DNA of 47,326 nt from Cyclobacteriaceae bacterium (GTDB lineage: Bacteria > Bacteroidota > Bacteroidia > Cytophagales > Cyclobacteriaceae), in assembly GCA_019638285.1 (NCBI GenBank), contig JAHBUB010000031.1, positions 1 through 47,326 on the forward strand, read 5' to 3'. Shown piece after piece: positions 1 through 47,326 of the stretch (position 1 is its first letter; every line of letters starts with the position of its first letter). Position numbers and translations under genes: made by a program. Under the pieces are notes generated by a model that was not told the origin of the DNA, did not search any database, and saw nothing but the letters and a program-made list of their open reading frames with translations.

Positions 1-916
1 AGGCCGTACCGTGATCGGGGGAAGTTCTAACTACAGGAAGCCCTGCTGTATAATTTACTCCTGTTTCAAAAGCAAGTGATTTAAATGGGATAAGCCCTTG
101 GTCGTGATACATGGCAATAATACCATCATACTTTTTGTGCTGACCAGAAGCAAAAAAGCCATCTGCAGGAAATGGCCCAAATATCAACTTCCCTTTGTTT
201 TTTAAGTCGATAATTACAGGTCGGATAGTCTCATTTTCTTCATTCCCGATCAATCCATTGTCTCCTGCATGCGGATTGAGCCCCAGTACAGCAATTTTTG
301 GCTTGCTTATGTTAAAATCATTTTTCAATGAAAGCTCTAATAGTCTTATTTTTAATTCTACCCTTTCTTTGCTTACCAAGCCAGGGACTTCCTTTAATGG
401 TACGTGTTCCGTCACTAAGCCCACCCGAAGCTCTTGCCCCGTCATTAGCATCAGGCTTTCTGTAGCTTTAAATTCATGGGTAAGGTATTCTGTGTGGCCG
501 GTAAAGGGAAAGGCATCTCCATGGATGGTGCTTTTATCAATCGGACCTGTTACAAAAGCATCAATTATGCCTTCGCGAACTTCTTCCACAGCTTTTTGTA
601 ATGAAAGAAGAGCACCTTTGGCTGATTCGGGCGATGGCCTCCCGGGATTAATTTCAATTGTTTCATCCCAACAATTAACTACGTTGATAGATTTAGGAAA
701 AAACTGTCCTTTGTTCTTCACTTGGCTGTAACTAAGTTCTTCCAAATTCATTTGCTTTCTGTAGAAGGCCAATACTTTGGTGGAACCATAAATTACGGGT
801 GTTATCATTTGAAGCAGGCGATGGTCTGCCAAAGCCTTGATGATGACTTCAGGGCCAATCCCATTAAGGTCTCCCAGTGTTATTCCAATTTTAGGCTTCT
901 CCTGATGGTTGCTCAT
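1..916 (-). CDS. pdxA: 4-hydroxythreonine-4-phosphate dehydrogenase PdxA, 3' end cut by window
   Basis: NAD-dependent oxidation of 4-phosphohydroxy-L-threonine in the DXP-dependent pathway to pyridoxal phosphate; a cytosolic, metal-dependent enzyme. The frame is open from an ATG at 916 (reverse strand) to the window edge, giving about 305 residues, so roughly the last 40 residues of a usual 330-350-residue PdxA are missing. Family motifs read on the minus strand are GDLNGIGPEV near the N-terminus, NPHAGDNG in the middle, YHDQGLIP (a metal-ligand histidine followed by DQGLIP) and RTSPDHGTA near the cut. The start is well fixed, because GDLNGIGPEV begins about 15 residues after the ATG. It is divergent from rsmA with about 140 nt between them. 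In many proteobacteria pdxA and rsmA (ksgA) are neighbours in one operon; here they are adjacent but divergent. Confidence 0.95.
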   Translation of the reverse strand, partial: MSNHQEKPKIGITLGDLNGIGPEVIIKALADHRLLQMITPVIYGSTKVLAFYRKQMNLEELSYSQVKNKGQFFPKSINVVNCWDETIEINPGRPSPESAKGALLSLQKAVEEVREGIIDAFVTGPIDKSTIHGDAFPFTGHTEYLTHEFKATESLMLMTGQELRVGLVTEHVPLKEVPGLVSKERVELKIRLLELSLKNDFNISKPKIAVLGLNPHAGDNGLIGNEENETIRPVIIDLKNKGKLIFGPFPADGFFASGQHKKYDGIIAMYHDQGLIPFKSLAFETGVNYTAGLPVVRTSPDHGTA

Positions 917-1057
917 CTATTTTAAGATTAAAGATATCTGCAATTTAATCGTAATTATGCAATTGAAGTTTTTCTATTGTATAATTTAACGAATGAAGCC
1001 CACTAATGATCTTATCCTTGTGAGGATAGTTTAGTTTTCGACTGACTTTTAAAGCCA

Positions 1058-1825
1058 ATGGTGAGACCAAAAAAATCTCTTGGACAACATTTTCTAAAAG
1101 ACCAAAGTATTGCGAAGCAAATCGTGGATGCATTGCAGATCGATGGTAAGCAGGTGGTGGAGATAGGGCCTGGTACGGGTGTGCTTACCCAATATTTATT
1201 AAAACGCGACTTGGATTTAAAGGTTGTAGAGATCGACAGGGATTCAGTAGCCTATCTTAAAATTCATTTTCCAAAATTAAGGGATAACTTAATAGAGGGT
1301 GATGTATTGAGAATGGATTGGAATGCTTTTTCGGAAAAACCATTTCACGTGATTGGTAATTTTCCTTACAATATTTCTTCTCAGATATTTTTCAAGGTCT
1401 TGGAACACCGAGATAAGGTGGATCAGGTGGTAGGTATGTTACAAAAAGAGGTGGCAGAGAGAATTGCATCTGATAAAGGAAATAAGGTATACGGTATAAT
1501 GAGTGTGTTACTACAGGCCTATTACGATATTGAATTATTATTTAAGGTTCCGCCCGATGTTTTTTTTCCTCCACCCAAGGTGATGTCCGCTGTGATTCGT
1601 CTTAAAAGGAACAACACCGGGCGATTGGATTGTGATGAAGAAAAATTCAAAGCTATTGTGAAGCAGGGATTCCAAAACAGGCGCAAAACATTGCGCAACG
1701 CGCTTAAAAGGCTAAATTTGCCACCTTCGATTTCGTCTATGAAACTGCTTGACTTGAGGGCAGAACAATTGTCCGTGGCCGATTTTGTTTTTTTGACACA
1801 ACAAATTGAAAAGTCGGATGCTTGA
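1058..1825 (+). CDS. rsmA: 16S rRNA (adenine1518/1519-N6)-dimethyltransferase RsmA (KsgA)
   Basis: Uses four SAM molecules to dimethylate two adjacent adenines in the 3'-terminal hairpin of 16S rRNA, a late 30S maturation step. The protein has 255 residues, normal for the family. It opens with the typical KKSLGQHFL, has the SAM-binding motif VVEIGPGTG at residues 33-41, and the catalytic NFPY (NLPY-type motif IV) at 101-104. The C-terminal part with FQNRRKTLRNAL is the rRNA-binding helical domain. The ATG at 1058 places KKSLGQHF at its normal distance from the start. Its last codons overlap the start of mgtE by 8 nt, so the two are probably translationally coupled. Confidence 0.97.
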   Translation: MVRPKKSLGQHFLKDQSIAKQIVDALQIDGKQVVEIGPGTGVLTQYLLKRDLDLKVVEIDRDSVAYLKIHFPKLRDNLIEGDVLRMDWNAFSEKPFHVIGNFPYNISSQIFFKVLEHRDKVDQVVGMLQKEVAERIASDKGNKVYGIMSVLLQAYYDIELLFKVPPDVFFPPPKVMSAVIRLKRNNTGRLDCDEEKFKAIVKQGFQNRRKTLRNALKRLNLPPSISSMKLLDLRAEQLSVADFVFLTQQIEKSDA

Positions 1826-3176
1826 AGCCGTAAAATTTGGTCTTAATAAAGAGTTTCGCGATCGTTTTCAGCAGGCACTGAATGAACACGACAATACTTT
1901 TATTCTGCAAAGCCTTGAAGGTGTAAATGCTGCGGACATCACTTCCTTATTGTATGAATTCAACAGTGTTGAGTCGAAGTATGTGTTGGATATGCTTTCT
2001 CTGGGCATACGTGCCGAAATTATATCCGCCCTGGACAGTGATACACGTGGAGGATTTCTAAAAACGTATGCGCCCGAAGAATTAATTGCGATTGTTGATC
2101 AATTGGATTCGGATGACGCTGCAGATATTTTGAATGAACTTCCCATAAAGGTACGGGAGGAAATACTTGTTGGATTGGACAGTGTATTGCGTTCGCGCGT
2201 GATTGATCTGTTGCGCTATGACGAAAATGTGGCGGGTGGATTGATGGCAAAAGAACTGATTACTGCCCGCGTCAATTGGACGGTAGTTCAATGCATAGAG
2301 GAAATTCGTAAACAAGTTGAAAACGTATCCAGGTTTTATGCAGTCTACGTGGTAGATGACCAATATAAATTATTAGGAAGAGTACATCTTCAAAAATTAA
2401 TACTTACGGATTCCAGTACGCTGGTTAAAGACATTTATGACCCTGAGTTAATTTCAGTACAAACTCATTTAGAGGACACCGAGGTGGCAAGCATTATGCG
2501 TAAATATGACCTTGAGTCGGTGCCAGTGGTAAACGTTTACAATCAATTGGTGGGCCGCATTACCGTGGATGATGTGCTGGATGTAATTACCGAACAAGCG
2601 GATGAGGAAAGACAATTGATGTCTGGTATCAGTGAGGATGTAGAGGAAGCGGATAGCCTATGGAGGCTTACCCGGGCTCGTTTGCCCTGGTTGCTTATTG
2701 GAATTATGGGGGGACTGATTAGTGTTCAGTTTATAGGAGCCTTTGCGGTTGACCTCATGCGTGTTACTGCGATTGCCTTTTTTATTCCCTTAATTCAGGC
2801 TACCGGAGGCAATGTGGGCATTCAGTCTTCTACCATAGTCGTTCAAAGTTTGGCCAACCCGGGATTTGTTGAAGAAAGGCTATGGGGGAGACTAAGGAGA
2901 GTGTTTGCTGTTGCTCTTTTAAATGGATTTTTACTATCGTTAATTGTGTTCTTGGTCAATTTGTTGGTAGGAGGTGAAAACCAAAGGCTTTTTATTGTCG
3001 TCTCTATCGCACTCTTTACCGTAGTGTTGATTGCATCACTGGTAGGCACTCTCACTCCACTGATTTTGAATAAGTTTGGATTTAACCCTGCGCTTGCCTC
3101 TGGTCCCTTTATTACAACCACCAATGATTTGCTGGGTTTGGGGGTTTACTTTCTTACCATTCATTTATTTCTATAA
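1818..3176 (+). CDS. mgtE: Magnesium transporter MgtE
   Basis: Inner-membrane Mg2+ channel of the MgtE/SLC41 family. The order is an N-terminal cytosolic helical (MgtE_N) domain at about 20-120 with the DSDDAADILNELP segment, two CBS domains at about 130-255 (VPVVNVYNQLVGRITVDDVLDVI closes the second), a plug helix, and five hydrophobic segments from about 285 to the end. TGGNVGIQSSTIVVQ is the conserved pore-region stretch. ATG at 1818 is preferred. A TTG four codons upstream (1806) is also in frame but lies deeper inside rsmA. The 452-residue length fits the family. In characterised homologues the CBS/N domains sense cytosolic Mg2+ and gate the pore. Confidence 0.95.
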   Translation: MLEAVKFGLNKEFRDRFQQALNEHDNTFILQSLEGVNAADITSLLYEFNSVESKYVLDMLSLGIRAEIISALDSDTRGGFLKTYAPEELIAIVDQLDSDDAADILNELPIKVREEILVGLDSVLRSRVIDLLRYDENVAGGLMAKELITARVNWTVVQCIEEIRKQVENVSRFYAVYVVDDQYKLLGRVHLQKLILTDSSTLVKDIYDPELISVQTHLEDTEVASIMRKYDLESVPVVNVYNQLVGRITVDDVLDVITEQADEERQLMSGISEDVEEADSLWRLTRARLPWLLIGIMGGLISVQFIGAFAVDLMRVTAIAFFIPLIQATGGNVGIQSSTIVVQSLANPGFVEERLWGRLRRVFAVALLNGFLLSLIVFLVNLLVGGENQRLFIVVSIALFTVVLIASLVGTLTPLILNKFGFNPALASGPFITTTNDLLGLGVYFLTIHLFL

Positions 3177-3270
3177 TTGGCCCTTTTAACCCCCACTTAG
3201 TGTTAGAATTTCTTTTGGGGTCATGTAATATTGTTTTTAAAATTGAATAATGCCCTCCATCGAATTAATT

Positions 3271-3278
3271 TACTTTTG
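3271..3278 (+). promoter_or_regulatory. Candidate Bacteroidota -7 element before the pentapeptide gene
   Basis: TACTTTTG matches the Bacteroidota TAnnTTTG element, 36 nt before the ATG at 3315. I see no clear TTTG at the expected -33 distance, so this is a weaker call than the greA or tetR promoters. The 3177-3314 gap holds no ORF. Confidence 0.4.
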
Positions 3279-3314
3279 TATCTGGATGACTGACTGATTA
3301 AATGGTTTGAAAGG

Positions 3315-4160
3315 ATGCCGTTAGGTAAGAAAATAATTAAGAAGTTGCTAGAACATTACAACAACATTGTTGAAAAGCCACTTCTTACATCAGCTATTGT
3401 CTTGATCCTGGTAACGATAATCGTTTTATCACTTAGTCTCAAATATTATATCAATGACTTTGATTCGTTTTGGCCAAATATTTTGGCGGAAGCACATGGT
3501 ATGATTTTTGACATTGCAATCATTGGTATTCTATTGTTCTGGTTAAATCAAAATGGTGAAACCCGACAACGCATAAGAACCTATAAGGATGAAATTGACG
3601 ATTTTCGTCTATGGGAATCAGACGAAGCAGCCTTCCGTACGGTGGGTAACCTGAAAAGGCTAAACCGACATGGCATCTGTGAGATTAATTTGGTGAATTG
3701 TTACTTAGCACGAACCAATTTAAATTATGTGAATTTAAAGGGCTCCAATCTTAACTCTGCAAACATTTCGAATTCTTCATTAATTGAATCCAACCTGGAG
3801 AATACACGGTTGAATCAAACAAATCTGGAAAACACCAATTTGAATCAGGTGAATTTGAGAGGAGCCTATGCCAGCGGATCAAATTTTAATGACGCATTTT
3901 TAATCAAAGCACAATTGGAAGGGGCGTTTCTCATCAAAACAAGTTTTAGAAATGCCTTCCTTATGGAAGCCAACCTTCAAAACAGCTACCTGATGGGAGC
4001 CGACTTTGAAAATGCAAGTTTGTATAAAGCTGATCTAAGAGGGGCAAAAGGACTCACCATTGACCAACTTTCCAAAGCGAAAACGCTGTACCTAGCTAAG
4101 TTTGATGATGCTCTTTTTGATGAAATAAAAATGAATATCCCTGAATTGGTCGGAAACTGA
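3315..4160 (+). CDS. Membrane-anchored pentapeptide-repeat protein
   Basis: 281 residues. Two hydrophobic segments near the N-terminus (about 22-47, ending KYYINDF, and about 57-80, around MIFDIAIIGILLFW) predict a membrane anchor. A short charged region follows (GETRQRIRTYKDEIDDFRLW). From about residue 115 to 260 the sequence is a run of A(N/D)Lxx-type five-residue repeats (LNYVN, LKGSN, LNSAN, LENTN, LRGAY, LEGAF, LRGAK), which fold as a right-handed quadrilateral beta-helix. The repeats are unusually rich in asparagine. Some pentapeptide proteins mimic DNA and protect gyrase, but those are soluble; a membrane-tethered form has no assigned role that I know of. It stands alone, with its own promoter-like element and a terminator-like hairpin downstream. 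Confidence 0.85.
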   Translation: MPLGKKIIKKLLEHYNNIVEKPLLTSAIVLILVTIIVLSLSLKYYINDFDSFWPNILAEAHGMIFDIAIIGILLFWLNQNGETRQRIRTYKDEIDDFRLWESDEAAFRTVGNLKRLNRHGICEINLVNCYLARTNLNYVNLKGSNLNSANISNSSLIESNLENTRLNQTNLENTNLNQVNLRGAYASGSNFNDAFLIKAQLEGAFLIKTSFRNAFLMEANLQNSYLMGADFENASLYKADLRGAKGLTIDQLSKAKTLYLAKFDDALFDEIKMNIPELVGN

Positions 4161-4177
4161 TCGGATTATTCTTGACA

Positions 4178-4209
4178 TTTGATAATAGTGAAATAATCAC
4201 TTACTTTTG
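4178..4209 (+). promoter_or_regulatory. Bacteroidota-type promoter for greA
   Basis: TTTG at 4178-4181 and TACTTTTG (TAnnTTTG) at 4202-4209 are separated by 20 nt, the spacing of the Bacteroidota sigma-ABfr consensus. Transcription would begin near 4216, directly before the hairpin at 4223, leaving an untranslated leader of about 80 nt before the greA ATG. Confidence 0.7.
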
Positions 4210-4222
4210 CATATAACATATG

Positions 4223-4260
4223 ACAACGGTTTCCGCAATGAAGCCGTTGTTTCTTTTTTT
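4223..4260 (+). terminator. Intrinsic terminator inside the greA leader
   Basis: Stem ACAACGGTTTC (4223-4233) pairs with GAAGCCGTTGT (4240-4250), eleven pairs with one G-U and a 6-nt loop, followed by a T-rich run (4251-4260). It lies downstream of the greA promoter and 38 nt before the greA ATG. It can therefore end the pentapeptide transcript and also attenuate greA. Confidence 0.8.
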
Positions 4261-4298
4261 AAGATACCTAAGGAAAATAGATAAGTAAACAAGTGATT

Positions 4299-4775
4299 AT
4301 GAGTGCAAAAATTTCTTATTACACGAAGGAAGGGCTGGAGAAATTGAAAAATGAATTAAGCCAGTTAAAATCAAAAGGTAGAGCTGACATTGCACGACAA
4401 ATTGCAGAGGCGAGAGACAAGGGGGATTTGAGTGAAAATGCAGAATATGATGCAGCGAAAGATGCACAAGGTCATTTGGAAGCACGAATTGCAAAGCTGG
4501 AGGAAGCTGTGGGTAATGCCCGAGAAATTGACGAAAGCAAGTTGGATTCTTCTGTGGTGTCAATTCTGTCAAAGGTGACGATCAAAAACAAGAAGAATGG
4601 AGCTGTTTTTACCTATACCCTAGTGTCTGAAGAGGAGGCTGATTTGAAGCAGAGTAAAATTTCTACACAATCTCCTATTGGGAGAGGTTTGTTAGGAAGG
4701 AAAAAAGGAGATTCTGCGAAAATAAAAACTCCCGCAGGGGAAATTGAATTTGAGATTGTTGAAATTGAAATATAG
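4299..4775 (+). CDS. greA: Transcription elongation factor GreA
   Basis: Rescues backtracked RNA polymerase by stimulating cleavage of the transcript 3' end through the secondary channel. 158 residues, the usual length. The N-terminal coiled coil carries the signature ARDKGDLSENAEYDAAKDAQ, which contains the acidic tip (D and E flanking LSEN). The C-terminal FKBP-like domain has SPIGRGLLGRKKGD and ends EIEFEIVEIEI. The ATG at 4299 is chosen because MSAKISYYTKEGLEKL is the standard opening; an in-frame GTG two codons earlier (4293) is the only competitor. It is followed after 11 nt by the HIT gene, so greA, HIT and the PLP enzyme probably form one operon. Confidence 0.97.
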   Translation: MSAKISYYTKEGLEKLKNELSQLKSKGRADIARQIAEARDKGDLSENAEYDAAKDAQGHLEARIAKLEEAVGNAREIDESKLDSSVVSILSKVTIKNKKNGAVFTYTLVSEEEADLKQSKISTQSPIGRGLLGRKKGDSAKIKTPAGEIEFEIVEIEI

Positions 4776-4786
4776 CCCAACACGGT

Positions 4787-5200
4787 ATGTCCACTCTTTT
4801 TACCAAAATTATTAATCGGGAAATTCCAGGGCACATTGTAGCGGAGGATGATCAGTTTATCGCTTTTTTGGATATAATGCCTTTGGTAAACGGCCACACG
4901 TTGGTGGTACCAAAAAAGGAATTGGATTATATTTTTGATCATGACAATGCCACACTTGAGGCTTTGATCGTATTTGCCAAAAAAGTGGCTTTGGCTATCA
5001 AGAAAACCATTCCCTGTAAGCGGGTAGGAGTGGCTGTAATTGGCCTTGAGGTACCCCATACCCATGTACATCTGGTTCCTATGAATACCATGGATGACAT
5101 CAATTTTATGAGGCCCAAATTGAAACCCACCCCTGAAGAATTGACTAGCACAGCCAAAAAAATAGCGGAAGCATATGTCAACTTACCCATTTCAATTTGA
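4787..5200 (+). CDS. HIT family protein (histidine triad nucleotide hydrolase)
   Basis: 137 residues with the histidine triad HTHVHLVP (His91, His93, His95), the catalytic signature of HINT/Fhit-type nucleoside phosphoramidases and hydrolases. The upstream FTKIINREIPGHIVAEDD and NGHTLVVPKK are the standard HIT landmarks. Such enzymes cleave AMP-lysine or AMP-linked phosphoramidates, but the physiological substrate cannot be read from sequence. It starts 11 nt after greA, and its 3' end overlaps the next gene by 26 nt, which suggests translational coupling. The greA-HIT pairing is, to my knowledge, common in Bacteroidota. Confidence 0.93.
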   Translation: MSTLFTKIINREIPGHIVAEDDQFIAFLDIMPLVNGHTLVVPKKELDYIFDHDNATLEALIVFAKKVALAIKKTIPCKRVGVAVIGLEVPHTHVHLVPMNTMDDINFMRPKLKPTPEELTSTAKKIAEAYVNLPISI

Positions 5201-6293
5201 AATTGAGGAACCTACACTTTTGCTGGATAAGCAAAAGTGTGTTCAAAATATTAAGCAACTCGTAGGGAAGGCAAAGAAAAGTAATATAAACCTTCGTCCT
5301 CATTTTAAAACGCACCAGTCGCATGAGATAGGGACGTGGTTTAAGGAATATGGAATAACTTGTTGTACGGTGTCATCGCTCAGGATGGCACAATACTTTT
5401 CTGAAGATGGCTGGAACGACATAACAGTGGCGTTTCCTTTAAATTACCTTGAAGCAGATCGAATCAATACCCTTGCATCAAAAATTAACCTTAATCTGTT
5501 GGTTTCAGTACCTGGAGTACTACCCAAGCTTTTAAAAAAATTAAAATACCAGGTTGGTATTTTTATGGAAATCGACACAGGCTATCATCGCACTGGTGTT
5601 GACCCAACGGATGATGTTGCGCTTGAATGTATAATGGAAGAAATTGCGCTATCACCTCTGCTCAAATTGGAAGGCTTTTTAAGCCATGCAGGCCATACCT
5701 ATAATTATAGTTCAAAATCAGATGTAGAGGACATTCATTTGGAAGAGGTGAGGATATTGAATGGCTTGAAGGATAAGTATAAATCTAAATATCCTGGTCT
5801 GAAACTTTCGATAGGAGATACACCATCTGTAAGCATGATGGACCACTTTTCTGGAGTAGATGAACTACGTGCAGGAAACTTTGTGTTTTACGATCTTACT
5901 CAATCCATTATCGGTTCTTGTAGTTTAGATCAAATAGCAATAGCATTGGTCTGCCCAGTGGTGGCCACTTATCCGGAACGGAAGGAGATAATAATTTATG
6001 GGGGAGGAGTGCACTTCTCTAAAGATTCTCTAAAAAATGAGGATGACTCTACTAGTTATGGAGCCGTAGTGCGAATGAATAGTAATGGTTGGGAATTACC
6101 TCCTACTAAAATGTTTGTGAAGGCATTATCGCAAGAACACGGTATCATCCACGCCTCAGAGGAGGACATCAATAATATTAAGCCTGGGGATCTTTTGGGA
6201 GTTCTACCCATTCATTCTTGCCTTACGGCAGATGCAATGGGGAGTTATGTAACGTTGAAAGGGGAGCGGATATCCAAATTAGCCTCATCCTGA
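5175..6293 (+). CDS. D-threonine aldolase-like PLP enzyme (alanine racemase fold)
   Basis: 372 residues. The N-terminal alanine-racemase-type TIM barrel has RPHFKTHQS, where Lys45 is the expected Schiff-base lysine of the D-threonine aldolase/DSD1 family. The C-terminal beta domain contains LSQEHG (about 320) and LLGVLPIHSCLT; in the family this HxC region binds a divalent metal. Known members cleave D-threonine and other D-3-hydroxy amino acids to glycine plus an aldehyde, or dehydrate D-serine; substrate choice here is not determined. The ATG at 5175 overlaps the HIT stop by 26 nt. The 3' end overlaps gpsA on the opposite strand by 49 nt. Confidence 0.85.
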   Translation: MSTYPFQFEIEEPTLLLDKQKCVQNIKQLVGKAKKSNINLRPHFKTHQSHEIGTWFKEYGITCCTVSSLRMAQYFSEDGWNDITVAFPLNYLEADRINTLASKINLNLLVSVPGVLPKLLKKLKYQVGIFMEIDTGYHRTGVDPTDDVALECIMEEIALSPLLKLEGFLSHAGHTYNYSSKSDVEDIHLEEVRILNGLKDKYKSKYPGLKLSIGDTPSVSMMDHFSGVDELRAGNFVFYDLTQSIIGSCSLDQIAIALVCPVVATYPERKEIIIYGGGVHFSKDSLKNEDDSTSYGAVVRMNSNGWELPPTKMFVKALSQEHGIIHASEEDINNIKPGDLLGVLPIHSCLTADAMGSYVTLKGERISKLASS

Positions 6294-7345
6294 ATAAAAT
6301 CTATATCCACATCCAGTGGATAGCGCATGAGGTGCCCTAATGCTTCGGGTACAGTCATTCCCTCAAACAGTACTTTGTACAATCGGTCGGTAATTGGTGC
6401 GCGCACTTTATAAAAATCTGCACATTTTTTTACAATGCGGATGGTATTTACGCCCTCAGCAACTTCATGCATATCACCCAGTATTTGTGTAAGGGTTTCT
6501 CCTTTTGCCAGTCTATAGCCGACAGTAAAGTTTCTACTCATAGGGCTGTTACAAGTAGTTACTAGATCCCCAATCCCTGCAAGTCCAAGAAAGGCTTTTA
6601 TGTTTCCACCAAGCGCTCTCCCTAAATAGATCATTTCCACTGCTCCGCGACTAATAAGCAGCCCTTTTGCATTTTCCCCATATCCGAGTCCACTGAGAGC
6701 ACCTGATGCAATGGCTATAATGTTTTTAAGCACACCTGCTATTTCTACACCAGTTAGGTCGTTATTTCCATATACTTGAAAACGATCGTTTCTTAGAAGT
6801 TTTTTTCCAATTTGAATTACCTCCTGAAAAGGACTCGCAACTACGGTCGCACTGGGTTGACGTTGTGCTAATTCTTTGGATAGATTGGGCCCTGCAAGAC
6901 AACCCACCCGTACTACCACACTTTCTTCTTTGATTACTTCACTCATGGTTTTTACATGCTCTCTGCTAAGCACTTTCATTGTCTCCAGGGTTTTTCCTTC
7001 GGGCAATATTATGTCAAAGCCCTTGGTGCCATGGATCATGATGTGATAGGGACGAAGATAAGGGGAGAGAATTTTCATCATTTCACGAAAGTGCGCTGCC
7101 GGCACGATAGGAAAAAGCACATCACACTCCTTGGCCATATAAGCCATATCGTTGGTGGCGGTTACCTGTTCATTGAAAATATGGCCACGGTTTTCCCTAT
7201 GCTGTTGGATGTGCGCTACCACGTTGGGATCACGGGCATATAAAAGCACTTTGGTTTGAAGAGACAAGATGTTGGCAATGGCCGAACCGAAATTTCCTGC
7301 GCCTATTACCCCAACAGGCTTTTCAGATAAATTTCTCAAGGTCAT
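6245..7345 (-). CDS. gpsA: NAD(P)-dependent glycerol-3-phosphate dehydrogenase GpsA
   Basis: Reduces dihydroxyacetone phosphate to sn-glycerol-3-phosphate, the backbone for phospholipids. 366 residues, slightly longer than the usual 330-340 because of a C-terminal tail after PEALGHLMRYPLDVDIDF. The Rossmann dinucleotide motif GVIGAGNFGSAIA lies at residues 12-24. The catalytic-lysine region GVLKNIIAIASGALSGLGYGENAKG and the LAGIGDLVTTCNSPMSRN segment are typical. It is transcribed behind the PlsB-like acyltransferase, whose 3' end overlaps its start by 23 nt, so precursor synthesis and first acylation are coupled. The tail is encoded partly in the 49 nt that also encode the end of the convergent PLP enzyme. 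Confidence 0.95.
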   Translation of the reverse strand: MTLRNLSEKPVGVIGAGNFGSAIANILSLQTKVLLYARDPNVVAHIQQHRENRGHIFNEQVTATNDMAYMAKECDVLFPIVPAAHFREMMKILSPYLRPYHIMIHGTKGFDIILPEGKTLETMKVLSREHVKTMSEVIKEESVVVRVGCLAGPNLSKELAQRQPSATVVASPFQEVIQIGKKLLRNDRFQVYGNNDLTGVEIAGVLKNIIAIASGALSGLGYGENAKGLLISRGAVEMIYLGRALGGNIKAFLGLAGIGDLVTTCNSPMSRNFTVGYRLAKGETLTQILGDMHEVAEGVNTIRIVKKCADFYKVRAPITDRLYKVLFEGMTVPEALGHLMRYPLDVDIDFIQDEANLDIRSPFNVT

Positions 7346-9011
7346 AACCTGTCAGGCGATTGTGATAGTAGTATAATACGGTAAGATCATGGGTAATAAT
7401 ATTACCCTTTTTGTTCATCAGCAGCGGCCGCTTCAGATGAAAGGTGCCCACATTGTCAAGCCCGTGTTGAATGACCGGGTCTGCCTTGCCTTTGAAATGA
7501 GTAGCGTAGTTAATTTTGTTTTCCTTTTTAAGCCTGTATATTTCTTTCCTTACGCGCTTGAAAGTTTCTTTAAACGCTGCATACTCTATTTCTAAATCCT
7601 CTTCAGGCAATCTGAGTATACTAAACAGGTCGAGCTTTGGAAATTGCTTCATCCACATTTCAAAAGCCACAAAAGCTACTAAATGACTTGCGAAAGCTCT
7701 GTTTATCCGATGGTATTCTTTTGCTATTTTATTACCCAACATGCGGGTATATTCATCTTCTCGTTGCAAATCCACGCTTACTTTACCATTAGAGATAAAA
7801 TAATCCCTGGTATCAATAATGCGTCCTTGTGCATCCAGACTATTACCCTCATTGTCTACGTAATTGCCAAGTACATCTAAGCCAGGACCGATGGAAACTG
7901 AAATATTTGATCCTTTGGTAAAAAATTTGAATAGAAATTTTAGCAGTTGCATGCTGCCATAATTGTCTTGTTCGGGAAAATATCTATCTCGTCCCTTTAC
8001 ATGAAGATAATCCTCTATGAGATCAGGAGCCTCCAAAACAAAATGATAATTAAGTGTTACGGGAATGACAAAAATCTTCCTTACCTCTTCTCCAGGATTG
8101 GGTTTTTCCAGATAGAGATTTCGTTGGGCCTCCACTGAAGTGCTTAGAAGTCCGAATCGCAATCGGGTTTCTATAGCACCAGAGCGCGACCGGGTACCAC
8201 CTGGAAAGAAAAGACTATGAGCTCCTTTTTGGAGGGCAATGTTGGAATACATTTTCAGCGTTTCCAGATAGGGTAAATTCTTTTTTCTTCGGTCTACTTT
8301 GTATGCCCCCAGGCTATTCATAAAATAGGCAATGATCTTGATGTTGAAAAGATTAAGACCTGCTCCATATAGAAATGCGGGTAATCCTAAGGAGTGAATG
8401 ACCCAACCTATTAACACTGAATCGAGGTTGCTAAAATGGGTAGGTACCATTACCACGGTGCCACGCCTTGCGAGATTGCGAATCATTTTTGCCTTGCCCA
8501 CAATATGAATCTTATCCCTTAGTGTGTATTTACTCCTGAAAATAGCCCCGAATTTTTTAACCCGGGCACCATTCAATAATCTTCGGAATCCAAATTTTAT
8601 TACTGCCCGGGCAACCTTATAGGAACTGGCTTTGAAGCTACCTGCAATCTCATTGGCATAGCGATGAGTAATTTTTCTTAAGATTTCGTCAGGAGCTTCA
8701 TTTTCGCTTTTGCTATTTAATGCAACGAGATCTTTTTTTATTTCAGCCCAAAAAGCATTTTCATCGCGTGGATCAACCCGCCACCTGTTTCGCTTCATGC
8801 GATTTTGTTCGCGGTATACCGTTGCCTCAAGTTCATCGATAAGCTGTTTGCGTGTGGGACGTAACTCCTTAATCCTAGCGATTGATTTTTCAGTCACCTC
8901 CTCTAGAAATTCCTTTCGGTTTTTGCTGAGCTGATAAACAGGCCAGTTAGGTATTCCATCAAGGATCGGCTTATATCCTATATTTTTGTTCTTCTTTTCA
9001 ACAATCTCCAT
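7323..9011 (-). CDS. Glycerol-3-phosphate/lysophospholipid acyltransferase (PlsB-like, PlsC domain)
   Basis: 562 residues. The acyltransferase core is central: HFSNLD (His192-Asp197, the HX4D catalytic motif) and FPGGTRSRSG (269-278, FPEGTRS-type substrate motif). It is flanked by about 170 N-terminal residues and about 200 C-terminal residues with no motif I recognise. This build resembles the PlsB-like enzymes of Bacteroidota rather than the 240-residue PlsC. It is therefore best read as the membrane-associated first acylation of glycerol-3-phosphate, using acyl-ACP or acyl-CoA. ATG at 9011 is preferred to a TTG one codon upstream. The next gene, gpsA, makes its substrate and overlaps its 3' end by 23 nt. 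Acyl-donor preference is unknown. Confidence 0.85.
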   Translation of the reverse strand: MEIVEKKNKNIGYKPILDGIPNWPVYQLSKNRKEFLEEVTEKSIARIKELRPTRKQLIDELEATVYREQNRMKRNRWRVDPRDENAFWAEIKKDLVALNSKSENEAPDEILRKITHRYANEIAGSFKASSYKVARAVIKFGFRRLLNGARVKKFGAIFRSKYTLRDKIHIVGKAKMIRNLARRGTVVMVPTHFSNLDSVLIGWVIHSLGLPAFLYGAGLNLFNIKIIAYFMNSLGAYKVDRRKKNLPYLETLKMYSNIALQKGAHSLFFPGGTRSRSGAIETRLRFGLLSTSVEAQRNLYLEKPNPGEEVRKIFVIPVTLNYHFVLEAPDLIEDYLHVKGRDRYFPEQDNYGSMQLLKFLFKFFTKGSNISVSIGPGLDVLGNYVDNEGNSLDAQGRIIDTRDYFISNGKVSVDLQREDEYTRMLGNKIAKEYHRINRAFASHLVAFVAFEMWMKQFPKLDLFSILRLPEEDLEIEYAAFKETFKRVRKEIYRLKKENKINYATHFKGKADPVIQHGLDNVGTFHLKRPLLMNKKGNIITHDLTVLYYYHNRLTGYDLEKFI

Positions 9012-9034
9012 CAACTATCAGGACAGGTGAACCC

Positions 9035-9042
9035 CAAAGATA
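9035..9042 (-). promoter_or_regulatory. Candidate promoter -7 element for the acyltransferase-gpsA operon
   Basis: TATCTTTG (TAnnTTTG) on the minus strand, 23 nt before the ATG at 9011, with TTTA 20 nt upstream as a one-mismatch -33 element. The region between this and the small ORF ending at 9130 holds no other signal I can support. Confidence 0.5.
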
Positions 9043-9129
9043 AACCAGATTAGGGATTAGACTAAAATGGCGCGTAATTAAAAATTGATAAATGCGCGAA
9101 ATACAAGCCTTTACCATAATAGACCTTCA

Positions 9130-9369
9130 CTAAATGTTCTCCAAAGCCTGCCCAAGGGAATGAGCCATATCTTCAAATCGGGCGATGCTTTGAGCGATGA
9201 ACTCTTCATTAACTATTTTTTTTAATTCATCTTCGGAAGCCAGATCATACTCCTGAATTTTGAATGTTTGTTCAAAGGGGCCGGCCTCCAATTTGATAAG
9301 GTAGCGATTGTTCCAATGAAAAAAGGTGATGTTACAATTTTCATGTACCATATTTCCTATAACTCTCAT
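9130..9369 (-). CDS. Small conserved-looking hypothetical protein
   Basis: 79 residues from the ATG at 9369 (MRVIGNMVHENCNITFF), or up to 99 residues if an ATG at 9429 is used. The shorter form is favoured because the extra residues look like untranslated sequence. The body is a predicted alpha/beta fragment with NRYLIKLEAGPFEQTFKIQE followed by an acidic helix (SEDELKKIVNEEFIAQSIARFEDMAHSL). There is no signal peptide or membrane segment. I recall similar roughly 80-residue proteins of unknown function in Bacteroidota, but cannot name a family. It stands alone upstream of the acyltransferase gene, on the same strand. Confidence 0.6.
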   Translation of the reverse strand: MRVIGNMVHENCNITFFHWNNRYLIKLEAGPFEQTFKIQEYDLASEDELKKIVNEEFIAQSIARFEDMAHSLGQALENI

Positions 9370-9602
9370 AGTGTAAATTTTTGTATCAATTTTAGTGGGG
9401 TATAACTCACAGCAATGCATCACTATCATTTGACGTTTGGATCAAAAGGTTGCGAATGGCATAACAATTAAATAAAATGTTTGGCATCACATAAAAAAAC
9501 ACCTCTATTGTACGTTCTATGAAGGACAAGTTGCGGTATTTTGCGGTTGGGGTGACCTATTCTCCCGCATTATTGTTGTAAATTTAATGCGATTTTGACT
9601 GA

Positions 9603-12482
9603 ATGGGTGTAACGAGCAAAAAATCTCTTTTTTTTATCTTCTCCATGTTGGGTGCCTTGCTTCTGTCGACATCGGTAAAGGCAACACACTTGCGGGCGGG
9701 TGAGATTACAGTTCATCGATTGAGCTGTACAGGGCTTACTTTTAGAATTACGATAACAGCGTATACCAATACTGGCTCTGATATAAAATTTGGAGAAGGT
9801 ATTTTGGATTATGGAGATGGTAGTAAACCCCATACGACCCCTATTGTGGAGAACACCCTCCGGCCTGATCTTGGTCCTCAGATAGCAACCGTTTCTTACT
9901 CCATTGATCACACCTTTGCTGGGCCCGGAAAATATGTGATTAGCTACCTTGAGCCCAACCGAAATGCAGGTATTTTAAATATGATTAATTCGGTGGAGAC
10001 AAGGTTCTACCTGGAAACTGTAATTAATATTGATCCGTTTCTTGGATGCAGCAACACCCCGCTCTTGTTAGTGCCTCCAATAGATAAAGCATGTACAGGT
10101 GCCGCATGGTTTCATAATCCTGGTGCGTATGATCCGGATGGCGATAGTATATCATTTGAATTTGCCATTCCTAAAAAAGAAAAAGGGCAGTTTGTAAACG
10201 GTTACCGTGATCCTAATGCACAGGAGTTTTACAGCCTTACAGGAATCAATTACGGTACAGCTAATGAGACTCAAACGGGACCGCCAACATTTAATATTGA
10301 CAGTCAAACAGGAACGATTACGTGGGATTCACCTGGTGCCCCTGGAGAGTATAACATTGCATTTCTTATTAAAGAATGGAGAAAAATCCGTGGTGCATGG
10401 ATATTGTTGGGATATGTAACCCGCGATATGCAAATTATTGTTGAGGATTGTAACAATCAACGCCCTGAGCTGCAGGTGCCGCCAGACATTTGTGTGGAGG
10501 CGGGTACCGTAATTAATGAAGAGATTTTAGGCTTCGATCCGGATTTAGACAGTGTGAAAATAGAAGCATTCTCGCAATTGTTTGGTATCACACCTTCTCC
10601 GGCCACCTTCACACCCAACCCACCCTCATTTCAGTCAACCTCTGCACCCAATCAGGCCAAGCTTAATTTTCATTGGGAAACCCAGTGTGAGCATATTAAA
10701 GATCAACCCTATCAGGTGGTATTTAAGATTTCTGATAAGAATAATCCAAGCCTGGTTTCATTTCAAACCTGGAATATCACAGTAGTAGCACCAGCACCCA
10801 CCTGGGTAGATGCACAAGTAGACCTGGGTAATCGAGCAACAGACCTTACCTGGAATTCATATGCTTGCACCAATGCCGAAAAAATTCAGATATGGAGAAG
10901 GATAGATCAGTTTGCCTTTACACCCCCGGAATGTGTAACAGGAATGCCGGACTTTCTTGGGTATACCAAAATCGCAGAGGTGGGCTCCACTGTAACTACC
11001 TATCGCGATACCAATGGAGGTAAAGGATTGGCTCCTGGTGCTGCTTACTGTTATCGACTGGTCGCAACTTTTCCTTTCCCGGGCGGAGGAGAAAGCTATG
11101 TGTCAGATGAGATATGTATACCGCCCATTTTGGCAGATGCACCAGTAATCACAAACGTTACTGTCGACAGAACTTCCACTACGGACGGACAAATTACCGT
11201 GAAATGGAGATCTCCTTTTGATGTCGATAAGGTACAATTTCCACCTCCTTACTCATACGAGGTAATGCGTGCACAAGGTTTCTCTAGTGCATTGCAAATA
11301 TTGAAGCCACATCCTGGCCGTTTGAGTGATTCTACTTTTGTGGATACCTCACTGAATACGGAGGAGACGATTTACAACTACCGGGTTATTGCTTTCGATG
11401 CCAATAATACCCGGGTCGACACTTCGGCAACTGCTTCCTCCGTGAGACTGGAAGCGGGTTCCGAATTTGAACAAATATCCCTGGCGTGGGCTGCTGATGT
11501 TCCTTGGAGTATTCAAACACAAGATTACCCCATGCACTTAATTTACCGTGGCCCTGCTGGTGCTACTGAAAGTCAACTGGTATTGATTGATAGTGTGAAT
11601 GTGAATGAAAAGCAATTTAGTTATGTGGATGCAGGCCAGTTCAATGGAGTTCCCCTGGATAATACCCAGGTGTATTGCTACCGGGTGCTTACCAGAGGAG
11701 CATATGGCAATCCGGAAATAGAGGAGCCACTTTTAAATTTCTCTCAAATTATTTGTGCGCAACCCAATGACGATGAACCACCCTGTACTCCTGAGTTGGC
11801 GATCATTGCACGCAACTGTGATGAGTTTTTTGCCAGTAATTCATGCGAACCACAAACTTTCTCCAATACCCTCCAATGGAAAAGACCAGAAGATCCCGCC
11901 TGTCGCGCAGACATTCGCAGCTATAATATTTATATCGCCAATAGGATAGGGGATCCTTTTGAACAATATGTAACCAATGTGAAAGACACTTTCTTTGTGG
12001 ACTCTAACTTACCCTCTTTTGCGCGTTGTTATAAAATTTCTGCGGTGGATCGATCAGGTAACGAAAGTGAATTGAGTGAACAATTTTGTTTTGACAACTG
12101 TCCATACTATGAACTGCCTAATGTCTTCTCACCCAATGGTGATTGCTACAACGCTGATTTTAAGGCGTTCGGGAACGTTACTTTGGACGAAAACTCTTTT
12201 GACCCTTGCGGGCAAAAACGGGATATTCTTGATATAAGAAGTAAGTGTGCTCGGTTTGTTGAAAAAGTTAGCTTTATTGTATTCGATCGATGGGGAAAAG
12301 AGCTTTATACCTATACCTCAGGTGGGAAACGAACCATCTACATTAACTGGGATGGAAAGAATAACTCTGGAGTGGAGGTGCCAGGGGGTGTTTATTTTTA
12401 CTCAGCTAATGTAATATTTGACGTGGTAGACCCCTCGCAAAAAAACAAAAACTACAAAGGATGGGTGCATCTGATACGGTAG
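9603..12482 (+). CDS. Secreted multidomain protein with type IX secretion (type B, gliding-motility-associated) C-terminal domain
   Basis: 959 residues. A signal peptide spans about 1-27 (hydrophobic FFIFSMLGALLLSTSVKA, then THLRAGE). The THLRAGEITV opening and the LDYGDGS segment at about 60 are common in Cytophagales cell-surface proteins. Beta-rich, Cys-containing domains follow. From about 395 to 835 there are fibronectin-III-like repeats (YCYRLVATF, YNYRVIAFD, YCYRVLTRG, CYKISAVDRSGNESE each mark the end of one). The last 90 or so residues, ELPNVFSPNGDC through FDRWGKELY, WDGKNNSGVEVPGGVYFY and a terminal KGWVHLIR, are the type B sorting domain recognised by the T9SS. It should be exported across the outer membrane and act as an adhesin or surface scaffold. 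Its 3' end overlaps the DCC-family gene by 22 nt. Confidence 0.92.
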   Translation: MGVTSKKSLFFIFSMLGALLLSTSVKATHLRAGEITVHRLSCTGLTFRITITAYTNTGSDIKFGEGILDYGDGSKPHTTPIVENTLRPDLGPQIATVSYSIDHTFAGPGKYVISYLEPNRNAGILNMINSVETRFYLETVINIDPFLGCSNTPLLLVPPIDKACTGAAWFHNPGAYDPDGDSISFEFAIPKKEKGQFVNGYRDPNAQEFYSLTGINYGTANETQTGPPTFNIDSQTGTITWDSPGAPGEYNIAFLIKEWRKIRGAWILLGYVTRDMQIIVEDCNNQRPELQVPPDICVEAGTVINEEILGFDPDLDSVKIEAFSQLFGITPSPATFTPNPPSFQSTSAPNQAKLNFHWETQCEHIKDQPYQVVFKISDKNNPSLVSFQTWNITVVAPAPTWVDAQVDLGNRATDLTWNSYACTNAEKIQIWRRIDQFAFTPPECVTGMPDFLGYTKIAEVGSTVTTYRDTNGGKGLAPGAAYCYRLVATFPFPGGGESYVSDEICIPPILADAPVITNVTVDRTSTTDGQITVKWRSPFDVDKVQFPPPYSYEVMRAQGFSSALQILKPHPGRLSDSTFVDTSLNTEETIYNYRVIAFDANNTRVDTSATASSVRLEAGSEFEQISLAWAADVPWSIQTQDYPMHLIYRGPAGATESQLVLIDSVNVNEKQFSYVDAGQFNGVPLDNTQVYCYRVLTRGAYGNPEIEEPLLNFSQIICAQPNDDEPPCTPELAIIARNCDEFFASNSCEPQTFSNTLQWKRPEDPACRADIRSYNIYIANRIGDPFEQYVTNVKDTFFVDSNLPSFARCYKISAVDRSGNESELSEQFCFDNCPYYELPNVFSPNGDCYNADFKAFGNVTLDENSFDPCGQKRDILDIRSKCARFVEKVSFIVFDRWGKELYTYTSGGKRTIYINWDGKNNSGVEVPGGVYFYSANVIFDVVDPSQKNKNYKGWVHLIR

Positions 12483-12877
12483 TGAAGCCTGTCGTATTGT
12501 TTGATGGAGTATGCAATCTTTGTAATGGATCAGTTCAATTCATCATTAAAAGAGACAAAGCCAGTAAACTCCAATTTGCTGCTCTTCAGTCACAATACGG
12601 ACAAGCTCAGTTATCTCGACTTGGACTTGCGCCCTCTTCCCTTCAAAGTATTGTTCTTATAAAGGACAATCGGTTTTATCAACGAAGCAATGCAGTTCTT
12701 GAAATAGCCAGAATGTTGGGAGGGTTTTGGCTTGTATTTTATATTCTAAAGATCGTACCCACTTTTTTTCGCGATTGGATATATAATGGGATTGCCAAAA
12801 AACGATACCGGTGGTTCGGGAAGCAAGAACAATGTATGATTCCAACACCTGAACTCAAAGCGCGTTTCTTAGATTAG
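12461..12877 (+). CDS. DCC-family (DUF393) thiol-disulfide oxidoreductase-like protein
   Basis: 138 residues. The N-terminal LFDGVCNLCNGSVQF carries the family DxxCxxC motif (Asp15, Cys18, Cys21), and the length matches DUF393 proteins. Family members have a thioredoxin-like core, and a redox role is assumed rather than shown for most. A hydrophobic patch (GGFWLVFYILKIVPTFF) suggests membrane association. The ATG at 12461 lies inside the end of the T9SS cargo gene (22-nt overlap), implying coupled translation and possibly a role for disulfide handling in that Cys-rich protein; this last point is inference. Confidence 0.85.
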   Translation: MGASDTVVKPVVLFDGVCNLCNGSVQFIIKRDKASKLQFAALQSQYGQAQLSRLGLAPSSLQSIVLIKDNRFYQRSNAVLEIARMLGGFWLVFYILKIVPTFFRDWIYNGIAKKRYRWFGKQEQCMIPTPELKARFLD

Positions 12878-12952
12878 TCACTGGTTTCTTAATTTTGAAA
12901 TTATTTTTACCTTGACGCTAGTTGCCAATAACCAAAAAGCATAATTGAGAAA

Positions 12953-13822
12953 ATGAAAGCATATATATTTCCAGGTCAGGGAGCACAATTTGTAGGTATG
13001 GGTAAAGATCTATATGAAAACCCGTCTGTCAAGAATATTTTTGATGATGCTAACAAAATTCTTGGTTTCAATATTACCAACATTATGTTCGGAGGTACTG
13101 CCGATGAATTGAAGCAAACGAAAGTGACGCAACCTGCTATTTTCATTCACTCGGTTGCTGTGGTGAAGGCGGCACAAGACTTCAGTCCTGATATGGTAGC
13201 TGGCCACTCCTTGGGTGAATTCTCTGCATTGGTGGCCAATCAAGCGCTTTCTTTTGAAGATGGTCTGAGATTGGTATCAAAACGAGCATTGGCTATGCAA
13301 AAGGCTTGTGAAATCAACCCCTCTACGATGGCGGCCATTCTGGGCCTCGATGATAATATAGTGGAGGAGATATGTGCAGGTATTGATGAGGTGGTAGTAG
13401 CTGCAAACTATAATTGCCCAGGACAGCTAGTGATATCCGGTTCCATGAAAGGAATAGAGATTGCTTGTGAAAAACTGAAAGCAGCTGGAGCGAAGCGCGC
13501 TTTGCCCTTGCAAGTAGGGGGTGCATTTCACTCACCGTTGATGGAACCCGCGCGTGAAGAATTGGCGGAAGCAATTGGCGCCACTACTTTTAGTAAACCG
13601 ATTTGTCCTGTTTATCAAAATGTGAATGCAATGCCATCAATAGATGTTACTACCATCAAAAATAATTTAAATAGTCAGTTGACTGCCCCAGTTCGCTTTA
13701 CCCAATCCATTCAAAATATGGTGAAAGACGGAGCTAAGACATTTATTGAATGCGGACCTGGAAAGGTGTTGCAAGGGCTAGTAAAGAAAATCTCTCCTGA
13801 GGTGGAGGCAAGAAGTCTATAG
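12953..13822 (+). CDS. fabD: Malonyl-CoA:ACP transacylase FabD
   Basis: Transfers malonyl from CoA to acyl carrier protein, supplying the extender unit for type II fatty acid synthesis. 289 residues. It begins with the family FPGQGAQFVGMG. The nucleophile elbow GHSLGE has Ser86, and the partner histidine is His193 in GGAFHSPLMEP. The C-terminal FIECGPGKVLQGLVKK is also standard. It is not clustered with other fab genes here. It lies 75 nt after the DCC gene and is convergent with folK, 9 nt away. Confidence 0.96.
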   Translation: MKAYIFPGQGAQFVGMGKDLYENPSVKNIFDDANKILGFNITNIMFGGTADELKQTKVTQPAIFIHSVAVVKAAQDFSPDMVAGHSLGEFSALVANQALSFEDGLRLVSKRALAMQKACEINPSTMAAILGLDDNIVEEICAGIDEVVVAANYNCPGQLVISGSMKGIEIACEKLKAAGAKRALPLQVGGAFHSPLMEPAREELAEAIGATTFSKPICPVYQNVNAMPSIDVTTIKNNLNSQLTAPVRFTQSIQNMVKDGAKTFIECGPGKVLQGLVKKISPEVEARSL

Positions 13823-13831
13823 GTATTGTGC

Positions 13832-14323
13832 CTATGAGGGCAAATATGGCCAAACTTCTAATTCATCTGGGCATTCAGTGAGCAATTGATTAATCGTTTT
13901 TTTTAAAACAGGATGAACAAATTTTGGCGCAATTTCCTGTAAAGGAAGCAGTGTAAATTTTCGAAACGGAATACCAGTATGAGGAATGGTGATAAACTCA
14001 TCATGGATCACTTCGTCTTCATAAAATAAAATATCCAAATCTATAATACGCTCTCCCCATTTTATCTTCCGCTGTCTTCCCATGATGGACTCAATCTCTT
14101 GTAAATTTTTCAAGAGTGTACGTGGGTTAAGATGTGTTTTAAGCATAATCACCTGATTGAGAAAGTCTGGTTGGTCTTCTTTTCCCCATGCTGCGGTTTC
14201 ATAGATTTTGGAAGCATAAAGTATGGTTCCGGTTTTTTCGCCTAAATGCGCTCTGGCCATTGACAGGTTGATGTCCCGTTTGCCCAGGTTAGTTCCCAAA
14301 AGGATGTAAGTAGTTTTAAGCAC
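13832..14323 (-). CDS. folK: 2-amino-4-hydroxy-6-hydroxymethyldihydropteridine pyrophosphokinase FolK
   Basis: ATP-dependent pyrophosphorylation of 6-hydroxymethyl-7,8-dihydropterin in folate synthesis. 163 residues. Landmarks are ILLGTNLGKRDINL at the N-terminus, YETAAWGKEDQPDFLNQV (the pterin-binding loop region), and RIIDLDILFYEDEVI with the Mg-ATP-binding DLD. The start is a GTG at 14323: there is no in-frame ATG between it and the upstream stop, and LKTTYILLGTNLG is the expected beginning. It is alone on its strand, divergent from sppA and convergent with fabD. Confidence 0.95.
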   Translation of the reverse strand: MLKTTYILLGTNLGKRDINLSMARAHLGEKTGTILYASKIYETAAWGKEDQPDFLNQVIMLKTHLNPRTLLKNLQEIESIMGRQRKIKWGERIIDLDILFYEDEVIHDEFITIPHTGIPFRKFTLLPLQEIAPKFVHPVLKKTINQLLTECPDELEVWPYLPS

Positions 14324-14427
14324 TTTATAGAATGAAGTAAAATAATGTCATTATTCCGATGATCCAATCAGGCTTCTGTGCAAAGATTCTCCTGAGCATA
14401 GATAAGCAGATACTGATTCAGTTTAAC

Positions 14428-14435
14428 TAAGTTTG
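14428..14435 (+). promoter_or_regulatory. Candidate -7 element for sppA
   Basis: TAAGTTTG (TAnnTTTG) 20 nt before the sppA ATG at 14456. No clear -33 TTTG is visible at the right distance. Confidence 0.4.
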
Positions 14436-14455
14436 TAACCCAAAAAAAATATTTT

Positions 14456-16198
14456 ATGGGATTTTTAAAAAGTTTTTTTGCTTCCTGCCTGGGGTCGATT
14501 GTAGCCCTCATTCTAGTTATCCTGTTGGGGGGAATGATTTTCTCCTATGTCATTTCAAGTGAAAATGCAGTATCGGTAAATGACAATACTGTGTTATACC
14601 TGGATTTACAAGCACCAATAGTGGAGCAGGCCGTAGATGATCCATTGGCCCAAATAATTCCTGGAGGGCAACAACCCATAGGATTACTTCAACTAAAAGA
14701 AGCCATCGCTTTTGCGAAAAATGATGCTAAGGTGAAAGGGATATACCTGAATTTAAGCTTTCTGTCTGTCGGAACTGCCAGCATTGCGGAGATAAGACAA
14801 TCGCTTATAGATTTTAAGGGGTCGGGGAAATGGGTGATTGCCAACGCTCCGGCTTACACTGAAGGTTCTTATTACCTGGCCAGTGTTGCAGATAAAGTAT
14901 ATATGAATCCTTCTGGTCAACTGGAATTAAATGGATTGGCAATGGATGTGATGTTTTATAAAGGACTTTTAGATAGGCTTGAAGTAAAGCCACAGGTATT
15001 TAGGGTAGGAGATTTTAAAAGTGCAGTGGAACCATTCATCAGGAAAGACCTGAGTGATGAAAATCGTTTGCAATTGAATTCCTTGATTAATGGAATTTAT
15101 GATGAGATGTTGCAAGAAATATCCCTTGAACGAAACATACCCAAAACAAAACTGAAGGAGTTATCAGATAAAATGACAATTCGCTCAGCGGAGGAAGCGG
15201 TTACTTACGGACTCGTTGATTCTCTTTTTTATGATGATCAGGTGAGAGATGCAATTCGGGATCGGTTGAGCCTTGGTAAGGATGAAGATATTGAATTTAT
15301 ACCCTACAAATCTTATCGAAAGAGTGTGGCTCCATCCACTGCCAGTAATGAAATTGCTGTAATTATTGCAGATGGTGAAATTATGCCAGGCAAAGCGGAA
15401 AGTGGTGTTGTGGGTGCAGCCACCATAGTGAAGGAACTTAGGAGGGCACGTACCAATAACAAGGTTAAAGCCATTGTGCTGCGAGTGAATAGCCCAGGTG
15501 GTGTGTATCAGGCGGGAGATGATATGTGGAGGGAAATTGTATTGACTACAAAAGTGAAGCCGGTAATCGCCTCCATGGCTGACTATGCGGCTTCAGGAGG
15601 ATATTATATGGCAATGGCGTGCGATACCATCGTAGCGCAACCCACCACGATTACCGGATCGATAGGGGTGTTTAGTGTCCTATTCGATCTTAGTAGTTTT
15701 CTAGAAAACAAACTTGGGGTCACTACCGAAGAGGTGAAAACTGGAGAGGTAGGGGGACTCACTGTAACGCGCCCACTTACCGATTTGGAAAAGAGCATTT
15801 GGCAAAAACAGACCGATGAGATTTATGAAATTTTTATTCACAAGGCAGCCGAAGGAAGGAACATGAATGAGGATGAAATTAAGAAAATAGCATCGGGCAG
15901 AGTATGGACGGGTGCCCAGGCAAAGGAGAATGGACTGGTAGATGTCTTGGGTACTTTCAATGATGCGGTTGCACTGGCAGCAACCAAAGCCAATGTAAAG
16001 GATGACTACAGAATACGCTACTATCCGCAACCAAAAAGTTTTTTAGAACAGCTCACCAGCGACTGGGAAGGTGAAATAAAAGCACATGCTTTAAAAGCTG
16101 AAATGGGAGAGACCTATCATTTTTATCAAAAATGGGAAAAAATAAAACGCTATCAAGGTGTGCAGGCACGGTTTCCTTATGAATTAGAGGTAAGGTAG
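14456..16198 (+). CDS. sppA: Signal peptide peptidase SppA, 67K (double-domain) type
   Basis: Inner-membrane serine protease that degrades cleaved signal peptides. 580 residues, the long E. coli-like form with two ClpP/crotonase-like halves. One N-terminal membrane anchor lies at about 11-33 (SIVALILVILLGGMIFSYVI). The Ser-Lys dyad is split between halves: Lys188 in GDFKSAVEPF and Ser380 in ADYAASGGYYMAM. NSPGGVYQAGD (345-355) and TTITGSIGVF are the usual surrounding motifs. It ends 12 nt before a strong bidirectional hairpin terminator. The peptides encoded just downstream on the other strand carry signal sequences, but nothing in the sequence ties them to SppA. Confidence 0.95.
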   Translation: MGFLKSFFASCLGSIVALILVILLGGMIFSYVISSENAVSVNDNTVLYLDLQAPIVEQAVDDPLAQIIPGGQQPIGLLQLKEAIAFAKNDAKVKGIYLNLSFLSVGTASIAEIRQSLIDFKGSGKWVIANAPAYTEGSYYLASVADKVYMNPSGQLELNGLAMDVMFYKGLLDRLEVKPQVFRVGDFKSAVEPFIRKDLSDENRLQLNSLINGIYDEMLQEISLERNIPKTKLKELSDKMTIRSAEEAVTYGLVDSLFYDDQVRDAIRDRLSLGKDEDIEFIPYKSYRKSVAPSTASNEIAVIIADGEIMPGKAESGVVGAATIVKELRRARTNNKVKAIVLRVNSPGGVYQAGDDMWREIVLTTKVKPVIASMADYAASGGYYMAMACDTIVAQPTTITGSIGVFSVLFDLSSFLENKLGVTTEEVKTGEVGGLTVTRPLTDLEKSIWQKQTDEIYEIFIHKAAEGRNMNEDEIKKIASGRVWTGAQAKENGLVDVLGTFNDAVALAATKANVKDDYRIRYYPQPKSFLEQLTSDWEGEIKAHALKAEMGETYHFYQKWEKIKRYQGVQARFPYELEVR

Positions 16199-16210
16199 AT
16201 GGGGATAATA

Positions 16211-16239
16211 AAAAGGCAACCCGTTTAGAGTTGCCTTTT
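16211..16239. terminator. Bidirectional rho-independent terminator between sppA and the small-peptide operon
   Basis: Perfect 10-bp stem AAAAGGCAAC (16211-16220) and GTTGCCTTTT (16230-16239) with a 9-nt loop. T-rich tails are present in both directions, so it can end sppA on the plus strand and the minus-strand peptide operon whose last stop is at 16265. Confidence 0.9.
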
Positions 16240-16264
16240 GCTACGGCATTAATGAAGGATTTGG

Positions 16265-16432
16265 TTAGATGCTACCCGTATTTGATTCACTATATCCTGA
16301 TTTCTCAAATCCCTTGATAACTATAACTTGAGAATTTTCATCCTTGCTCTTTTCTGAATGGGCATCATAAGAGATAAAACCAAAAGCTGTAATTGCAGCT
16401 GCGGATACAAGTATTAAAGTTAATTTTTTCAT
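16265..16432 (-). CDS. Small exported peptide (55 aa), last gene of peptide operon A
   Basis: 55 residues. It has a classical N-terminal export signal (MKKLTLILVSAAAITAFGF, about 1-20) and then a short hydrophilic, Ser/Lys/Glu-rich mature part (DAHSEKSKDENSQ, ending SGYSESNTGSI). It follows the two CTDENIRPQ lipoprotein genes on the same strand, 12 nt after the stop at 16445, and is closed by the terminator at 16211-16239. There is no lipobox cysteine, so the mature peptide would be free in the periplasm or secreted. I do not recognise a family. The equivalent position in the second cassette holds another exported peptide of similar size (19359-19535). Confidence 0.65.
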   Translation of the reverse strand: MKKLTLILVSAAAITAFGFISYDAHSEKSKDENSQVIVIKGFEKSGYSESNTGSI

Positions 16433-16444
16433 AATCAATGTTGT

Positions 16445-16564
16445 TTAAACTTCGGCAGAGTCTTGGGTTCCATTTCCAGTTTGAGGCCTGATGTTCTCGT
16501 CAGTGCATGAGGTAGCCAGGCCTGTGATGATAATGAAAAGGGTTACGTAGATTAATTTTTTCAT
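16445..16564 (-). CDS. CTDENIRPQ small lipoprotein, copy 1 (39 aa)
   Basis: 39 residues: a lipoprotein signal peptide (MKKLIYVTLFIIITGLATS) with lipobox LATS-C at Cys20, then a 19-residue hydrophilic tail CTDENIRPQTGNGTQDSAEV. The protein is identical to the one encoded at 16619-16738. The two coding sequences differ at eight codons, all synonymous, and end in different stop codons (TAA here, TAG there). This is the pattern expected of translated genes under purifying selection. The leader contains AAACCATTTAAA about 10 nt before the ATG, a block also found upstream of the related gene at 19556-19690. The likely location is the periplasmic side of a membrane, or the surface. The function is unknown; context suggests a partner of the adjacent TPR kinase. 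Confidence 0.8.
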   Translation of the reverse strand: MKKLIYVTLFIIITGLATSCTDENIRPQTGNGTQDSAEV

Positions 16565-16618
16565 GAGATTGGTTTTTAAATGGTTTGTAAAATTTCTATT
16601 TATGGGATAATTAAAGAC

Positions 16619-16738
16619 CTAGACTTCGGCAGAGTCTTGGGTTCCATTTCCAGTTTGAGGCCTAATGTTCTCGTCAGTGCATGAGGTAGCCAAGCCTGTG
16701 ATGATAATGAAGAGGGTAACATAAATTAACTTTTTCAT
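16619..16738 (-). CDS. CTDENIRPQ small lipoprotein, copy 2 (39 aa)
   Basis: First gene of the minus-strand peptide operon, identical in protein sequence to the copy at 16445-16564 (signal peptide with lipobox at Cys20, then a 19-residue tail). Its ATG is 98 nt from the divergent kinase gene's first candidate start at 16837, so the two share a short intergenic promoter region. I see no convincing TAnnTTTG element in those 98 nt. The AGATTT-type sequence just before the ATG resembles the region before the third family member at 19690. The gene is too short for most gene callers. Confidence 0.8.
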   Translation of the reverse strand: MKKLIYVTLFIIITGLATSCTDENIRPQTGNGTQDSAEV

Positions 16739-16836
16739 AGATTTTGATCGTTTTAGGGTTTATTGAATGTTATATTTAAACTACTACTTTTACTAATAAA
16801 GCTATTGATTTTAAGTTTTACCATAATTTCTGCGCT

Positions 16837-18942
16837 TTGCTAATTAGTCAAAACTATAGTATTAGCCGTATCTTCCTAGGTAGGAAAGCGTACATTGACT
16901 ACGTACGTTATTCTTTCTTTTTTTTTGTATTGTTCCTGGGAGCAATTAACGCGTGGGCCCAATCAGCAGATGAAGACTTATTGGCTGATCTAAAGGCCAA
17001 TAATGAAGTAATTCATGATAGTCTTTATTATGAATTGTTCAGAATTAGTTACCACAATAGTGATCTGGAAAAAGCCAAGACGTACGCCCATAAGTCACTT
17101 TTGCTTAGCGAAAAATATAAGCACCTGAACATTACAGCTAAGTCGTGTCGTGCACTTGGATTGGTGTATCATAAGCTGGAGAATTTTGACTCTTCAAAAT
17201 TTTATTATTACAAGGGTATTGAAGTAGCGTCAAGGGCATCTCAAAACAAGTTATTAGTGTATTTGGCCAATGATTTCGGACGATTATATGAAAATCTTGA
17301 TGTTTACGACAGTGCACTTAGGTATTATAACTTGTCCCTGGAAAAAGCTGTAAAAATTGGTTCCAAGGAAGATGAGGCCTTTGCCTTAAATAATATCGGC
17401 CTTGTTTTTTATTATATAGGAAACAACACAGAAGCTCTTGAAAACCTTAATGCTGCAGTTGATATTAAACGAAAGTTAGGTATTAAATCCTTAGACATAA
17501 GTTTAATGAATATTGCATTGATCTATAATGAGCAAGGAAGATATGATCAAGCAATTCAACTTCTCAAAGAAGTAGAGGCCAAATGTTCAGAAGGTTGTGG
17601 AGACTATCTTTTAGCTGATTTGTACTACGATCTGGGATATGCCTATTTTGAGAAAAACCAATTATCCCTTGCCTACGATTATCTAGTGACTGGATACGAC
17701 TGGGCTCAAAAATCTGGGAACAAGAAGGTGATGGCGCACACCTTATACCATTTTGGTTTATACCAATTTGATAAGTCGGATTATAATCAGACAAGAGATT
17801 ATTTGGATGAGGCATTGAAACTTGCTAATGAGATGAACCTTAGACGACTGAAGAGAGATATTTATTTGGCCTACATAAGATTGTATGAAAAAACGAAGAA
17901 TTTGGAGTTGGTAGTTGAATTCCAAAATAAATATATTTCAATAAAGGATGACATCTTTAATGAGCAAATGGCTACCAACTTAAAAGAAATTCAATTGGAT
18001 GTCCAGCGCAAGCAATCGGAGGTTATCATTCTTCAGAAGGACACAGAGATTAAAAGAGTGCGATTAATCACCACCCTTATAGGTGTCATCTCTGTATTAT
18101 TGGTGGTTGTTTCCATTCTGATCTACCGAAGCTACCGCGCCAGTCATCGCATGAAAAAAATGCTTGAGAAGGAGATAAAAAATCGTACTGGAGAGTTGGT
18201 AAAAAGTAATGCTGACCTCACACAAATGACCCAGGAGTACGATCAGTTGGTGTACCGCGCCTCCCATGATATACGGGGTCCGCTGGCTACCTTGATGGGG
18301 CTTACCAACATTGCCAAACAGGATTACGAAGAACCACTGCGCGTGCGAGATTATCTTGGAAAAATTGAATCCACGGCACTGGGGTTAAACCAAACTTTAA
18401 GTCAGCTGATGGAGACCAATCGCATCCGCAATCTTCCTATTTGTATTGAAGAGGTAGATATGGGTGTGTTGGTGGAGGAGGTGTACAGTTCTTTTAAAAA
18501 CCTTAATCACTTTCCGCTTATATCATTGCGCATAGAGAGGGGTGATTGGAAAAAACCATTACAATCTGACAAAAACCTGATCGGTTTTGTGCTTACCAAA
18601 TTATTGGATAATGCATTTCATTATTTTGCTTCACACAAACAGGAGAAGTACATCAAAGTGTCATGGTCTCAAACGAATGACACTACTACCATTGCAGTGG
18701 AAGACAACGGATTAGGGATTGATGATCTGGCGAGGGAGAAGATATTTCAATTGTTTTATGTGGCCAGCGATATTCATGGTACTGGCTTGGGATTATTTTT
18801 GGCACAAATGGCCGCCAATAGATTGGGTGGAAGAATTATACTGGCGCGCTCTGCAGGCCCTACTATTTTTAAACTCATCATCTCAACCAATCTGGCCAAA
18901 AAAGAACTCGAAGAAAGGCCTGTGATGACTTTGGTGGGTTAA
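16837..18942 (+). CDS. TPR-containing sensor histidine kinase A
   Basis: 701 residues as an open frame. A signal-peptide-like segment (FFFFVLFLGAINAWAQ, ending near 42) precedes about six TPR repeats (about 55-390), then one membrane span (about 408-432, LITTLIGVISVLLVVVSILIY), a coiled coil, a HisKA-type dimerisation helix with phospho-acceptor His477 (SHDIRGPLATLMGL), and a HATPase_c domain with N box LLDNAFHY, G1 DNGLGID and G2 GTGLGLFLA. The TPRs should be periplasmic and the kinase cytosolic. No response-regulator gene or receiver domain is adjacent. The TPR region holds a CxxGC motif (Cys250, Cys254) that kinase B also has. No in-frame ATG exists before the signal peptide, so the start is uncertain; TTG at 16837 is the only standard alternative found. 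It is divergent from peptide operon A. Confidence 0.88.
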   Translation: MLISQNYSISRIFLGRKAYIDYVRYSFFFFVLFLGAINAWAQSADEDLLADLKANNEVIHDSLYYELFRISYHNSDLEKAKTYAHKSLLLSEKYKHLNITAKSCRALGLVYHKLENFDSSKFYYYKGIEVASRASQNKLLVYLANDFGRLYENLDVYDSALRYYNLSLEKAVKIGSKEDEAFALNNIGLVFYYIGNNTEALENLNAAVDIKRKLGIKSLDISLMNIALIYNEQGRYDQAIQLLKEVEAKCSEGCGDYLLADLYYDLGYAYFEKNQLSLAYDYLVTGYDWAQKSGNKKVMAHTLYHFGLYQFDKSDYNQTRDYLDEALKLANEMNLRRLKRDIYLAYIRLYEKTKNLELVVEFQNKYISIKDDIFNEQMATNLKEIQLDVQRKQSEVIILQKDTEIKRVRLITTLIGVISVLLVVVSILIYRSYRASHRMKKMLEKEIKNRTGELVKSNADLTQMTQEYDQLVYRASHDIRGPLATLMGLTNIAKQDYEEPLRVRDYLGKIESTALGLNQTLSQLMETNRIRNLPICIEEVDMGVLVEEVYSSFKNLNHFPLISLRIERGDWKKPLQSDKNLIGFVLTKLLDNAFHYFASHKQEKYIKVSWSQTNDTTTIAVEDNGLGIDDLAREKIFQLFYVASDIHGTGLGLFLAQMAANRLGGRIILARSAGPTIFKLIISTNLAKKELEERPVMTLVG

Positions 18943-19303
18943 TTTTTTGATAATTTGATGTTCCTTTCCGGAGATAGCGTTAGCCTAATTCTTAGATTTT
19001 AAAAATAACTCAACCCTTACCCATTAGCATGTAAGAAACAGTATTCGTTTTGTCATATTTTCATGTTTTTTGACATTTTGGTATTTTTTATTGCATGCCT
19101 TCTTACGGCTTCTATAAAAGTATTGTGTGAGTTACGACCTGTCTTTTTCTTTGCTTCACCCTAACCAAACATTTGCGGGTATCTATTCCGAATTATTTTA
19201 ATAATGATTGTATCTTGGGCCAATGTGAGAATTAAGAACCACGCCTTGCAGCTTATGGTTGCGGAGATAGAAAGAAGAATTTTGTAACGGGTAAGGACGC
19301 AAA
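18943..19303. other. Intergenic stretch without a supported gene
   Basis: About 360 nt between kinase A and the terminator of peptide operon B. AT-rich, with several T-runs near 19060-19100. I find no ORF above 30 codons with a credible start, no strong terminator directly after kinase A, and no tRNA. A 27-codon plus-strand ORF at 19204-19287 is not supported. Confidence 0.6.
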
Positions 19304-19339
19304 TAAAAAAACCCTTTCAACAAATGCTGAAAGGGTTTT
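19304..19339 (-). terminator. Rho-independent terminator of peptide operon B
   Basis: Perfect 12-bp stem AAAACCCTTTCA (19308-19319) and TGAAAGGGTTTT (19328-19339) with an 8-nt loop. On the minus strand it is followed by further T residues and lies 19 nt after the stop of the 58-aa peptide gene (19359). Confidence 0.9.
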
Positions 19340-19358
19340 GAATTAGAAATGACCTCGA

Positions 19359-19535
19359 TTAATCAAACTGGTTTATGTCTGTCATGGCAAACGGTTGCAT
19401 GGGTGCTTTTTCATCTTGTAAGCTTTGCGTGGATACCGCATGTTTTTTTGCATCCACTTTTGGAGTGCCGGTGTGCAGTACAAAAGAAAACAGCGAAGCG
19501 ATGAGAAGTAACAGGAACAGAAGTTTTATTTTCAT
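19359..19535 (-). CDS. Small exported peptide (58 aa), last gene of peptide operon B
   Basis: 58 residues. It has a strong hydrophobic export signal (MKIKLLFLLLLIASLFSF, about 1-20), then a hydrophilic tail with VDAKKHAVSTQSLQDEKAP and ending PFAMTDINQFD. There is no lipobox cysteine. It is the second gene of a two-gene minus-strand operon, 20 nt after the lipoprotein gene at 19556, closed by the terminator at 19308-19339. It occupies the same position as the 55-aa peptide in cassette A; the mature parts show little residue identity by eye. No family recognised. Confidence 0.65.
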   Translation of the reverse strand: MKIKLLFLLLLIASLFSFVLHTGTPKVDAKKHAVSTQSLQDEKAPMQPFAMTDINQFD

Positions 19536-19555
19536 GGTCTTAAATATTTTAGTTT

Positions 19556-19690
19556 TTACTTACAACCAAATTGGCATGGATCACCGGAACTTCCACCACC
19601 ATCTTGTGGACGAATGTTTTCATCGGTGCATGAAGAAATGGCAAATGAAGTTACAACAGCAAATACCAGGGTGTAGAATAATTTTTTCAT
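19556..19690 (-). CDS. CTDENIRPQ small lipoprotein, third family member (44 aa)
   Basis: 44 residues: a lipoprotein signal peptide (MKKLFYTLVFAVVTSFAIS) with lipobox AISS-C at Cys21, then CTDENIRPQDGGGSSGDPCQFGCK. The block SCTDENIRPQ is identical to that in the two lipoproteins of cassette A, while the tail diverges and gains two cysteines (CQFGC). The leader shares AAACCATTTAAA with copy 1. It is divergent from kinase B, with 160 nt between the two start codons. Conservation of the residues immediately after the lipobox, rather than of the tail, suggests that region is the functional or sorted part. Confidence 0.8.
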   Translation of the reverse strand: MKKLFYTLVFAVVTSFAISSCTDENIRPQDGGGSSGDPCQFGCK

Positions 19691-19767
19691 AGATTTAAAA
19701 GTTTAAATGGTTTTAAAAGTTAGAATTGGTTAATGTTTTTGTCTCTATAAGTTTAATATCAACAAGG

Positions 19768-19797
19768 CAAAGATGAGCATATTGGATATTACCTAAA
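19768..19797 (-). promoter_or_regulatory. Possible promoter of peptide operon B
   Basis: On the minus strand CATCTTTG (19768-19775; one mismatch from TAnnTTTG) with TTTA (19794-19797) 18 nt upstream. Transcription would start near 19760, giving a leader of about 70 nt. Both boxes are imperfect. Confidence 0.35.
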
Positions 19798-19850
19798 GTG
19801 TAAATGAATTTTCACAGACACCTATGTACCTAAAAATCAATTAGTTACAA

Positions 19851-22013
19851 ATGAAATGGATCAAATCAATAGGGATCGTGATTCTTGTAGCCTGTAGTTA
19901 TTGGTCATACCCCCAATCGCAAACCATTGATTCGCTTCATGAGCGTTTGCCCTTGTCACAAGGACAGGAGCGTTTTAGAATTCTCATTGAATTGTTTAAA
20001 GAGAATTTAAGCATCAATTATGATTCTGCCTTGCATTACGCATCGCTCGCAACAACGCAAGCAAGACAAATGAATGACAGCCTTTCCATCGTGAAAGCCT
20101 ATAACACTCAAGGTTGGGCTCGCATGAAATTGGGCAGTTCACTTTGCATCCCAGATTTTGAATATGCTCTTTCAATTGCCAGGAGAAATGGTTACCACGA
20201 TCAGATCAAGTTTTTACTGAACAATTTGGCTATTTCTCACAATGATTTTGCGAACTATGACAAAGCGCTGGAGTATCACTTTCAGTCTCTTCAGTTGCGG
20301 CAATTGGAGGGAAATGCATTAGATGTGAGTATTGCACTGAACAACATTGGTCTAGTCTACTCCAATCTTTTTGATTATGAAAATGCACTGATTTATTTTC
20401 AAAAATCAAAAGATTTAAAAGAAGACAATGGAATTACCCACGATCTGGACAGGGCCTATACGAATATTGCTCTGGCTTATTTCAATTTGAAGAATTATGA
20501 TGAAGCGTTGAGAAATATATCTGTAGTTTTGAAAATATGCGAAAAGGGATGTGCTGATGAGATTTCGGTAGAGGCGCATTTTGCATTGGCTAAAATATTG
20601 CAAAAAAAGGGAGAGATCAACCAAGCCGAAGATGAATTGAATAAGACCATTGAAATTGCCAAAAGATTAGGGTCTAAGATGTTTGAATCACAAGCGTTCC
20701 ATTTGCGCGCATTGATACAACTGGATGAGCATAAACCCGATAAGGCCTTAGCTTACCTGGATGAAAGTCAATTGGTACTGGTCGGTACCAACCTGCGTGA
20801 CCAAATCCTGAATAATTATTTGCTGTATGTCTCTATATATAATAGTATGGGTAACTATAAGGCTGCTTCCGAGTACCAACAAAAATATATTGAATTGAAC
20901 CAGAAGATTTTTAGCGGAGACCTGATTAAGAATATTTCGAGGATTCAGACAGAGCATGAGGAAAGGGAAAACATAAAAACCATTGCAGCCAAAGATCAGG
21001 TGCTGGCGTTGCAGAAAGAAGTCATTGCTCGCCAGAAGACACAATATGCTTTTATTATCACCATCACCTTTCTCACGCTGGGTTTTGCTTTCATGATGTA
21101 CCGCGCCAATCGAACACAGCGCAAAATCAATCGGGAGCTGGCTGCTGCGAAGGCGACCATACAAAAACAAAATGAAATGTTAAGTGGTGCCAATCTCCAA
21201 TTGGAAAGTGAGGTAAAGGAACGTACTAGAGAACTGGTGAAGTCCAATGAATCTTTGGTGAAAGTGAATGATGAAATGGATAATTTTATTTATAAAACTT
21301 CTCATGATATCCGGGGGCCACTAGCCAGTCTCAAAGGCATTTGCAATGTAGCCATGATGGATGTAAAGGATGAGACTGCGCTGGACTACTTCAATAAGTT
21401 GGATGCTTCTGCGGCCAAACTCAATGCTATCTTAAGTCGACTTTTGATCATCAATCAGATTAATCACTCTATACTTACCGCTGAATATATTGATTTCACT
21501 ACACAGATAGAGGAAATCCTGGAGTTGGAAAGAAAGAAAGGATTGCCTGAAAGAATTGATATTTCCTATGATGTGGAACCTGGTTTGCAATTCAGATCGG
21601 ATAAGGAAATGGCGAAAATTATTCTGGAGAACCTTATTGACAATGCTATAAAATTTCATAATTATTCTCAACGGGTAGATCCTTTTGTGAGAGTAGAGAT
21701 AGCTTCTGAGGGGGGGTGTGTTTCTGTAAAAGTGATTGATAATGGAATTGGCATAGACAAGGAAAGCAAAGACAAGATATTTCAGTTGTTTGTGAGGGCC
21801 ACTGAGCGTTCTGAAACAGGTGGCATCGGATTGTATCTGTCAAAGCTTGCCACACTTAAACTGGGGGGTGATATTGTTGTTGATAAATCAGAAGAAGGAT
21901 ATACCATTTTTAAAGTGTTGTTTCCTCCGGACCTGGTGCCCGTCATTGAAAGGCGTAATGCAGAGGAGACAATGCGAGAAAAGCAGAAACAAAAAGTACA
22001 AAATACGCCATAA
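19851..22013 (+). CDS. TPR-containing sensor histidine kinase B
   Basis: 720 residues, paralogous to kinase A over its whole length. A signal peptide (about 1-23, IGIVILVACSYWSYPQSQ) precedes periplasmic TPR repeats to about 370, one membrane span at about 396-418 (YAFIITITFLTLGFAFMMY), a coiled coil, HisKA with His485 (SHDIRGPLASLKGI), and HATPase_c with N box ILENLIDNAIKFH, G1 DNGIGID and G2 TGGIGLYLSK. A CxxGC motif (Cys230, Cys234) sits in the TPR region at the place equivalent to kinase A. The short C-terminal tail is Lys/Glu-rich (ERRNAEETMREKQKQK). ATG at 19851 gives a proper signal peptide. There is no adjacent response regulator, and metG begins 53 nt downstream. It is divergent from peptide operon B, so context mirrors kinase A. 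Confidence 0.92.
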   Translation: MKWIKSIGIVILVACSYWSYPQSQTIDSLHERLPLSQGQERFRILIELFKENLSINYDSALHYASLATTQARQMNDSLSIVKAYNTQGWARMKLGSSLCIPDFEYALSIARRNGYHDQIKFLLNNLAISHNDFANYDKALEYHFQSLQLRQLEGNALDVSIALNNIGLVYSNLFDYENALIYFQKSKDLKEDNGITHDLDRAYTNIALAYFNLKNYDEALRNISVVLKICEKGCADEISVEAHFALAKILQKKGEINQAEDELNKTIEIAKRLGSKMFESQAFHLRALIQLDEHKPDKALAYLDESQLVLVGTNLRDQILNNYLLYVSIYNSMGNYKAASEYQQKYIELNQKIFSGDLIKNISRIQTEHEERENIKTIAAKDQVLALQKEVIARQKTQYAFIITITFLTLGFAFMMYRANRTQRKINRELAAAKATIQKQNEMLSGANLQLESEVKERTRELVKSNESLVKVNDEMDNFIYKTSHDIRGPLASLKGICNVAMMDVKDETALDYFNKLDASAAKLNAILSRLLIINQINHSILTAEYIDFTTQIEEILELERKKGLPERIDISYDVEPGLQFRSDKEMAKIILENLIDNAIKFHNYSQRVDPFVRVEIASEGGCVSVKVIDNGIGIDKESKDKIFQLFVRATERSETGGIGLYLSKLATLKLGGDIVVDKSEEGYTIFKVLFPPDLVPVIERRNAEETMREKQKQKVQNTP

Positions 22014-22066
22014 CATTCCCTTCTATCGCCATCTTTGCAATTGGAAAATTGGAAGTGTAAGTATCC

Positions 22067-24178
22067 ATGGAAAAAGATAAAGTTTTCAAAAGATATACAA
22101 TAACGGCTGCATTACCTTATGCCAACGGTCCCAAGCATATTGGGCATTTGGCTGGAGCATACATTCCATCTGATGTGTATTCGAGGTATCTGAGGCTCAA
22201 TAATAAAGATGTAATCTTTGTGTGTGGTAGCGATGAACACGGTACCGCGATACCCAATCAGGCGCTAAAGGAGCATACTACCTCCAAAGCGATCATTGAT
22301 AAATACCATGCGCTCATCCGGGATTGTCTCTATAAGTTAGGGATCTCTTTTGATGTGTACCATCGTACCAGCGATCCATTGCATCATCAAACCTCACAAG
22401 AATTTTTCCTCACCCTGTTCAACAAAGGGTTGCTCAAGGAGGAAACCTCGGAACAATATTATGATGATGATGCCAAAGTATTTCTTGCTGACCGATATAT
22501 TATTGGAACTTGCCCGAAGTGCGGCTATACGGAAGCCTATGGAGATCAGTGCGAAAAATGCGGATCCTCTTTGAGTCCTAGGGAACTGATCAATCCAAGA
22601 TCAACACTATCGGGTAAAGAACCTATACTAAAGCCCACCAAGCATTGGTACCTGCCGCTCGATAAATATGAGGGGTGGCTTAGTCAATGGATTTTGAAGG
22701 ACCATAAAAAAGACTGGAAAGCCAATGTATATGGCCAATGTAAATCCTGGATTGATGCAGGATTGCAGTCCAGAGCCATGACACGAGATTTGGATTGGGG
22801 TATTAAGGTGCCATTGCCTAATGCAGAGGGCAAAGTGCTTTATGTTTGGTTTGATGCGCCCATTGGTTATATCTCTGCCACGCGCGCACTTTTTCAAGAG
22901 TTGTCATCTGGAAAAAATAATTATGCCACTCCACAACGAAATTTCGGGACAGTGCACGAAGACGATTGGAAGTCGTACTGGCAAGATGAAGAAACGAAAC
23001 TTGTTCATTTTATTGGGAAGGACAATATTGTCTTCCATTGCATTATTTTCCCGATCATGTTGCACAGCTCTGAGAAATATATCGTTCCTCAAAATGTACC
23101 GGCCAACGAATTCATGAATCTGGAAGGAGACAAAATGTCCACGAGTAGGGGTTGGTCAATTGAGATGCATGAATACCTGGAAGACTTTCCTGATAAACCA
23201 GACGTGTTGCGCTATGCGTTACTTACCAATTTACCCGAGACCAAAGACAGTGAGTTTACCTGGAAAGATTTCCAAAGTAAAAACAACAACGAGCTGGTAG
23301 CCATTTTTGGAAACTTTGTGAATAGGGCCATGGTGCTTACGCACAAATACTATGAAGGAAAGGTGCCGGCCAAGGGCATACTGGATGAATTGGATAAAAA
23401 TGTAATTGAAGCATTGAGTGAATTTCCTTCTAAAATAGGAGGCGCTATCGAAAACTATAAGTTCAGAGAAGCTACAGCCCATCTTATGGACCTCGCTCGT
23501 TTGGGAAATAAGTATCTGGCGGATACAGAACCATGGAAGTTGGCCAAAACGGATATGAACAGGGTGGGAACCATTCTCAATCTTTCTCTTCAAATTGCAG
23601 CCAATCTGGCGGTGCTATCAGCCCCATTTCTTCCTTTCAGTGCTGAAAAACTAAAAGGAATACTGAAACTTAAGTCTTTCAGCTGGGAAGAAACGGGTAC
23701 TGTAGTTTTACTGGAAGACTCCCACCAGTTAAGTGCAGCGGAATTATTATTCGAAAAAATAGAAGATGAGGTGATTGCTAGGCAGATCACCCGCCTTAAT
23801 GAAAATAAGAAAAGGATGGAATTACAAAATCAGCCAGTGAACCCCGCTAAAGCAGAGATTACCTATGATGAATTCTCTAAAATGGATATGCGGATTGGAA
23901 AGGTGATTTCTGCTGAGAAGGTAGAGAAGTCAAAAAAGCTACTGAAAATGCAGATTGATACAGGTATTGACACTCGAACAGTCTTGAGTGGAATTGCCGA
24001 GCACTATACTCCTGAAGAAATGGTGGGCAAGCAGGTAACAATTCTCGTCAACCTGGCACCAAGGAAAATTATGGGGTTTGAATCTCAAGGCATGATATTG
24101 ATGGCTGAAGACAAAGACGGTTCTCTTAAGTTAATTAACACTTCTGATCCGGTAGCACCAGGTTCTCCTATTAGTTAG
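22067..24178 (+). CDS. metG: Methionyl-tRNA synthetase MetG with C-terminal tRNA-binding domain
   Basis: Charges tRNA-Met in the cytosol. 703 residues. The class I motifs are ANGPKHIGH (HIGH) near the N-terminus and KMSTS at 356-360 (a common KMSKS variant in MetG). A zinc-knuckle insert [19 protein letters not shown] lies at about 148-166. An anticodon-binding helical domain follows. The last 100 or so residues ([21 protein letters not shown], then [19 protein letters not shown]) form the EMAP-II/Trbp-like dimerisation and tRNA-binding domain. A promoter-like CATCTTTG lies at 22030-22037, one mismatch from TAnnTTTG. Confidence 0.97.
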
Positions 24179-24183
24179 GAATT

Positions 24184-24247
24184 GGGACTTAGGTTTTAGG
24201 GATTAGATGGGTATTCACTAAGTCCCGGATCCCATTGCCCTAAGTCC
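24184..24247. terminator. Inverted-repeat region between convergent metG and pth
   Basis: GGGACTTAG (24184-24192) is complementary to CTAAGTCCC (24218-24226). A second copy, CCTAAGTCC (24239-24247), can pair with the same left arm and overlaps the last codons and stop of pth. No strong T-run follows, so it is either a weak bidirectional terminator or a decayed small repeat. Confidence 0.5.
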
Positions 24248-24803
24248 TATTAAAGAGACTCATTGTTCTGTCAACTCCGATGGTACAAAAAGATAGGATC
24301 ATTTCTTCTGCTTTGTCCATGAGCTCAGGCAATGTCTCTATCTCCTCTTTGTTGAAGTTGCTAAGCACATAATCAACTTGTTGACCTTTACCGAAGTTGT
24401 TACCCACCCCAAATCTGAGTCGTGAATAGTTCTGGCCTCCTGTAAGTTGTTCTATGTTGGTGAGACCATTGTGGCCAGCGGCACTTCCTTTGGCTCGCAT
24501 TCTTAACGTCCCAAATGGCAATGCCAGATCATCAACCACCACCAATAAGTTTTCTTTAGGAATTTTTAACTCCTGTAGCCAATAGGCAATGGCCTTTCCA
24601 CTTAGGTTCATATAGGTATTGGGTTTGATAAAGTGGATTTGGCGCCCTTTGTGTTTCCATTCTGCTTTGTCCGCATAACGTCCCGTTGAGAAAGTGACAT
24701 TCTTATTATCAGCAATTCGATCAAGAATCAGAAAACCTATATTGTGGCGTGTCAACTCATATTCGACACCTATATTCCCCAAACCAGCGATTAGATATTT
24801 CAT
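24240..24803 (-). CDS. pth: Peptidyl-tRNA hydrolase Pth
   Basis: Releases tRNA from peptidyl-tRNA that has dropped off the ribosome; essential in most bacteria. 187 residues, the usual size. Motifs are IAGLGNIGVEYELTRHNIGF (with the catalytic His at 20), KPNTYMNLSGKA, VVDDLALPFG and GSAAGHNGL, all in the normal order. It sits downstream of rplY on the same strand, as in many bacteria, but a strong terminator (24847-24881) separates them, so it probably has its own promoter in the roughly 40 nt before its ATG or depends on read-through. Confidence 0.96.
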   Translation of the reverse strand: MKYLIAGLGNIGVEYELTRHNIGFLILDRIADNKNVTFSTGRYADKAEWKHKGRQIHFIKPNTYMNLSGKAIAYWLQELKIPKENLLVVVDDLALPFGTLRMRAKGSAAGHNGLTNIEQLTGGQNYSRLRFGVGNNFGKGQQVDYVLSNFNKEEIETLPELMDKAEEMILSFCTIGVDRTMSLFNRT

Positions 24804-24846
24804 GGATTAAAATTTAAACCTTGTTGCTTCACCAGGCAATAAAACA

Positions 24847-24881
24847 AAAATCCCGTTTCGAACATGCCGAAACGGGATTTT
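24847..24881 (-). terminator. Rho-independent terminator after rplY
   Basis: Perfect 14-bp stem AAAATCCCGTTTCG (24847-24860) and CGAAACGGGATTTT (24868-24881) with a 7-nt loop, 15 nt past the rplY stop at 24897. On the minus strand the arm ends in TTTT. Confidence 0.9.
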
Positions 24882-24896
24882 GTGAATAAGAATTAC

Positions 24897-25556
24897 TTAC
24901 TTTTTACCAGCGTCCTTTTTCGGTTCAGCAGGGGTAGCAGCTGCAGCAGGAGCAGCAGCTTCAGCAGCAGGGGCAGCTGCTACAGCAGCAGCGGCTTCAT
25001 CCGCCATTTTAGCGGCACGAGGTACCTCTACAACAGCAATAGAAGCACGTTTAGGATCAAGAAACTCCAGGTTTGGCATTTTCATGTCCATTACTTTAAT
25101 AGCATGGTGAAAATCAAGAGTGCTTACATCCACATCAATATGATCGGGCATATCTTTAGCGTAACCATATACCTTTAGGGATGCTTTCTTGCGCACAAGG
25201 GTACCCCCTTTGGACACACCAGCGGCTTGTCCCTGTATCCGTATTGGAATGTCCATTTTAATTTTTCTTCCTTCATTGATTTGAAGAAAATCGGCATGGA
25301 GGATAATTTCACTTACTGGGTGAAATTGAACTTCCTGAAGGACAGCTTGATGCTCTTCTCCTTCAATGTTGAGGTGTACGAAGTGAGCCTCATTTGTATA
25401 AACTAGGTCACGGAACAAAATCATTGGCGCCACAAAATGCACTTGGTTTTCGCCACCGTATAATACGGCTGGAACGTTGCCCTCTTCACGAGCGCGCTGT
25501 GCACCTACTTTGCCGAGATTTGCTCTTTTATACCCTATAATCTCGATAGTTTTCAT
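24897..25556 (-). CDS. rplY: 50S ribosomal protein L25 / general stress protein Ctc
   Basis: Binds 5S rRNA in the large subunit. 219 residues, the long Ctc (TL5-like) form: an N-terminal L25 beta-barrel (MKTIEIIGYKRANLGKVGAQRAREEGNVPAVLYGG) followed by a second beta domain (MDIPIRIQGQAAGVSKGG, DHIDVDVSTLDFHHAIKV). The last 35 or so residues are a low-complexity Ala/Glu/Pro tail ending EPKKDAGKK, common in Bacteroidota L25 proteins and probably disordered. It is 26 nt downstream of prs, so prs-rplY is an operon. The order prs-rplY(ctc)-pth is seen in many bacteria. Confidence 0.95.
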   Translation of the reverse strand: MKTIEIIGYKRANLGKVGAQRAREEGNVPAVLYGGENQVHFVAPMILFRDLVYTNEAHFVHLNIEGEEHQAVLQEVQFHPVSEIILHADFLQINEGRKIKMDIPIRIQGQAAGVSKGGTLVRKKASLKVYGYAKDMPDHIDVDVSTLDFHHAIKVMDMKMPNLEFLDPKRASIAVVEVPRAAKMADEAAAAVAAAPAAEAAAPAAAATPAEPKKDAGKK

Positions 25557-25582
25557 AAAAAATTATTGTTTAAGTTAAATAG

Positions 25583-26512
25583 TTACAAACGGATGAATAA
25601 AGAACTTACCGACTCATGGTCGTGAATTTTTCTGATGGCTTTGGCAAATAAATCAGAAACGGTTAAGACTTTAATTTTTTTAGATTTCTTTTTAAGCGGA
25701 ATCGTGTCTGTGACAGCAATTTCGTCCAACACAGAATTTTCAATGGTTTCATAAGCACCACCTGACAGCACGGGGTGGGTGCATACTGCCCGCACCGATC
25801 TTGCACCTTTCTCTTTTAGCAAAGCAGCAGCTTTACATATTGTGCCAGCGGTATCCACCAAGTCGTCAACCAACACCACATCTTTACCCTCTACTTCCCC
25901 GATGAGCCTCATCGACTCTACTTTGTTGGCTTCTTTTCGATATTTATCACATACGGCCAATTCTGCATCAAAAAACTTCGCGAAGCTTCTTGCTCTTTTG
26001 ATACCCCCAACGTCAGGGGAGGCAAACATAATGTTTTTCAAATTGAGCGATTTGAGGTAAGGAACGAAGATATAGTTGCCATCCAAGTGATCAACAGGAA
26101 TATCAAAAAAGCCTTGAATTTGGTCAGCATGGAGGTCAAAAGTCATTACACGACTTGCACCAGCTGCAGAAAGGAGGTTGGCAATAAGTTTTGCGGCAAT
26201 TGAGACCCGGGGTTTATCTTTTCGGTCTTGCCTTGCGTAGCCAAAATAGGGGATAATGACATTTACGTTTTCTGCACTGGCCCTTTTTGAAGCATCGATC
26301 ATTAAGAGCAGTTCCATGAAGTTGTCAGCGGGAGCAAATGTAGACTGCACGATAAAAACATCATGCCCTCTTACTGATTCCATGATGAATGGGGACATTT
26401 CCCCATCACTAAACTGCTGATATTTTACTTCTCCAAGCGGTTCTCCATAGGCATGTGCAATTTTTTCAGCCAGGTAGGTAGATGCTTGTCCGGAAAAAAT
26501 TTTTACTGCCAT
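25583..26512 (-). CDS. prs: Ribose-phosphate pyrophosphokinase Prs
   Basis: Makes PRPP from ribose-5-phosphate and ATP for nucleotide, histidine and NAD synthesis. 309 residues. Motifs are GYARQDRKDKPR (the ATP-binding loop region), TFDLHADQIQGFFDIPVDHL (the Mg2+/PRPP signature) and VVLVDDLVDTAGT (the ribose-phosphate/PRPP-binding loop). The C-terminal VSSLFIRL is typical. It lies directly downstream of tRNA-Gln on the same strand, with 54 nt between them and no strong terminator, so it may be transcribed from the tRNA promoter. Confidence 0.97.
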   Translation of the reverse strand: MAVKIFSGQASTYLAEKIAHAYGEPLGEVKYQQFSDGEMSPFIMESVRGHDVFIVQSTFAPADNFMELLLMIDASKRASAENVNVIIPYFGYARQDRKDKPRVSIAAKLIANLLSAAGASRVMTFDLHADQIQGFFDIPVDHLDGNYIFVPYLKSLNLKNIMFASPDVGGIKRARSFAKFFDAELAVCDKYRKEANKVESMRLIGEVEGKDVVLVDDLVDTAGTICKAAALLKEKGARSVRAVCTHPVLSGGAYETIENSVLDEIAVTDTIPLKKKSKKIKVLTVSDLFAKAIRKIHDHESVSSLFIRL

Positions 26513-26566
26513 TTTTGAACCTTATAAATGTTAATCCCGACCCCCTTTTAAGGAATCGGGATATTG

Positions 26567-26639
26567 TTGCCCGACTAGGGCTCGAACCTAGACTTTCTTG
26601 AATCAAAATCAAGCGTGTTGCCAGTTACACCATCGGGCA
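26567..26639 (-). tRNA. tRNA-Gln (anticodon TTG)
   Basis: A full cloverleaf on the minus strand, 73 nt: acceptor TGCCCGA/TCGGGCA with discriminator A, D stem GTGT/ACAC, anticodon stem CTTGA/TCAAG with loop TTTTGAT (anticodon TTG), T stem CTAGG/CCTAG with TTCGAGC loop. The 3' CCA is not encoded. It is single, not in a tRNA cluster. Confidence 0.95.
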
Positions 26640-26662
26640 CTTTAACCCCCTTTTTGGGTGGG

Positions 26663-26693
26663 CAAAGGTAGAACTTTTTTTAAAAAGGTAAAA
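26663..26693 (-). promoter_or_regulatory. Promoter of tRNA-Gln (and possibly prs)
   Basis: TACCTTTG (TAnnTTTG) at 26663-26670 on the minus strand, with TTTT (26690-26693) 19 nt upstream as a near-consensus -33 box. The start site would fall near 26656, about 17 nt before the mature tRNA 5' end. Confidence 0.6.
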
Positions 26694-26745
26694 CCGACTT
26701 TTAAATCATTTTAAATCAAAAAGCCATATTTTGGGAGATAAGGCG

Positions 26746-27321
26746 TTAGTTAAGATCTCCATCTGATATGACGGTACGTCCTTCTACAAAACCATCGGCC
26801 CAAAAACGGTATTTATCCAAAATCGAGATTACCGCATTTTTGAGATGCCTTTGATTCTGAAAGTCAATCCCACCATAAAGTGTGGTGGCATAGCCTTGCC
26901 AAATGGACCTATTTTGTCTTCTGTCGAAAAACTGGATAAGAAGTGTACCGGAGCCCATCGTGTATTTTAATTTATCATATTTGAGTGACTGATCTTGTCT
27001 TTTTACCCATTCTTCGATATCCGGTTGGATATAACCATTGAAATTAAGACTGTCGGTAAACATTTTGAATCCTACAATAAGATGGGGTCTTCTATTTGTT
27101 TGCCGGTACCCCAAAAATTTCATTCTGGACAAAATACTTTTTTCAATCAGGCTGTTGGTCATAGTAGAATCTGTCATACCTATCGGACGCATTATATCAA
27201 ATGTGCGATATTTCTTGAATGTGCCAGAATAACTATAATCATACTCTACGGGTAATTCTTTGTACCCCAAGCAGGAGGATAAAAAGGCCGGAACAATGAG
27301 AAGAAGGTAAATGTACTTCAT
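26746..27321 (-). CDS. DUF4136-like lipoprotein
   Basis: 191 residues from the ATG at 27321. A lipoprotein signal peptide (MKYIYLLLIVPAFLSSC) with the lipobox cysteine at about 17 is followed by a domain with VEYDYSYSGTFKKYRTFDI at the start, RPHLIVGFKM in the middle and LIQFFDRRQNRSIWQGYAT near the end. This pattern (aspartate and phenylalanine in a short strand, then FDRRxxxxIWxG) is that of DUF4136 lipoproteins, which are periplasmic or outer-membrane proteins of unknown function. An ATG six codons upstream (27339) is possible but would put charged residues ahead of the signal peptide. It follows purL by about 105 nt on the same strand. Confidence 0.75.
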   Translation of the reverse strand: MKYIYLLLIVPAFLSSCLGYKELPVEYDYSYSGTFKKYRTFDIMRPIGMTDSTMTNSLIEKSILSRMKFLGYRQTNRRPHLIVGFKMFTDSLNFNGYIQPDIEEWVKRQDQSLKYDKLKYTMGSGTLLIQFFDRRQNRSIWQGYATTLYGGIDFQNQRHLKNAVISILDKYRFWADGFVEGRTVISDGDLN

Positions 27322-27426
27322 AGGCCAATGACAATTCAATTCATACGAAAAGCTACCACAAATCCTACGATCTCACAAGATGCCTTGACGACATATTGTG
27401 CAGGCGTCATTTGCTTACCAACATTT

Positions 27427-30400
27427 CTATTTCTGTTTTTCTTTTACCCAGTCCAATGCATTGGTAAATGCTTCCATCCAAGGTGAAATTTGATCTTCCT
27501 TTCTGTCGTTAGGGTAGTAGGGCCAATTCCATGGAAATAGGGATCGCTCCAGGTGAGGCATTATGGCCAAATGCCTTCCATCCTGTGAGGTAAGCGCAGC
27601 AACAGAAAAATCTGAGTCATTGGGATTGCCAGGATACTCAGTATGTGAATAGGTAGCTGCAATTTGGTATTTGGATGAGTCAGTGGGTAATTGAAAACGA
27701 CCTTCTCCGTGTGCCACCCATATTCCAAGCCTTGCGCCTTCGAATGACTGCAACATCACTGAGTTCGTTTTGGGTATTGTGAGGTTTAGAAAGGTCGATT
27801 CGAATTTTCCTGATCCATTGTGGTGCATCTTGGGATGGTCTTTCCATTCCGGGTAAACCAAGCCCAGCTCCATCATTAATTGGCAACCATTACAAACACC
27901 CAGGCTAAGGGTGTTTTTACGTGCATAGAAATTATCAAGAGAAGCTTTTGCTTTTGGGTTGTAAAGGAATGCCCCCGCCCATCCTTTGGCAGATCCTAAT
28001 ACATCTGAGTTAGAAAAACCACCTACAAACGCGATCATGTTCACATCAGATAAGTCTTCTCTTCCGGAGACCAAATCGGTCATGTGTACATCTTTTACAT
28101 CAAAGCCAGCGAGATAGAGGGAGTAAGCCATTTCTCGGTCACCATTCACTCCTTTTTCTCTGATGATAGCTGCTTTTACTCCTGTTGATTTCCTTCTCTT
28201 GGGGTCAATATGGTAGGTAGAGAACTTACCATCAAATCGAGGTTGAAATTGATAGGACAATTCTTGTTTAGCGTAGTTGGCCTTTCTTTGTGCTGCATGT
28301 TTTTCAGGTCGCTGTATCTGATCCATTAAAAAAGAGGTCTTGAACCATGCCTCCCTTAGTGCATCTATTTCTAATGGATACGAATCAGTCCGAGCCTTTA
28401 TCGAAAGAAGTCGCTTGAATGTAACCGTACCTAAGGTCAAATAATTGATTTCAAGCTTTTTCAATTCTTCTTCAGCCTTTCCATCGTTGCTTACTTGAAT
28501 TAGCACACCGGGATTTTCACTAAAAAGAATATTGATAGAGTCGTTTCCAAGCGATTGGATATTGATGTCAAGTCCCACATGAGGAGTTGGGAAACACATT
28601 TCTAATAAGGCTGTTACTATTCCTCCTGCAGAGATGTCATGGCCCGCAAGAATTAGGTTTTGTTTTATCAGTTGCTGAATGGCCTCGAAGGATTGAGCAA
28701 AGTATTTCGGATTGCTAATACCAGGCACCTGATTACCTAATTGATTGATCACTTGTGCGAAACTACTACCACCCAGTGCCAAAACACTCTTTGAAAAATC
28801 AACATAAAGTATTTTGGAACCCTCAATGTTTTGTAGCGCAGGAGAGACAGTTTTTGTTATATCCTCTACTTCGGCCACAGCCGATATAATTACAGTGCCT
28901 GGTGAATAGACGACATCACCATTTGGATATTTTTGTGTCATGGAAAGAGAATCTTTTCCTGTAGGCACGTTGATGCCCAACGCCAAAGAAAAATTACTCA
29001 CAGAAGCGACTGCTTCATAAAGACGAGCATCTTCTCCTTTATTTTTTGCGGGCCACATCCAATTGGCGCTTAGCGAAACCCCTTTAAGTCCCTTCGATAA
29101 GGGAGCCCACACGATATTAGTCAGGGCTTCTGCAATAGCAAGCTGGCTCCCTGCTGCAGCATTCACTAAAGAGGCTGATGGAGCATGTCCAATTCCGGTA
29201 GCTATCCCTTTGTTGCTAAGAAAATCAAGGCCCATTACCGAAACATTATTCAATGGAAGTTGAATAGCGCCACAAGTTTGTTGGGTGGCTACCCTTCCGG
29301 TCACGCAGCGGTCTACTTTATTAGTCAGCCAATCTTTGCAGGCTACACTTTCCAATTGAAGGACTGAATTAAGATATTCTCTAAAAAGAGAAGTGTCATA
29401 ACTTAATGCTGGGTAATTGGTTTCTGGTGTTTGGTCAATCAGGATCGTTTTTGGGGATGAACCAAATAGGTGTATCACCATCAAATCAAACGGCAATGTT
29501 TTTTTCTTGTTGTTGATAAATTTCAGTTCGTTGTCACCCGTGGCGGTACCCACAACGTACATGGGTGCACGCTCTCTGGCGGATACTTGTTTTAAAATTT
29601 CTATATCTTTTTCACTGATGGCAATACCCATCCGTTCTTGTGATTCATTGCTTATTATTTCCTTATCAGAAAGGGTAGGGTCGCCTACTGGCAGTTCATT
29701 AATTTCGATCGTCCCACCCGTATCTTCCAGTAATTCAGAAAAGCAATTCAAATGACCACCTGCTCCATGATCGTGGATGGATATGATGGGATTATCTTTC
29801 ATCTCTACCATCGCACGTATGGCATTCATCACCCTCTTTTGCATTTCAGGATTCGATCGTTGGATGGCATTGAGTTCTATGGCGTTGCCAAACTCCCCTG
29901 TGGCTACAGAGGAGACTGCTCCACCCCCCATGCCTATTCGATAATTATCTCCCCCCATCATCACAATTTTATCTCCCGCCTTGAGTTTTTCTTTTTTACT
30001 GTCTTTTTCTTTTCCGTACCCGACACCCCCCGCCAGCATGATCACCTTATCGAAACCGTATTTTTTATCATTTTCAAAATGTTCGAAGGTGAGAACGCTG
30101 CCACCAATTAAAGGCTGACCGAACTTATTACCAAAATCGCTGGCGCCATCAGAGGCTTTGATCAAAATTTGAGCGGGTGATTGGTACAACCACTTACGTG
30201 CTTCAAATTTATTTTCCCACGACCTTCCGTTTTCCAATCTTGGATAGGAGGTAATGTACACTGCAGTACCTGCTAATGGCAACGAACCTTTTCCTCCGGC
30301 CAGTCGATCTCTAATTTCCCCTCCTGAACCGGTGGCAGCTCCATTGAATGGTTCCACAGTAGTGGGAAAGTTGTGGGTTTCTGCCTTAAGGGAAATGACA

Positions 30401-31119
30401 GAGTCAATGTCCTCCACCTGAAAGTAATCGGGAATATCCTGACGGCCGGGAGCAAATTGTTCAATTTTTGGCCCTTTAATAAAAGCTACATTGTCACTGT
30501 AAGCCGAAACAATATAATTAGGATTTACTTTTGATGTTTTTTTGATGAGTTGGAAGAGCGTTTCGGGCATTTCTTTGCCATCAATAATAAAAGTGCCGTT
30601 AAAAATCTTGTGGCGACAGTGCTCAGAATTCACCTGAGAGAAACCAAAGACCTCACTATCGGTCAATTTTCTTCCTAGTTGTTTACTAATTTCGTTGAGG
30701 TAGTCTATTTCCTCCTGGCTCAATGCCAAACCTTCCTTCGCGTTGTAGCTTGCCAAGTCATCAATTTCTATAATGGGCTCAGGCTGGTGGTGGATAGCGA
30801 AAATTTCCTGATCTAATCCATTGTAAATACGCTGCAACATTGGATCATGACTGGCATCACTATCTACAGTCTGAATAAATTCTTCAATTCTGATAATGCC
30901 ATGGATACCCATGGTTTGGGTTATTTCTACCGCATTGGTACTCCAGGGGCTAACCATCTCTTTTCGTGGACCTATAAAATATCCTGAAAGGGAAGGGCTG
31001 CTATTAAAAATGGCTCCACTAAAGAGCCACGTAAGTTTTTCAATATCTTCCTTCGTAAGAGAATGAACAGCCTCTACCGCATAAGTGGTTGCGGATGGCG
31101 TGCGGAAAAATAAAATCAT
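27427..31119 (-). CDS. purL: Phosphoribosylformylglycinamidine synthase PurL, single-chain form
   Basis: Converts FGAR, glutamine and ATP to FGAM in purine synthesis. 1230 residues, the large single-chain type in which PurS-like, synthetase and glutaminase parts are fused. The N-terminal PurS-like domain is followed by a linker with FGFSQVNSEHCRHKIFNG, and AIR-synthase-type halves with KAETHNFPTTVEPFNGAATGSGG and ISIHDHGAGG. A class I glutaminase domain from about 1000 has nucleophile Cys1076 in LGVCNGCQ and FVGGFSNSD. The ATG at 31119 is the only early start. A TATTTTTG element lies 23 nt upstream. It is alone among purine genes here. Confidence 0.96.
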   Translation of the reverse strand: MILFFRTPSATTYAVEAVHSLTKEDIEKLTWLFSGAIFNSSPSLSGYFIGPRKEMVSPWSTNAVEITQTMGIHGIIRIEEFIQTVDSDASHDPMLQRIYNGLDQEIFAIHHQPEPIIEIDDLASYNAKEGLALSQEEIDYLNEISKQLGRKLTDSEVFGFSQVNSEHCRHKIFNGTFIIDGKEMPETLFQLIKKTSKVNPNYIVSAYSDNVAFIKGPKIEQFAPGRQDIPDYFQVEDIDSVISLKAETHNFPTTVEPFNGAATGSGGEIRDRLAGGKGSLPLAGTAVYITSYPRLENGRSWENKFEARKWLYQSPAQILIKASDGASDFGNKFGQPLIGGSVLTFEHFENDKKYGFDKVIMLAGGVGYGKEKDSKKEKLKAGDKIVMMGGDNYRIGMGGGAVSSVATGEFGNAIELNAIQRSNPEMQKRVMNAIRAMVEMKDNPIISIHDHGAGGHLNCFSELLEDTGGTIEINELPVGDPTLSDKEIISNESQERMGIAISEKDIEILKQVSARERAPMYVVGTATGDNELKFINNKKKTLPFDLMVIHLFGSSPKTILIDQTPETNYPALSYDTSLFREYLNSVLQLESVACKDWLTNKVDRCVTGRVATQQTCGAIQLPLNNVSVMGLDFLSNKGIATGIGHAPSASLVNAAAGSQLAIAEALTNIVWAPLSKGLKGVSLSANWMWPAKNKGEDARLYEAVASVSNFSLALGINVPTGKDSLSMTQKYPNGDVVYSPGTVIISAVAEVEDITKTVSPALQNIEGSKILYVDFSKSVLALGGSSFAQVINQLGNQVPGISNPKYFAQSFEAIQQLIKQNLILAGHDISAGGIVTALLEMCFPTPHVGLDINIQSLGNDSINILFSENPGVLIQVSNDGKAEEELKKLEINYLTLGTVTFKRLLSIKARTDSYPLEIDALREAWFKTSFLMDQIQRPEKHAAQRKANYAKQELSYQFQPRFDGKFSTYHIDPKRRKSTGVKAAIIREKGVNGDREMAYSLYLAGFDVKDVHMTDLVSGREDLSDVNMIAFVGGFSNSDVLGSAKGWAGAFLYNPKAKASLDNFYARKNTLSLGVCNGCQLMMELGLVYPEWKDHPKMHHNGSGKFESTFLNLTIPKTNSVMLQSFEGARLGIWVAHGEGRFQLPTDSSKYQIAATYSHTEYPGNPNDSDFSVAALTSQDGRHLAIMPHLERSLFPWNWPYYPNDRKEDQISPWMEAFTNALDWVKEKQK

Positions 31120-31141
31120 TTGCTAGCTTATATTGAAGAGG

Positions 31142-31149
31142 CAAAAATA
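31142..31149 (-). promoter_or_regulatory. Candidate -7 element for purL
   Basis: TATTTTTG (TAnnTTTG) on the minus strand in the 46-nt gap between the hydrolase stop and the purL start. No clear -33 TTTG. It would give purL its own transcript apart from the upstream hydrolase. Confidence 0.4.
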
Positions 31150-31165
31150 CTACGATTACAGGATT

Positions 31166-31987
31166 TTAGGGACTTTTTGTGCTTATATTTCTTAACACTT
31201 CAATGGATTTATCGATCAAACCATGATGACCTGTATCTAGAATTTGAAAGTGATGATTGGGTACGCATTTTAGTAAAAGGTCCATGTTATTGGCAGTAAT
31301 GATTTTGTCGAATCGGCCAATAAAAATGTATAGTTCTATTTTATTTGAGTTTATTAAGGCAGCGATAGAATTAGAATCAAATTTGAATTGCCGAAAAACT
31401 ACCCAGGAATAGTACACTCTTTTTCTTTGCTCCTCAGTACCCATTTGTGATTCAGCAAACTTGATTACCCCCCGATCAACCAGGTTGAATTTTTTAGCCC
31501 ATTTGACAATATAGAGAAATCGACCAGGCTTTAGAATCATGCTTTTAAACAACCGCCTTAATACCACAGGATAGGTGGCCAGGCTGTACCAAAAATTTGT
31601 TTTGATACCATCCGGAGCCAGAAGGTAGACAGACGAAACCCTGGATGGAAATGCTTCTATGCTGGCCAAAACAAACTTTCCTCCAAGGCTAAACCCCAAT
31701 AAGCTGAAATTTCTGATTGCTTTTTCGTGAAGGAAGTGACCTAGTAACTCTTTCCAATAAACCTTTGAAAGAGGAGTTTCGTTGTGAGGCCACTGACTTT
31801 TTCCGTGGAAGAACAAATCAAACGAATAAAAAGTGAATTTATCGCCTAATTCCTCAATCAGGTTGTTGAACGCATTGTGATCCTGTCCGAAACCATGAAA
31901 AACAAGCATCGGTTCGGGCCCATTGCCTGTTTGTGAATAACCCAGTACAGCTCCCTGATATTGAAAATGATGGTAATTGACAGCCAT
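31166..31987 (-). CDS. Alpha/beta-fold hydrolase
   Basis: 273 residues with the alpha/beta hydrolase layout. The HGFGQD oxyanion loop is at 31-36, the nucleophile elbow GFSLGG has Ser100, the acid is probably the Asp in FIGRFDKIIT (about 233), and the histidine is in DTGHHGLID (about 256). There is no signal peptide, so it is cytosolic. Esterase, lipase and other activities share this fold and the substrate cannot be read from sequence. It is divergent from the ECF sigma gene with 96 nt between the starts, and it precedes purL by 46 nt on the same strand. Confidence 0.85.
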   Translation of the reverse strand: MAVNYHHFQYQGAVLGYSQTGNGPEPMLVFHGFGQDHNAFNNLIEELGDKFTFYSFDLFFHGKSQWPHNETPLSKVYWKELLGHFLHEKAIRNFSLLGFSLGGKFVLASIEAFPSRVSSVYLLAPDGIKTNFWYSLATYPVVLRRLFKSMILKPGRFLYIVKWAKKFNLVDRGVIKFAESQMGTEEQRKRVYYSWVVFRQFKFDSNSIAALINSNKIELYIFIGRFDKIITANNMDLLLKCVPNHHFQILDTGHHGLIDKSIEVLRNISTKSP

Positions 31988-32017
31988 GGATGAACAAATA
32001 TGATAAAACAGGAGTAT

Positions 32018-32032
32018 GTAATACCAAAGTTT
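32018..32032. promoter_or_regulatory. Fifteen-base match to the TetR operator half-site in the hydrolase/sigma gap
   Basis: GTAATACCAAAGTTT (32018-32032) is identical to 33183-33197, which is the spacer and right arm of the inverted repeat in the tetR promoter. Here the left arm is missing. Read on the minus strand it supplies CTTTGG, which could also act as a -33 box for the hydrolase gene. Confidence 0.35.
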
Positions 32033-32083
32033 GATTCAGATTTACAATAAATTGATCCTATACCCCGACTATCCTGTTGTAGT

Positions 32084-32677
32084 ATGAGCAACATGAAGGC
32101 TAAGGTGGTGGAATTGACAATGCAACAACTCAAGCAGAACACATTTCTGAAGGAGAAAGATAAATTGCTTGGATTTATCCGGGGCAGGGTATCTAATCTG
32201 GAGGAGGCTGAAGATATCCTTCAGGATGTGTTCTATCAGTATATCGCGGGTTTCGAGACCATAGAATCATTGGAAAGAGTGACTTCGTGGCTTTATTCGG
32301 TAGCAAGAAATAAAATCATAGATCGATATAGGAGGGATGCATCGCGGCCTAAGCGTACGAATTTCACTTTTGTGAGTAATTCGAATGAGGATGGTCCGCT
32401 CACGTTACAGGAGATTTTGCCTGATTTAGATAATTCTCCGGAATCCATGTTGCTGAAAGAAGCCATCTGGGATGAGATAACAGAAGCCTTGAATGAACTA
32501 CCAAGGGCCCAGAGAGAAATCTTTATTCAAAATGAAATCGAGGAAAAAAGCTTTAGGGAATTGGCAGAAGAAGAGGGAGTGTCCATCAATACCCTGCTGT
32601 CGAGGAAGCGATATGCTATTATGAGTTTGCGCAAACGTCTCCAACGCTTTTATGATGATGTGATGAGCGATGGGTAG
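32084..32677 (+). CDS. ECF-type RNA polymerase sigma factor
   Basis: 197 residues. Sigma region 2 at about 20-90 (LLGFIRGRVSNLEEAEDILQDVFYQYI, then TSWLYSVARNKIIDRYRR, which contacts the -10 DNA) and region 4 at about 130-185 (LNELPRAQREIFIQNEIEEKSFRELAEEEGVS, then LLSRKRYAIMSLRKRL, the helix-turn-helix for the -35). There is no region 1 or 3, as expected for ECF sigma. The ATG at 32084 is used; a second ATG three codons on is possible. It is followed by a 23-codon ORF that overlaps its stop, and then a small membrane protein; neither has an anti-sigma domain I can recognise. Confidence 0.92.
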   Translation: MSNMKAKVVELTMQQLKQNTFLKEKDKLLGFIRGRVSNLEEAEDILQDVFYQYIAGFETIESLERVTSWLYSVARNKIIDRYRRDASRPKRTNFTFVSNSNEDGPLTLQEILPDLDNSPESMLLKEAIWDEITEALNELPRAQREIFIQNEIEEKSFRELAEEEGVSINTLLSRKRYAIMSLRKRLQRFYDDVMSDG

Positions 32678-32741
32678 GAAATTTTGGGAAGAAATTAGTA
32701 ATGGCAGCGATGGAGAGATGCCGAAAGATTATAGAAATTAA
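32670..32741 (+). CDS. Possible 23-aa coupled micro-ORF after the sigma factor
   Basis: MGRKFWEEISNGSDGEMPKD followed by YRN and a stop. Its ATG overlaps the last codons of the sigma gene by 8 nt, and its stop is 11 nt before the membrane-protein ATG, so all three frames are tightly linked. It is charged, with no signal peptide. It may be a real coupled peptide, or simply the linker RNA between two genes; there is no compositional proof. Confidence 0.3.
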   Translation: MGRKFWEEISNGSDGEMPKDYRN

Positions 32742-32752
32742 CTTATAAAAAT

Positions 32753-33088
32753 ATGAAACGAGGAAGTTGGATTTTGAAAATGGTGCTCTTGGGAGCGATC
32801 GCACTAGGTGTACTGGGATTATTAACTCAATTGTTATGGAACTGGCTGGTGCCAATCCTTTTTGGAGGTACAATGATCACCATTTGGCAAGCATTGGGGC
32901 TTTTATTATTATCTAAAATACTTTTATGGCCTATAGGGAAGCGCCACTATAGAAGTAGTTATAATGGGAGCTATTGGAGGGAAAGGTGGGGTGGAATGAC
33001 AGAAGAAGAAAAAACTCAGTTTCGTAATAAGATGAAAGAAAAGTGTAGATGGGGGAGCTCATTTCAACAAACAAAACCTACTGATTAG
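32753..33088 (+). CDS. Small membrane protein in the ECF sigma operon
   Basis: 111 residues. Two hydrophobic segments (about 7-38, MVLLGAIALGVLGLLTQLLWNWLVPILFG, and about 40-60, ITIWQALGLLLLSKILLW), then a basic, aromatic tail (RHYRSSYNGSYWRERW) and a charged C-terminus with MTEEEKTQFRNKMKEKC. No family is recognised. Its place directly behind an ECF sigma gene makes it a candidate regulator of that sigma, since many anti-sigma factors are small membrane proteins, but it lacks a zinc-finger, FecR or RseA-type domain. A stress-type membrane protein is equally possible. Confidence 0.7.
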   Translation: MKRGSWILKMVLLGAIALGVLGLLTQLLWNWLVPILFGGTMITIWQALGLLLLSKILLWPIGKRHYRSSYNGSYWRERWGGMTEEEKTQFRNKMKEKCRWGSSFQQTKPTD

Positions 33089-33171
33089 TAGGATTTTACC
33101 CTATTCTGTAAATAAATAATTGATTTTTTTAAACAAAACGGAACCATTGCCGTTTAAAAGCAAAAAACCGA

Positions 33172-33199
33172 GGAAACTTTGGGTAATACCAAAGTTTCC
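33172..33199. promoter_or_regulatory. Putative TetR operator: perfect 11-bp inverted repeat
   Basis: GGAAACTTTGG (33172-33182), a 6-nt spacer GTAATA, and CCAAAGTTTCC (33189-33199). The left arm contains the TTTG -33 box and the right arm ends 1 nt before the TAnnTTTG box, so a bound repressor would block RNA polymerase. The position and length are typical of TetR-family autoregulatory operators. Confidence 0.8.
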
Positions 33200-33208
33200 A
33201 TAGTTTTG
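33178..33208 (+). promoter_or_regulatory. Promoter of the tetR-RND efflux operon
   Basis: TTTG (33178-33181), 19-nt spacer, TAGTTTTG (33201-33208): a full match to the Bacteroidota consensus. The start site would lie near 33215, immediately before the ATG at 33217, so the mRNA would be leaderless or nearly so. Confidence 0.75.
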
Positions 33209-33216
33209 CGCCCCAT

Positions 33217-33861
33217 ATGGAAGAAGTTGATACAAAAATTAAGATTTTAAAGGGAGCCTCCGAGCTTTTTTTACGATACGGCATTCGCAGTGTATCTATG
33301 GATAACATTGCCAATCACTTAGGGGTCTCAAAAAAAACTATCTATCAATATTTTAGGGATAAGGATGAAATGGTGTTATCTGTAACTGAAGCTCATGTGC
33401 TTCGTGACAGAGACCAGCTTGAGAAGGTTGCGATTGACGCTAAAAATGCCGTGGAGGAGCTTGTGGAACTTTCAGGATGCCTGAAGGAAAATTTCAGAGA
33501 CATGAACCCATCATTGCTCTTTGACCTTCAAAAATATCACCATCAGGCCTGGAATCTTTGGTTGGAATTTAAGAACCAGTTTATTCGGGAGCAGATTGAG
33601 CGTTCTATTGAACAAGGAAAAAAAGAAGGCTATTTCCGTCCGGAAATTAACACAAAAGTGATTGCCATAATACGGCTGGAGACAATTCAGATAGCTTTTG
33701 ACCCTACTCTTTTCCCCAGAGACACTTACTCAATAACAGAAGTACAGATTCAAACTTTTGATCACTTTATACATGGTCTTTTCACCGATAAGGGAAAAAA
33801 AGTGTATGAGAAATACAAACAGAAATTAGCCAATAAAGAAAACACAACAATTCAATTATGA
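33217..33861 (+). CDS. TetR-family transcriptional regulator of the efflux operon
   Basis: 214 residues. The N-terminal helix-turn-helix is at about 22-50 (IRSVSMDNIANHLGVSKKTI, then YQYFRDKDEM), followed by a helical ligand-binding domain. The ATG at 33217 is the only start that keeps the HTH at its normal distance of about 20 residues. It is the first gene of an operon with tolC-like, MFP and RND genes; its stop overlaps the next start as ATGA (33858-33861). A perfect inverted repeat lies in its own promoter, so the protein most likely represses the whole pump operon until a pump substrate or membrane stress releases it. Confidence 0.92.
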   Translation: MEEVDTKIKILKGASELFLRYGIRSVSMDNIANHLGVSKKTIYQYFRDKDEMVLSVTEAHVLRDRDQLEKVAIDAKNAVEELVELSGCLKENFRDMNPSLLFDLQKYHHQAWNLWLEFKNQFIREQIERSIEQGKKEGYFRPEINTKVIAIIRLETIQIAFDPTLFPRDTYSITEVQIQTFDHFIHGLFTDKGKKVYEKYKQKLANKENTTIQL

Positions 33862-35297
33862 GTCGGGTTTATATACTATCTTTTTTATCTATCTTTTTTA
33901 TCTCAGGAGCTGCCGTGGCCCAGGAAAATGCACCCAATACGTTTACCCTGGATCAATGTGTGAAATATGCTTTAGAAAATTCTTATAACATTGCTAATGC
34001 CAAAATCGATGAGCAAATAGCAGTTGCTAAAGTGAAGGAAACGATAGGAATTGGACTTCCGCAAATTTCGGGATCTGCCGGAGTGACACACAACCAGAAA
34101 TTATCGCGATTTTTTACAACCTATGATCCAAATGGGGGGTTCATTGATTTAAGCGGTGTACCTGGAATACAACCCGGAGATGTAGTCGCTGCTCAAAACT
34201 TTTTTCAATTGAAAAGCAGCGGAATGGCATCGCTATCTGTTAATCAAATTATTTTTAATGGTAGCTATTTGGTAGGCCTTCAGGCCGCTAATGCATATAA
34301 GGAACTATCTGTTAAAACAACCACCCAAACCAATGAGCAGGTAGTAGTGCAGGTGACCAAAGCATATTACTCTGTGTTGGTAAATAGAGAAAGAATGAAA
34401 CTCTTTGATAGTAACATCAACAGGGTAGACTCACTACTCATCATCACAAAAGCCATGAACGAGAATGGTTTTGCAGAAAGTATTGACGTAGATAGGATTC
34501 AGGTTACATTAAATAATCTAAAAACAGAAAAATCTAAATTCGAAAAACTTCAGCAACTGAGTGTTGAGTTATTAAAGTTTCAGATGAATTTCCCGTTGGG
34601 GCAACCTATTGAGGTGCTGGGCGAATTGAATGAAGAGATAATTGATGTGAGTTTGGATGAATACTTAAGAGACTGGGATTATAAAAATCGACCAGATTAC
34701 CAGTTGTTGGAAACCAATTGGAAACTGCAGAACCTGAATATTAAAAACAACTATGCAGCAGCCTTACCGAGCCTTTCTGCCAATGCCAACTTAGGTTACT
34801 CTACACAATCTCCAGATATTGGCGGTCTTTTTAAGACCAATAGCGGAATCTCAGATAATGGAGGTATTGGCCCCGATAGGTGGTACTCCTTTAGTTCATT
34901 TGGTGTAAATCTTAATATTCCATTGTTCTCTGGACTTCAAAGAACCTATAAAGTGCAACAAGAGAAACTCCAGTTGCAAAAAATTGAAAATGGGTTTAAA
35001 TCTATTGAGAAGGCCATTGATTTGGAAATAAAACAAGCCACTATTAATTATCAGAATAGCATGGAGGCTTTACGATCACAAGAGCAAAACATGGACCTGG
35101 CTGCAAATGTGGCCCGGGTTACTAAGATTAAATATGAACAAGGTGTTGGATCCAACCTGGAAGTGATTGATGCGGAATCATCATTAAAAGAGACCCAGGT
35201 AAATTATTACAATGCCCTATTCGATGCCTCGATTTCAAAAATTGATTTAGATAAAGCATTCGGAAAACTTTTACCTGCATCTACTCATGAAAACTAA
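33858..35297 (+). CDS. TolC-family outer membrane efflux protein
   Basis: 479 residues. A signal peptide spans about 1-22 (VYILSFLSIFFISGAAVAQ). The OEP/TolC fold is repeated in two halves, each with a TLDQCVKYALENSYNIANAK-type or QATINYQNSMEALRSQEQNM-type long helix. NYYNALFDASISKIDLDKAFGKL near the end is the usual closing motif. It forms the trimeric outer-membrane channel of a tripartite pump. The gene overlaps tetR by 4 nt and the MFP gene by 11 nt. Confidence 0.93.
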   Translation: MSRVYILSFLSIFFISGAAVAQENAPNTFTLDQCVKYALENSYNIANAKIDEQIAVAKVKETIGIGLPQISGSAGVTHNQKLSRFFTTYDPNGGFIDLSGVPGIQPGDVVAAQNFFQLKSSGMASLSVNQIIFNGSYLVGLQAANAYKELSVKTTTQTNEQVVVQVTKAYYSVLVNRERMKLFDSNINRVDSLLIITKAMNENGFAESIDVDRIQVTLNNLKTEKSKFEKLQQLSVELLKFQMNFPLGQPIEVLGELNEEIIDVSLDEYLRDWDYKNRPDYQLLETNWKLQNLNIKNNYAAALPSLSANANLGYSTQSPDIGGLFKTNSGISDNGGIGPDRWYSFSSFGVNLNIPLFSGLQRTYKVQQEKLQLQKIENGFKSIEKAIDLEIKQATINYQNSMEALRSQEQNMDLAANVARVTKIKYEQGVGSNLEVIDAESSLKETQVNYYNALFDASISKIDLDKAFGKLLPASTHEN

Positions 35298-36453
35298 ATA
35301 TAACAACCCTCAATTTTCTCTCAATATGAAATCAATCTCTTCCATTACCGTGCTTTCGGTAGCCATTGCATTGTTTATAGCAGTTGGCTGTAGTGCTCCG
35401 GATAAAGAAACACAACTTAAAGAACTACAAGCTAAACAAGCGGAAATAACCAAGCAGATTACTGCATTGAAAATGGAGCTGGTCTCTACTGGCAAAGACA
35501 GTTTAACCGTAAGATCAAAAGAGGTATTGGTGATGACAGTGACACCTAAGCCCTTCAATCACTATGTACAAACACAAGGTGCAGTAGAAGCAGAAGATAA
35601 TATCCTTGTAAGTTCGCAGGGAGCTGGTGTCATTACAAAAGTGTTTGTTCGTGAAGGTGACCACGTGACCAAAGGTCAGACACTTGCTCAAATTGATAAC
35701 AACTTAGTGCTTCGCAACATAGAAGGCATGAAGTCTCAATTGGAATTAGTCACATCTGTTTATAATCGTCAGAAAAATCTTTGGGATCAAAATATTGGGA
35801 CTGAGGTTCAATTCCTACAAGCAAAGACTAACAAAGAGAATCTCGAAAAACAGATAGCAGTTCTGCAAGAGCAGAATGACATGATGCGTGTTAAGAGCCC
35901 TATTAATGGCATAGTAGATGAAGTAAATGTGAAGGCTGGGCAAAATATCGTTCCGGGTATGCCTGCAGTTCGAGTAATTAATGACTCGGATCTAAAGATT
36001 ACCGCAAACGTTTCTGAAGCTTACGTGACCAAGGTAAAAAAGGGAGATAGGGTAATGGTTACAATTCCTGATTTGAAGAAGGAGATAGAGGCCAAGGTAA
36101 CATTTGTTGGAAGAAACATCGATCAATTATCCCGCACATTCCTATTAGAGGCCGATCTTCAGAGTAGCCCTAAGCTTCGACCTAATATGACGGCAATCGT
36201 AAAGATTATTTATGAGTCTTATCCGACAGCCATTACCCTGCCTGTTAACATGATACAAGATATTAAAGGAGAAAAAGTCGTTTTTATAGCGAAACAAGAT
36301 GGGAATAACATGGTAGCAAAAAGAGTGGTAGTGACTATGAATGGTGTCTTTGATGGCATTGCACAAATAAATGGTTTGGAAGCAGGAACAAAAGTTATCT
36401 CTGCAGGCTACCAAGGTTTAGTGGACGGTCAATTCATTTCCGTTTCCAAATAA
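35287..36453 (+). CDS. RND efflux periplasmic adaptor (membrane fusion lipoprotein)
   Basis: 388 residues from ATG 35287, or 375 from ATG 35326; the later start gives a normal lipoprotein signal peptide (MKSISSITVLSVAIALFIAVGC) with lipobox AVG-C and may be the true one. Next come a short coiled coil (QLKELQAKQAEITKQITALK), the barrel-sandwich/lipoyl domain with VKAGQNIVPGMPAVRV, a helical hairpin (around YNRQKNLWDQNIGTEVQFLQ), and beta-barrel and membrane-proximal domains (VTIPDLKKEIEAKVTFVG). It bridges the RND pump and the TolC-like channel in the periplasm, anchored by lipid. Confidence 0.93.
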   Translation: MKTKYNNPQFSLNMKSISSITVLSVAIALFIAVGCSAPDKETQLKELQAKQAEITKQITALKMELVSTGKDSLTVRSKEVLVMTVTPKPFNHYVQTQGAVEAEDNILVSSQGAGVITKVFVREGDHVTKGQTLAQIDNNLVLRNIEGMKSQLELVTSVYNRQKNLWDQNIGTEVQFLQAKTNKENLEKQIAVLQEQNDMMRVKSPINGIVDEVNVKAGQNIVPGMPAVRVINDSDLKITANVSEAYVTKVKKGDRVMVTIPDLKKEIEAKVTFVGRNIDQLSRTFLLEADLQSSPKLRPNMTAIVKIIYESYPTAITLPVNMIQDIKGEKVVFIAKQDGNNMVAKRVVVTMNGVFDGIAQINGLEAGTKVISAGYQGLVDGQFISVSK

Positions 36454-36506
36454 TTTAATACAGAAAGATGAATGTGAATTCTCTTTAAAAATTATAAGAC
36501 ACTATC

Positions 36507-39500
36507 ATGCAAGATATAGAAAAAGAATTTAAACCTACCAGTTGGGCGATCGACAACAAGGTGAGTATCTACGTGGCAACTGTAATTATTTCGCTGGCGG
36601 GTATTATCAGTTACTTCTCGATGCCCAAAGAACAGTTTCCGGAGGTTGTGTTTCCACAAATATTCGTATCCACATTTTACCCTGGTCCACCTGAAGATGT
36701 TGAAAACCTTATTACCAAGGAAATTGAAAAAGAGATAAAATCTATTTCTGGTATTAAGAAACTATCCAGTAGTTCAGTTCAGGACTTCTCCAGCGTAATT
36801 GTGGAATTTCAAACCGATGTGGATGTAGCCAAAGCCAAGCAGGATGTTACTGATGCAGTAGACCGGGCAAAACAAAAATTACCAAGTGACTTGGAAAATG
36901 ATCCACGAATCATAGAAGTAGATATTTCAGAAGTCCCCATTATGAACATTAATATTTCAGGAGACTTAAGCCTTGAAGCATTGAAAGAGTATGCCGATGA
37001 TATGCAAGACAAAATTGAGGGATTGACTGAAATCAGACGTGTAGATATTGTGGGAGCCCTTGATCGTGAACTACAGATTAATGTTGATATGTATAAACTT
37101 GCACTGGCAGGTGTGAGTTTGGACGACATTCAAAATGCTGTTGGTTATGAAAATAGAATTATTCCTAGCGGACAGATTACGGTTGGTGGCATGAAACGCT
37201 CGCTGGGTGTTAATGGTGAATTCACTTCAGCAGAACAGCTGGGTGGGTTGGTTATTACTTCTATTAAAGGAGCTAAAATTTATCTGCGCGATGTGGCGGA
37301 AGTGGTTGATAGTCACAAAGAACAGGAGAGTTTTGCCCGTTTGGATGGGAAGAATGTAATTACACTCAACGTTATTAAAAGGGGAGGAGAAAATTTGATT
37401 GAGGCGTCTGATAAGATCAATCTTATCGTAAAAAGTTTTGAAAAGATACTTCCAGACGGTGTCATCATTAGTATTACTGCAGATCAATCGGACAATACAC
37501 GTCTTACTTTGCATGATTTGATTAATACAATTATTATAGGTTTTATTTTGGTAACGATTATTCTTATGTTTTTTATGGGGGCTACGAATGCGATCTTTGT
37601 AGCGTTGTCAGTTCCTATTTCAAGCTTCATTACCTTCATTGTTATTGATGCGTTCGGGTTTACATTAAACATGATGACGCTGTTCTCATTCTTGTTGGCG
37701 TTGGGTATTGTTGTGGATGATGCCATTGTGGTAATAGAGAACACGCACCGCATATATGACAATGGTAAAGTGCCTATTAAGAAGGCAGCCAAGATTGCTG
37801 CCGGAGAGGTATTCCTCCCCGTACTATCAGGAACTCTCGTTGTGTTGGCGCCTTTCACTCCGCTTATTTTTTGGCCTGGTGTGATTGGTAGCTTCATGTT
37901 CTATCTCCCAGTGACCTTGATTGTTGCGCTGGTAGCTTCATTGATTGTAGCGTATATTATGAATCCTGTTTTCGCGGTGGATTTTATGTCTGAGCATGAA
38001 CATGATCATGCGAAATCAAAAATAACAAGAGGATTTAAGGTGACTGCCGTAGTGATGGGGTCGATGGCATTGGTATCTTACCTGATAGGTTCCTATGGAT
38101 TTGGCAACTTTGTTGTATTTATGTTTGGAGTTTATTGTTTGTATCACTTTGTGCTGGTACGTGCGATTTCAGGTTTTCAAACTAATTATTGGCCACGTGT
38201 ACAAGGGTGGTATCAAAGAAGAATCACTTGGTTCCTGAAGGGCTACCGTCCCATTGGTGTAGTGCTGAGCATGTTTGTTTTATTTGCACTTTCAGTTGTT
38301 TTCTTTGCCATACGCAAACCTCCTGTAGTTCCATTTCCTCAGGGTGATCCCAATTTTATTTATGCCTATGTGCGTATGCCGATTGGTACAGATCAAAATG
38401 TAACAGATTCAGTAACGCGTATTGTGGAAGAAAGGGTAACAAACACAATGGGTAAGAATAATCCAGTAGTGAAATCGATCATTGCTAACGTGGCCATTGG
38501 TGCAAGTGAGGATCCATTTGAAGGAGGTGGGGTGCAGGCGAGCCCACATTTGGGTAAAGTTTCTGTGGCTTTTGTAGAGTTTTCTAAGCGAGGTGGAGCG
38601 AATACGCGAATTTATTTAGATAGTATTCGTTCAGCTATAAAGGGAATTGTAGGCGCAGAAGTTACTGTAGGTCAAGAGCAAAATGGTCCTCCTACAGGTA
38701 AACCAATTAATATTGAATTTACTTCCGATAACTTTGGTGATTTAGTCGTTACTTCTGAACGCGCTAAAAAATATTTAGACTCATTGCAGATAGCCGGTGT
38801 TGAGGAATTGAAATCTGATTTTCAAAGTGACAAGCCGGAAATCATTATTAATATTGACAGAGAGAAAGCCAATCGTGAAGGGATTTCTACTGCTCAGATT
38901 GGTATGATTTTACGTACTGCTATTTATGGAGTAGAAATTTCAAAGTTTCGCGACCAAAATGATGATTACCCCATTCAATTGAGGGTAGCAAGCAGTCAAC
39001 GCAATGACATCAACGCCCTCATGAATATTCCGGTTACCTTCCGGGATATGAGCAGTGGAGGACAAGTTCGTCAAGTACCTTTGTCTGCTGTAGCTACAGT
39101 AGATTATTCTAATAGTTATGCAGGGATTAAACGTATAGATCAGAAGCGTGTTATCACCATATCGTCCAATGTATTGAGCGGATACAATGCCAACGAAATT
39201 GTTCAAGAGGTAAAGGAACACTTAAATAAGTTATCTATTCCTGATGGAGTAGAATATAAAATGACGGGAGAACAAGAGGATTTAGCGGAGACAACTGCCT
39301 TTATGGGGAAGGCTTTTGGTATTGCGGGTATGCTTATATTCATGATATTGGTGATTCAATTTAACTCTACCAGCAAACCGATTATCATCCTTTCTGAGAT
39401 TTTCTTTAGTTTGATAGGGGTACTAATAGGTTTCTCCTTGTTTAAGATGGAGGTTTCTGTGGTGATGTCTGGGGTAGGGCTTTTAGCGCTGGCTGGTATT

Positions 39501-39899
39501 GTCGTTCGAAATGGAATATTGTTGGTAGAATTCACCGATCTTTTAGTAGCACAGGGAGTTGAGATACGCGAAGCCATCATTGAGGCATCGAAGACCCGTA
39601 TGACACCTGTTATTCTTACAGCCCTTGCTGCCACTGCAGGACTTATTCCTTTAGCAGTTGGTTTCAACATCGATTTCGTAACGATGTTTACCGATCTCAA
39701 TCCACATATTTTCTTTGGAGGCGACAACGTAGCTTTCTGGGGACCACTTTCCTGGACGATGATTTTTGGGTTGATATTTGGAACAATACTCACCCTTGTG
39801 TTAGTGCCCGTATTATATCTATTGGTATTTAAATTGAAACAGCGTCTATTTAAAAGTAGAAAAGCAGAACAGTTAGAGACAAGTGTAGCTGCGCATTAA
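36507..39899 (+). CDS. RND-family (AcrB/HAE1-like) efflux pump
   Basis: 1130 residues, about 80 longer than AcrB. The first helix (VSIYVATVIISLAGIISYFS) is followed by the periplasmic porter domain, with FPEVVFPQIFVSTFYPGPPE at its start. TM4 has the paired acidic residues GIVVDDAIVVIENTHR that carry protons in the hydrophobe/amphiphile exporters. The second half repeats the fold (LAETTAFMGKAFGIAGMLIF, then GIVVRNGILLVEFTD). Extra length lies in the middle hydrophobic segment and in TM11-12 around FNIDFVTMFTDLNPHIFFGG. Substrates are unknown; drugs, bile-type detergents or lipids are all possible. A hairpin follows 13 nt after the stop. Confidence 0.95.
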   Translation: MQDIEKEFKPTSWAIDNKVSIYVATVIISLAGIISYFSMPKEQFPEVVFPQIFVSTFYPGPPEDVENLITKEIEKEIKSISGIKKLSSSSVQDFSSVIVEFQTDVDVAKAKQDVTDAVDRAKQKLPSDLENDPRIIEVDISEVPIMNINISGDLSLEALKEYADDMQDKIEGLTEIRRVDIVGALDRELQINVDMYKLALAGVSLDDIQNAVGYENRIIPSGQITVGGMKRSLGVNGEFTSAEQLGGLVITSIKGAKIYLRDVAEVVDSHKEQESFARLDGKNVITLNVIKRGGENLIEASDKINLIVKSFEKILPDGVIISITADQSDNTRLTLHDLINTIIIGFILVTIILMFFMGATNAIFVALSVPISSFITFIVIDAFGFTLNMMTLFSFLLALGIVVDDAIVVIENTHRIYDNGKVPIKKAAKIAAGEVFLPVLSGTLVVLAPFTPLIFWPGVIGSFMFYLPVTLIVALVASLIVAYIMNPVFAVDFMSEHEHDHAKSKITRGFKVTAVVMGSMALVSYLIGSYGFGNFVVFMFGVYCLYHFVLVRAISGFQTNYWPRVQGWYQRRITWFLKGYRPIGVVLSMFVLFALSVVFFAIRKPPVVPFPQGDPNFIYAYVRMPIGTDQNVTDSVTRIVEERVTNTMGKNNPVVKSIIANVAIGASEDPFEGGGVQASPHLGKVSVAFVEFSKRGGANTRIYLDSIRSAIKGIVGAEVTVGQEQNGPPTGKPINIEFTSDNFGDLVVTSERAKKYLDSLQIAGVEELKSDFQSDKPEIIINIDREKANREGISTAQIGMILRTAIYGVEISKFRDQNDDYPIQLRVASSQRNDINALMNIPVTFRDMSSGGQVRQVPLSAVATVDYSNSYAGIKRIDQKRVITISSNVLSGYNANEIVQEVKEHLNKLSIPDGVEYKMTGEQEDLAETTAFMGKAFGIAGMLIFMILVIQFNSTSKPIIILSEIFFSLIGVLIGFSLFKMEVSVVMSGVGLLALAGIVVRNGILLVEFTDLLVAQGVEIREAIIEASKTRMTPVILTALAATAGLIPLAVGFNIDFVTMFTDLNPHIFFGGDNVAFWGPLSWTMIFGLIFGTILTLVLVPVLYLLVFKLKQRLFKSRKAEQLETSVAAH

Positions 39900-39912
39900 A
39901 ATAAATTGAGCT

Positions 39913-39951
39913 AAAAGTCGTCTTTACTTTTTATAAGTGAGGACGACTTTT
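39913..39951 (+). terminator. Long hairpin ending 5 nt before the metallophosphoesterase ATG
   Basis: AAAAGTCGTC (39913-39922) pairs with GACGACTTTT (39942-39951). The stem continues inward for seven more pairs (two G-U) to a 5-nt loop, about 17 pairs in all. The T-run is short. It looks like the terminator of the RND operon, but the next gene starts at 39957 and its only SD-like purines (GTGAGGA, 39937-39943) lie inside the 3' arm. Confidence 0.75.
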
Positions 39952-39956
39952 CCATT

Positions 39957-41207
39957 ATGAGGAACCGAATCATGACTATCCTGATTATTGCCATACTATT
40001 CCTGCTCATTGATATATATGTTTTTCAGGGTGTGCTGTCGGCAAGCAAGAATTGGTCACTTATATGGAAAGGAATTTTCAGATATGGCTTTTGGGCTCCT
40101 TCAGTAATCTGCTTTTCAGCCATGCTTTGGTGGGCACTGGGTGACCCATATGCACACACTGCTAGTTTTCGCAACTGGATGATAACAGGGATTTTTACCG
40201 TTTACATTTCAAAGATATTTGCAGTGTTGGTTTTGTTTGCTGATGATTTTCAGCGTGGTATGCGATACTTTACTTCTTTCTTTTATAAAGAATCCTCTAC
40301 AAGTTTACCAGGAGAGGTAATGCCTCGTTCTGAATTTTTATCTAAGGCAGCTTTAGTAGCTGCCACGGTCCCCTTTGGAGCGCTTACCTATGGAATCATT
40401 TCCGGAGCACATGACTATAGGATTAGGCGACAAACAGTTTACCTTCCCAATTTACCGAAAGCGTTTGATGGGATTAGTATTGCCCAGTTATCCGACATAC
40501 ACTCGGGCAGCTTTTTTAATAAGAGGGCTGTGGTAGGTGGTGTTGAAATGCTACTAAAGGAAAAACCTGATGCAGTATTTTTCACTGGCGACCTGGTGAA
40601 CAACCAAACATCTGAATTGAAAGATTATTTTGATGTGTTTAATAAAGTGAAGGCCCCGCTTGGAGTATTTTCAGTTACAGGGAATCACGATTATGGCGAC
40701 TATCATAAATGGGCGAATGCCAAGGCCAAGGCACAAAATTTTCTGGACCTGATTCAGGCTCATAAGGAACTGGGATTCGATTTGCTGCAAAACGAGCACA
40801 GGTGGTTGGAAGTAGGTAGTGAAAAGATTGCAATTATCGGTAACGATAATTGGGGGGCAGGTCGCTTTGCAAAGTACGGAAAATTAGATGAGGCTTATCG
40901 CGGAACGGAAGAGGCACCTGTGAAACTTTTGCTTAGCCATGATCCAAGCCATTGGGATGCGCAGGTGCGCCAGCACTATAAGGATATCGACATAATGTTT
41001 GCCGGCCATACCCATGGCTTTCAGTTTGGTGTAGAAGTAGGTGGTTTTAAATGGAGCCCATCACAGTATATTTATAAACAATGGGCAGGGCTTTATAAAG
41101 AAGAAGAGCAATACCTCTATGTCAACCGTGGGTTTGGTTATTTAGGATATCCAGGCCGTGTGGGTATTCCTCCGGAGATTACAGTTATTACCCTAAAGAG
41201 GAGCTGA
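39957..41207 (+). CDS. Membrane metallophosphoesterase
   Basis: 416 residues. Three or four N-terminal membrane spans (about 5-25, 38-58, 70-90, and a twin-like LVAATVPFGALTYGIISG at about 132-150) are followed by a calcineurin-like phosphoesterase domain. The metal-ligand motifs appear in order: SDIHSG (about 182), GDLVNN (about 218), GNHDYGDYHKW (about 243), LSHDPSHW (about 325) and GHTHGFQFG (about 346). The catalytic domain probably follows the last span. Family members with this layout include YkuE-like phosphodiesterases and lipid A or UDP-diacylglucosamine hydrolases; which one is not clear. It is convergent with the AraC gene with one base between stop codons. Confidence 0.9.
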   Translation: MRNRIMTILIIAILFLLIDIYVFQGVLSASKNWSLIWKGIFRYGFWAPSVICFSAMLWWALGDPYAHTASFRNWMITGIFTVYISKIFAVLVLFADDFQRGMRYFTSFFYKESSTSLPGEVMPRSEFLSKAALVAATVPFGALTYGIISGAHDYRIRRQTVYLPNLPKAFDGISIAQLSDIHSGSFFNKRAVVGGVEMLLKEKPDAVFFTGDLVNNQTSELKDYFDVFNKVKAPLGVFSVTGNHDYGDYHKWANAKAKAQNFLDLIQAHKELGFDLLQNEHRWLEVGSEKIAIIGNDNWGAGRFAKYGKLDEAYRGTEEAPVKLLLSHDPSHWDAQVRQHYKDIDIMFAGHTHGFQFGVEVGGFKWSPSQYIYKQWAGLYKEEEQYLYVNRGFGYLGYPGRVGIPPEITVITLKRS

Positions 41208-41208
41208 C

Positions 41209-42063
41209 CTAATCAAGATATTTCGAAGGCGTCTTTCCAGTTACTTTTTTAAAAGTTCTGTTGAAGTTAGACAGGTTGGTGAATCCCGATTGATAGCAGA
41301 TATCCTCAATGGAAAGATCCTTGTCAATAAGCAACTTACAAGCATGACTCACCCTGACTTCATTTAAGAAGTTAGTATATGTCTTCCCCGTTCTGGTTTT
41401 AAAATACCTACAAAACGCTTCTTCTGTGAGGTTGGCTACTTTTGCTACCTCATCTATATAAACCTTTCGATGACTCTCCCGAAGGGTAAATTGCAGAATA
41501 TCATCCATGCGCTTGCCCTCACTACTTCCATAGTTTTGTATGGAAGCCATTACACTCAGTGTTTCAATTTCTGTAGTCTCTGAGAGTAATTTAATAATGT
41601 TGAAAAAAGTAATGAGTTTGTCTATGCCTTTCTGGTTTACCACCTTCTTTAGAAGTAGGATTATATTTTCTTTGGTAGTCCCCAGGATTTTGAACCCTCG
41701 AGCAGCCTTTTCTGCCCACTTCCTAATCCGCTCCATTTCCTCTAAATGCCAAAATTCACTACTAAGGTATTTCTCTGAAAAAAATATGGAAAGGGATGCG
41801 GCTTCAAGGGTGCTTTCATCACTGAAATAGGCCTGATCATTCTTGAATACATGGGCTTGATGGCTGCCAAGTACATAAAGGTCACCGGAACCAAAGCGCC
41901 CCACATAATCACCAGCAACTAGGGTGCCTTGGCTTTTTTCTATCCACATGATTTGAATTTCGTTGTGTTGGTGCAACTTGTCATAGAAGTTAGGCATTCT
42001 ATCCAATTGGATTCTGAATGCTTCTTTTGTTGTGTGCGGAACTTGAAACGGAACAACCTTCAT
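41209..42063 (-). CDS. AraC-family transcriptional regulator, probable activator of the hydroxyproline cluster
   Basis: 284 residues. An N-terminal cupin-like sensing domain (LHQHNEIQIMWIEKSQGTLV and DLYVLGSHQAHVF, about 30-90) precedes a C-terminal AraC/XylS double helix-turn-helix at about 185-284 (VYIDEVAKVANLTEEAFCRY, then LSIEDICYQSGFTNLSNFNR and the closing TGKTPSKYL). It is divergent from the DapA-like gene with about 137 nt between starts, a classical place for a pathway-specific activator. The effector is not readable; hydroxyproline or a pathway intermediate is the obvious guess. Confidence 0.9.
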   Translation of the reverse strand: MKVVPFQVPHTTKEAFRIQLDRMPNFYDKLHQHNEIQIMWIEKSQGTLVAGDYVGRFGSGDLYVLGSHQAHVFKNDQAYFSDESTLEAASLSIFFSEKYLSSEFWHLEEMERIRKWAEKAARGFKILGTTKENIILLLKKVVNQKGIDKLITFFNIIKLLSETTEIETLSVMASIQNYGSSEGKRMDDILQFTLRESHRKVYIDEVAKVANLTEEAFCRYFKTRTGKTYTNFLNEVRVSHACKLLIDKDLSIEDICYQSGFTNLSNFNRTFKKVTGKTPSKYLD

Positions 42064-42068
42064 GACAT

Positions 42069-42117
42069 ATTATGATTGACAATATTAGTAAACATACGAA
42101 TAAATGGTCAATATAAT
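42069..42117. promoter_or_regulatory. Candidate AraC-type binding sites (imperfect inverted repeat)
   Basis: ATTATGATTGAC (42069-42080) and GTCAATATAAT (42107-42117) form an inverted repeat with one extra base in the left arm. It sits between the regulator gene and the catabolic operon. AT-rich context makes chance pairing easier, so the call is tentative. Confidence 0.35.
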
Positions 42118-42163
42118 ATTATAATGCATTACTTTCGATAGCCCTGGCCATATGAGGAGGAGT

Positions 42164-42171
42164 TATCTTTG
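42164..42171 (+). promoter_or_regulatory. -7 element of the hydroxyproline operon promoter
   Basis: TATCTTTG (TAnnTTTG) with no TTTG at -33, as expected for a promoter that needs an activator. The start site near 42178 falls after an in-frame ATG at 42174, which supports translation from the ATG at 42201 instead. Confidence 0.5.
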
Positions 42172-42200
42172 TAATGTTAAACTTTAAATATCTATCTATT

Positions 42201-43097
42201 ATGAGTATTCAATGGACCGGAGTTTTCCCGGCACTTACCACGAAATTCACGAATGACTTTCAACTGGACTATGATCTATTTGAAAAAAACCTAAAGGTTC
42301 AACTTGAAGCAGGCGTTAGTGGAGTTATTCTGGGAGGGACACTCGGAGAGTCCAGTGTTCTTGAGAATAGAGAAAAACTTGATCTTGTAAAATTTACAGT
42401 AGAAAAGGTGGCTGGTAAGGTTCCTGTAGTGATGAATATTGCTGAAGGTAGTACTGCGGAAGCTATAAAAGCTGCAAATGATGCAGAGAAAAATGGAGCC
42501 AAGGGTTTGATGTTATTACCTCCAATGAGGTATAAATCTGACCATAGGGAAACCGTTACATTTTTTGGAGAGGTAGCTAAATCCACTTCTCTACCTATCA
42601 TGATTTATAATAATCCTATTGATTATAAGACAGGAATAACTTTGGAGATGTTCGAGGATCTTACAAAGTATGACAACGTTCAAGCTGTGAAGGAGTCAAC
42701 CAGAGATGTTTCTAATGTTACCCGAATGATTAATAAATTTGGTACCCGTTACAAGATTTTGTGTGGAGTAGATACATTGACACTGGAAGAATTGGCGTTG
42801 GGTGCTGACGGATTAGTGGCTGGGCTTGTTTGTGCATTCCCCTGGGAAACCATGGCTATTTATAACCTTGTAAAAGCAGGTAAAATAGAAGAAGCAGTTA
42901 AAATTTATAGATGGTTCCTTCCCATATTGGAATTGGATATTCACCCAAAATTGGTTCAGTACATTAAATTGGCAGAAGCAGAAGAGGGTATTGGTTCTGA
43001 GCATGTAAGACCTCCACGTCTTCCTTTGATAGGAGAAGAACGCGAGCGAGTTTTAAAGACCATTCGTGATGGAATTAAAAACAGACCAAAATTGTAA
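42201..43097 (+). CDS. DapA-family lyase, probable 1-pyrroline-4-hydroxy-2-carboxylate deaminase
   Basis: 298 residues, class I aldolase/DapA fold. GGTLGESSVLENREK (45-59) holds the substrate carboxylate loop, Tyr136 is in IMIYNNP, and the Schiff-base Lys164 is in VQAVKEST. True dihydrodipicolinate synthase normally has GTTGE; the change to GGTLGE and the neighbours argue for the hydroxyproline branch, where this family removes water and ammonia from pyrroline-4-hydroxy-2-carboxylate to give 2-oxoglutarate semialdehyde. The ATG at 42201 fits the MSIQWTGVFPALTT opening; an earlier in-frame ATG (42174) lies at the predicted transcription start. It is the first gene of the catabolic operon. Confidence 0.88.
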   Translation: MSIQWTGVFPALTTKFTNDFQLDYDLFEKNLKVQLEAGVSGVILGGTLGESSVLENREKLDLVKFTVEKVAGKVPVVMNIAEGSTAEAIKAANDAEKNGAKGLMLLPPMRYKSDHRETVTFFGEVAKSTSLPIMIYNNPIDYKTGITLEMFEDLTKYDNVQAVKESTRDVSNVTRMINKFGTRYKILCGVDTLTLEELALGADGLVAGLVCAFPWETMAIYNLVKAGKIEEAVKIYRWFLPILELDIHPKLVQYIKLAEAEEGIGSEHVRPPRLPLIGEERERVLKTIRDGIKNRPKL

Positions 43098-43111
43098 TTA
43101 GTTTAGTTGTT

Positions 43112-43159
43112 AGTTGATCTTGTTGCTGGATTTTGAGATCCGGCAGCAGATCAACTTTT
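43112..43159 (+). terminator. Intercistronic hairpin in the hydroxyproline operon
   Basis: AGTTGATCTTGTTGCTGGAT (43112-43131) pairs with 43138-43156 in about 19 pairs with one bulged T and a 6-nt loop, followed by TTTT (to 43159). It lies 15 nt past the deaminase stop and 40 nt before the dehydrogenase ATG, so it may partly terminate transcription or stabilise the upstream mRNA. Confidence 0.7.
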
Positions 43160-43198
43160 GTTGCTATTAAGTATACTTGGAATTTAAATAAACCGATT

Positions 43199-44695
43199 AT
43201 GTCATTCAAAGATGCTACCCTGACCGAAGTTGATGCCGCCATGAATGAAGCACATGTTGCTTTTCTCTCTTACAAGAATTTTAGCGGAAAGAAAAGAGCA
43301 GCGTTTTTGCGTGCGATTTCAGACGAAATGGAAGCTTTGGGTGATGAGCTGGTGAAAACCGCAATGAGTGAAACGGCTCTTCCTGAAGCCAGAATTATTG
43401 GAGAGCGTGGCAGAACAACAGGTCAATGTCGCATGTTTGCTGATTATATAGAGGAGGGTTCTTGGGTAGAAGGTCGAATTGATACTGCCATTCCTGATCG
43501 GACTCCTGCTCCCAAACCAGACATTAGAAAAAAATTGATACCAATAGGTCCAGTGGTAGTCTTTGGGGCAGCCAACTTTCCATTGGCGTATTCTACTGCG
43601 GGAGGAGATACTGCGTCTGCATTGGCAGCCGGGTGTCCTGTGATTGTAAAAGCACATCCAGCTCATGCCAAAACTTCTGAGCTGGTAGCTGGAGCGATTA
43701 AGAAAGCAATGAATAAAACAGGTATGCCTGCTGGTGTTTTCCAGCATTTGCATGGCTCTGGGTTTGAGGTAGGACAAGCGCTGGTGAAGCATCCTCGTAC
43801 TTGTGCGGTAGGTTTTACTGGTTCGTTTTTGGGAGGGAAAGCCTTATTTGATTTGGCCAATCAACGGCCCACACCCATTCCTGTATTTGCAGAAATGAGC
43901 AGTACTAATCCGGTTGTACTCCTACCAGATTCGCTTAAAAAAGATTTTGAAAAGACAGCAAACACGCTGTCGTCTTCCATAGTGCTTGGGGTAGGACAGT
44001 TTTGTACTAATCCAGGACTTCTATTTGCGGTAGAAGGAGATGGTTTGGAACAATTTATTAAGTATTTATCCGCAGGAATTAGCAAGTCTCTACCAGCTGA
44101 AATGCTGCATGAAGGTATAGCAAAAAATTATGTGAAGAGACTGTCTGAAACCCTCTCACAAAAAGGAGTAAAGTTAGAAGTGCAGGCAGAAACAGAATCT
44201 AAGACGGGTGACAAGGATCAAGGTAGACCTACCGTGGCTTCTGTTCAAGCGGCTACGTTTTTGGAAAATCCGTCTTTGGCCGAGGAAGTGTTTGGGCCAT
44301 TCTCATTAATTGTTCGATGCAAGGATATGAACGAACTCAATAGTGTAGTAGGTCGTATTCATGGGCAACTCACCTCCAGTATTATTGGTGAGGTGGAAGA
44401 GATAGCCAAGCACACCAGTCTGATTAATATGTTGACGGAGAAGGCGGGGCGTTTAATTATTAATAATGTGCCAACAGGAGTTGAGGTATGTCCATCTCAG
44501 AATCATGGCGGGCCTTTTCCGGCTACAACTGATTCTAGATTTACAGCGGTAGGTACTGATGCAATAAAAAGATTTGCGCGGCCTCTTTCATTTCAAAATT
44601 TCCCCGATTCGCTTTTGCCTGATGAACTTAAGAATAATAATCCTTTGGGAATTTGGAGAGAAGTGAATGGCGAGATGACACGTAAAAATTTGTAA
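43199..44695 (+). CDS. Aldehyde dehydrogenase, probable 2-oxoglutarate semialdehyde (2,5-dioxovalerate) dehydrogenase
   Basis: 498 residues. The aldehyde dehydrogenase core has catalytic Cys269 in GVGQFCTNPG and general-base Glu232 in PVFAEMSSTNP. FGAANFPLAYSTAGGDTASA and a cofactor loop around KAHPAHAKTS are typical of the KGSADH (2,5-dioxopentanoate) branch, which lacks the longer N-terminus of many ALDHs. It would oxidise 2-oxoglutarate semialdehyde to 2-oxoglutarate. The start is ATG 43199; an upstream TTG (43133) lies inside the preceding hairpin and is rejected. It ends 2 nt before the next gene. Confidence 0.9.
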   Translation: MSFKDATLTEVDAAMNEAHVAFLSYKNFSGKKRAAFLRAISDEMEALGDELVKTAMSETALPEARIIGERGRTTGQCRMFADYIEEGSWVEGRIDTAIPDRTPAPKPDIRKKLIPIGPVVVFGAANFPLAYSTAGGDTASALAAGCPVIVKAHPAHAKTSELVAGAIKKAMNKTGMPAGVFQHLHGSGFEVGQALVKHPRTCAVGFTGSFLGGKALFDLANQRPTPIPVFAEMSSTNPVVLLPDSLKKDFEKTANTLSSSIVLGVGQFCTNPGLLFAVEGDGLEQFIKYLSAGISKSLPAEMLHEGIAKNYVKRLSETLSQKGVKLEVQAETESKTGDKDQGRPTVASVQAATFLENPSLAEEVFGPFSLIVRCKDMNELNSVVGRIHGQLTSSIIGEVEEIAKHTSLINMLTEKAGRLIINNVPTGVEVCPSQNHGGPFPATTDSRFTAVGTDAIKRFARPLSFQNFPDSLLPDELKNNNPLGIWREVNGEMTRKNL

Positions 44696-44697
44696 AA

Positions 44698-45645
44698 ATG
44701 CATTTTATTGATTCTGAGGACATAGAAAAATATACGGATTACCCTATGTTGATTGAAATGTTGAGGGATGCATTTCAAAAACAATATAAAATACCAAAAA
44801 GACACCATCATCAATATCCCAATCCAAAGGAGGGTGTGGAGTCTACTTTATTATTGATGCCGGCCTGGGATGATGGAGAGAATTTGGGAGTTAAAGTAGT
44901 GAACGTATCTCCCAACAACAGCAAGCATAATTTACCTACCATTCAAGGGAAGTACCTGCTTTTTGATTTGCAAACAGGCACCCCGAAGGCTATTTTAGAT
45001 GCTAAGTCACTGACCAATAAGAGAACGGCTGCGGCATCCGCTTTGGCATCAGGGTTTCTTTCCCGAGAGGATGCCAGTTGCCTTTTAATGATTGGAAATG
45101 GAGCGTTGGCTCCTGAGTTGATTAAGGCACATACAGTGACACGTCCCATTACAAAAGTATACCTATGGGGAAGGAACTTTGAAAAATCTGAATCCGTGTC
45201 TCAACAGTTGAGCAAATTGGGAGTAGAGATTATCCCGATAAAGGACTATATCCCTTATCTGGGGGAAGCTGATATTATTTCCTGTGCCACTTTGAGTCCG
45301 ACACCGTTGATTTTTGGTAAGCACATTAAAGCAGGGCAGCACTATGATTTAGTGGGTGCCTACAAACCAGATATGCGCGAAGCGGATGATGAATTTATTT
45401 CATCGGTGAGCATTCATGTGGATAACTATGAGGGTGCTACTACAGAGACAGGTGATCTGGCAATTCCTCTAAGAGAAGGTGTAATCACCAGAGATCATAT
45501 TCTTTCCGAGTTATTTGAACTGTGTCGATCAGAGAAAGTAGGAAGAAAGGACGATAAGGAAATCACTTGTTTTAAATCAGTAGGACATGCCCTGGAAGAC
45601 TTGGCGGGGGCCAAACTGGTTTTTGATGCTTACGAAAAACGATAG
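44698..45645 (+). CDS. Ornithine cyclodeaminase/mu-crystallin family protein, probable pyrroline-2-carboxylate reductase
   Basis: 315 residues. Family landmarks are LGVKVVNVSPNNSKHNLPTIQGKYLLFD-type sequence at about 63-90 (in OCD the Lys and Arg here bind substrate), DAKSLTNKRTAAASALAS at about 100-117, a Rossmann region (LLMIGNGALAPELIKAH) at about 128-145, and DLVGAYKPDMREADDE near 220. Relatives include ornithine cyclodeaminase, alanine dehydrogenase and the NAD(P)H-dependent reductase of pyrroline-2-carboxylate. Among hydroxyproline genes the last activity is most likely, returning pyrroline-2-carboxylate to L-proline. Its gene begins 2 nt after the dehydrogenase stop. Confidence 0.82.
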   Translation: MHFIDSEDIEKYTDYPMLIEMLRDAFQKQYKIPKRHHHQYPNPKEGVESTLLLMPAWDDGENLGVKVVNVSPNNSKHNLPTIQGKYLLFDLQTGTPKAILDAKSLTNKRTAAASALASGFLSREDASCLLMIGNGALAPELIKAHTVTRPITKVYLWGRNFEKSESVSQQLSKLGVEIIPIKDYIPYLGEADIISCATLSPTPLIFGKHIKAGQHYDLVGAYKPDMREADDEFISSVSIHVDNYEGATTETGDLAIPLREGVITRDHILSELFELCRSEKVGRKDDKEITCFKSVGHALEDLAGAKLVFDAYEKR

Positions 45646-45695
45646 TAGTTGTCAATAAATAAACCACATAAGCGGTCAGCATTGACTGAAGTTTT

Positions 45696-46694
45696 ATGAA
45701 GAAAACATTTTTTTGTATAGATGCACATACATGTGGCAACCCAGTTAGACTGGTAGCTGGAGGAGGGCCCCTATTGAAAGGTGCGAACATGAGTGAGAAA
45801 CGTCAACACTTTTTGAAGGAATTTGATTGGATCAGAAAAGGACTCATGTTTGAGCCACGAGGTCATGATATGATGAGTGGCAGTATTCTATATCCACCCT
45901 CTGATCCTCAAAATGATATTGGTGTTTTGTTTATTGAAACCAGCGGCTGTCTGCCAATGTGTGGTCACGGAACTATTGGCACGGTAACCATTGCCATTGA
46001 GGAAGGACTTGTTATACCGAAAATACCCGGTAAGTTAAGATTGGAAACACCTGCAGGACTGGTGCTCATAGAGTATAAACAAGAGGGAAAGAAAGTGAAG
46101 TCAGTAAAACTTAGAAATGTCAAGTCTTACCTCGCTGCTGAAAACATTACAGCCGAGTGTCCTGATCTTGGTGAGCTTACTTTTGACGTTTCTTATGGTG
46201 GAAATTTTTATGCGATCGTTGATGTCCAACCAAACTTTAAAGGAATAGAACATTACACAGCCGATCAACTGATCAGTTGGAGCCGAACACTTCGTAAAAA
46301 TATTAATGCAAAATATGAATTTGTACATCCGGAAAACCCAACAATAAACGGATGCAGTCATATCTTGTGGACTGGCGCTACTATTGATCCAGAGGCCACT
46401 GCTCGCAATGCAGTGTTTTATGGAGACAAGGCGATAGATCGTTCGCCCTGTGGCACAGGCACTTCTGGCAGACTTGCCCAATGGTATACCAAAGGGAAAT
46501 TAAAACAAGGAGAGCCTTTTATTCATGAAAGTATTATTGGTTCTAAATTCATTGGTAGGGTGGAGGAAGTGACTGAGTTGGATGGTAAGCCGGCCATTAT
46601 TCCCAGCATTGAAGGCTGGGCGATGGTTACAGGGTACAACAACATCATCATTGATGATGATGATCCTTACGCACATGGTTTTCAGGTAATCTAG
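45696..46694 (+). CDS. Hydroxyproline 2-epimerase (proline racemase family)
   Basis: 332 residues. Both catalytic cysteines of the racemase/epimerase type are present: Cys89 in LPMCGHGTIG and Cys251 in DRSPCGTGTSG. In trans-3-hydroxyproline dehydratases the second cysteine is replaced by threonine, so this protein should epimerise rather than dehydrate. It begins with the family's FFCIDAHTCGNPVRLV. It would interconvert trans-4-hydroxy-L-proline and cis-4-hydroxy-D-proline, the first catabolic step. It lies 11 nt before the FAD dehydrogenase that would oxidise the D product. Confidence 0.93.
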   Translation: MKKTFFCIDAHTCGNPVRLVAGGGPLLKGANMSEKRQHFLKEFDWIRKGLMFEPRGHDMMSGSILYPPSDPQNDIGVLFIETSGCLPMCGHGTIGTVTIAIEEGLVIPKIPGKLRLETPAGLVLIEYKQEGKKVKSVKLRNVKSYLAAENITAECPDLGELTFDVSYGGNFYAIVDVQPNFKGIEHYTADQLISWSRTLRKNINAKYEFVHPENPTINGCSHILWTGATIDPEATARNAVFYGDKAIDRSPCGTGTSGRLAQWYTKGKLKQGEPFIHESIIGSKFIGRVEEVTELDGKPAIIPSIEGWAMVTGYNNIIIDDDDPYAHGFQVI

Positions 46695-46705
46695 TACTAT
46701 TCTAT

Positions 46706-47326
46706 ATGGGTAAAATTGGCATCATTGGCGGTGGAATTATCGGACTTTCTTCCGCATACTATCTACACAAAACTGGTCATAAGGTTACTGTTATTGAAAA
46801 GGGCAATCTTCAAAATGGTTGCTCTTTTGGCAATGCAGGGATGATCGTTCCCAGCCATTTTATTCCTTTGGCGGCACCAGGAATGATTTCCAAAGGTATT
46901 CGTTGGATGTTTAATTCGAAGAGTCCTTTTTATGTAAAACCGAGTCTTAATCCAGATCTTTTAAAATGGGGATACCTTTTTTACAAGAGTTCGAATCAAA
47001 CAAATGTAAACAAAGCTATACCTGCCTTGAAGGAGTTGAGTCACTTCAGTAAGTCATTGTATCAACAATTGGTGAAAGAATTGCCATTTGATTTTGATTA
47101 CCATGAAAGAGGACTATTGATGTTATATCAAACTGAAGAAATAGAAAAAGAGGAGAGGGAAACAGCAGAAATAGCCAATCATAACGGTGTGGAGGCACGG
47201 GTGTTGACCCCTGAACAAGTGCAAGCGTTAGAACCTGATGTGAGAGTAGATGTGAGGGGTGGGGTTTACTTTCCTGGAGATGCACACCTAACCCCTCAAC
47301 ATTTGGTCAATCGACTGGCTCATTAT
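46706..47326 (+). CDS. FAD-dependent D-amino-acid (cis-4-hydroxy-D-proline) dehydrogenase, 3' end cut by window
   Basis: 207 residues visible of an expected 410 or so. The Rossmann FAD motif GIIGGGIIGLSSAYYL is at 4-19. CSFGNAGMIVPSHFIPLAAPG at about 39-59 is the DadA-type segment contacting the flavin. HERGLLMLYQT follows at about 132. The build is that of DadA/D-amino acid dehydrogenase. With the epimerase directly upstream, the likely reaction is oxidation of cis-4-hydroxy-D-proline to pyrroline-4-hydroxy-2-carboxylate, the substrate of the DapA-like enzyme. The frame is open to the last base. Confidence 0.9.
   Translation, partial: MGKIGIIGGGIIGLSSAYYLHKTGHKVTVIEKGNLQNGCSFGNAGMIVPSHFIPLAAPGMISKGIRWMFNSKSPFYVKPSLNPDLLKWGYLFYKSSNQTNVNKAIPALKELSHFSKSLYQQLVKELPFDFDYHERGLLMLYQTEEIEKEERETAEIANHNGVEARVLTPEQVQALEPDVRVDVRGGVYFPGDAHLTPQHLVNRLAHY

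Follow-up and report, generated by a model that had tools for sequence, protein, structure and literature searches.

Tiny exported proteins encoded beside periplasmic TPR sensor kinases in Cyclobacteriaceae: covarying C-terminal tails suggest a self-encoded signal

Background

Periplasmic TPR histidine kinases are widespread in Bacteroidota, and the searches made here recovered TPR sensor proteins from many families. Small lipoproteins that act on sensor kinases are known from NlpE-CpxA, RcsF-Rcs and QseG-QseE, in which, as may be the case at the locus described below, an exported lipoprotein reports to a kinase; NlpE, RcsF and QseG are, however, larger proteins with a fold of their own, and they are not known to have a soluble twin or tails that covary. 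FimS of Porphyromonas gingivalis (NCBIfam NF053520) is likewise a periplasmic TPR sensor histidine kinase of Bacteroidota, and NF053520 is the best NCBIfam match of both kinases of the locus, K1 and K2 (96.0 and 97.9 bits), although these scores are far below its equivalog cut-off of 600 bits. The ligand of FimS was suggested by the authors to be a polypeptide and was still unknown in 2024, and the word lipoprotein does not occur in the main text of their paper (PMC11053733).

In the RRNPP systems of Firmicutes (Rap-Phr, PlcR-PapR, Rgg-SHP), as outlined in PMC10075063, the gene of a small exported propeptide adjoins that of a TPR receptor, the C-terminal 4–10 residues are the candidate signal, and duplications occur. 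The small proteins studied here also fall within the propeptide range of 10–100 aa with a secretion signal (by pattern). In contrast, the RRNPP receptor is intracellular and of 250–500 aa, whereas here a membrane histidine kinase of about 660–800 aa carries an extracytoplasmic TPR domain, the hosts are Cytophagales and thus Gram-negative, the peptide has a lipid-anchored twin whose tail is similar, and there would be no import of the signal into the cytoplasm. An earlier note on this DNA, made from the sequence alone, had regarded the layout as undescribed, and full-text searches of the open-access literature yielded no description of this system.

Organization of the locus

The window, i.e., the whole stretch of 47,326 nucleotides that was analysed, contains two cassettes in the same orientation between sppA (14456–16198, plus strand), presumably encoding a signal peptide peptidase-like protein of 580 aa, and metG (22067–24178, plus strand), which we take from its sequence to encode a methionyl-tRNA synthetase of 703 aa. 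In each, a gene for a TPR-HisKA-HATPase kinase is divergent from an operon of one or two tiny lipoproteins and a tiny exported peptide, and a strong terminator ends each small-gene operon. All of these parts, as described in the earlier note, were recovered by ORF calling, Pfam searches and folding.

In unit 1, the operon on the minus strand ends in an inverted repeat between sppA and the peptide gene (16212–16238), which folds with a z of -3.9 against 200 shuffles, is absent from the output of a separate terminator scan, and may also serve sppA. It is preceded by the peptide gene (16265–16432, minus strand; 55 aa from its ATG, with the tail GYSESNTGSI) and the lipoprotein genes LpB (16445–16564, minus strand; 39 aa, mature C-TDENIRPQTGNGTQDSAEV) and LpA (16619–16738, minus strand; 39 aa, identical in protein to LpB), while K1 (16837–18942, plus strand) encodes up to 701 aa. 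Unit 2 includes a terminator found by both the scan and folding (19308–19339, minus strand; z -5.5 against 200 shuffles), a peptide of 58 aa with the tail PFAMTDINQFD (19359–19535, minus strand), the lipoprotein LpC of 44 aa (19556–19690, minus strand; mature C-TDENIRPQDGGGSSGDPCQFGCK), and K2 of 720 aa (19851–22013, plus strand; ORF, Pfam and structure model).

An Rfam scan of 15500–22500 gave no match, a sigma-70 promoter scan found 14 sites against 12.6 expected, and the plasmid collection gave only matches below 60% identity. The TTTG/TAnnTTTG pattern is typical of Bacteroidetes promoters. In 55 divergent gaps the full pattern occurred twice toward the kinase (0.8 expected) and three times toward the small genes (0.1 expected), counts too few for a promoter claim to be built on them.

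The sensor kinases

In both K1 and K2 the TPRs, HisKA and HATPase_c score above the Pfam cut-off, and the two proteins share 30% identity over 596 aligned columns, in line with the paralogy proposed earlier. The signal peptide that had also been attributed to them is represented by a signal-like stretch; for K1 the start is uncertain, as the call is at a TTG, that stretch has no ATG before it, and the alignment with relatives begins at about residue 22. For signal peptides, lipoboxes and the membrane span, sequence patterns and visual inspection were used rather than SignalP. The related kinases, mostly of 660–800 aa, have an N-terminal signal, one hydrophobic span, and HisKA/HATPase_c. The features of the HisKA class, a phospho-accepting His and the N and G boxes of HATPase_c, are present in K1 and K2. 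In K2 the former is His485 (21303–21305, plus strand; Pfam and alignment A4) and HATPase_c spans residues 586–693 (21606–21929, plus strand; Pfam); His485, Asp630 and Gly632 are invariant, and Asn598 nearly so, in the 81 rows of alignment A4. The search for receiver domains found none on the contig of the window, which agrees with the earlier remark that no response regulator is nearby, and 43 receiver-domain matches are located on other contigs of the same genome.

The TPR solenoid of K2 (residues 25–355; 19923–20915, plus strand; structure model and alignment) is modelled confidently, with block pLDDT mostly above 90. Its conserved residues include Cys230 and Cys234, which form a CxxxC motif, and Asn124, Asn164/165 and Asn205 in successive TPR helices. 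These are compatible with an extracytoplasmic, peptide-binding TPR domain. Sequence matches of the solenoid include the peptide-binding LGN, kinesin light chain and Rap proteins, and its fold loosely matches LGN/Pins complexes.

The tiny lipoproteins and exported peptides

The small ORFs of the family encode about 39–65 aa with a lipobox or a hydrophobic signal (by pattern), and none of the four tiny proteins tested has a Pfam match. In NCBIfam, LpC resembles the PG1828 family lipoprotein below cut-off (E value 8.6e-4) through residues 1–25, the signal part, and the peptides show weak Phr-type matches, also below cut-off (E values 0.05 and 0.3). The LpA and LpB genes are 93% identical over 119 nt, and all eight of their sense-codon differences are synonymous, where random expectation is 23% synonymous (probability about 7e-6). 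For this one pair of copies, the pattern points to translation and purifying selection.

A typical lipoprotein consists of a lipobox followed by C-[TS]-[ED]-E-E-[VI]-x-P, a short linker, and the tail. Among 95 distinct lipoproteins, T or S occupies +2 in 83, E occupies +4 in 87, and P occupies +8 in 93, and this anchor-proximal motif is more conserved than the tail. The lipoprotein export signal (LES) of Bacteroidetes, worked out in other families, consists of a polar residue and then acidic ones, e.g., SDDDD or SDDFE (PMC5080379), and positions +2 to +5 of the proteins described here, which follow the lipidated Cys immediately, show the same order. Unlike the LES, their motif extends to the almost invariant Pro, and the whole mature protein has a median length of only 24 residues.

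The lipoprotein might be a dispensable decoy bound for the outer membrane or the surface, which on failed export would remain close to the inner membrane, where its tail would trigger the kinase through the TPR domain, with the soluble peptide as a resting competitor. NlpE/Cpx and RcsF/Rcs are systems of this type. The resemblance of the mature C-[TS]-[ED]-E to the LES and the stronger conservation next to the anchor favour such a decoy, and a surface-exported lipoprotein would be out of reach of a periplasmic domain, which counts against the ligand-receptor module that we prefer (see below). On the other hand, PMC5080379 was not found to define an export signal for this family, the five SusD-like proteins encoded in the genome of the window are only loosely similar, and a decoy needs no multiple near-identical copies; we consider this explanation unlikely.

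The exported peptide has an N-terminal hydrophobic export signal, a linker, and a locus-specific tail, and it is present in 24 of 27 loci. The peptides of units 1 and 2 match the A2 profile with E values of 7.7e-12 and 4.1e-13, each being itself a row of A2. The hydrophobic segment often has a conserved LSFTF and, by eye, no clear AxA site, so that it could be an uncleaved anchor. The small proteins might then be structural or regulatory subunits which hold or dampen the kinase near the membrane, with tails alike through touching the same kinase surface. MgrB on PhoQ and QseG with QseE are parallels, and a divergent operon suits a feedback inhibitor. However, with conserved tails at the extreme C-terminus and linkers that vary, these proteins seem made for recognition of their end rather than for contact close to the membrane, and we regard a subunit role as very unlikely.

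Occurrence in related genomes

The 80 closest loci were found by the kinase alone, and 66 of them have at least 700 nt upstream. As the earlier note had expected, short ORFs adjoin orthologous kinases in related genomes, since a tiny lipoprotein is encoded upstream in 64 of these 66 loci (62 by pattern, with L157 and L181 added by eye); the density of such ORFs is 1.80 per kb upstream of the kinase vs. 0.008–0.049 per kb in control zones. By genome, the small genes are located beside the kinase in 36 of 41, are absent in four, and cannot be judged in the fifth of the remainder. The four genomes that have the kinase but lack the small genes count against the module proposed below. Of 65 related loci with enough downstream sequence, 55 have a metG-like ORF no more than 450 nt after the kinase; an sppA-like ORF matches by blastp upstream of the kinase in many, and some of the kinases from the genomes without clear small genes still adjoin metG.

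In the reverse search, the lipoprotein had a match in 35 of 196 genomes: in 28 the match is in an open frame no longer than 111 aa, always beside such a kinase, and in the other seven it is a signal-peptide match in a frame of 204–528 aa, where the sequence fetched around it shows no such kinase. Among more distant TPR sensor proteins, 0 of the 25 examined have a tiny lipoprotein beside them, i.e., the loci returned by the sensor search plus L011 (L236, with no usable ORF, was dropped), of which 19 match the kinase part too and six (L239, L240, L242, L244, L246 and L248) the sensor part only. The small genes are specific to this kinase clade. Further matches to the peptide profile in the 196 family genomes led to 11 fetched stretches; six (L114–L118 and L120) hold the kinase and small genes, and L119 (match at a contig edge) and L121–L124 are without a kinase. 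When the lipoprotein profile was run against 295 genomes of the class, with at most 24 candidates scored per genome, the matches listed outside the window's family were weak (at most 33 bits), the best among them in long ORFs and a few weaker ones in short ORFs. So far the module is known from the window's family and from Cytophagales close to it; elsewhere it could be hidden by divergence of the tails.

Covariation of the tails and a proposed ligand-receptor module

Within a locus, the C-terminal 12 residues of the lipoprotein tend to resemble those of the peptide (n = 69 units, z = 10.0, p = 5e-5), and this holds for units whose kinases are below 80% (n = 60, z = 9.1, p = 5e-5) or below 50% identical (n = 22, z = 6.4, p = 5e-5), where 5e-5 is the floor of the test. 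The 69 units were curated by eye before counting: the lipoproteins of L157 and L181 were moved from the peptide list and the peptides of L170 and L182 from the lipoprotein list, extra non-matching ORFs were dropped in L140, L157, L164, L193 and L201, as were the peptide candidates of L210 and L214, and units without both genes, short kinase ORFs, the L140 K2 unit, G044, G184 and G063 were omitted. The signal is far above the linker, signal-peptide and lipoprotein-start controls, some of which are not flat (tail vs. linker z = 3.1 in the set of 22; lipoprotein start vs. linker 1.8–2.3). Within genera, p was 0.009 for tail vs. tail, 0.013 for lipoprotein start vs. tail, and 0.011 for lipoprotein start vs. 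linker. The own partner ranks first in only 9 of 69 units (median rank 15), and the tails of the window's own two units are not obviously alike; the covariation is a trend and not a one-to-one code. With HK identity controlled for, tail similarity also follows TPR identity (partial r 0.42 and 0.54; peptide linker 0.11), but so does the similarity of signal peptides (0.32–0.34), and thus this partial Mantel result is only weak evidence for coevolution of TPR domain and tail beyond phylogeny.

Because the two tails tend to change together across species, they are suggested to be the signal which the sensor kinase reads in these soil and water bacteria. We propose, with about even confidence, that each cassette forms a ligand-receptor module complete in itself. 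Its divergent operon would provide tiny exported proteins of two kinds, one or more lipid-anchored and one with a hydrophobic export signal, both ending in a locus-specific tail of about 9–12 residues that tends to be alike. The tails may bind the concave groove of the periplasmic TPR solenoid and thereby switch or tune HisKA phosphorylation, in either direction, with a response regulator encoded elsewhere in the genome as the recipient. The peptide, whether soluble or held in the membrane, would share one site with the lipid-anchored form, e.g., as free ligand vs. tethered ligand or competitor, and divergent transcription could let the kinase output regulate its own ligands.

The idea that the small proteins are ligands or partners of the TPR domain had been raised in the earlier note, and gene presence, tail covariation and the controls lacking the lipoprotein argue for it; the analogy with enterococci drawn there did not hold. 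The synonymous differences between LpA and LpB, the confidently modelled solenoid with its matches, and a doubled tail unit in a lipoprotein of L130 also count in favour of the module. Enterococcal pheromones come from the cleaved signal peptide. Here the mature C-terminal tail covaries and signal peptides do not, and a pheromone of signal-peptide origin is therefore not favoured. A diffusible pheromone of RRNPP type might still be formed if the peptide and a released lipoprotein tail left the cell and re-entered neighbouring cells as far as the periplasm, reporting density or kinship. The RRNPP-like gene arrangement (PMC10075063), the variability of the tails between species, the number of lipoprotein copies (one to three, with four in L115) and a lipoprotein in L130 with its tail unit twice in tandem are all in its favour. 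However, release, processing and return across the outer membrane would all be required, and the lipid anchor implies retention, so that we judge a diffusible signal quite unlikely.

A divergent layout is common for a regulator and its target, and the small genes could have an unrelated job, e.g., as a small antimicrobial or envelope peptide, being only targets of the kinase, with tails that match by a shared protease or sorting signal. Phe is the commonest last residue of the lipoproteins (27 of 95) and the largest class in the peptides, and it could be such a tag. A general tag would, however, be the same across species, whereas the tails vary together locus by locus, which makes this explanation highly improbable.

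The proposed module would provide a conserved kinase group with candidate ligands of its own. They are short enough for chemical synthesis, and comparing cognate with non-cognate tails offers a ready test of specificity. If binding were shown, Gram-negative bacteria would have a signalling system of peptide and TPR receptor, and a gene family of about 39–65 codons outside Pfam coverage would gain a function. A broader, doubtful though possible, extension is a hitherto undescribed Gram-negative class of peptide signalling. In it, a periplasmic TPR kinase would read a C-terminal code specific to the species, presented both on the lipid anchor and on the soluble peptide, and would compare the tethered with the free copies, possibly between neighbouring cells.

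Gene conversion and the origin of the tandem

Identical tail residues use the same codon in 68 of 207 cases vs. 80.6 expected; since there is no overall excess of shared codons, recent gene conversion was rejected as a general cause of the likeness. Possible exceptions are L182 and L190, in which 6 of 8 and 4 of 5 identical residues, respectively, share codons. A recent origin of K1 as a copy of K2 was also rejected, as four orthologues of K1 group in a separate clade with a long branch and the tandem K1/K2 arrangement is found in four relatives (L138–L141), with a partial K1 in L141.

Organization of the two cassettes

The interval between sppA (14456-16198) and metG (22067-24178), both names being presumed from sequence, is occupied on ORF reading by two cassettes in the same orientation, unit 1 (16212-18942) and unit 2 (19308-22013). 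The kinase of each (K1 and K2, respectively) lies on the plus strand and has TPRs, HisKA and HATPase_c by Pfam, together with an N-terminal hydrophobic signal and one hydrophobic span as judged by eye. Divergent from each kinase, on the minus strand, tiny lipoprotein genes (LpA and LpB in unit 1, LpC in unit 2) come first, then a gene for a tiny exported peptide, and a terminator closes the run (z of -3.9 and -5.5 versus shuffles). The twice-repeated arrangement described in the earlier note was thus recovered in both units. That note had also placed no response regulator nearby; the window's contig yielded no receiver-domain match, and 43 matches lie elsewhere in the genome. K1 and K2 share 30% identity over 596 columns. 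The start of K1 is uncertain, being called at a TTG; the signal-like stretch has no preceding ATG, and the alignment with relatives begins near residue 22. A long T run lies at the start of this kinase without an ATG (window ~16910-16935), and either the start codon is not ATG or the assembly is wrong here.

Conservation of the module

K2 matches 41 of the 196 genomes of the window's family at E ≤1e-60, and the loci read have a tiny lipoprotein upstream of the kinase in 36 of the 41; it is absent upstream in four (G002, G013, G075 and G150), and G083, whose contig ends 333 nt upstream of the kinase, was left unjudged. When the kinase alignment was run against the 84,980 species genomes of the genome_contigs collection, 177 loci matched, of which the best 80 were taken. 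Their titles include Chryseolinea, Chryseosolibacter, Parachryseolinea, Pseudochryseolinea, Dawidia, Ohtaekwangia, Fulvivirga and Marivirga, and many uncultured Cyclobacteriaceae, Flammeovirgaceae, Cytophagales and Bacteroidetes. Among the 66 of these with at least 700 nt upstream, the divergent short lipobox ORFs that the earlier note proposed to seek beside related kinases are present in 64 (62 by pattern; L157 and L181 added by eye), as one copy in 47, two in 8 and three in 9. The two loci without a lipoprotein are L206 (Marivirga) and L208, and the contig of L208 is that of G075; genomes recur between the two samplings, which are not independent. Over the 700 nt upstream, the divergent strand has 1.80 lipoprotein-type ORFs/kb, versus 0.008-0.049/kb in six control zones. 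Because metG follows the kinase within 450 nt in 55 of the 65 loci with room, this is largely one orthologous place. Kinases adjoining metG yet lacking the small genes (L127, L128, L129 and L134) imply that gain or loss has occurred.

Searches were also started from the small proteins. The lipoprotein has a match at E ≤0.01 in 35 of the 196 family genomes. In 27 of these, the window's own excluded, the open frame that contains it is no longer than 111 aa and adjoins a TPR kinase. In the other seven, the match is to a signal peptide within a frame of 204-528 aa, and the stretch fetched contains no such kinase. The second exported peptide is present in 24 of the 27 kinase-linked loci and missing from L071 and L076, and L045, at a contig edge, has a partial match to the peptide profile. 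Through that profile, kinase, lipoprotein and peptide were found together in six additional genomes (G036, G186, G107, G127, G184 and G115); five other stretches fetched alongside had no kinase.

No tiny lipoprotein was found within 700 nt of 25 less related TPR sensor proteins, i.e., loci returned by a class-wide search (247 genomes) plus the window genome's third TPR kinase. Nineteen of these match the kinase part too and six the sensor part only, and some are paralogues in genomes that also carry the module. At the level of sequence, both the module itself and its specificity for this kinase are established. Runs of TPR proteins, mostly ~500-540 aa, were seen beside or related to these kinases at L056, L061, L117 and L132; Pfam was run on three of them (from L061, L117 and L132) and gave TPR matches and no HisKA or HATPase.

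Features of the small proteins

The small genes look real, and their translation is strongly suggested by codon comparison: LpA and LpB specify one and the same 39-residue protein yet differ at eight sense codons (and at the stop codon); every difference is synonymous, against an expectation of 23% for random single changes. The three copies in the window's genome all lie here, with one further, insignificant match (E value 0.24).

Among 95 distinct lipoproteins, the mature form (median length 24) typically starts C-[TS]-[ED]-E-E-[VI]-x-P, with T or S at +2 in 83, E or D at +3 in 88, E at +4 in 87, E at +5 in 63, V or I at +6 in 93 and P at +8 in 93. Similar first residues mark the Bacteroidetes lipoprotein export signal as outlined in PMC5080379, a likeness that suggests exposure at the surface; to this start, SusD-like proteins encoded in the window's genome are only loosely similar. 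A hydrophobic N-terminus, in many cases with LSFTF at its end, is common to the peptides and precedes a variable linker and a tail of which GGFxSEDKF is an example. Four loci (L169, L175, L178 and L180; three Fulvivirga records and one Flammeovirgaceae MAG) have two exported-peptide genes beside the lipoprotein, both with nearly the same tail, of SGFALEDENQF type. The 58-aa lipoprotein of L130 (G063) carries the tail unit DVVRRGEDIRG twice in tandem. In a distant branch of the module (L210, L212 and L213), lipoprotein tails have a CEC motif and Arg/Glu, e.g., DCECEGGLLDRER, which suggests a different tail class.

Covariation of the tails

The last 12 residues (tail) of lipoprotein and peptide were compared across units, with partners shuffled and per-sequence effects removed. 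In 32 units the tails covary (z=6.4, p=5e-5), and when ten resamples were drawn, each limited to a single unit per genus, p lay between 1e-4 and 0.025. Shuffling within genus gave z=2.4 (p=0.009), which is not decisive because the lipoprotein-start controls were almost as strong (start x tail, p=0.013; start x linker, p=0.011). In a larger curated set (n=69), in units with kinases <80% identical (n=60) and in those <50% identical (n=22), z was 10.0, 9.1 and 6.4, each at the floor of the test (p=5e-5). The corresponding controls were 1.2, 1.3 and 3.1 for tail x linker, 0.2, 0.1 and -0.9 for signal x signal, 1.8, 0.9 and 1.3 for lipoprotein start x tail, and 1.8, 2.0 and 2.3 for lipoprotein start x linker; the tail effect thus far exceeds any control, though some controls are not flat. 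The resemblance is a trend and no strict code: the own partner ranks top in 9 of the 69, and its median rank is 15. Examples are L182 (KHSGVTQDDKKF / KLSGVTLEDNKF), L171 (LENGYGHVSERI / AAPAGGFGSERI) and L188 (VGNGVVKDDPGF / TLSGITKDDTTF); the window's own two units are weak ones.

Recent gene conversion would also make tails alike. In the <80%-identity set, Met and Trp excluded, the same codon is used at 68 of 207 identical aligned tail residues, versus 80.6 predicted from the codon usage of these genes, and conversion is therefore not the general cause; L182 (6/8 codons the same) and L190 (4/5) are possible exceptions.

The best-supported interpretation, with about an even chance of being right, is that the TPR domain reads the shared tail. 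Three versions of this same idea are each unlikely and lie close to one another: an envelope sentinel, a diffusible pheromone and, slightly less likely still, a membrane partner as structural or regulatory subunit.

The sensor domain

An AlphaFold2 model with 81 kinases (mean pLDDT 86, pTM 0.55) has residues 25-355 folded as a TPR solenoid, where block pLDDT is mostly >90. Sequence matches of the sensor part include LGN, Pins, kinesin light chains and Rap phosphatases, among designed TPRs. In the fold search, histidine kinase cores lead and LGN/Pins complexes come next among the matches listed (50 of 1339), the latter superposing loosely (rmsd ~9-11). Asn124 (73/81), Asn164 (75), Asn165 (80) and Asn205 (79) occupy the first helices of consecutive TPR pairs and, by TPR convention, would face the groove; Cys230 is kept in 71/80 and Cys234 in 72/81. 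Once HK identity is removed, tail similarity tracks TPR identity (0.42 and 0.54), versus 0.32-0.34 for signal peptides and 0.11 for the linker, values that hint weakly at TPR-tail coevolution as such.

The nearest named kinase to K1 and K2 is FimS, whose signal is called unknown in PMC11053733. Open-access PMC full text was searched for TPR kinases with small lipoproteins, for peptide pheromones of Bacteroidetes, for RRNPP in connection with Gram-negatives, for histidine kinases of Chryseolinea or Fulvivirga and for small lipoproteins transcribed divergently, and no description of this layout was found there.

Age of the K1-K2 pair

The K1-K2 tandem recurs in L138, L139, L140 and L141 (K1 partial in L141), and four K1 orthologues form their own clade on a long branch of the tree; the two units are therefore old, with different tails. 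If the tails are indeed recognised by the TPR domains, the pair would constitute two channels within one genome. Elsewhere in the window, a gene run at 42174-46694 resembles a cluster for breakdown of hydroxyproline or a proline derivative, its genes being presumably dihydrodipicolinate synthase-like, aldehyde dehydrogenase, ornithine cyclodeaminase-like and proline racemase-like.
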